Under the pieces are notes generated by a model that was not told the origin of the DNA, ran no database searches, and saw nothing but the letters and a program-made list of their open reading frames with translations. A program made the position numbers and the translations under genes. DNA of 30,905 nucleotides from Methylococcaceae bacterium (GTDB taxonomy: Bacteria > Pseudomonadota > Gammaproteobacteria > Methylococcales > Methylomonadaceae): assembly GCA_947505055.1 (NCBI GenBank), contig CANNLO010000015.1:1-30905 (forward strand). Direction: 5' to 3'. This document shows, piece by piece, positions 1-30,905 of the stretch (positions are counted from its first letter, which is position 1; each line of letters opens with the position of its first letter).

Positions 1-163
1 CAATAGCATCCGCTTTCGCCACCATCTCTGTAAGCATCTCATCGCTATCACCACGCACAAATGACAAGACTTTAGTCTCAGACTGCTCGCCTAAGCGGAC
101 AAGCAAATTCTTTCCAATAAAGCCACCTGCGCCTGTCACCAAAATTGACCGCTGTTTACTCAT
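1..163 (-). CDS. fnlB: UDP-2-acetamido-2,6-dideoxy-L-talose C4 reductase-type protein (FnlB/WbjC/CapF), N-terminal fragment
   Basis: Only the first 54 codons lie in the window; the gene runs off the left edge. The reading starts at the ATG complementary to 161-163, two bases after the fnlA stop. It opens with a Rossmann nucleotide-binding stretch, ILVTGAGGFIGKNLLVRL, typical of extended SDR enzymes of the CapF/WbjC family. Those enzymes perform the second step of UDP-L-FucNAc synthesis, reducing the 4-keto sugar made by FnlA/WbjB. Identity rests on this short N-terminus plus its place directly after fnlA, which is the standard fnlA-fnlB-fnlC order. A different epimerase or reductase cannot be fully excluded from 54 residues. 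Confidence 0.75.
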   Translation of the reverse strand, partial: MSKQRSILVTGAGGFIGKNLLVRLGEQSETKVLSFVRGDSDEMLTEMVAKADAI

Positions 164-165
164 AT

Positions 166-1194
166 TTATTCTTCAGCTTGTACATCTTCACCACGCGTAA
201 TCGCTTGCATAAAGCGTAACTTCATTAACAAGGCTTTCATCCCATCAACATCCAGTCGAGTGGTATTGTGTGAGTTATAATCCACCGCCTCAGAAATTTG
301 AGTTTCACCTTGATCCGTAAATTTATCATAATTCAAGTCGCGCAAATCTGGCGGTACTCGGAAATAACCACCCAAATCTTGCGCAGCCACCATTTCTTCG
401 CGACTTAACAGTGCTTCAAATAACTTTTCACCATGACGAGTGCCGATAACTCGCACTTCATGGTTAGGTGCGCCTAACAACCCAGTCAACGCCTGCGTCA
501 AAGTCGTTATCGTCGCTGCTGGTGCTTTTTGTACGAAGATATCGCCTGATTTGCCATGTTCAAAGGCATATAGCACCAAATCCACCGCATCATCTAACGT
601 CATCATAAATCGCGTCATAGTCGGGTCGGTAATCGTAAGTGCTTTACCCGCACGAATTTGATCTACAAATAAGGGGATAACCGAGCCGCGTGATGCCATT
701 ACATTCCCGTAGCGCGTTACGCAAATCGTCGTAGCATCGCTCTCACGTGACTTAGCCACCGCTACTTTTTCCATCATCGCCTTACTAATACCCATAGCAT
801 TAATTGGATATACTGCCTTATCTGTGCTCAAGCAAATCACCCGCTTAATCCCAAGTGCAACAGCTGCCTCAAGCACATTTTCTGTGCCTAGCACATTGGT
901 CTTAACAGCCTGCAATGGGTAAAACTCACAGGATGGAACCTGTTTAAGTGCCGCGGCATGAAACACAAAATCTACCCCACGCATGGCTGTGCGAACACTA
1001 TCAACATCACGCACGTCGCCTATATAGAACTTCAACTTAGAATTGTTGTATTTCTTGCGCATATCATCTTGTTTTTTTTCATCACGACTGAAGATGCGGA
1101 TTTCAGCAATATTTGAATCTAAAAAACGACGTAGCACTGCGTTTCCGAAAGAACCTGTACCGCCAGTGATTAATAAAATTTTATTCGCAAACAT
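166..1194 (-). CDS. fnlA: UDP-GlcNAc 4,6-dehydratase/epimerase (FnlA/WbjB/CapE family)
   Basis: Predicted cytoplasmic enzyme of 342 residues for the first step of UDP-L-FucNAc synthesis: 4,6-dehydration and epimerisation of UDP-GlcNAc. The N-terminus carries the glycine-rich NAD(P) site GGTGSFGNAV. The active-site region reads STDKAVYPINAMGISKAMME. In this region the usual SDR YxxxK tyrosine is a methionine (MGISK), which I recall as normal for the CapE/WbjB group and distinct from the FlaA1/PseB type with tyrosine. Length matches the family (about 340). The ATG start gives the expected short N-terminus before beta strand 1. It lies 42 bases after wbuZ and 2 bases before fnlB, so it is the link between the amidation genes and the FucNAc pathway. 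Confidence 0.88.
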   Translation of the reverse strand: MFANKILLITGGTGSFGNAVLRRFLDSNIAEIRIFSRDEKKQDDMRKKYNNSKLKFYIGDVRDVDSVRTAMRGVDFVFHAAALKQVPSCEFYPLQAVKTNVLGTENVLEAAVALGIKRVICLSTDKAVYPINAMGISKAMMEKVAVAKSRESDATTICVTRYGNVMASRGSVIPLFVDQIRAGKALTITDPTMTRFMMTLDDAVDLVLYAFEHGKSGDIFVQKAPAATITTLTQALTGLLGAPNHEVRVIGTRHGEKLFEALLSREEMVAAQDLGGYFRVPPDLRDLNYDKFTDQGETQISEAVDYNSHNTTRLDVDGMKALLMKLRFMQAITRGEDVQAEE

Positions 1195-1236
1195 AAAAGC
1201 CTTTTCATTTATAACCGGTTCTATTAAATATGAATT

Positions 1237-2013
1237 CTAATAAAGCGCACTGCGAATCAATTCATCGCGCTGGGCTAATGTTGGGTAGTTAATCAGCACG
1301 GCTTTATATACACCCTTAAACACAAACAAACTACCAGCCGAAGCACCAATAACGCCACAGGTGCGAATTAATGCCTCAATATCGGCCAAACTGCCTGCAC
1401 CGCCAAGAAAGGTGACTGGGATATTAACTAACCGTCTAATTTTTGCAGCTAAAACCAAATCATATCCAGTCATCGTACCATCAAGATCTATGGAATTAAT
1501 GACCAATTCACCGGCGCCTAATTTCTCAGCTTCAATAGCTAAATCAAAAACGCTACGCTTAGTATTTTTGCCTGCGTTCCTAGTAAAAACATCATAGTCT
1601 TTACTGAACAACTTTTTTTTGACATCAAGCACCACAACTACACTTTGGCGACCAATCTCTTGAGCAATTTGAGTAATAAGTTCTGGATTTTCAATTGCTG
1701 CGGAGCTAATTGCCACCTTCTCAACCCCTAGGCTAATAATTCGTCTCGCCTGCTCTAGCGTTTTAATGCCACCACCATAACAAAGTGGCATCCGACATTC
1801 TGCCGCAAGGTTAGCAATCATTTTGTAGTCTGGCTCAACATTGTTTACCGTTGCATCGATATCAAGCACTAGCAGCTCGTCTGCTTCCTTCTCGTTAAAA
1901 ATCTTAACTGCATTAATAGGGTCGCCAACGTATTTAGGAGCTTTAAAACCAACAGTCTTAACTAAACCCTTTTGGTGTACCAGCAAACATGGCGTAATTC
2001 TAGGACGTAACAT
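1237..2013 (-). CDS. wbuZ: HisF-like glycosyl amidation-associated protein WbuZ
   Basis: TIM-barrel protein of the HisF family, 258 residues from the ATG at 2013, which has GGAG 8 bases upstream. A longer reading from a TTG at 2028 would extend into wbuY and is less likely. The barrel phosphate-binding glycines are visible (YGGGIKTLEQ and LGGAGSLAD). HisF proteins normally begin with CLDV, where Asp11 is catalytic; here the stretch is PCLLVHQKG, with Leu at 11. Asp130 (VVVVLDVKK) is kept. Loss of Asp11 argues against imidazole glycerol phosphate synthesis and for the WbuZ role: channelling or delivering ammonia from the HisH-like glutaminase to the sugar amidotransferase WbuX. It is one base from wbuY. 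Confidence 0.87.
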   Translation of the reverse strand: MLRPRITPCLLVHQKGLVKTVGFKAPKYVGDPINAVKIFNEKEADELLVLDIDATVNNVEPDYKMIANLAAECRMPLCYGGGIKTLEQARRIISLGVEKVAISSAAIENPELITQIAQEIGRQSVVVVLDVKKKLFSKDYDVFTRNAGKNTKRSVFDLAIEAEKLGAGELVINSIDLDGTMTGYDLVLAAKIRRLVNIPVTFLGGAGSLADIEALIRTCGVIGASAGSLFVFKGVYKAVLINYPTLAQRDELIRSALY

Positions 2014-2014
2014 C

Positions 2015-2629
2015 TTAAAGCTCCGCAAAATTTTTCAGCAATTGCGTACCGAAGTGATGACTTTTTTCAGGATGAAACTGCACACCATAAACATTATTAG
2101 CAGAAACTGCGCAGCTAAAATCTATTCCATAGGATGCTGTCGCAGCAATATGTCCTAGTTGATCACATTCAAAATAATAAGAATGTAAGAAATAAAATTG
2201 GGCATCAGTTTCAAGGCCTGAAAACAAAGGGTGTCCTAGCTTTGGCTGCACATCATTCCAACCCATGTGAGGCAGCGGTAAACGGCTAGATTGTTCGTTA
2301 ACACCCAATGCCCGCACTTTTCCAGCGACCCACCCCAACCCGGGAAACTGCCCTTCGTCGCTAGATGATGCCAATATCTGCATACCCACGCAAATGCCTA
2401 GCACTGGCACCTTGTCTTGCAACACTAGCGTTTCCAGTATTGGGCGCATACCCGACTGATTTAGCAATGAAATCGCATGATCAAATGCGCCAACGCCTGG
2501 CAGAATAATCTTGCTAGCCCCAGTTAAATCAGCAGCTGTTTTAGCGCGAATTGCTTCAATCCCTAGTCGCTTATACAGCGTCAAAAAAGCTTGAACATTA
2601 CCAAGCCCATAATCGATAACATGAATCAA
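2015..2629 (-). CDS. wbuY: HisH-like glutamine amidotransferase WbuY, TTG start
   Basis: Class I glutamine amidotransferase of 204 residues, full length for HisH. The catalytic triad is visible: Cys80 in LGICVGMQ, His186 and Glu188 in VQFHPEKS. It should hydrolyse glutamine and pass ammonia to WbuZ/WbuX. The start is TTG at 2629, overlapping the wbuX stop as TTGA. No in-frame ATG lies nearby, and the reading MIHVIDYGLGN matches normal HisH N-termini. An AGG lies about 8 bases upstream. Its position between wbuX and wbuZ identifies it as the sugar-amidation paralogue rather than the histidine pathway gene. Confidence 0.87.
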   Translation of the reverse strand: MIHVIDYGLGNVQAFLTLYKRLGIEAIRAKTAADLTGASKIILPGVGAFDHAISLLNQSGMRPILETLVLQDKVPVLGICVGMQILASSSDEGQFPGLGWVAGKVRALGVNEQSSRLPLPHMGWNDVQPKLGHPLFSGLETDAQFYFLHSYYFECDQLGHIAATASYGIDFSCAVSANNVYGVQFHPEKSHHFGTQLLKNFAEL

Positions 2630-3768
2630 CGAAAAAACCTTTTTTCTAGACCTATCCAGCGCAATAATTGCGAACCCAGAACAATAAGCCAGCGCTTATT
2701 ACGATAGTCCCGATAAGTTTTGTTTTCTCCATCAAAAATCGCTTGCAATTCATCAACTGTTAGGTCCAACTTGTTAGCGACATATTCAAACTCTTGCTGC
2801 AAAAAATGTTCATCCATCTCAGGTTGAGAGATTCTCGCTAATGCCTGCTCACGGGTCATTTGACCAGTCATGATAAGACTAGAAAAATGAGCTCGCCGCT
2901 TTTCAAAACCAAACTTACGCGGCAACCAATAATCCTCATAAAACCGAGTAAAGCGCGACTCGTGATGCTTATGTTGAAATCGTTGCCAACCAAAGAGATG
3001 CTCAAGCTCGTTTTCAGCATCCTTTTTGACAAATGACACCAAATTTAAAGGGTGATGCACCTTCATACCCAAGATTTTCTGGTAGAAAAGTTTGTAGATC
3101 AGAATATCCTTGAGCGGAAAAGTCTTGAGTGAGAGTTTGCCAAAATGACTGTGGATATCATTAAACAGCATCGTATCGATACCAAGGTAGCCCCCCCATT
3201 CTTCAGGCTCGCGACAGCACTCAGTAGAAAAATTTGAGCCAGTAATGATGTGTTTAATCTTATACTGGCGAGCGAACTTGTAGAGTGATGAAAAAAACGA
3301 CGCATCCTGCGGCAGATCTTGATCTGGAATCCCGGATCGAAGGAATGCCACTTGCAGATCCTTCATTTCTTCCCAATTGACTACGTCGGTATAAAGATCA
3401 AGCCCCAGACCATCCACAAGTTTCTCGATATTGCCTACAGCTTGATCTGTGTTCCAACCCGCATCAACATGAAATAACAATGGGCGCAACCCCATTTTCT
3501 CTTTCACAACATAGGCGACATAAGAGCTATCCAAACCGCCACTTAAGCCAAGTATGCAATCAAAATCTTTTCCCTTACCTTCTTCTCGAATTTCCTCAGC
3601 CAGCAACATAAGCGCGCTTTCACCTTGTACGTCTGCATGCCAACTTGGCAGGACTGTTGACTCGAAGTTATTACAATAATCGCACCACCCCCGCGAATCA
3701 AAAACAATATTGGGATCTGATGTGTCCATAATGCAATGATTACAAATCTGGTATGGTCGCGCACTCAT
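2626..3768 (-). CDS. wbuX: N-acetyl sugar amidotransferase (WbuX/LfnA/WbpG family)
   Basis: Predicted amidotransferase of 380 residues that converts an N-acetyl group of a nucleotide sugar into an acetamidino group. The N-terminus has two CxxC pairs (C9/C12 and C29/C32), and an ATP-pyrophosphatase loop SGGLDSS sits at about residues 76-82. Both are typical of WbpG/PseA/WbuX proteins. It overlaps the preceding GT4 gene and the following wbuY by 4 bases each. With wbuY, wbuZ, fnlA and fnlB downstream, the likely product is L-FucNAm, made from the L-FucNAc unit, as reported for LfnA (P. aeruginosa O12) and WbuX (E. coli O145). The substrate is inferred from context; the Leg-type sugar made upstream is an alternative. 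Confidence 0.88.
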   Translation of the reverse strand: MSARPYQICNHCIMDTSDPNIVFDSRGWCDYCNNFESTVLPSWHADVQGESALMLLAEEIREEGKGKDFDCILGLSGGLDSSYVAYVVKEKMGLRPLLFHVDAGWNTDQAVGNIEKLVDGLGLDLYTDVVNWEEMKDLQVAFLRSGIPDQDLPQDASFFSSLYKFARQYKIKHIITGSNFSTECCREPEEWGGYLGIDTMLFNDIHSHFGKLSLKTFPLKDILIYKLFYQKILGMKVHHPLNLVSFVKKDAENELEHLFGWQRFQHKHHESRFTRFYEDYWLPRKFGFEKRRAHFSSLIMTGQMTREQALARISQPEMDEHFLQQEFEYVANKLDLTVDELQAIFDGENKTYRDYRNKRWLIVLGSQLLRWIGLEKRFFR

Positions 3769-4901
3769 TTTTTTATTCTCATGTAAGTATCTGTAATAAA
3801 TGTAAAGGTTTCATCCGCACAACGCTTCCAGTTATATTGTTGTGAAAGCACCTTAGCTTGCTGAACAATGGCCATACGCAACGCTGGTGATTGAATAATC
3901 TGCTCTACCGCCACCCCAATAGAGACAGCATCTTCTGGGTCAAAGTAGACACCTCCATCTGCAAGCACTTCCTGCATCGGTCCACGGTTTGAGCATGAGA
4001 TTGGCAGGCCGACTGCCATAGCTTCAACTAGCGTCACCGGCATATTCTCACAGCTAGAGGCAAACACAAACAGGTCGGCATTAGCCAATAAAGCTGGCAG
4101 GTCGGCATGTGGCAAAAACGCCAGTTGCTCTACAAATTGTCCGTTGTCATCAGAATCCTCAATCGCCTTCTGCAACAACCTATGCGCAGGCCCAGCGCCG
4201 CCGCCAACTAATGTCAGCGTCAAGTCATAGCCGCGTTTTCTTAGTAAAGAAATTGCCTTAACCACAACCCATTGATGTTTGTACATTTCAGCATTTGAAA
4301 CATAAATGCAACGAATAGACCGCTCACCCATTCTCGGCCAAATACGCAACGCTTCAGTCTGTTTGAACGCAGCATCAACACCATGCGGAATGTACGCAAC
4401 AGCAGGCAAAAGCCCGCAAGACTGCTGGATAACTTTGCCTGCATAACGCGTTAAAAAAATAACACCCGCGGCACGTTTAAATGCCAAATTTTGCAAAAAA
4501 AGAATAGCCAATAGACGCAATCGAGCAAGTCCATAACCAAAATAGCGCATCACGCCCGGCTCATAAGAGAGCATATCCTGACTTAAAACAACCATGGGGT
4601 TAAAGCGGCATAGGGTACTGGCGTCGGTAGTAAATAAAATGTCACATCCCGCCACCCTAACTTCACCCGTAAGTGTCATTGCCTGCCAATATAATTGTTT
4701 AACAAGAGACTGCTCTAGTGCAATGGGGTTATGTTTAATCAACCAAGAGTAATCTGGCAGTTGATCTAGCAAGGATTGGAAAGCCCAAACATGAATCTCT
4801 TTGATATTGCATTTCGTAGGATCAAATTCGGATAAAATTCCAATTAAATGTGCTTTTGCACCGCCTGAGCGGTTACGAGATGCATCTATAGCAATTATCA
4901 A
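3765..4901 (-). CDS. GT4-family glycosyltransferase, TTG start
   Basis: Cytoplasmic or membrane-associated GT-B glycosyltransferase of 378 residues. The N-terminal domain begins IIAIDASRNRSGGAKAHL, the glycine-rich acceptor-side loop common in GT4 proteins. The C-terminal domain has SNAEMYKHQ, the VGGG strand and the EX7E motif within ENMPVTLVEAMAVGLPISCS, which binds the nucleotide sugar. The start codon is TTG at 4901; no in-frame ATG gives a complete first beta strand. It is the first gene after a 121-base gap and overlaps wbuX by 4 bases. In E. coli O145 a transferase gene (wbuW) holds the same place. It may add FucNAm or a neighbouring sugar; the donor cannot be read from sequence. Confidence 0.87.
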   Translation of the reverse strand: MIIAIDASRNRSGGAKAHLIGILSEFDPTKCNIKEIHVWAFQSLLDQLPDYSWLIKHNPIALEQSLVKQLYWQAMTLTGEVRVAGCDILFTTDASTLCRFNPMVVLSQDMLSYEPGVMRYFGYGLARLRLLAILFLQNLAFKRAAGVIFLTRYAGKVIQQSCGLLPAVAYIPHGVDAAFKQTEALRIWPRMGERSIRCIYVSNAEMYKHQWVVVKAISLLRKRGYDLTLTLVGGGAGPAHRLLQKAIEDSDDNGQFVEQLAFLPHADLPALLANADLFVFASSCENMPVTLVEAMAVGLPISCSNRGPMQEVLADGGVYFDPEDAVSIGVAVEQIIQSPALRMAIVQQAKVLSQQYNWKRCADETFTFITDTYMRIKK

Positions 4902-4953
4902 TTGATTATCTTTTCAAAAATATTACATTAATTCATTTTTCTGAATAAACACT

Positions 4954-4985
4954 GCCACATTAGTTATCATTTTACTACATGTGGC
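4954..4985. repeat. Inverted repeat in the wzy-GT4 gap
   Basis: Perfect 7-base inverted repeat: GCCACAT at 4954-4960 and ATGTGGC at 4979-4985, with an 18-base AT-rich spacer. It lies about 50-80 bases upstream of the TTG start of the GT4 gene and just downstream of a possible promoter. On the transcript it could form a hairpin near the 5' end. There is no T-run after it on the minus strand, so it does not look like a classical terminator. An operator is equally possible. Confidence 0.35.
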
Positions 4986-4991
4986 TAATAA

Positions 4992-5020
4992 ATTTTATGA
5001 AATTCGGTATACAGGGGCAA
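4992..5020 (-). promoter_or_regulatory. Possible sigma-70-type promoter for the GT4-wbuXYZ-fnlAB unit
   Basis: On the minus strand, TTGCCC (complement of 5015-5020) is followed after 17 bases by TAAAAT (complement of 4992-4997), a 5/6 match to the -10 consensus. It sits between the wzy stop and the GT4 start, where an internal promoter would be sensible. The -35 match is only 4/6 and the region is AT-rich, so chance matches are likely. Confidence 0.3.
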
Positions 5021-5022
5021 GG

Positions 5023-6501
5023 TCAAGCCATGCTGACATCATTATTAGATATACGCTTAATACGAAATAATGGTTTAAAAAAGATAATAGTAAGAGCCAA
5101 CACAATAGCATCTAGCAACAACCAATCCAAGCCAAAAGACAATAGTGCAGAATAGAAAATAATAATTAAAAAAACTCTCTTTAATGCCAAATTAAATGGT
5201 GATGAATTAAAAGATTTTGAATAAATACTTTTGAAAAAACGTCCTACTAAAAATAAGACAACAAAGGAAATGTATCCAAATAATGAAAAAGTTTCTGCAA
5301 TAAGAGAAATTTGATCAGACTGATAAGCGTCAATTGTACCTTTCTTTGAAAGTGGTACAACTCCTCTGGAAACCTGACTAATACCGAGTCCAATCTTTGG
5401 ATAATCGAAAATATCGAAGCCAGGTGTTAATACGTTATCAATAATACTTTTAAAATAGGATTCCAGCGTAAATATCTCACCATATATTTTCCTATGCGCA
5501 ATTATTTCAGAAGTAAAATCAAAGAAACCTGCCCTAGCAAACATTAGGCCTTTCATTGATTCTAGGGTAGAAGAAGCTTGATCACTTTGGGCGATTTCAT
5601 TTATTACATTAAGTTGTTGAACAACCGACATATTAGCGCCAGACGTTTGAGTTTCACCTCTTGATATAGTCGCGTATACAAAAATATAAATTGATAGAAA
5701 CAATACTACTGGAATTAAACTGAAAGCATATATTGCAGCACTCAATTTAATTCGAAAAAATGGCATAAACACAATTGTGAAAAAAAACATATAATTAATA
5801 TATGTTAAAAGACCGCTTCTGCTGCCCCCAATCGTCTGAATTGCTAGTAGGATTAAGGCTATGGCTATTAAAGATAGTTTATAAAAAAATTTAATATCTA
5901 AGCGAAATATATATACATATGTAGCAAGAATTATAAAAATATTTACTGGGGAAAAAAATAATATTATCAAACCAATTAAGCTAACGTTATTTTCTGAATT
6001 ATTTAAAGAAATTAATACATTAAAACTAACGATAAAAATTATAATTAAAGTACCAAGTTTAGGTTGAATTGGCTTGTAATTGTCGACATTTATTAAGGCA
6101 TTTAACCCTAGTTTTTTACTAAATAATCCTGCTGCTAAGCAAGTATTGCCTACAAGAATAATTAATAATGAAATATTAGAGTCCGCAGGTCCGTATTCAC
6201 CCACCCTATCAAACACTGTGGAATATGGGTATAAATTTAGAGTAAAGAGTCTTAACGAATAATATACAGTTGTGACATAGGTCAGCACTAAAATAAAAGG
6301 ATCTGTATTTCTCTTTTCAAGATATAACAAAATTTGAGTTTGACCACACAACAATAAGCCTAATATTAGGGAAAGTTTATCTATATAAGGATTTTCATCA
6401 ATACTTTGCTCAAAAAATAAAGCATAGAAAATCAGCGTAAATGCAATTACATTTACAAACGACAACATATCATTCACACCTACTGTACGTGCTCTATTCA
6501 T
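5023..6501 (-). CDS. wzy: Wzy-like O-antigen/oligosaccharide repeat-unit polymerase
   Basis: Inner-membrane protein of 492 residues with roughly eleven or twelve hydrophobic segments (by eye) and one large polar loop around residues 270-400 (SRGETQTSG through YQSDQISLIAETFSLFGYIS). That layout, with a large periplasmic loop before the last helices, fits Wzy polymerases that join undecaprenyl-linked repeat units, not the evenly spaced helices of Wzx. Sequence is poorly conserved in this family, so the call is topological. The gene is very AT-rich (17 of 60 G+C in bases 5701-5760). The ATG at 6501 has only a weak ribosome site; an in-frame ATG at 6468 with AGGTG upstream, starting right at the first helix, is an alternative start. 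Confidence 0.78.
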   Translation of the reverse strand: MNRARTVGVNDMLSFVNVIAFTLIFYALFFEQSIDENPYIDKLSLILGLLLCGQTQILLYLEKRNTDPFILVLTYVTTVYYSLRLFTLNLYPYSTVFDRVGEYGPADSNISLLIILVGNTCLAAGLFSKKLGLNALINVDNYKPIQPKLGTLIIIFIVSFNVLISLNNSENNVSLIGLIILFFSPVNIFIILATYVYIFRLDIKFFYKLSLIAIALILLAIQTIGGSRSGLLTYINYMFFFTIVFMPFFRIKLSAAIYAFSLIPVVLFLSIYIFVYATISRGETQTSGANMSVVQQLNVINEIAQSDQASSTLESMKGLMFARAGFFDFTSEIIAHRKIYGEIFTLESYFKSIIDNVLTPGFDIFDYPKIGLGISQVSRGVVPLSKKGTIDAYQSDQISLIAETFSLFGYISFVVLFLVGRFFKSIYSKSFNSSPFNLALKRVFLIIIFYSALLSFGLDWLLLDAIVLALTIIFFKPLFRIKRISNNDVSMA

Positions 6502-6674
6502 ATTATTTTGCCAAAAAATTTTACCTAGGTATACACAAGAAACTTTTAAGGAATCAACACTTAAAAAATAATTAATACTTCAAAATTCTGAATGATATAT
6601 CTCAAAACCTAAGTCTCATCTCAAATTTATTTTTTATTTTAAAGAAGGTGGGCCGTATTTTATATAAACTCCAT

Positions 6675-6698
6675 AACGAGGCTAAAAGTAACCTCGCT
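6675..6698 (-). terminator. Hairpin downstream of ugd, possible weak terminator
   Basis: On the minus-strand transcript AGCGAGG pairs with CCTCGTT (7 pairs including one G-U) around a 10-base loop. It falls in the 286-base gap between ugd and wzy, about 90 bases past the ugd stop. No immediate U-run follows, so it would be an inefficient intrinsic terminator, or only a structured or processing site. The rest of the gap is AT-rich with nothing else I recognise. Confidence 0.3.
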
Positions 6699-6787
6699 AT
6701 ATATTAATACTGTAATGTTAATTACATCGCTTCTAACGAAATGTATATTTTCTAACTATTCTTTAAAACAAAATTCTTTAAATATGG

Positions 6788-7954
6788 TTAGTCGTTGCCA
6801 AATAAATCACGTGTATAAACTTTTCCTGAAATATCTCTAAGTTCATCTGCCATTCGATTTGTTATAATCACATCGGCTTGTTGCTTAAAAGTTGGCAAAT
6901 CTTTGATAACTACATAGCCATTAAAAAGATCCCCTTTAACCCCAGGCTCATATACCAAAACCTCTATACCATGTTCTGATACAATTTTCATTACTTCCTG
7001 AATAGCTGAGGCTCGAAAGTTATCCGATCCGGCTTTCATAATTAAACGATACACCCCTACTACTTTGGGATTCTTTTTAATAATAGTTTTCGCAATAAAA
7101 TCAATTCTCGTCAAGTTAGACTCCACAATTGCGGTTATCATTTTTTGATTTAAATCACCAAAGTTAGCAAGCAATTGTTTTGTGTCTTTAGGAAAACAAT
7201 AACCTCCATAACCAAACGATGGATTATTGTAGTGACTGCCTATGCGAGGATCCAAGCCTACACCGTCAATAATCTGACGGGCATCTAAGCCATGAGCTTC
7301 ACTATAAGTGTCTAACTCGTTAAAATAAGACACCCGCATGGCTAAATAGGCGTTAGAAAACAATTTAACAGCTTCAGCTTCTGTAGAATCTGTAAACAAA
7401 ACAGGGATGTCTTTTTTAATTGCTCCTTGAACCAAAAGGTCAGCAAACTGTGATGCCCGCTTCGATTGTTCGCCAATGATTATACGCGACGGATAAAGGT
7501 TATCGTACAAGGCTCTACCTTCACGCAAGAATTCCGGTGTGAAAATAATGTTATTACAGTTTAATTTTTCTTTTAGACTTTTAGTATATCCTACGGGTAC
7601 TGTAGACTTAATTACCATCACAGCATTTGGGTTTAGCTTCATTACATCTTGTACTACGAGCTCTACAGATTGCGTATTGAAATACTTAGTTTCAGCATCG
7701 TAATCAGTTGGCGTGGCGATTATAATAAAATCGGCATCTTTATAAGCCATTTGCTTATCAATTGTCGCAACAAAGTTAAGGGTTCTATTTTGTAGAAAGT
7801 CCTCGATTTCGGCGTCGGCAATCGGGGAAAGTCTACTGTTTAATAACTTTACTTTATCTTCATCAATATCCAATGCAACCACTTCGTTATGCTGCGCTAA
7901 TAACATGGCATTTGACAACCCAACATAACCAGATCCTACTATTGCAATTTTCAT
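6788..7954 (-). CDS. ugd: UDP-glucose 6-dehydrogenase (short type, 388 residues)
   Basis: Oxidises UDP-glucose to UDP-glucuronate with two NAD+. The N-terminal NAD-binding motif is [13 protein letters not shown], followed by conserved TPTDYD, the [10 protein letters not shown] strand, TPEFLREG and the catalytic cysteine Cys253 in [14 protein letters not shown]. The 388-residue length is that of the short Ugd type found in capsule and LPS loci. The start is the ATG at 7954, preceded by AGAGA; a TTG two codons upstream is less likely. UDP-GlcA could enter the repeat unit directly or be amidated by the AsnB-type enzyme encoded upstream. The gene stands apart from its neighbours by 123 and 286 bases and may have its own promoter. 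GDP-mannose dehydrogenase activity is a less likely alternative. Confidence 0.9.
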
Positions 7955-7969
7955 GAACAAATCTCTTTT

Positions 7970-7999
7970 ATTTTAAATTAGGCTGATTTAGAAGTTCAA
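7970..7999 (-). promoter_or_regulatory. Possible promoter for ugd
   Basis: On the minus strand TTGAAC (complement of 7994-7999, 4/6 to the -35 consensus) is followed after 18 bases by TAAAAT (complement of 7970-7975, 5/6 to the -10 consensus), about 15 bases before the ugd ATG. The -35 overlaps the small palindrome at 7997-8012. The closeness to the start would leave a very short leader. Support is by pattern only. Confidence 0.3.
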
Positions 8000-8012
8000 C
8001 TACTATTAGTTG
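7997..8012. repeat. Short perfect inverted repeat upstream of ugd
   Basis: CAACTA and TAGTTG (6 bases each, 4-base loop) form a perfect palindrome 43-58 bases upstream of the ugd start. It overlaps the possible -35 element, so an operator is conceivable. It has no T-tail and is too small to call a terminator. Confidence 0.25.
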
Positions 8013-8077
8013 CTTGGTGTTAAGCACTTCTACTACGATACTTCTACCCCTGCGAAATGACGTTTACTCAAAATTAT

Positions 8078-9001
8078 TTACACCTTAGGTTTGTGAGCAG
8101 TAATGTTTAACGTTGGGCCAAGAGATTTATCTACAAGGCCGTCAAAAAATTTCGGGATATATTTCCCTATTTTTCCTATATGCGACATTCGTCCTCCAAC
8201 TTTTTCCACAGTAACATTTTCAAATTCTTTAAAAAGCTTTAAACATTCTCTGACTGTATATGTTGTGGTAAGTGGATTTTTCTTGCCATCAGTTTCCCAC
8301 GCGCTTTCACCGGTCAATCGAAGGAGTCTCTCTTACATAAAAATTAGTGACCATGTCGCATAAAGCATGATATAAGCCACACCACCCGGCTTCAATACAC
8401 GAAAAATTTCAGACAGAGACTTTTCTAAATTTTGCGAGTGGTGTAACACACCGCTGGAATACACAATATCTACGGAGTCATCACTCATTGGAATAAAACG
8501 AGCATCTGCCTGAATCCCTACGCCCTCACCAATCTTCCTTACCAAACTCTGGGCTGCTTCGGCCGCAGGTGACGTGATGTCCATCGCAACACAAAATGCT
8601 CCTTGTCCAGCAAGAATTAATGCCTCGGAACCTGCACCACATCCTATATTAAGAGCTATTTGATTAACATTCATGGGAAATTTCACTTTTGACATCAGAG
8701 AATTCTCTGAGTGCGCAATATTTAACTGATTCTTTACACGCTCATACAATTTTTGCTTATTCAGTTCATATAAAAATTTATGATCGATTTCAGTTAATCT
8801 CTTTTTCCATCCGGCACCCCAAAAATCAATAACCCGCATTGCATGGTTATATTCAGCTTCAGATTGATACATATCTCGACATATATAAGACAAAACGCTC
8901 GAGTCTGTTTTTGAGAAATCAGAAGCGCATTTTTCACAAATGCCAAATCTAAGCGTTAACTTGCAAATAGGACAAACAAAAATATTATTATGTAAACTCA
9001 T
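8078..9001 (-). pseudogene. Zinc-ribbon class I SAM methyltransferase interrupted by an in-frame stop
   Basis: The first part (9001 to a TAA at 8333-8335, 222 residues) has an N-terminal four-cysteine ribbon (C10, C13, C22, C25) and a Rossmann SAM site, ALNIGCGAGSE, near residues 116-126. VYSSGVLHHS and FRVLKPGGVAYIMLY follow, typical of sugar methyltransferases. Directly after the TAA the same frame stays open to 8078, with LLRLTGESAW and YTVRECLKLF continuing into the usual methyltransferase C-terminus. The linker between IMLY and LTGE seems short for the family, so a small deletion may accompany the stop. The product is probably a truncated, inactive enzyme; readthrough or a sequencing error are alternatives. 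The gene lies next to the GC-rich block, consistent with damage at a recombination joint. Confidence 0.78.
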
Positions 9002-9105
9002 ACCTGCTCTCTTTATGGATAACCATGGCTAGGAAATATTTATTAGCCACCGAAAATTGATCGTTTTGAAAATTTATCTGCATACCAACAATGCAATGGC
9101 ATTAC

Positions 9106-10029
9106 TTATTGTTTGTTTTGGAAATTGCGATTCGTGAGGGCGTTGCGGAGACCTCTCACGGCATCGAAAAGTAGCCGCGGCAAACTACTGCGAAGATACT
9201 CCAACCTGTGTCTCCAACCAGAACTGATGAAGGCTATTTTCAGATATAAAAGTCGGCTGCTGAAGCTACGAGTCGTTTGACGCGACTTGATGAAACTGCA
9301 GTATGCCAATAGTTGCCTGCGAACCTCGAGGTTCATTTTCTTTCGATGTTTGAAAAAGAACCGGCGGTTACCGGCGTATTGTGCGTTCATGTTATTGGAA
9401 ATGCGCACGCCCTCATGCGATAGGTACCTAACGAGCGGTTCATTGCATACGGCCACAGCGCCTTGTTCCCGAAGACGAACCCAAAGGTCCCAGTCTTGGC
9501 CGCTACGAAATTGAACATCGAAGCCACCAATACTCATAATCAATGCCCGTGAACAAAAGCACATGGAGGCACCGCCAAGTCTGTTCTCGCTGAGAATTTC
9601 ATCGAAAGAGATATTTTGCGGCAACTGCATCAGCTTTGTGCTTCCAGAAGGGGATATCTGGATGTAATCGCAACTACAGGCGACTGCGGCAGGTGTCATG
9701 TCGAGCAGTGCACGCTGCCTTTCTAGCTTTTGCGGAAGCCATTCGTCATCGTCGTCAAGGAAGGCCACCCACTCACCGCGACTGGCCTGGATGCCCGCGT
9801 TGCGTGCGCCGGCACCACCGACTGAAACGTTATTGCGGATTACATGGATGCGTTTATCGGCAACTGCCAAATGCGCCAATAACTCTGGCGTGTTGTCGGT
9901 TGACGCATCATCAACCACGATCAGCTCGATGTCAGATTCTGTTTGTGCAAGAGCTGAGGCCACTGCTAGTGCGAGATAGTCTGCTCTGTTGTGCGTTGGT
10001 AGAACGACGCTAATACGTGGAATATTCAT
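9106..10029 (-). CDS. GT2-family glycosyltransferase
   Basis: GT-A glycosyltransferase of 307 residues. The N-terminal nucleotide-binding strand reads ISVVLPTHNRADYLALAV. VVDDASTDN and the DXD-like FLDDDDEW are the expected donor and metal sites, and DLWVRLREQG is the C-terminal part of the fold. The last ~80 residues are basic with no clear transmembrane helix. The start ATG overlaps the stop of the AsnB-type gene by 4 bases, so the two are probably coupled. It is GC-rich (35 of 60 in bases 9661-9720), unlike the genes beyond about 13.6 kb and below 9 kb. The sugar donor is unknown. Confidence 0.88.
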   Translation of the reverse strand: MNIPRISVVLPTHNRADYLALAVASALAQTESDIELIVVDDASTDNTPELLAHLAVADKRIHVIRNNVSVGGAGARNAGIQASRGEWVAFLDDDDEWLPQKLERQRALLDMTPAAVACSCDYIQISPSGSTKLMQLPQNISFDEILSENRLGGASMCFCSRALIMSIGGFDVQFRSGQDWDLWVRLREQGAVAVCNEPLVRYLSHEGVRISNNMNAQYAGNRRFFFKHRKKMNLEVRRQLLAYCSFIKSRQTTRSFSSRLLYLKIAFISSGWRHRLEYLRSSLPRLLFDAVRGLRNALTNRNFQNKQ

Positions 10030-11897
10030 GATTTATCAGCAAGTGAGTTGTACCAATGGCGCAAACAATATAGAGAAAATAACTCAAAAGATGCGTGTGA
10101 ATCAAGAGTCACAACATTTTTGTTCAAAAATGGCTTCACATCAAACCCTTCAAGACCAGGGATTTCGCAAATTCCCCGCGCGGCATCTTCAAAAAGCTGG
10201 CGGTTGCGGTTCACCCAAAAAGGTACTGGCCCTGAAAACCCGTGCTTCTTGCGCCATACATGCTCATGCCCTAAATGGCGCGACGCAACTTCGCGAAACA
10301 ACACTTTAGTTCGGCCGCCATTGACATGGCTATTCGCCGGAAAACGGCTGGCCGCTTCAATTAAATCAACATCTAGCAGAGGAACTCTGCCCTCAATGGT
10401 GTTGGCCATGGTCATTTGGTCAAAAAGCAGTAAAATTTCGTCTGGAAGATAGACCGACAGGTCGAATCCCATTTGTTCGTATACGAGATGACGTCCATTG
10501 TTGAGAGATGACGGAATATCAACTGCCAGGCGCTCGAGGAAGCCATGCATGCGCTTTGCGTCGTTGAAGAAGTGCGAGCAAAGATCATAGCTTCCCGCTG
10601 TCGTAAACAACATGTCGAGCGCAGGGTTACGCAGACGCGCGCCAAGCTTGCTTGAAGTTGGAAGCAGGCGCCCACAAAAACGTCGCAGGGTTTGCGGAAT
10701 TCGGTTGAGCAGGCGTCGTTTCCAACTAGTACCTCCGACGTAGCGTTCGTAGCCACCAAAAGCTTCATCTCCTCCCGTTCCGCTCAATAAAACTTTAACC
10801 CCGTCAGCAGTGGCCATCTCTGAGAGAACGTAAGACGGAATAATTGCTGGATCGGCGATAGGTTCAGTGAGGTTGCCTAGGGCAACATTCAAGTAACGCA
10901 TTGCTTCCTGTTCACCAATCAACCGTTGACGATGGCAGGTTCCATAACTCTTGGCGACCGCATTAGCCGCCGACAGTTCGTTAACCGGGTGGCCTTCGAA
11001 TGCTACGCTGTAAGTAAAAAGATTCGCTTCCTGACGCACCGCCATAGCTACCACCATCCCACTGTCAACACCGCCAGAGAGGAGTGCTCCGACAGGTACG
11101 TCACTGCGTAGTTGCCGCGTTACAGCAGAATTTAGAATCTCCTCGAGGACAGTGCGTGACGCCTTCGTGTTCACTCCTGTTCCCGCACCTACGATCTGCC
11201 AATAGCGACGCTGCTCTATCCGACCTGTTGGTTCAATCACCATCAGGTGCGCTGGAAGCAACTTTTCAACGCCCGCAAAGATACTAAGACCGGCAGGTAC
11301 ATATGAGCCGAGCAGGTAAGCTGCGACGCCATCTGTATCTAGTCGATTCCGATGAAATTGTTGCAGGGCTTTAGATTCCGAGGCAAAGACAAGAAATTCG
11401 GGCGTACGGATAAAGTAGAAAGGTTTGATGCCAAGGTGATCACGGGCACAGACCAGTCGAGCCCGTCTCTCGTCCCATAGGGCAAAGGCAAACATGCCAT
11501 TGAGATGCATAACGCAATCCTCGCCCCATTGCTTGTACGCAGCGAGGATGACCTCGGTGTCGGATCGAGTTTTAAATTCGTGTCCAAAACCTATAAGTTC
11601 GTCTCGTAACTCGACGTAGTTGTAAATTTCACCGTTGAAAACCACCCACAGCGCACCATCGTCGTAGGCCATAGGCTGCGAAGCGGCTTCACTGAGGTCA
11701 ATGATAGAAAGACGTCTATGACCGAGGGCTATGTTTGCCTTGTTAGAGAGATGCGCGTCCGCCCGTTGCGGTACTGCGCCAAAAATAACTTCGCTATGGT
11801 CCCTCCCGCGATGGGCGAGACGTTGCAGTATGGAGTTCATTTTGTCGACATCAACCGGCGTCGAATTAAAGTGAATTATGCCCGCTATTCCACACAT
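10026..11897 (-). CDS. Asparagine synthase-like glutamine amidotransferase (AsnB family)
   Basis: Two-domain enzyme of 623 residues. The class II glutaminase domain starts with the nucleophile Cys2 (MCGIAGI) and keeps RLSIIDLS and FNGEIYNY. The synthetase domain has the PP-loop SGGVDS at residues 274-279 and SGTGGDEAFGGYERY. The usual HRGPD segment is HRGRD here (residues 29-33). Free asparagine synthesis is unlikely in this setting. Homologues in polysaccharide loci amidate uronic acids or related carboxyls (WbpS in P. aeruginosa is such a proposal), so an amide of the Ugd-derived glucuronate or of another acid sugar is the main hypothesis. It overlaps the heparinase-like gene by 13 bases. 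GC-rich (34 of 60 in bases 11161-11220). Confidence 0.87.
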   Translation of the reverse strand: MCGIAGIIHFNSTPVDVDKMNSILQRLAHRGRDHSEVIFGAVPQRADAHLSNKANIALGHRRLSIIDLSEAASQPMAYDDGALWVVFNGEIYNYVELRDELIGFGHEFKTRSDTEVILAAYKQWGEDCVMHLNGMFAFALWDERRARLVCARDHLGIKPFYFIRTPEFLVFASESKALQQFHRNRLDTDGVAAYLLGSYVPAGLSIFAGVEKLLPAHLMVIEPTGRIEQRRYWQIVGAGTGVNTKASRTVLEEILNSAVTRQLRSDVPVGALLSGGVDSGMVVAMAVRQEANLFTYSVAFEGHPVNELSAANAVAKSYGTCHRQRLIGEQEAMRYLNVALGNLTEPIADPAIIPSYVLSEMATADGVKVLLSGTGGDEAFGGYERYVGGTSWKRRLLNRIPQTLRRFCGRLLPTSSKLGARLRNPALDMLFTTAGSYDLCSHFFNDAKRMHGFLERLAVDIPSSLNNGRHLVYEQMGFDLSVYLPDEILLLFDQMTMANTIEGRVPLLDVDLIEAASRFPANSHVNGGRTKVLFREVASRHLGHEHVWRKKHGFSGPVPFWVNRNRQLFEDAARGICEIPGLEGFDVKPFLNKNVVTLDSHASFELFSLYCLRHWYNSLADKS

Positions 11898-13657
11898 ATT
11901 TTGTAGGTAAATTTAGTAGAAATAACAGCAGGTAACATTACATTCCCAATGATGTCAACATAAAGGGATGGGGCGATTGCGCCATAACACTCTGAGCGCC
12001 AGCCCCTTCCGGAAATGGTTTGTGGCGATATCATACCTTCGACAGATAACTCCAGTTGTCCTGACTTGCCTTCGGTCGTCATTGCCTCACTGTCGAACAG
12101 GGTGAAATCAACGCCAAAATTCCAGTGCAGACGAATTTCGGCCATTCCATCACCGCTAAAATCATCTATGACCTCCAGACCTTCCGCAGTTAGCTCTATC
12201 GTCCGCCGATGAACGATAACGTTGGTCGCGCGGGCAAAGCCGTCATGCTCAAGACAAATAGCATTGCGGTTAACCACCGCCGACAGAGTGGCACTTGCGT
12301 ATGGTGTCGGCAACCACGTGCCAGTTGCACTCAGGGATTCAGTAAGTGGTGAAAAACCATCCACCAGTGGCACGTTGTGTCCAACGGAATTCGTCTGCAT
12401 GTCCGATATATCGTCGGATATATAGCGGTAACGACCTAAGTCAGCAAGAAGTTCAACTCGACCAGAGCGCCAGACAAAGCTAGTAAAATCACTATGCCCA
12501 TGCGTTGGGAAGTCAGTTGGAAAGACACCGGAGGGAAAGTTGCCGATGACACATTGCTCACCGCGGCTGAGCCTGAACCAGTCGTCCACAATGGCCGCGT
12601 ATCCGACTTGGCGAGAACGAATCGGCCCAAATTCTGAATGCAGAGACAGGAGCCGTAAAACCGAAGCTCGCGGCAGAAGGTCTGGTGATACATCTCCAAC
12701 GAGGGCAAGAAGATTACCTTCCTCATCAACCAGCAGCCCAGACGCTTCCACCATTCGTTGCGCCGCTTCCTTAAGGAATAATACATCAGTATTAGTTGAG
12801 CCATAGCGTGCTTGAGAAAAGTGCCATGAATCAAGCACCCATCCAGCTACGATTAACTGATAATGCGACGATCGTTCACGTAGAAAACCACCCGGGCCAA
12901 CCATCAGTGGCAAAAAACGGCGAAATGTAGCGATGCCAGCGGCACAGATTGCGTTATCACCGAGCACAGTGCCCGCCATTACTAAAGCGCGAGCATTGTT
13001 GAGCACATGATTATTGGTGTTGCCCTCTCCATAGTACTCGATGTGGCGGAGAATCCATGCGACAGTGTCGACCACAAATCGTGCAACCGCAGCTTCTAAA
13101 TCTGGTAAAGCCAACTCATCACGTCGTACGGAGATATAGGTCAATAGGTTGCAAACCCGCTCACAGGCTGAATAGGGTTCCCAGGCGGCGCTTGTTTTAT
13201 CTTTGTGCTTTTCGATCCACTCAAGGACACGTCCAATTTCGTTGCCCTTAGCATTACCCAACGCAGCTGGCAAGAGATAGCCCCACCTGTTCAACTCAAA
13301 ATAGACCTCCGGGTCATCATCTCCTATGGGGAACATATTTGCGTCGTCGTTCCACACCAAAGATTGGAGGCAATCAAAATCCGGCAAATGTAACTTCTGC
13401 ACAGTGATTGCGTCAACTTTAGAGGCCACTGCGTCTACATTAATCCAGTCTGGCACACGCTTATTCCCCCTGTGTGATGAGGTAAGATAGCAGCGAAATC
13501 TATTCCTGCCTTTGCGTAGCGCAGCAGCACCGAAATATAGAATATGTCGTAAGGCAAAGACCGAATCCTTACGCAACAGTCGAAAGAAATGTCGTCGATC
13601 CTCAAACCGCGTATTCAAAAACGGCTTCTCTACATTCGGCGCATTGACTTGAGTCAT
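11885..13657 (-). CDS. Heparinase II/III-like protein without signal peptide
   Basis: 590 residues from the ATG at 13657, which overlaps the preceding GT2 stop as ATGA and has GGGGGA just upstream; a longer reading from 13684 would overlap more. The N-terminal part is an all-helical (alpha/alpha) toroid with NNHVLNN near residues 215-221. The C-terminal beta-sandwich has the family signature HGHSD near 386-390, then SFVWRSG and LLADLGRYRY. These are heparinase II/III-family features normally found in secreted uronate lyases. Here there is no signal peptide or membrane helix, so the protein should stay in the cytoplasm. In polysaccharide loci such proteins often sit beside AsnB-like genes, as here, and their job is not settled. 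Lyase activity is possible but unproven. Confidence 0.8.
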   Translation of the reverse strand: MTQVNAPNVEKPFLNTRFEDRRHFFRLLRKDSVFALRHILYFGAAALRKGRNRFRCYLTSSHRGNKRVPDWINVDAVASKVDAITVQKLHLPDFDCLQSLVWNDDANMFPIGDDDPEVYFELNRWGYLLPAALGNAKGNEIGRVLEWIEKHKDKTSAAWEPYSACERVCNLLTYISVRRDELALPDLEAAVARFVVDTVAWILRHIEYYGEGNTNNHVLNNARALVMAGTVLGDNAICAAGIATFRRFLPLMVGPGGFLRERSSHYQLIVAGWVLDSWHFSQARYGSTNTDVLFLKEAAQRMVEASGLLVDEEGNLLALVGDVSPDLLPRASVLRLLSLHSEFGPIRSRQVGYAAIVDDWFRLSRGEQCVIGNFPSGVFPTDFPTHGHSDFTSFVWRSGRVELLADLGRYRYISDDISDMQTNSVGHNVPLVDGFSPLTESLSATGTWLPTPYASATLSAVVNRNAICLEHDGFARATNVIVHRRTIELTAEGLEVIDDFSGDGMAEIRLHWNFGVDFTLFDSEAMTTEGKSGQLELSVEGMISPQTISGRGWRSECYGAIAPSLYVDIIGNVMLPAVISTKFTYKICVE

Positions 13658-14649
13658 TGCGTCCCCCAAAATATTCTTTTGCAATACGCTGCAAGCTTAC
13701 CGGTAATGTTTGCACAACGAATAGCAAGACCAGGGACAAAGAAGATCAGAGCCCATGGGTCGAGGGCAAGTACTCGACGAAAGTGATAAGGGAAATTCAA
13801 GAGACCACTTGTCGACGTGCCAATAAGATGATCAGCCCACAATGACATAACATGCGTGCGATAGATGCAGCGTTCAACAAATGATAAATTGATAACCTTA
13901 GCATAACCAAAAAGCACTCGAAAATACTCATCAAATGTTGCACGCATTTTCATAGCACTGCGAATAGTTGTGCCATGCTGACGAAAATGATTTAACGGCT
14001 CAGCAACATATGAAACGTCATACAAGCGGACGATGCGAAAAAAAATGTCCCAATCGGAACAAGCTCTGTAGTCAGACGACAACTTGCCACAATTCTCAAA
14101 ACAATCCGCTCGAAAAAGCGCAGCACTCAGATTTGGAATGACGCATCCGCGCAAGAGAAATCGTGACATTTCAAAGCCATGAATGAGCGTATTGGTAGCG
14201 CAACGCGAGCGGAAACTAGCCTCCTGAATATCGATATCCTCTCCTAGCACATGGTTGTTCTCATCAACCATTAAACTTCGGCAGAATGAAATCCCCGCTG
14301 TAGGATGTTCGTACATTGCTTTAACAAGCCTCTCAATCATTTGAGGTTCACACGAGTCATCACAATTAGCAAAAATAACGAATTCACCAGATGATATTGC
14401 TACACCCTGATTACTTACTGTGACCCAACCGCCATTCTTCTCACGGATAATTAACCTAACCTTGGAATGACTTTCATACTTTCGTAAAACTTCAACACTT
14501 CCATCAGTGGAGCAATCATCAATGACTAATATTTCTATATCTTGGTATGTCTGGTTAATTAAGCTATCCATGCGCTGTTCAAGATACTCAGCATGGTTAT
14601 AGCTTGCCACCACAACACTTACCAAACCAGACTTATTCACATCGCTCAT
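13654..14649 (-). CDS. GT2-family glycosyltransferase
   Basis: GT-A glycosyltransferase of 331 residues. VVVASYNHAEYLEQRMDSL is the first strand and helix, VIDDCSTDGS the nucleotide site, FANCDDSC the DXD-type metal site, and DWDIFFRI the acceptor-side helix with its usual aspartates. A hydrophobic stretch near the C-terminus (ALIFFVPGLAIR) may anchor it at the membrane. It overlaps the epimerase gene by ATGA at its start and the heparinase-like gene by ATGA at its end. Its composition is AT-rich (21 of 60 G+C in bases 13861-13920), so it belongs with the upstream genes rather than the GC-rich block. The donor sugar is unknown. Confidence 0.87.
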   Translation of the reverse strand: MSDVNKSGLVSVVVASYNHAEYLEQRMDSLINQTYQDIEILVIDDCSTDGSVEVLRKYESHSKVRLIIREKNGGWVTVSNQGVAISSGEFVIFANCDDSCEPQMIERLVKAMYEHPTAGISFCRSLMVDENNHVLGEDIDIQEASFRSRCATNTLIHGFEMSRFLLRGCVIPNLSAALFRADCFENCGKLSSDYRACSDWDIFFRIVRLYDVSYVAEPLNHFRQHGTTIRSAMKMRATFDEYFRVLFGYAKVINLSFVERCIYRTHVMSLWADHLIGTSTSGLLNFPYHFRRVLALDPWALIFFVPGLAIRCANITGKLAAYCKRIFWGTQ

Positions 14650-15782
14650 TTAAACAATCCCTTGGATTTCAACTCTTGCAAACTTTGCTCATACAGATCA
14701 ACCTGAACTTGTTCGGTTTTAACCCAATCAACAAAATTAGCTAGACCCTGCTCAATTGAAACGGTTGGTTCAAAGCCCAAGACTTTTTTCACCTTACTAA
14801 GATCAGCATAGTTATGGCGAATATCCCCTACACGAAACTGCCCAGATATTGTGGTTGGCACTGTTACGCCTAATAGTTTTTGCAATGTATTTGCAATAGT
14901 CAAAACATCAGTCGCTATTCCTGCTCCTACATTAAAAACATCGACTAACGGTTTGTTATATTCGACGGCTCGTGCAGTGATTGAAACAATATCGTCGATG
15001 TAAACAAAGTCTCTACTTTCTTTGCCATCTTCAAATATATTAATTGGGCTCTGATTACGTATGCGGGTCGAGAAAATTGAAAGAATTCCAGTATAAGGAT
15101 TTGACAGCGACTGCCCAGGCCCATAAACATTTTGGTATCGAAAAGCAATTGCTGATATGCCTAGCGCCTTAGCAACAGTGAGCACCATTTGCTCTTGTGT
15201 AAGCTTAGTCACCCCATAAACAGAACTTGGTCTAACAGGTGTTTCCTCATCTGTAGCGACAAGCTCTGCAGACAACCCACACACAGGGCAATGAACATCA
15301 AAGTCACCTTTTTCCATATCCATAGCAGAACGGGCATGCGGATATACAAAGCCATGCTGACCACACAGATACTTCCCCTCACCATAAACAGCTCGAGAGG
15401 ATGCCACCACAATTTTTTTAACGGGGAATGGTTGATTAGCAACCAAATCTAGCAATAAAGCTGTACCGCCTACATTCACATCAGAATAATGCTGAATAGC
15501 ATACATCGATTGCCCCGTACCAGTTTCTGCCGCAAGATGCACAACTGTATCTACGCCCTGAAGAGCCTTTATCAAATCATCACGATTAGTGACGCTCCCA
15601 CGTAAAAATTCTACATCATGGTGCAGGCTAAGAAATAAAGGAGATGATTCTGGTATTAACCCATGAATTTGAGGCGATAAGTTATCAAGCACCCTAACTT
15701 TATGACCACTGGCGGTTAGAAAGTTTGCGAGCCTTGAACCAATAAATCCGGCACCTCCGGTGATTAAAACATTTTGAATCAT
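14646..15782 (-). CDS. Extended SDR epimerase with cysteine-rich insert, dTDP-L-rhamnose 4-epimerase-like
   Basis: NAD-dependent sugar-nucleotide epimerase/dehydratase of 378 residues. ITGGAGFIGSRLANFL is the NAD site, Y189xxxK193 (YGVTK) is the catalytic pair, and NVYGPGQSLSNPYTGI follows as in other extended SDRs. Between the catalytic serine region and YxxxK is an unusual insert with Cys140 and a C165-PVC168 pair, looking like a small zinc knuckle. I recall this insert from dTDP-L-rhamnose 4-epimerases such as WbiB of Burkholderia, which make dTDP-6-deoxy-L-talose. No rmlABCD genes are in the window, so the substrate would come from elsewhere. UDP-glucose/GlcNAc 4-epimerase is the alternative. 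It is preceded by a 61-base gap. Confidence 0.82.
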   Translation of the reverse strand: MIQNVLITGGAGFIGSRLANFLTASGHKVRVLDNLSPQIHGLIPESSPLFLSLHHDVEFLRGSVTNRDDLIKALQGVDTVVHLAAETGTGQSMYAIQHYSDVNVGGTALLLDLVANQPFPVKKIVVASSRAVYGEGKYLCGQHGFVYPHARSAMDMEKGDFDVHCPVCGLSAELVATDEETPVRPSSVYGVTKLTQEQMVLTVAKALGISAIAFRYQNVYGPGQSLSNPYTGILSIFSTRIRNQSPINIFEDGKESRDFVYIDDIVSITARAVEYNKPLVDVFNVGAGIATDVLTIANTLQKLLGVTVPTTISGQFRVGDIRHNYADLSKVKKVLGFEPTVSIEQGLANFVDWVKTEQVQVDLYEQSLQELKSKGLFK

Positions 15783-15843
15783 GCTGTATCCAAGTAGTAG
15801 TTTTTTTAAAATTTAAGTGAAATGCAAGGTATAGCTAAAGACA

Positions 15844-16431
15844 TTATCCCTTTTGATCTACCCACTTTTGTAACTGCAAATCAAACTGCCGTATTACAAG
15901 AGCTGGCGCTCCAACAGCCACAGAATAATCAGGAATATCCCTCGTTACAACTGAGTTTGCGCCTATGACTGAATTTTTTCCTATCCTAGCACCAATAATA
16001 CTGACGTTTTCACCAATCCAAGCGCCCTCACCTATTTCAACAGCTCGTTTAAATCGTACTGGCTGTTGGATTATTGGCTTAGTTACATCTTCATATTCAT
16101 GCAAATTATCAGAAATATAAACGTTATTAGCAGTAAGAACAAAATTGCCAATGGTCACTTTGCGCACACATGTAATGTGGTTGTTATAACCAAATACGCA
16201 ATCTTTCCCAATAGATAGCTTTGCTTTAACTCCATCAATTCCGCTACAATAAAGCCAAACACCCCGCTGAAAAAAGGTTCTATCTTGAACAGTAATGCTA
16301 TCAGCGCCATCTAAACGAAAAGGACTGACAAACCGGGCACTGCGGCTCAATGATTCAAATGAGGATTGATAAAAAATCCAAAAAAATAATTGTTTAATTC
16401 TTCGATAGATGCGGGCCACAAGATTTAGCAT
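15844..16431 (-). CDS. Left-handed beta-helix acyltransferase (maltose/serine O-acetyltransferase-like)
   Basis: 195-residue protein with hexapeptide repeats from about residue 60 (LSIGKDCVFGYN, VTIGNFVLTANN) to a regular C-terminal series, IGEGAWIGENVSIIGARIGK. It ends in the typical DYSVAVGAPALVIR turn. The fold is that of acetyl-CoA-dependent O-acetyltransferases such as WbbJ/LacA. Hexapeptide enzymes work as cytoplasmic trimers, so it should acylate a nucleotide sugar or a lipid-linked intermediate. The start ATG overlaps the stop of the preceding acyltransferase gene by 7 bases. The position modified is not predictable. Confidence 0.82.
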   Translation of the reverse strand: MLNLVARIYRRIKQLFFWIFYQSSFESLSRSARFVSPFRLDGADSITVQDRTFFQRGVWLYCSGIDGVKAKLSIGKDCVFGYNNHITCVRKVTIGNFVLTANNVYISDNLHEYEDVTKPIIQQPVRFKRAVEIGEGAWIGENVSIIGARIGKNSVIGANSVVTRDIPDYSVAVGAPALVIRQFDLQLQKWVDQKG

Positions 16432-17087
16432 TTTGATTTTTCCAACGCCTCAAGTAATTTTAAGGGCTCTGCAAATAAATTTGCCATCAACTTAAGCTCG
16501 CTGTCGCTTTTTCTCCACCATTCAGTTGAAATTAGACGGGTAACAATTTCTTCCGCAAAACGGAATCTGATATTATTACAAGGATTACCTGCCGCAATCG
16601 CATAAGGTGGGATATCTTTAGTTACTATTGATCCCGCTCCAATAACTGCACCCACACCAATAGTTACTCCAGCCTTAATCATCACGCCTTGTCCAATCCA
16701 AACATCAGCACCTATTATCGTTCTCGGAAGCGTTTCAGCATAAATACGACTGTTAACTAAGAATTTAGGCAAAGGCTGTGAGGTATCATAAAAAACAGGA
16801 CTGGTACTTACCATGTGCATGGGATGGTTTGCTAAGCCTATACTCACATTACTGGCAATTGAACAAAACTTACCTATTTCAGTATTGCAAACAAGGCTAC
16901 CTGATTGAATATAGCTATAAGCACCTAAGTTTGAATTAATTAAAGCAGCATCTCGGAACAACACAGAGTATTCACCTAATGTAGAAGATTCATCTACAGA
17001 TGCACCCACATAAATTACGCAAGTGGGGAATTTTATGCGCAGTATGATGCCACGGATATATGACTTAAGCCAATTTACAGGATTCAA
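16425..17087 (-). CDS. CatB-like hexapeptide acyltransferase, TTG start
   Basis: 220-residue left-handed beta-helix protein of the CatB/xenobiotic acyltransferase group. The repeats run from about residue 30 (STLGEYSVLF) through IGKFCSIASNVSIGLANHPM, where the histidine of the ANHPM stretch is the likely catalytic base. They continue to IGADVWIGQGVMIKAGVTIG and the closing PPYAIAAGNP. The start is TTG at 17087, overlapping the preceding stop as TTGA, with a clear GGAG 7 bases upstream; no suitable ATG exists. It probably O- or N-acylates a sugar of the repeat unit. A second acyltransferase follows at once, so two different positions or acyl groups are likely. Confidence 0.83.
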   Translation of the reverse strand: MNPVNWLKSYIRGIILRIKFPTCVIYVGASVDESSTLGEYSVLFRDAALINSNLGAYSYIQSGSLVCNTEIGKFCSIASNVSIGLANHPMHMVSTSPVFYDTSQPLPKFLVNSRIYAETLPRTIIGADVWIGQGVMIKAGVTIGVGAVIGAGSIVTKDIPPYAIAAGNPCNNIRFRFAEEIVTRLISTEWWRKSDSELKLMANLFAEPLKLLEALEKSKC

Positions 17088-18913
17088 TGTAGCACTCCAA
17101 TATTATGCTTACCTAAGAGACCGTAAATAAAATCCAAATTCCTCTCAAGATTTTTTCCGTCAAGTGGTCCGATATACTTTTCCATCACCGATTTATCAAG
17201 AAATGCATCAAAGCGTGGGCTAGTTTGCTTAAAATCTAAAAAAGCCTGCTTGAGATCGTTAACTGACTCTACCGTAACTAACTCTGATTTTGTATCAAAC
17301 GGAGGGTCAAGAAATTCTTTATCTTTTTTATAATAAATGACGGGGATTCCAAGGCATGAGGCCTCAAACAATGTTTGAGAATAAATCGAAATATATAAAT
17401 CTGTCTTCTGTAAAACTTCAGCCATTGGCACTGTTCGTAGCAACTCAACTTCTAGGTCATTAAAATACTCGGCTACAAATGATTTATATTGCTCAAGCAC
17501 GCCATTAGGCCTAACTTTTATAACAATTGAAAATGAATGACCCTCGCTCTTGAGTTCCCGAAATGCAGTCAACACATCGAACATAAAATCAAATTCAACT
17601 GCAACATGGCTTATAAGATCAAGAGGATTAAATCCGGATGTACCTATACTTACGGTTGGCTTTAATCTATTAATTTTTTTGGTATTATTTTTAAGACCAT
17701 TAATGTAGAGATCCATCCGAGGGTCGCCCAAGCAGACTACATTTTCAGCATTTTTATAATAGTTCTTCTTTGTTTCCAAACCATAGCTATTAATATGTGA
17801 GGCATATTTTGCTTCATCGATAATTGTTGATGCCATCAGCCCATTAATGACCAAATAACTCGGCACATCTTTTGACTTTAATACACAATCTACGATTGTT
17901 TGTATAAAACCAATATTAGCTATCATTATTTCCAAGTGAATTGGATGATTTTTAATATAAATAACTACACTATTTAGAACACGCAATGCTTCCGACACTC
18001 TTGTTGATATCTGATTTTCAATAACATTATATGCACCTGAGGTAACATCAGTGCCATCACTTAAAACAAGTCTAGCGCAGCGGTTTAATCTAAAATCATT
18101 AAGTAGCAACTCAGATTGCTTTTTAAATTTTTCTTTACGTCCACGTATAGGAATTAATCGCTGAACAAAGAACTTCTTCCAGCCTTTTTCAGTAACAAGT
18201 GATGCTGTAGCCACCCTAAGATTAGAGTCCTTTAATAGGCGTTCAACTATTTGTTTCGTGGGGTGGTAGATTTGTGCGTAAATCGTTTTTTGAATTGGGT
18301 TACTCTTAAAAAGGGTGTCAGTATAAAAACGGATGTTTGATAAAACAGATACCAAAATATTTCTTGCAATATCTTTAATAGACTTTCCATGAAGAGCATC
18401 GTACATATATTTATGAATGTCAAAAAAATAGACGACTTGCTGCGACGCTACTTTTTTATTTATTATTTCAAAGCGCAAGCCCATTTCTTTTAAGATGTCA
18501 CTTACAAAACTATTTTCTTCACCGATGAAAATCGTGTGATACTTAAACGCTTTTAATTGTTCTAGATTAGCTCGCAGTCGAACATAATGAAGATATTCAG
18601 ACCAAATTTCGATACGGAAAGCAAAACCAAACGGCACACCCTGCGCAGTAAAAATATCATTGCCTGTTTTATCGTAATGCCATTTTTTAAAGAACTCTGA
18701 AGCCAGAAAATTATTCTTCTGCATTTCGTCTGAGGAGCATAAATTATCTACATAAAAAGCATTCCCACCTAGCTTTTCAATTTCACACTTCAATCCAAAA
18801 TCAAAAGTTAGCACCAAATCTTTTGAACGGAAAAAAGCTTCAGCACAATGCGACCAATAATTTCTTGATTCTAAAATATAGATATTTCGATATTTTTTAC
18901 TTGTATTAATCAA
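17084..18913 (-). CDS. Uncharacterised GT-B-like surface polysaccharide transferase, candidate nonulosonate transferase
   Basis: 609-residue protein I cannot place in a named family. The first beta strand reads NIYILESRNYW. The C-terminal half looks like the nucleotide-binding domain of a GT-B transferase: TVSIGTSGFNPLD, a strand near IVIKVRPNG, and TDLYISIYSQTLFEASCLGI followed by PVIYYKKD. The latter resembles the donor-site segment of CDP-glycerol-type and KpsC/S-like transferases. No signal peptide or membrane helix is apparent. The start is a TTG at 18913 overlapping the preceding stop as TTGA. It is very AT-rich (15 of 60 G+C in bases 17641-17700). Its position right after the CMP-sugar genes makes it the best candidate for transferring the Leg-type sugar; this is inference. 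Confidence 0.6.
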   Translation of the reverse strand: MINTSKKYRNIYILESRNYWSHCAEAFFRSKDLVLTFDFGLKCEIEKLGGNAFYVDNLCSSDEMQKNNFLASEFFKKWHYDKTGNDIFTAQGVPFGFAFRIEIWSEYLHYVRLRANLEQLKAFKYHTIFIGEENSFVSDILKEMGLRFEIINKKVASQQVVYFFDIHKYMYDALHGKSIKDIARNILVSVLSNIRFYTDTLFKSNPIQKTIYAQIYHPTKQIVERLLKDSNLRVATASLVTEKGWKKFFVQRLIPIRGRKEKFKKQSELLLNDFRLNRCARLVLSDGTDVTSGAYNVIENQISTRVSEALRVLNSVVIYIKNHPIHLEIMIANIGFIQTIVDCVLKSKDVPSYLVINGLMASTIIDEAKYASHINSYGLETKKNYYKNAENVVCLGDPRMDLYINGLKNNTKKINRLKPTVSIGTSGFNPLDLISHVAVEFDFMFDVLTAFRELKSEGHSFSIVIKVRPNGVLEQYKSFVAEYFNDLEVELLRTVPMAEVLQKTDLYISIYSQTLFEASCLGIPVIYYKKDKEFLDPPFDTKSELVTVESVNDLKQAFLDFKQTSPRFDAFLDKSVMEKYIGPLDGKNLERNLDFIYGLLGKHNIGVLH

Positions 18914-19665
18914 AGAGAAAATCCATCATCGATTAATAAATTTTGCCCCGTCATAAAGCTTGATTCATCTGATAATAAAAACATTAATGCACCCAACAAA
19001 TCATGGGCATCTAACATACCCTTTGACGCACAGTGCTTCTTATATGCGGCAAGGAAGTCAGTCGGCTGACCAGCCAATATACCGCCTGGGCTTAGGCAAT
19101 TCACCCGGATTCCTGTACCTTTGAAGTACTGCGCAAAATAGCGCGTAAGGTGCTCAATAGCCGACTTGATTGCAGCGTACTCGACCGGCATTGTCATAGG
19201 AGTGCCCTCATAAATCTCGAAACGAGGCGCCATAGATCCATAGATTGAAGATATGTTGACTACATTTCCGAAGCCTTGATCTTTAAATGCCAAACAAAAT
19301 TGCTGAGCAACAAGGAAATATCCACCAAGGTGCATATTAACGTTGTCACAGAAGTCAGCGTAAGTGACATCCTCAAGTTTTTTCCCATAATTCTTATTGC
19401 GTGGGTAAGCATTGTTTACTAATGCATCGATATGCCCATATCTCTGCATTAAGTCAGAAATTAAAGCTATGACAGAATCTTTGCTCGTAATGTCTAAAGG
19501 AGCCGCATAAGCATTACCTGTACAATCTTGCGCCAGTAGTTCTGCTGCTTCTAAGTTGATGTCTGCCACAATAGCAATGCCACCTCTATCAGAAATACCT
19601 CGCACAAAAGACTGACCAATAGCACCTGCACCACCTGTGACAACGATTACTTTATCTGTTAACAT
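18910..19665 (-). CDS. ptmA: PtmA-like short-chain dehydrogenase/reductase
   Basis: Classical SDR of 251 residues from the ATG at 19665, 10 bases after the carbamoyltransferase stop; a longer reading from 19704 overlaps that gene and adds an unlikely 13-residue tail. VVTGGAGAIGQSF is the cofactor site, NNAYPRNKNYG the segment replacing the usual NNAG, VVNISSIYGS the catalytic serine region and YAAIK the YxxxK pair. NAYPRNKNYG is, as I recall, characteristic of PtmA, which accompanies the legionaminic acid genes in Campylobacter flagellin-modification clusters. Its reaction is uncertain. It may adjust stereochemistry or oxidation state of the Leg-type precursor. The symbol is given by family resemblance and context. 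Confidence 0.75.
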   Translation of the reverse strand: MLTDKVIVVTGGAGAIGQSFVRGISDRGGIAIVADINLEAAELLAQDCTGNAYAAPLDITSKDSVIALISDLMQRYGHIDALVNNAYPRNKNYGKKLEDVTYADFCDNVNMHLGGYFLVAQQFCLAFKDQGFGNVVNISSIYGSMAPRFEIYEGTPMTMPVEYAAIKSAIEHLTRYFAQYFKGTGIRVNCLSPGGILAGQPTDFLAAYKKHCASKGMLDAHDLLGALMFLLSDESSFMTGQNLLIDDGFSL

Positions 19666-19675
19666 CGAATCACTC

Positions 19676-21469
19676 TTACTTCTTCGAAAGCAAAATGCTG
19701 TCATTGATCAGTAGATGGTCGAGTCCAGACAGCTCAAAGGTGCGAATAGCATCAGCAATAGTGTCTACAATCGGCTCACCATGAAGGTTAAAACTTGTAT
19801 TAAGTAGCGCGGGAATTCCAGTGATTTTTTGAAATGCAGTTATTAATGCATGATATTCTGGAGTATATTTTCTTGATACGGCCTGTGGCCTTACTGTTTT
19901 ATCGTAAGGGTGAGTGCCTGCCTCAATTTGTGCATTCTTTTCGGGGCGAACATCCAAACTTATAGCCATAAACGGAGACTGGAGTTTTTTTGGATTGAAA
20001 ATATATTCATCTAATTTTTCTTCAAGAATAGACAACGCGAATGGCATCCAAAAGTCACGATTTTTAATTGCTTCATTGATTTGCTGTACTGTCTCACGTC
20101 GGCTTGGATTAGCTAAAATACTGCGATTACCGAGTGCCCTAGCGCCAAATTCTGCACGACCACGTATTACCGCTACGATATCGCCTTTTGCAAGCAATGA
20201 GGCGACCTGGTCAAAAGTGACATCAGCCTTTATATCAAACTTGTTTGAATAGCTATTTGCATCAAATTGATCAATCTCATCACGAATATCATAGCCCAAA
20301 TAAAGATTTGGAATAGGCTGATTACTTTTTGGATCAGAATTCAAAAGATAGCAGCCACCAATACTCAAACTTTCATCACCCGAAGATCCACAAACAAATA
20401 GCTCTTCGACCTCTTCCAGCTCAGAAATGGCCTTATTCATTTTTATGTTCATGGCAATACCACCACCAATTACAAAGCGCCGGATTCCAGTTTTCTTGGC
20501 AATACTCCGCACAAGGTCGCAAGCAATTTTTTCAGTATAAGTCTGAACCGCACCTGCAATATTATCAAATCGATGAGCTATCCAGCCATCTTTAAGATAG
20601 GCATAAAGATCCGTTGGGCGATTTTTTGAAACAATACGCATATCATCAATTTCACAAAGATCTTCAATAATTCGCATGGCATGATTTACATGCGATGCCT
20701 TTGCGTACGGAGCCAACCCCATAACCTTGAACTCGTGCTCATCTGGACGCATTGCAAGAATCAGAGTAGCCATCTTGTAGATTCTTCCTATGTCATTTTG
20801 ATTTGATTCAGCTAGCAGATCAAATTTTTCACCGTTTACTTTCCAAACTGTTTGATTGCGTCCATCTCCCCAGCCATCAAGTGTTAATACAATACAGTCT
20901 TTTCCGCGAAAGGGAGATCCAAAGTATGAATAGTAGGCATGGCAGGTGTGATGATCTAAAAACTCTATTTTATTAGCTTCAATACCTAACTGACTACTCA
21001 ATAAACGCACTTGTTCCTTACGAAATAGTTTTGCATCTTGGCTCAGATCAAGCATCACCTCGTCAGTTAGATATGAAAAGTCATAATACTGCTTATCCTC
21101 ATTAAATTTTTCGGCTGTGTTTAACCATTGCAGATAGTCAAGGCAGTTGAGGCCTTCCAGCCTTTTTCTATAATATTTCTCACCGTAATAATCGATATAA
21201 TCACTAATCGAAAATTGTGTGGATGTTTTTGCTTTTAAAAATACAGAACCTCCGTATGACATTGTTGTATAGGCAACTCTATTTAAGTCTTTACCACTTA
21301 CGCCTTCTTTTTGTAGGCAATATTCAATTGCTTGCCATGGATAGCCAACATAATTTTTCTTTTTAGTAAACCGCTCTTCCAATACTGCCGTTGTTATAGT
21401 TCCATCACGCATAATTGCAGCAGATGCATTATGTCCAGAATGCACAGCCAATATTAATTCTCGATTCAT
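19676..21469 (-). CDS. Carbamoyltransferase of the NodU/CmcH type
   Basis: 597 residues, full length for the family. The N-terminal Kae1-like domain starts ILAVHSGHNASAA and carries LDHHTCHAYYSYFGSPF with His173 and His177, then LTLDGWGDG. The C-terminal YrdC-like part shows FGARALGNRSILANPSR and NTSFNLHGEPIVDT, both family signatures. These enzymes transfer carbamoyl from carbamoyl phosphate via carbamoyl-AMP to a hydroxyl. It sits between legF and the ptmA-like gene, separated from legF by 74 bases, so a carbamoyl group on the Leg-type sugar or another sugar of the unit is expected. The target is not readable. No signal peptide, so it acts in the cytoplasm. Confidence 0.9.
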   Translation of the reverse strand: MNRELILAVHSGHNASAAIMRDGTITTAVLEERFTKKKNYVGYPWQAIEYCLQKEGVSGKDLNRVAYTTMSYGGSVFLKAKTSTQFSISDYIDYYGEKYYRKRLEGLNCLDYLQWLNTAEKFNEDKQYYDFSYLTDEVMLDLSQDAKLFRKEQVRLLSSQLGIEANKIEFLDHHTCHAYYSYFGSPFRGKDCIVLTLDGWGDGRNQTVWKVNGEKFDLLAESNQNDIGRIYKMATLILAMRPDEHEFKVMGLAPYAKASHVNHAMRIIEDLCEIDDMRIVSKNRPTDLYAYLKDGWIAHRFDNIAGAVQTYTEKIACDLVRSIAKKTGIRRFVIGGGIAMNIKMNKAISELEEVEELFVCGSSGDESLSIGGCYLLNSDPKSNQPIPNLYLGYDIRDEIDQFDANSYSNKFDIKADVTFDQVASLLAKGDIVAVIRGRAEFGARALGNRSILANPSRRETVQQINEAIKNRDFWMPFALSILEEKLDEYIFNPKKLQSPFMAISLDVRPEKNAQIEAGTHPYDKTVRPQAVSRKYTPEYHALITAFQKITGIPALLNTSFNLHGEPIVDTIADAIRTFELSGLDHLLINDSILLSKK

Positions 21470-21517
21470 TTAGTATTTATCCAATTAATAATTAAAAAAG
21501 TTGATAACGATTTATCT

Positions 21518-21544
21518 AGCATAGCCAGCAACCAATACTATGCT
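21518..21544. repeat. Inverted repeat directly after legF
   Basis: Perfect 7-base arms AGCATAG (21518-21524) and CTATGCT (21538-21544) around a 13-base loop. On the transcript the hairpin begins at the last base of the legF stop codon. It marks the end of the tightly packed Leg operon and precedes the carbamoyltransferase by about 50 bases. No U-run follows, so it may be an mRNA processing or stability hairpin rather than an intrinsic terminator. Confidence 0.35.
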
Positions 21545-22245
21545 TACACAATATCTCTAGAAGTTAATAGACATTCAGCCATCTGAAAATCTATCAAAGT
21601 ATCAATATCAATTGCTCGCTCAGTTGGTATATGTACAGCTTTTACCCGACCTTCAAACGTCGCATTATAAGTCATCACAAACTCTGGGTTCGCAACATAG
21701 CAAACGGTTGCCATGTCATAAACTACAGGAGCATCTTGTCGACGAGCTATGGATAACTGTGGTGGATTAACCAATCCTACTGTGCCATCTTCATTGGTTT
21801 TAACCATATTAAAGTACGGACTACGATGCGCATCAGTTACTGTAATTATCATATCAGCATCGCCCTTCTCATACTCATCTAGGCAGTTTTCAATATCTAT
21901 CGGCAACCGTAAGGGAGCGGTAGTGGGAATCGACACCATTACCTCTGGCAATATCCCAGTTGTTTCACACAGGTAATTAAGCGCATGACGCCAAGCTAAC
22001 CATTCAGGGCTATCATCACGGGCAAGTTCTGCTGGCCGAATAAACGGCACTTCTGCGCCATGCTCAAGCGCGACCGCAGCAATCTCCTCCGAATCCGTTG
22101 AGACAATGACACGTTCAATACGCTTAACCGCAAACGCATGCTCAATAGACCAAGCGATTAAGGGCTTACCACCTAGCAGACGGATATTTTTGCCAGGCAA
22201 ACCTTTGGAACCACCACGTGCAAAGATGAAAGCAACAGTTTTCAT
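21544..22245 (-). CDS. legF: CMP-legionaminic acid-type synthetase (acylneuraminate cytidylyltransferase)
   Basis: Cytidylyltransferase of 233 residues that activates a nonulosonic acid with CTP. The start at the ATG 22245 (overlapping the previous stop as ATGA) gives MKTVAFIFARGGSKGLPGKN, the exact N-terminal CTP-binding signature of the NeuA/LegF/PseF family. The longer reading from 22284 only adds translated sequence of the neighbour. Further family marks are IVSTDSEEIAAVA, PTTAPLRLPIDIENC and ERAIDIDTLIDF. It is the last step of the sugar-activation operon. Legionaminic rather than neuraminic specificity is inferred from the ptmE-like and legB/legC genes in the same operon (homologue PtmB in Campylobacter). 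Confidence 0.87.
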   Translation of the reverse strand: MKTVAFIFARGGSKGLPGKNIRLLGGKPLIAWSIEHAFAVKRIERVIVSTDSEEIAAVALEHGAEVPFIRPAELARDDSPEWLAWRHALNYLCETTGILPEVMVSIPTTAPLRLPIDIENCLDEYEKGDADMIITVTDAHRSPYFNMVKTNEDGTVGLVNPPQLSIARRQDAPVVYDMATVCYVANPEFVMTYNATFEGRVKAVHIPTERAIDIDTLIDFQMAECLLTSRDIV

Positions 22246-23279
22246 AAGCCAAACGCCTCTACATCTAACATTCCTACTGCGCACATTTGTCCGCCAGATG
22301 CCGCTGAGTTACGCGCAGCATCAATAATTTGTAACACTTTCAAACCATCATCCCCAGTAATCAATGGTAGTTTGCGTTCTATCACGCACTCGATAAAATT
22401 TTTCCACTCGGCCATATAACTATCATCACGTTGATGCGGGAGTCTAAATAACTCTCGCCACTCTTTTGCACCTACTTCATACAGCGAAACCTCACCCGTC
22501 AATCCATTCCAACGTAGGCTACCTTTTTCACCAATCGCAGTACAAAGCCTCGTTGTGTCGTGGCGTATAAAATCTAGATTAACTATACATGTTAGCTGAC
22601 GTCCATCAGATGCCGGTGTAAAACCTAATGTGAGATGTGCAGTATCTTCAACATCAATCTCTAAGCTACTCTGCCGACTAAGCGAAGCTTTGACCCAATC
22701 AACTTCACCGAATATCCAGCCGAGGTAATCTAGTTCATGACTAAGTTCCAACAATGCGCCACCACCTAACTCCTGCCTTGCTGATACACCCTGACGATAA
22801 TCGCTCTCTGGTCGCCACGACGGCAAATACTGACCTATCTCACACCGCACCGATAAAACTTTACCAACAACATTCCCTCTTAATAAATCTCGGTAGCGCT
22901 GCAGTGATGGTAGAAATCGAAGGTTATAGCCTGTTAATATAACTACACCTTGCTTCTCACACGTTTCAAGCAACTGCATAACGCCACTCAGTGAGGCTGA
23001 TAAAGGTTTTTCTATAAGAAGATGTACACCAAACTCTGCCAATTCCTGTGCAGTAGCAACATGAAACGGAGCTGGGCTTGCAATAACAGCTATCTGCGGT
23101 GCAAACGCGAGAGCCTCTTCAATACTTGAAAAACTGCCATTTGCATACTCAGGCACTTCATTCGAAGCCTGATGGCGTAGAACTCTTATGTCAGCACTAG
23201 GCAACAACTCTCTAGCTAATCGTAAATGACGCTTACCTATACTACCAAGACCTACTATAAGAATGCGGTTAATTAACAT
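22242..23279 (-). CDS. Gfo/Idh/MocA-family oxidoreductase
   Basis: NAD(P)-dependent oxidoreductase of 345 residues. The N-terminal Rossmann domain reads ILIVGLGSIGKRHLR, EKPLS is the conserved lysine-proline segment of the family, and the C-terminal beta-sheet domain includes LGGGALLELSHELDYLGWIFG. The ATG at 23279 is preferred: it follows the upstream stop by one base, has GGTGG upstream, and gives the usual short N-terminus. An ATG four codons earlier (23291) overlaps the previous gene. Such genes recur beside ptmE- and legF-like genes in nonulosonic acid clusters, but the reaction is not established. It could redox-modify the nucleotide sugar or set a stereocentre. Confidence 0.82.
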   Translation of the reverse strand: MLINRILIVGLGSIGKRHLRLARELLPSADIRVLRHQASNEVPEYANGSFSSIEEALAFAPQIAVIASPAPFHVATAQELAEFGVHLLIEKPLSASLSGVMQLLETCEKQGVVILTGYNLRFLPSLQRYRDLLRGNVVGKVLSVRCEIGQYLPSWRPESDYRQGVSARQELGGGALLELSHELDYLGWIFGEVDWVKASLSRQSSLEIDVEDTAHLTLGFTPASDGRQLTCIVNLDFIRHDTTRLCTAIGEKGSLRWNGLTGEVSLYEVGAKEWRELFRLPHQRDDSYMAEWKNFIECVIERKLPLITGDDGLKVLQIIDAARNSAASGGQMCAVGMLDVEAFGL

Positions 23280-23280
23280 T

Positions 23281-24357
23281 TCAACCACCATGGAGTTTCA
23301 TCGCTTGCTTTTGCTCCTGATTGTTCGCCAACTGCAAATCTGCTGGCCGACCTACATCCAACCATGGCTCATGCATCGGATAAGCAACCGTGCGTTTTTT
23401 CTTGGTCTGCAAGCGCTCAAACAAGGCGGGCATGTCACAGTGTGCATCGGCAGTTAAAACACTCAGTGCTGATGGGTCGAGCACATAAACACCAGCGTTA
23501 ATATGACTGCGAGCAATAGGCTTTTCTTCAAAACCAACAATTTCAACGCCTTGAGTTTGTACTACACCAAAGGGGTGTTGCCATTCATGTACGCGAACCG
23601 CCATAGTGGCAGTGGCAGCATGGCGAGTATGAAAATCTAACAGCTCCCCATAGCGTATATCGGTAATCACATCTCCATTAGTCACCACAAACGGCGCATC
23701 TGGCAAAGGGCTTAGCAAGCCAAGCGCACCGGCAGTCCCCAATGGTGATTTTTCGCGGGAGTAATCTATCTGCACACCTAAACGCTCACCATTGCCAAAA
23801 TACTCCTCAATCATGTGTCCTAGGTAATGGATGGCAAGCACGAAATGATTAAAGCCCTCCAACTTGGCGCGTTCAATAATGTGCTCTAACATAGGTTTGC
23901 CAGCAACAGGCAATAAAGGTTTTGGGCAATTTTCTGTATGAGGAAGTAGCCTTGTACCCATACCACCAGCCATAATAACCATCAAGTTGGGACGTGTAGG
24001 TGGTGTAGTGATTTCATCCCACAAATGCAAACCAACAATATGATGCTGCTCATCGACCACAGGAATTTGCTGAATCTTATTGGCTACCATTAACTGCATC
24101 ACCAAATCACGTCCCATCTCAGGTGGCACTACCAAGGCATTACGATGAATTATGCTAGTTAAGGGACTACTAAGATCAAGTTCTTTGAGTAAACCACGTC
24201 TGATATCGCCATCAGATACGGTTCCTTCTAACACGCCGGTTTCATTGGCTACCAAAACAATTTTGATGGAAACTTGGTCAAGGTTACGAATAGCTTGACC
24301 AATGGTGGAATTGGCGGGCAATATTGCTTGACGCCAAATTTGTTCAGATGGCTTCAT
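23281..24357 (-). CDS. ptmE: CBS-domain sugar nucleotidyltransferase (PtmE-like)
   Basis: 358 residues in two parts. Residues 1-120 form a pair of CBS domains (GTVSDGDIRRGLL and IQQIPVVDEQHHIVGLH). From about 125 on is a nucleotidyltransferase with VIMAGGMGTRLLPHTENCPK and the metal/substrate segment VVTNGDVITDI. This fusion is the architecture of PtmE of Campylobacter, the guanylyltransferase that makes the GDP-linked glucosamine precursor of legionaminic acid. Its presence is the strongest sign that the pathway is the GDP-sugar Leg route rather than sialic or pseudaminic acid. It starts 2 bases after the deacetylase stop. The CBS pair suggests adenine-nucleotide control. GDP specificity is inferred. 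Confidence 0.82.
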   Translation of the reverse strand: MKPSEQIWRQAILPANSTIGQAIRNLDQVSIKIVLVANETGVLEGTVSDGDIRRGLLKELDLSSPLTSIIHRNALVVPPEMGRDLVMQLMVANKIQQIPVVDEQHHIVGLHLWDEITTPPTRPNLMVIMAGGMGTRLLPHTENCPKPLLPVAGKPMLEHIIERAKLEGFNHFVLAIHYLGHMIEEYFGNGERLGVQIDYSREKSPLGTAGALGLLSPLPDAPFVVTNGDVITDIRYGELLDFHTRHAATATMAVRVHEWQHPFGVVQTQGVEIVGFEEKPIARSHINAGVYVLDPSALSVLTADAHCDMPALFERLQTKKKRTVAYPMHEPWLDVGRPADLQLANNQEQKQAMKLHGG

Positions 24358-24359
24358 TT

Positions 24360-25028
24360 TTATGATATTTCCCGTAACAATTCAAAGGCCTCTGCAGACT
24401 TGAACCCTGATGCAGCTCCGCGTAAGGTGGCCAATGCCCTAATCGATTCATGACTGCGCGGAAACGGGAACTTGCCTAGCTCTGATGCATAAATGTCTAT
24501 AGCTCGCAATTTATCAGCGAGGTGCGATTCTATATTAATAAACACATTCGGCCGAAAGGCTTGACTTGTTCCCAACCCAAAATCCGTTTCTGAAAGGGTT
24601 TCGTAAGCAAGTACACGCCTTACTGATGGGTAGCGAAACCATTTTGTACAACTTGCCACTGCATCAAACACCACCTTGTGATCTGTATGAACGTCTGATG
24701 GGTGAGGCACAAATACCTCTTCTGGCTCAAAGGTTTTAAAAACATTTGAAATTGAAGCTACTAAATCACTCATTGGCACTTGGTCAAGTTGCGTTGTTGG
24801 AAAATTCAGCTCAAAGACTGAATCAAAACCAAACAATGCAGTGACGCGCTTAATTTCGTCAGCACGTTGCTCGATTTTCTCTTTACTCCAACCTGCTTCA
24901 GAGGTAATTCCAGTCACAATCAACCAAGCCACTTTATGACCTTCGGCCTTTAGACGGAGCAGAGTGCCCCCAACACCTAGCACTTCGTCGTCAGGGTGGG
25001 GAGCAACACACAATATAGTTTTACACAT
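24360..25028 (-). CDS. PIG-L/LmbE-family deacetylase
   Basis: 222 residues from the ATG at 25028, giving MCKTILCVAPHPDDEVLG; the reading from 25049 overlaps legG by more. The metal site is complete: AHPDDE-type motif with His11, Asp13 and Asp14, and the second motif HTDH (His114, His117). Family members remove N-acetyl from GlcNAc-type substrates (for example BshB, PIG-L). It overlaps legG by 8 bases and is followed by ptmE after 2, so it belongs to the Leg operon. A likely role is removing an acetyl from a pathway sugar so that another acyl group, perhaps from the GNAT-like protein, can be added. This is inference. Confidence 0.85.
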   Translation of the reverse strand: MCKTILCVAPHPDDEVLGVGGTLLRLKAEGHKVAWLIVTGITSEAGWSKEKIEQRADEIKRVTALFGFDSVFELNFPTTQLDQVPMSDLVASISNVFKTFEPEEVFVPHPSDVHTDHKVVFDAVASCTKWFRYPSVRRVLAYETLSETDFGLGTSQAFRPNVFINIESHLADKLRAIDIYASELGKFPFPRSHESIRALATLRGAASGFKSAEAFELLREIS

Positions 25029-26205
25029 TATAGACTTCTCTATTTTCATTTAACGGATCTTCTGGTTTTTTAGCTAGCTTAGAGAAATCCGTGTTCTTCA
25101 GCAGTTGCGCTGCCATAACGGAACTATTACCGTCACCGTATGGATTTACAATTCTTTGAAGGTTAGCTTGGAAGTCATCACTTAAAGCAGCTTGTATTGC
25201 ATTAATAATGTTCTCATAAGTTCCATCTGTAAAAATTACATTCGATCCGCTAAGCCTTCCACGTTGACGCGCGCCAACATTTATAGCGGGCAACTTCAAT
25301 GATGCGGCCTCTAGCAATCCAGCAGATGAATTACCAACAATCATTTTAGAAGATCGCAAAAGATTAACGAACTCACAGCGCGGGAGGTTCTGATAAAATG
25401 TTACTTCGTTTTTTAGTGATAGCTGCTCTATAACCTTATGTATCTTAAAATTTCCTGGGTCAGTGTTTGCTCCACCCATGCACACATGGAAACCCTTATC
25501 TATAAGTGCTAGCACTGAATTTCTAATAAACTCACCGCCCACCTCTACTTCTTCAGCAATAGGGTGAAAAATGAAAGTAGCCAACGGGTTTATATGGGCG
25601 TGCTCATTTGCTCCCATTTTTTCCAGAACGCTCAACATATCTATTACAGGCTCTTGAATAAACTTGTCAAGGGCAACACTTCCAATCAAAAAAATTCTTG
25701 CTTCTGGCTCCCCTAAACTGATTAACCTGTTTTTATGTTCTATTGTACTAACAAAATGGGCAGATGAAAGCTTGCTCGTAGCGTGTCTTAGAGGGTTATC
25801 TATATGTCCATCAGTGGCATGATCACCTCCAAAGAAATGTACCGTCGGTATACCTAGAAATAAACCAAGCATTCCACCAATCAGAACATCTTCACGGTCC
25901 CCCGCATATATAATGACATCCGGTGCAAAGTTCTTAACTATATCTATACTACCTGAAAGCAATACGGATGCCGTCTTAAGTCTTGATGAAAGGCTATCAG
26001 CGCTTATTAATGTTTCTAGCTCTACTAATATTTTTAATCCATCATCATGTATGCTTGATACGGAATATCCATAGGCAGGTGAAAGATGGGCGCCTGAAAC
26101 TAGTAACTGTAGATCCACATCTGGATCAGATTGTAGCAACCTATAAAGGTTGCTCATTAAATCATATTCAGATCGAATGGAACTTATTGCTAAAATTTTA
26201 AGCAT
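25021..26205 (-). CDS. legG: NDP-sugar 2-epimerase, hydrolysing (LegG/NeuC family)
   Basis: GT-B-fold epimerase of 394 residues that inverts C2 and releases the nucleotide, yielding the 6-deoxy-mannosamine-type precursor for nonulosonate synthesis. Visible family marks: ISSIRSEYDLMSNL at the N-terminus, YAGDREDVLIGGM, FFGGDHATDGHIDNPLRHAT, and the C-terminal VGNSSAGLLEAASLKLPAINVG. The HATSKLSSAHF segment parallels the RHAITKLSH segment of NeuC. A substrate of GDP-2,4-diacetamido-2,4,6-trideoxyglucose type is inferred from ptmE, legB and legC in the same operon. It is 2 bases after the GNAT-like gene and overlaps the deacetylase by 8. Confidence 0.88.
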   Translation of the reverse strand: MLKILAISSIRSEYDLMSNLYRLLQSDPDVDLQLLVSGAHLSPAYGYSVSSIHDDGLKILVELETLISADSLSSRLKTASVLLSGSIDIVKNFAPDVIIYAGDREDVLIGGMLGLFLGIPTVHFFGGDHATDGHIDNPLRHATSKLSSAHFVSTIEHKNRLISLGEPEARIFLIGSVALDKFIQEPVIDMLSVLEKMGANEHAHINPLATFIFHPIAEEVEVGGEFIRNSVLALIDKGFHVCMGGANTDPGNFKIHKVIEQLSLKNEVTFYQNLPRCEFVNLLRSSKMIVGNSSAGLLEAASLKLPAINVGARQRGRLSGSNVIFTDGTYENIINAIQAALSDDFQANLQRIVNPYGDGNSSVMAAQLLKNTDFSKLAKKPEDPLNENREVYNV

Positions 26206-26207
26206 AT

Positions 26208-27008
26208 CTAAAACACATCAGATAGGCACATTTGCCTATTAATAATAGATGGTACGAATTCTTTGTTTATCCGAACTCCACCAAATTGATATTCGAATAT
26301 CATGGAATCTCGTAATTGCGTGTTTTCATTTCTAATTAAGATATTAATATATTTACCATCAGGTATTTTTTTTAAATCATCCTCTTTCTCGAAATACATT
26401 ACATCTATGGCATCATCGAATTCTTTGTAAAGTAGCCCATCATTCCAAAAATATTTAGCCCCAGGTCTCGACATTCTCCACATGAGAGTTTTCTGATCTT
26501 GAAAATTCAATGTATATGCCTTTTCTGACAATAACATTGAAATTGTGCTTCCCTCAAATAATTGTTCTTTGGTGATTCTGGCGACATAGTCAGTGGGCGG
26601 AAGCACCCAATTTAATCTTTTCTTAAATCCAGGAGTTGACAATGCATTAGGGAATCCCATTATAAAATCGACACCGAGTTTAGCTGCAACTTCATAAGTA
26701 TCCCCCGCCAATTTTTGGAATAATCCATATTTTCGGTGACTCTCAGCAACCATGGTCGTCATAGACAGGTATGAATTAATCACCCCAGCACCAGACCAAA
26801 GTGGCATAGACATGATTGCATAATGCCCAACCAAACGATTCTCTTCGTAGCAAAGTGTAACAATAGGCTCATTGTTTGGATTTTTAATGTATGCCCAATC
26901 CCACAAGTCTCCAATCTCTCTCTCAGCAAAACACTCTCTAAAAAGCCCATTAATCTTAACTTTATGCTTCAAAAGTTCTTGCTTATCACATATAGATATT
27001 ATTTCCAT
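26208..27008 (-). CDS. GNAT-like acyl-CoA N-acyltransferase
   Basis: 266-residue protein with an acyl-CoA N-acyltransferase look. LVGHYAIMSMPLWSGAGVINSYLSMTTMVAESHRKYGLFQKLAGD covers beta strands 2-4 and the CoA pyrophosphate-binding turn (positions around 70-105). GVDFIMGFPNALSTPGFKKRLNW is the start of the second half. The C-terminal ~110 residues are less typical. The start is the ATG at 27008 without a clear ribosome site; an in-frame TTG lies one codon earlier. In this operon it could add an acyl group at N5 or N7 of the Leg-type sugar, or replace one removed by the PIG-L protein. A family name beyond GNAT is not possible by eye. Confidence 0.7.
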   Translation of the reverse strand: MEIISICDKQELLKHKVKINGLFRECFAEREIGDLWDWAYIKNPNNEPIVTLCYEENRLVGHYAIMSMPLWSGAGVINSYLSMTTMVAESHRKYGLFQKLAGDTYEVAAKLGVDFIMGFPNALSTPGFKKRLNWVLPPTDYVARITKEQLFEGSTISMLLSEKAYTLNFQDQKTLMWRMSRPGAKYFWNDGLLYKEFDDAIDVMYFEKEDDLKKIPDGKYINILIRNENTQLRDSMIFEYQFGGVRINKEFVPSIINRQMCLSDVF

Positions 27009-27096
27009 CAAGAAATTAAACGAAATATTTCTATTTCATTCCTACTCTTATTAAAATAGCTACACACCGGAATTAATATCAATTTGACGATTTGAT

Positions 27097-27807
27097 TCAT
27101 CGCGCAATTCCTCCTACATACAATGTTGATCCTGTTATAACATCAGGCCCATCCATCAAATAGTTAATTGCAATTGCAACATCTTTACTAGTCACCTCGT
27201 TCTTATACGCCTGTTTAGTATGCATGTAATCTATTTGAGATTCCGTTAAATGCTCAGTCATTGCTGTCATTACAAGAGCAGGGGCAACACAATTCACCCT
27301 AATGCCAAACCTAGCCAACTCAATAGACATTGATTCACTAGCATGCTTAAGAGCAGCTTTAGTTGCTCCATAAACAATCTCACCAGGTATATTCAATTCT
27401 GCAGCAATACTTGTGACATTAATAATTAAAGGCTTTTCAGTTCTAGTCAATGATTTCAACAATAATTTAACTAAATATAATGGTGCAATACAGTTTAAAG
27501 AAAAAGCCTCAGAAGCTAGTTTAGGGTCTAATTTAAATACTGGTGATGTTGGCATAATTCCAGCACAATTCACTATTGTATTTATTTTCACTTTATTAAT
27601 CCCACTACCTTCAATTATTGTTTTTACAGATTCGAAGTCTAGAAGATCACAACATAAATGTGTATAATTTGGATTATTTAGAAAAAACTCTTGAGGCTTT
27701 CGATCTAGCCCATAGACATGGTGATCAGAATTGTCGGTGAACAGTTGCTCACATAGTGCTAAACCTATACCTGATGACGCACCTGTAATTAGAGTAACTT
27801 TTGACAT
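27097..27807 (-). CDS. Short-chain dehydrogenase/reductase in the Leg operon
   Basis: Classical SDR of 236 residues: LITGASSGIGLAL cofactor site, NCAG at the end of strand 4, INVTSIAAE catalytic serine region and YGATK for the YxxxK pair, ending TGSTLYVGG. The ATG at 27807 has a very strong ribosome site, AGGAGGG, 4 bases upstream. It lies between legI and the GNAT-like gene, with gaps of 111 and 85 bases, the loosest spacing in this part of the operon, so it may be an added module. It could reduce or oxidise a side-chain carbon of the nonulosonic acid or its acyl group. No specific substrate can be named. Confidence 0.82.
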   Translation of the reverse strand: MSKVTLITGASSGIGLALCEQLFTDNSDHHVYGLDRKPQEFFLNNPNYTHLCCDLLDFESVKTIIEGSGINKVKINTIVNCAGIMPTSPVFKLDPKLASEAFSLNCIAPLYLVKLLLKSLTRTEKPLIINVTSIAAELNIPGEIVYGATKAALKHASESMSIELARFGIRVNCVAPALVMTAMTEHLTESQIDYMHTKQAYKNEVTSKDVAIAINYLMDGPDVITGSTLYVGGIAR

Positions 27808-27811
27808 TTTT

Positions 27812-27818
27812 CCCTCCT
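27812..27818 (-). promoter_or_regulatory. Strong Shine-Dalgarno site of the SDR gene
   Basis: AGGAGGG on the minus strand, 4 bases before the ATG at 27807. It is the best ribosome site I saw in the window and confirms this start. The rest of the 111-base gap to legI holds no clear promoter. Confidence 0.7.
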
Positions 27819-27918
27819 AATAGTTTGTAGCATGCGCTCATAATTGCCTTTAATATCTTGCATGACCTAACCTAGCAAGCCATATTCAACAAGGATGCCG
27901 TGATGATGCAACCTTTTC

Positions 27919-28923
27919 TCACAGCTCAATTAACTCATCTGCTAAAAAATTACGGGGTGCACTATAACCAATAACCTCATCCCATCGCATCGGGCTAATC
28001 CCATTGCCTGGACGCTTAACAGTAAGATTATTAGTAGAGTAAATCTCCCCTATTTTAATATCTCTTGAAGCTACAATGCTTTTTCTGGCAACTGTCATAT
28101 TCTTAGCTTCGCTGTTACTAGGCTTTTTAACACCATCACCCAGCGACTGCTGTATATGTCGAATTGCCTGCACCATAGCTTTGAGCTCATCAGGCTCTAA
28201 GCTTGCTTTATGATCCGGCCCCTCCATAGTGCGATCAAGCGTGAAGTGCTTTTCTATGACACATGCACCCATTGCAACTGCGGCTATGGGTACTTCTATC
28301 CCTTGTGTATGGTCAGAATATCCAACTTTTACTCCAAAGGCAGTGCTAATTGTATGCATAGCGCGTAAGTTAACATCGTCTATAGGGCAAGGGTATTCAG
28401 TTGTAGCATGTAACACGGAAATTTTTTCTTTTGATGTCCCCGCATTAATTAACACTTCCAAAGCGTCCTTAACCTCATCAAGATTAGCCATGCCTGTCGA
28501 AAGAATCACCTCTTTACCGAGACGGCCTATGTGTCGCAAATAAGGCAGATTGGTAATTTCACCACTGGGTATTTTAAATATTGCCATTTGAAATGAATTT
28601 AGCAAGTCTATGCTGTCATGATCAAACGGCGTCGATAAGAACATAATTTCCTTGTCTTTACAGTATCTAATCAAAACTCTATGTGCATTATCGTCGAGCT
28701 CTAGCTTCTTAATCATTTCATATTGCGTCTCATCAGTTGAAGTAGTCTGCTTCTGATAATCAGCTTTTTGTGCAAGCTTACTTACCAACTTGTCTGCTTT
28801 AAATGTTTGAAACTTAACGGCATCAGCACCCGCTTCGACTGCAACGTCAATCAGTTTTTTGGCTAACTCAATAGAACCATTATGATTAACGCCTGCTTCT
28901 GCAATAATAAAAACTTTACTCAT
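27919..28923 (-). CDS. legI: Legionaminic acid-type synthase (NeuB family)
   Basis: 334-residue synthase that condenses a 2,4-diacylamino-2,4,6-trideoxymannose-type sugar with phosphoenolpyruvate. From the ATG at 28923 it begins MSKVFIIAEAGVNHNG, the exact NeuB-family start; the upstream reading to 29043 only repeats neuD sequence in another frame. The TIM barrel carries AVKFQTFKADKLVS, GYSDHT and EKHFTLDR. The C-terminal SAF/antifreeze-like domain includes ARKSIVASRDIKIGE and VKRPGNGISP. The KADYQK segment fits LegI rather than PseI in my recollection. It overlaps neuD by 8 bases (ATGAGTAA). Confidence 0.9.
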   Translation of the reverse strand: MSKVFIIAEAGVNHNGSIELAKKLIDVAVEAGADAVKFQTFKADKLVSKLAQKADYQKQTTSTDETQYEMIKKLELDDNAHRVLIRYCKDKEIMFLSTPFDHDSIDLLNSFQMAIFKIPSGEITNLPYLRHIGRLGKEVILSTGMANLDEVKDALEVLINAGTSKEKISVLHATTEYPCPIDDVNLRAMHTISTAFGVKVGYSDHTQGIEVPIAAVAMGACVIEKHFTLDRTMEGPDHKASLEPDELKAMVQAIRHIQQSLGDGVKKPSNSEAKNMTVARKSIVASRDIKIGEIYSTNNLTVKRPGNGISPMRWDEVIGYSAPRNFLADELIEL

Positions 28924-29509
28924 TGGCGTAACCCCTAAATAGCGATCCCGCTTTAATGAAATCATTTTCTTTAGTATGAACTGATTCTTTGGTAACAGCG
29001 TTACTGCCCACAAAACTACCTTGCTTGACAATAACCCCACCATTAATAACGGCGCCTGTTGATATATGGCAATTATTTTCTATGACTACATCATGCTCAA
29101 TGAGTGACTTAGTATTGATGATGCAATTTTCACCCACTATGGTCTCTGCATTAATTAATGCATCATGCATGACGATTGTACCGTTGCCTATCTTGGCGTG
29201 CTTTGAAACATACGCCCTAGGTGAAATAATTACGGGTAACTTAAATCCTAGAAATTTAGCATAGTCAAATAGCCGAACACGAATTGCTGGGCTTTTTATT
29301 TGCCCGATAGTAATAAGCGCATAGTCATAACTTGCTTTTAGCTTTGTTAAATCGTCATCGTGACCGAGCCATGGATATCCCAACAAATCGCATATAGATC
29401 TATTAGTATCAACAATGCCAGCAATAAAGAATTTATTTTCTTGCTCAATAACATCAATACAAGATTTACAATGCCCGCCACCGCCGATTAAAATTAATTT
29501 TGGCTTCAT
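28916..29509 (-). CDS. legH: NeuD/LegH/PglD-type sugar N-acetyltransferase
   Basis: 197 residues: an N-terminal PglD-like nucleotide-binding region (LILIGGGGHCKSCIDVIE) followed by a left-handed beta-helix from about residue 95 (KHAKIGNGTIVMHDALINAE to QGSFVGSNAVTKES). The start ATG overlaps the legC stop by one base (TGATG), and the end overlaps legI by 8. Next to the aminotransferase it is expected to N-acetylate the 4-amino-4,6-dideoxy sugar made by LegC, the LegH step. The family is named NeuD in sialic acid loci, where the role differs; context decides for LegH. Confidence 0.83.
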   Translation of the reverse strand: MKPKLILIGGGGHCKSCIDVIEQENKFFIAGIVDTNRSICDLLGYPWLGHDDDLTKLKASYDYALITIGQIKSPAIRVRLFDYAKFLGFKLPVIISPRAYVSKHAKIGNGTIVMHDALINAETIVGENCIINTKSLIEHDVVIENNCHISTGAVINGGVIVKQGSFVGSNAVTKESVHTKENDFIKAGSLFRGYANE

Positions 29510-30657
29510 CAGAGTCTCGCACTGCTAGGTATATTCACAACACGCTCTTCAAGCCATTTTGCGTTTGTTAAATCTGCTGATTGGCAGTCGCTGAACATCA
29601 TTAATTCATTCATTAATCGCCATACTGGCCGTGACATAACGCCAGTGTCATTCAAATCCTTCAAAAAAATTTCGCGCGCTTGCTTGTCTACGAGCACCAA
29701 AGTATTGAGCCAATAATTTGAACTTGCTTGAGCCGGTTCTTTTACAAACATAAGATTACTATTAGAGAAAAATTCGGCATATGCATTTGCAATATCTCGC
29801 TTGCTTTCTAATAGTTTTGGCAAGCTCTCCATTTGCGCGCATCCAAGTGCTGCGTTGATGTTCGGTAGACGATAGTTATAACCAATTTCATCATGCACAA
29901 ATTCATACGGATGAGGCTGCTTAGCAGTGGTGGTAATATGCTTGGCACGCTTAGCCAGCGCTTCATCGTCTGTAATAATCATACCGCCACCGCCAGTAGT
30001 GATGGTCTTATTACCATTAAAGCTTAATGCTGCAAGCTTACCGAATGCGCCAGTGTGTTTACCTTGATAAAAACTTCCCAAACTCTCAGCAGCATCTTCA
30101 ATAAGCGGAATATTAAATTCATCGCATATCTTGGCAATTTCATCGATGCGGCAAGGATGGCCAAAGGTATGCATAGGTACAACTGCAGAAATCTTTTTAC
30201 CTGTTTTATTATTGATACACGCTAAAGTAGTTTTTGTCGCATTAGCTTCAAGAAATGTTCTTAAACTTACTGGGCTCATCCCTAACGTATCTAAATCAAC
30301 GTCAACAAAAACTGGTTTTGCTCCGCAATAACTAATCGCATTGCAGGTCGCGATAAATGAAAGTGGCTGCGTGATAACTTCATCGCCCTGGCTGACACCT
30401 ACCAACTTAAGCGCAATATGCAAAGCCGCTGTTCCATTGACAGTAGCAATAGCATACTTAACACCCGTATATTCTGCTACCAATTGCTCAAATCGATCAA
30501 CATACTTTCCGACGCTAGATACAAAAGTGGAATCGATACAGTCAATCAAATACGCCTTCTCATTGCCGGAAAATTTGGGCTCATGTAATGCAATAAAATC
30601 AGGCGTCTGATAAAGCTTGCGAATAAAATTAATCACTTCTTGGTAGTTATCACTCAT
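29509..30657 (-). CDS. legC: PLP-dependent NDP-4-keto-sugar aminotransferase (LegC)
   Basis: DegT/DnrJ/EryC1/StrS aminotransferase of 382 residues. PLP Lys217 lies in SFNGNKTITTGGGG and the pyridine-binding Asp188 in EDAAESLGSFYQGK. The N-terminal FIALHEPKFSGNEKAYL and STFVSSVGKYVDRFE are typical of the LegC group. It transfers an amino group from glutamate to C4 of the 4-keto sugar produced by LegB. The ATG start is 2 bases after the legB stop. Related enzymes (PglE, PseC, PerA) differ mainly in substrate; legB in front and legH/legI behind support LegC. Confidence 0.87.
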   Translation of the reverse strand: MSDNYQEVINFIRKLYQTPDFIALHEPKFSGNEKAYLIDCIDSTFVSSVGKYVDRFEQLVAEYTGVKYAIATVNGTAALHIALKLVGVSQGDEVITQPLSFIATCNAISYCGAKPVFVDVDLDTLGMSPVSLRTFLEANATKTTLACINNKTGKKISAVVPMHTFGHPCRIDEIAKICDEFNIPLIEDAAESLGSFYQGKHTGAFGKLAALSFNGNKTITTGGGGMIITDDEALAKRAKHITTTAKQPHPYEFVHDEIGYNYRLPNINAALGCAQMESLPKLLESKRDIANAYAEFFSNSNLMFVKEPAQASSNYWLNTLVLVDKQAREIFLKDLNDTGVMSRPVWRLMNELMMFSDCQSADLTNAKWLEERVVNIPSSARL

Positions 30658-30659
30658 AT

Positions 30660-30905
30660 CTACATCTTTCCATCAAGATACTTGCCAGTCTCTTTATGTC
30701 CAAAATCAGGAATCATTTTGTAGAAGAGCGTAACAATTTGTTCTTTGGTCCAACTTTTAGCAAGCTTCCTACCATCAATGCATTGAACGAATTCGTCTAG
30801 CAACTCATTATCAAACAGAGGCTTATTCTTTATTACTCCCATGTTATTAAATTTGGCCATATCAAGCGTTTCATTTTCTGTAAAAAATTCCTCAAAATCC
30901 TTTTC
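30660..30905 (-). CDS. legB: NDP-sugar 4,6-dehydratase LegB, C-terminal fragment
   Basis: The last 81 codons of a gene entering from the right edge. The frame is open from base 30905 through the ATG at 30860, so that ATG is internal (the preceding codons read EKDFEEFFTENETLD). The tail WTKEQIVTLFYKMIPDFGHK and ETGKYLDGKM matches, from memory, the conserved C-terminus of LegB-type NAD-dependent 4,6-dehydratases. The gene stops 2 bases before legC, the usual legB-legC order. It should start the pathway by making the 4-keto-6-deoxy sugar nucleotide. The catalytic part is outside the window. Confidence 0.75.
   Translation of the reverse strand, partial: EKDFEEFFTENETLDMAKFNNMGVIKNKPLFDNELLDEFVQCIDGRKLAKSWTKEQIVTLFYKMIPDFGHKETGKYLDGKM

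What the first reader, a model, noticed from the sequence alone, without database searches (positions are those of the whole stretch)
21544..30905. Leg-type nonulosonic acid operon with an apparent acyl-exchange pair (PIG-L deacetylase plus GNAT)
The core genes legB-C-H-I-G-F and a CBS-type ptmE homologue are all present. Packed among them are a complete PIG-L metal site (HPDDE and HTDH), a GNAT-like acyltransferase, an SDR and a Gfo/Idh/MocA oxidoreductase. Making diacetyl-legionaminic acid does not need these. They predict a modified nonulosonic acid, for example one where an N-acetyl is removed and another acyl added, or with altered stereochemistry.
Basis: partly seen in the sequence, partly recalled or inferred. 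Interest (0 to 1): 0.7.

Follow-up and report, generated by a model that had tools for sequence, protein, structure and literature searches.

The report
Acyl-swapping branch of legionaminic-acid sugar pathway
This bacterial gene cluster appears to build a sialic-acid-like surface sugar in which one standard acetyl group is cut off and replaced by a larger one, probably 3-hydroxybutyrate, by a deacetylase whose partner enzyme differs from one microbe to the next.

Summary
In detail: a GDP-type legionaminic acid (Leg) operon with an intact PIG-L deacetylase and a GNAT. The Gfo/Idh/MocA gene is PtmF, an ordinary Leg gene, and a second SDR just outside the finding is PtmA. PIG-L and GNAT are extra.

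In 100 loci fetched for PtmE, not for PIG-L, 92 were usable. All 17 with PIG-L also carry a second type of acyl-transfer enzyme (formyltransferase, GNAT, WbqC-like or ATP-grasp). Of 75 without PIG-L, 8 have such an enzyme, each time without LegH. LegG's family tree follows the partner type (bulky versus small: 2 changes in 60 rows); the other seven Leg-cluster genes do so far less or not. So the swap probably precedes LegG, at C2 of the GDP-sugar, which becomes N5 of Leg.

Window-type GNATs often sit beside a 3-hydroxyacyl-CoA dehydrogenase or a FabG-like SDR, or are fused to a MaoC domain (7 of 10 related loci). I therefore predict Leg5(3-hydroxybutyryl)7Ac. Product, substrate and position are inferred, not shown. 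I found no description of this branch in the listings of the open-access library searched.

The parts
30660..30905 (-). C-terminal fragment of LegB (4,6-dehydratase), cut by the window end
   Evidence: open frame that ends just before LegC; 65% identical over the fragment to a stretch before LegC at L025
29509..30657 (-). LegC aminotransferase
   Evidence: TIGR04181 565.8 bits over cutoff
28916..29509 (-). LegH/NeuD-type hexapeptide N-acetyltransferase (N7 acetyl, by pathway analogy)
   Evidence: TIGR03570 over cutoff, PglD_N and Hexapep
27919..28923 (-). LegI synthase (NeuB); start placed at the internal ATG
   Evidence: TIGR03569 over cutoff, SAF domain
27097..27807 (-). SDR-a, FabG-like; proposed 3-oxoacyl-CoA reductase that supplies the acyl donor
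   Evidence: PF00106 122.6 bits; best NCBIfam FabG 124.6, below cutoff 222; L161 has a FabG-like SDR and an AMP-binding ligase in its GNAT locus
26208..27008 (-). GNAT acyltransferase (proposed N-acyl donor step)
   Evidence: PF13527; model pLDDT 93.4; closest folds Eis and AAC(2')-Ia
25021..26205 (-). LegG hydrolysing 2-epimerase; bulky-acyl clade
   Evidence: TIGR03568 over cutoff; clade support 99.9
24360..25049 (-). PIG-L/LmbE N-deacetylase
   Evidence: PF02585; nearest solved: diacetylchitobiose deacetylase 8bgn
23281..24357 (-). PtmE-type CBS plus nucleotidyltransferase (GDP-sugar formation, by homology)
   Evidence: PF00571 and PF00483; 73-80% identical relatives in the genomes of L004, L006, L010 and L044, beside PIG-L
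22242..23291 (-). PtmF (Gfo/Idh/MocA oxidoreductase)
   Evidence: PF01408 and PF02894; conserved PtmE-PtmF-LegF-SDR order elsewhere
21544..22284 (-). LegF CMP-sugar synthetase (true start probably the ATG at 22245)
   Evidence: PF02348
18910..19704 (-). PtmA SDR (ordinary GDP-GlcNAc branch)
   Evidence: NF006619 344.2 bits over cutoff; NF050062 PtmA 265.4 below cutoff 350
19676..21469 (-). NodU-type carbamoyltransferase between LegF and PtmA; role uncertain
   Evidence: PF16861 and PF02543; no tblastn match in the 47 loci

Best explanation
The operon makes a legionaminic acid whose N5 acetyl has been exchanged. PtmA, PtmF and PtmE with housekeeping enzymes make GDP-GlcNAc (established pathway, by homology). 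LegB, LegC and LegH make GDP-2,4-diacetamido-2,4,6-trideoxyglucose (homology). PIG-L removes the C2 N-acetyl (inferred; about 0.75). SDR-a makes 3-hydroxybutyryl-CoA from acetoacetyl-CoA, and GNAT puts it on the free C2 amine (inferred; about 0.6 for 3-hydroxybutyryl, more for 'a larger acyl than acetyl or formyl'). LegG, of a clade found with bulky acyl types, then removes GDP and epimerises C2 (exchange before LegG: about 0.7). LegI and LegF finish CMP-Leg5(3-hydroxybutyryl)7Ac. The general form is that PIG-L is the constant first half of a module whose second half is swapped: formyltransferase, GNAT, WbqC-like protein or ATP-grasp ligase, and rarely a methyltransferase.
For: (a) Of 100 PtmE-centred loci from four groups, 92 had a usable LegI block. 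17 of 17 with PIG-L carry a non-LegH acyl enzyme, against 8 of 75 without (Fisher 7.7e-13); in those 8 it is the only acyl enzyme seen (6 formyltransferases, 2 ATP-grasp). (b) LegG tracks the partner class: 7 changes on 47 loci (least possible 5; shuffled mean 23.4), against PIG-L 20, LegI 17, PtmE 19 on the same loci. On larger sets, bulky versus small: LegG 2 in 60 rows (shuffled 20.2), PIG-L 22 (23.0), LegI 17 (19.7), PtmE 18 (19.5), LegC 17 (17.7), LegF 18 (17.3), LegH 12 (14.0), LegB 13 (14.7). The PIG-L data reject the same grouping (p-AU 1.0e-6). (c) Window-type GNAT: 7 of 10 related loci hold a 3-hydroxyacyl-CoA dehydrogenase (L034, L044, L092), a FabG-like SDR (L161) or a fused MaoC domain (L176-L178), against 0 of 59 loci of the other classes. 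(d) Natural N5 variants exist: 5-N-formyl-Leg in Halorubrum, with a possible formyltransferase gene next to LegG (passages), and Leg5GluNMe7Ac in C. botulinum flagellin (passage). (e) PIG-L's best solved match is diacetylchitobiose deacetylase, which from recall acts on a 2-acetamido sugar.
Against: No chemistry was measured. SDR-a and L161's SDR fall below the curated cutoffs for acetoacetyl-CoA reductase or FabG. Three window-type GNAT loci (L035, L174, L175) show no 3-hydroxyacyl-CoA gene nearby, and 5 of 75 loci without PIG-L match one of the same models. L179 has the GNAT but no PIG-L. With the six-class labels, LegC (21; lowest of 150 shuffles 22), LegH (17; 20) and LegB (18; 19) also show some class signal, and LegI does on 47 loci (17; lowest of 300 shuffles 19), so the order of steps is not proved. 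LegI, which would also meet the new acyl, does not follow bulky versus small (17 against 19.7). LegG does not separate formyl from acetyl (27 changes with seven labels). The Halorubrum abstract describes LegI as condensing the di-N-acetyl sugar, which leaves room for a later exchange. L004 and L010 have PIG-L with a methyltransferase next to LegG and no second acyl enzyme, and L137 an isolated PIG-L. The acyl-class models were built from PIG-L loci and the acyl-CoA models from GNAT loci, which favours finding them there.
Confidence: 0.62

Rival explanations
1. Acyl exchange is real but happens after LegG: PIG-L and GNAT act on the free 2,4-diacetamido mannose, on Leg or on CMP-Leg.
For: The Halorubrum paper's abstract describes LegI as condensing the di-N-acetyl sugar although the product is 5-N-formyl; LegI and LegF do not follow bulky versus small.
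Against: LegG, which would then never meet the new acyl, is the gene whose tree follows it most closely by far. Linkage alone does not explain this, as PIG-L is as close to the module as LegG is.
Confidence: 0.18
2. PIG-L and GNAT exchange an acyl group, but it is not 3-hydroxybutyryl (for example another hydroxyacyl or a branched acyl).
For: L161 adds an AMP-binding ligase (best NCBIfam match MenE, 102.9 bits, far below cutoff) whose acid is unknown; the SDR and MaoC families are broad.
Against: Three unrelated enzyme types all point to a 3-hydroxyacyl-CoA, and the L044 dehydrogenase fits 3-hydroxybutyryl-CoA dehydrogenase best (327.1 bits, below its cutoff of 408).
Confidence: 0.25
3. No exchange: PIG-L, GNAT and SDR-a modify another sugar of the same polysaccharide, or SDR-a alters the stereochemistry of the nonulosonic acid.
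For: The window is a large polysaccharide cluster with other sugar genes; SDR-a's substrate is unknown.
Against: PIG-L has LegG or LegI within two genes in 67 of 72 loci other than the window; a 3-hydroxyacyl-CoA dehydrogenase or a MaoC domain beside the same GNAT makes little sense for sugar stereochemistry.
Confidence: 0.08
4. The clustering is a passenger effect: acyl gene and LegG move as one cassette, so the LegG tree says nothing about substrate.
For: The acyl gene is directly upstream of LegG in many loci of the bulky classes.
Against: PIG-L is equally adjacent and does not track class; LegGs of three unrelated partner families (GNAT, WbqC, ATP-grasp) form one clade (support 99.9, after three GNAT exceptions were set aside); four of the eight most discriminating LegG positions (10, 105, 212, 244) lie within 3 residues of invariant R11, R104, H214, N247, the other four (15, 75, 279, 325) do not.
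Confidence: 0.15

Closest known systems
CMP-Leg5Ac7Ac pathway of the GDP type (Campylobacter, Plesiomonas)
   Same: LegC, LegH, LegG, LegI, LegF, PtmE, PtmF and PtmA homologues and the end of LegB; Plesiomonas gene list seen in passages
   Different: adds PIG-L, GNAT and SDR-a. That LegG belongs to another clade than the Plesiomonas one was not tested directly; with 75 LegGs from loci without PIG-L counted as small, bulky versus small needs 3 changes in 135 rows
5-N-formyl-legionaminic acid pathway of Halorubrum sp. PV6 (PMC6137143)
   Same: an acyl-transfer gene (HrrPV6_1050, 'possibly' the N-formyltransferase) beside LegG; N5 is not acetyl (passages)
   Different: formyltransferase rather than GNAT; the main text has no match for 'deacetyl' or HrrPV6_1052, the gene number just before LegI. 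A haloarchaeal relative, Halorussus, has formyltransferases-LegI-PIG-L-LegG
Leg5GluNMe7Ac flagellin glycan of Clostridium botulinum
   Same: N5 acetyl replaced by another acyl (passage in PMC5207245)
   Different: amino-acid acyl; its genes were not examined here; PMC2674064 writes the isomer Leg5Ac7NMeGlu (passage)
LmbE/PIG-L deacetylases (diacetylchitobiose deacetylase, BshB)
   Same: HPDDE site and sequence similarity; 2-acetamido-sugar chemistry is recalled
   Different: not a BshB1 by NCBIfam (63.6 bits against 182.5); paired with a replacement acyl enzyme
Eis and AAC(2')-Ia N-acetyltransferases

Membership tests
GDP-type legionaminic acid pathway | LegC, LegH, LegI, LegG and LegF homologues clustered | tested here: met
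   LegF is below the PseF cutoff in NCBIfam but meets PF02348
GDP-type legionaminic acid pathway | complete LegB | tested here: inconclusive
   only the C-terminal fragment lies in the window; no own genome is held
GDP-type legionaminic acid pathway | PtmE, PtmF and PtmA (GDP-GlcNAc branch) | tested here: met
   PtmE and PtmF by Pfam domains and gene order; PtmA by NF006619, but below the cutoff of NF050062
LmbE/PIG-L deacetylase | Pfam model over cutoff and intact metal site | tested here: met
   87.1 bits against 28.2; H18, D20, D21, H124 invariant in 35 rows
LmbE/PIG-L deacetylase | deacetylase activity | not testable with these tools
   needs an assay
BshB bacillithiol deacetylase | NCBIfam BshB1/BshB2 over cutoff | tested here: not met
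   63.6 against 182.5 and 32.0 against 195.25
GNAT acyltransferase | GNAT domain and fold | tested here: met
acetoacetyl-CoA reductase / FabG (SDR-a) | NCBIfam model over cutoff | tested here: not met
   124.6 against 222 for the best FabG model: called FabG-like only
5-N-formyl-Leg pathway | formyltransferase beside LegG | tested here: not met
   in the window a GNAT stands beside LegG

The most novel reading that the evidence does not exclude
A modular N5-acyl code of nonulosonic acids that I did not find described: a constant PIG-L strips the N-acetyl, an interchangeable enzyme (formyltransferase, GNAT with its own 3-hydroxyacyl-CoA supply, WbqC-like protein, ATP-grasp ligase, or a methyltransferase) installs the new group, and LegG is the checkpoint that has split into small-acyl and bulky-acyl lineages. 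It occurs in several bacterial phyla and in a haloarchaeon and would let the N5 group be predicted from the genome.
Probability: 0.62. Interest if true: 0.74.

Novelty: new variant of a known kind. Interest (0 to 1): 0.62.

Why it matters
N5-variant nonulosonic acids (N-formyl, N-methylglutamyl and others) have been found chemically, but in the passages I saw nobody says how the acetyl carried over from GlcNAc is removed. The module proposed here would answer that, turn genome sequence into a prediction of the acyl group on a surface sugar, name an enzyme (LegG) to read it from, and offer enzymes for making N5-modified sialic-acid-like sugars in vitro.

Tried and rejected
Rejected: PIG-L as a bacillithiol enzyme. 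Gfo/Idh/MocA as a novel modifier. Re-acetylation by the GNAT: it would be futile (inference), and LegG of this class is in the bulky clade. 'Any acyl partner means a swap': formyltransferases also occur without PIG-L, but in the 6 such loci without LegH, so they probably make N7-formyl.

Led nowhere: own genome of the window; a Halorubrum locus (no handle could be had; the last protein search, showed a 66% identical PIG-L in Halorubrum sp. LN27 and others in haloarchaea, without gene context); literature on WbqC and on deacetylation-reacylation; the 609-aa ORF without a Pfam match. The GNAT's profile match to solved structures by sequence is weak (AAC(2')-Ia, E 0.0032). A search with the GNAT in 399 genomes gave 4 matches, 2 of them weak and out of a Leg context (L180, L181). 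The first count cut PIG-L off at L085 by its trimming rule and is replaced.

Dropped before counts: 8 of 100 loci without a usable LegI; three same-genome duplicates (L075, L104, L115) and L137 before trees; rows outside set lengths or lacking the gene. GNAT loci L007, L009 and L043 were set aside after seeing the tree, for the clade test and the position comparison; they are in the counts. L004 and L010 were relabelled by hand as methyltransferase type, L028 and L029 as GNAT type from a GNAT fragment at the locus edge. The three duplicates are in the 17; without them it is 14 of 14.
Full report
What is there. The minus strand from 30905 down to 18910 reads LegB (C-terminal fragment), LegC, LegH, LegI, SDR-a, GNAT, LegG, PIG-L, PtmE, PtmF, LegF, carbamoyltransferase, PtmA. 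In 9 of 12 gene junctions from LegC to the ORF after PtmA the gap is 2 bp or less. The GNAT is just above its Pfam cutoff, and its model (mean pLDDT 93.4) is an Eis/AAC(2')-like GNAT that spans residues 1-265 against Eis 3-402. Three residues of its C-terminal S-D-x-F are invariant in 42 rows. From recall, Eis and N-myristoyltransferase use the C-terminal carboxylate as base, so this may be the active end.

What is ordinary. PtmF (Gfo/Idh/MocA) and PtmA (SDR) belong to the GDP-GlcNAc branch. PtmE-PtmF-LegF-SDR occurs in 25 of 82 PtmE-centred loci without PIG-L. Plesiomonas has GlmU, PtmA, LegF, PtmF, PtmE, LegH, LegI, LegG, LegC and LegB in one cluster, and its flagellins carry glycans of 316 and 358 Da, read by the authors as a legionaminic-acid-like sugar and its acetylated form; 'deacetylase', 'PIG-L' and 'LmbE' do not occur in the main text (passages and word counts). 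So two of the four 'extra' genes of the finding's argument change meaning: PtmF is ordinary, and SDR-a is probably an acyl-donor gene.

PIG-L nearly always brings a partner. A search for the window's PIG-L in one genome per species gave 47 loci, 46-83% identical, whose record titles name Proteobacteria, Firmicutes, Chlorobi, Cyanobacteria, Actinobacteria and others; 45 of 47 loci hold a LegG match. Over all 73 loci with a called PIG-L (window, these 47, 3 plasmid loci, 18 from the PtmE set and 4 from GNAT searches), a formyltransferase, GNAT, WbqC-like protein or ATP-grasp ligase lies within four genes in 69. Outside the window, in 66 of 72 the partner is next to PIG-L or within two genes of LegG. 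The four without: L010 has a methyltransferase instead, L028 and L029 have a GNAT at the locus edge, L137 has an isolated PIG-L. L004's formyltransferase is the one in LegH's place, so L004 and L010 form a methyltransferase type; L019's formyltransferase is also between LegC and LegI. Pfam names for one example of each class: Formyl_trans_N, PF13527, WbqC, ATP-grasp.

A less biased count. I searched with PtmE, not PIG-L: 22 of 274, 34 of 348, 78 of 249 and 16 of 247 genomes had it, and I fetched 100 places. In 92 with a usable LegI block, PIG-L is in 17, all with a non-LegH acyl enzyme; of 75 without PIG-L, 8 have one and none of these 8 has LegH (Fisher 7.7e-13). The pattern holds in each of the four groups (4, 7, 3 and 3 PIG-L loci). 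My reading is one acyl enzyme for N7 (LegH, or a formyltransferase in its place) and, only with PIG-L, a second one; in 6 of the 17 (L085, L104, L110, L131, L132 with one acyl enzyme seen; L161 with three) the count is not exactly two. Caveats: the class models were trained on PIG-L loci, related genomes are not independent, and 3 of the 17 share genomes with the training set (14 of 14 without them; duplicates listed).

LegG reads the new group. On 47 loci with all four genes, partner class changes 7 times on the LegG tree (least possible 5), 20 on PIG-L, 17 on LegI and 19 on PtmE; shuffled labels average 23.3-23.5. On larger sets, bulky types (GNAT, WbqC, ATP-grasp) against small types (formyl, methyl) change 2 times on LegG (60 rows; shuffled 20.2) and 22, 17, 18, 17, 18, 12 and 13 times on PIG-L, LegI, PtmE, LegC, LegF, LegH and LegB, close to their shuffled means of 23.0, 19.7, 19.5, 17.7, 17.3, 14.0 and 14.7. 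With the six-class labels LegC, LegH and LegB fall slightly below their lowest shuffle (21/22, 17/20, 18/19), so they carry a weak signal, which kinship alone could give. With 75 LegGs from loci without PIG-L counted as small, there are 3 changes in 135 rows. LegG does not separate formyl from acetyl: with all seven labels there are 27 changes. Three GNAT loci (L007, L009, L043), in which the GNAT lies between LegG and PIG-L, fall among the small LegGs. With these set aside, after the tree was seen, the bulky LegGs are one clade (support 99.9), and PIG-L data reject the same grouping (p-AU 1.0e-6). Trees are the quick method with a simple model. Four of the eight most discriminating LegG positions (10, 105, 212, 244) lie next to invariant R11, R104, H214 and N247; the other four do not. 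I infer that PIG-L meets the same N-acetyl substrate everywhere and that LegG meets the product of the exchange. C2 of the hexose becomes C5 of the nonulosonic acid, so the exchanged group is N5. N7, added de novo by LegH, needs no deacetylase.

What the GNAT adds. Window-type GNATs often have company that could make 3-hydroxyacyl-CoA: 3-hydroxyacyl-CoA dehydrogenases in L034, L044 and L092 (Pfam 3HCDH; L044 327.1 bits to 3-hydroxybutyryl-CoA dehydrogenase, under its cutoff of 408; the other two are more distant), a FabG-like SDR plus an AMP-binding ligase in L161, and a MaoC domain fused to the GNAT in L176, L177 and L178 (84.7-91.4 bits, cutoff 27). That is 7 of 10 related loci, against 0 of 59 loci of other classes and 5 of 75 loci without PIG-L; L179, with the GNAT and no PIG-L, has a FabG-like match too (the models were built from the GNAT loci; L178 shows no PIG-L, its contig carrying an opposite-strand ORF there that looks by eye like a transposase). 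L035, L174 and L175 show none. The window's SDR-a lies 85 bp upstream of the GNAT. It is FabG-like but below cutoff. So 3-hydroxybutyryl is my prediction, about 0.6. A natural N5-(3-hydroxybutyramido) nonulosonic acid is mentioned for Flexibacter maritimus in a review, which in the same passage also gives the 7-substituted form (passage).

Calibration by known products. Halorubrum sp. PV6 makes 5-N-formyl-Leg and has LegG (1049), a possible formyltransferase (1050), NeuD (1051) and LegI (1053); the main text has no match for 1052 or for 'deacetyl' (passages and counts). Halorussus caseinilyticus, another haloarchaeon, has two formyltransferase-family genes, LegI, PIG-L and LegG side by side, one formyltransferase on the other strand. 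C. botulinum flagellin carries Leg5GluNMe7Ac (passage; another paper writes Leg5Ac7NMeGlu); the ATP-grasp type with methyltransferases in Firmicutes would suit such an amino-acyl group, but I did not look at its genes.

Novelty. Full-text searches for PIG-L, LmbE, deacetylase, formyltransferase and 3-hydroxybutyryl with nonulosonic or legionaminic acid and for deacetylation-reacylation listed no paper whose title or abstract start describes this branch. The lists were capped in all but (for example 20 of 823), I saw passages of ten papers and no whole text, and most subscription journals are not held, so it may be in print elsewhere. A 2013 Acinetobacter paper explains acyl variation by the acyltransferases of the ordinary slot and already suggests that downstream enzymes differ because the acyl differs (passages), which agrees with the LegG result.

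Shown: gene content, motifs, association, tree contrast, fusion. Inferred: deacetylation site, timing, the acyl group, and the product.

Noticed in passing
window 19676-21469 (-): NodU-type carbamoyltransferase between LegF and PtmA, without a tblastn match in the 47 PIG-L loci; could O-carbamoylate a sugar of this glycan.
   Followed up: no
window 1237-3768 (-); L044 11770-14358: PP-loop/HisH/HisF-like trio; a similar trio stands inside the Leg cluster of L044 between PtmE and PtmF, and all or parts of it near Leg genes in L007, L012 and L018. Such trios are recalled as amidine makers, so an acetamidino sugar is possible.
   Followed up: partly
L004, L010: PIG-L with a methyltransferase-like ORF between LegI and LegG and no second acyl enzyme: possibly an N-methylated amine instead of an amide.
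   Followed up: partly
L003, L004, L141, L155, L159, L160; L026: A formyltransferase stands in LegH's place between LegC and LegI (in L026 between LegB and LegI), suggesting N7-formyl legionaminic acids; in L003 and L026 a second one sits beside PIG-L.
   Followed up: partly
L050 9048-11862 (Roseibium plasmid): Formyltransferase plus PIG-L plus DegT aminotransferase without Leg genes in the stretch shown, with a dehydratase and a sugar transferase nearby: the same swap may occur on bacillosamine-like sugars.
   Followed up: no
window 17084-18913 (-): 609-aa protein without a Pfam match directly after PtmA; a 58% identical relative lies after the PtmA-like SDR in L005.
   Followed up: no
window 5023-6501 (-): 492-aa ORF in AT-rich DNA (about 30% GC) without a Pfam match; candidate flippase or polymerase.
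   Followed up: no
L178 9247-11449: MaoC-GNAT fusion ORF ends next to an ORF on the other strand that looks by eye like a transposase.
   Followed up: no
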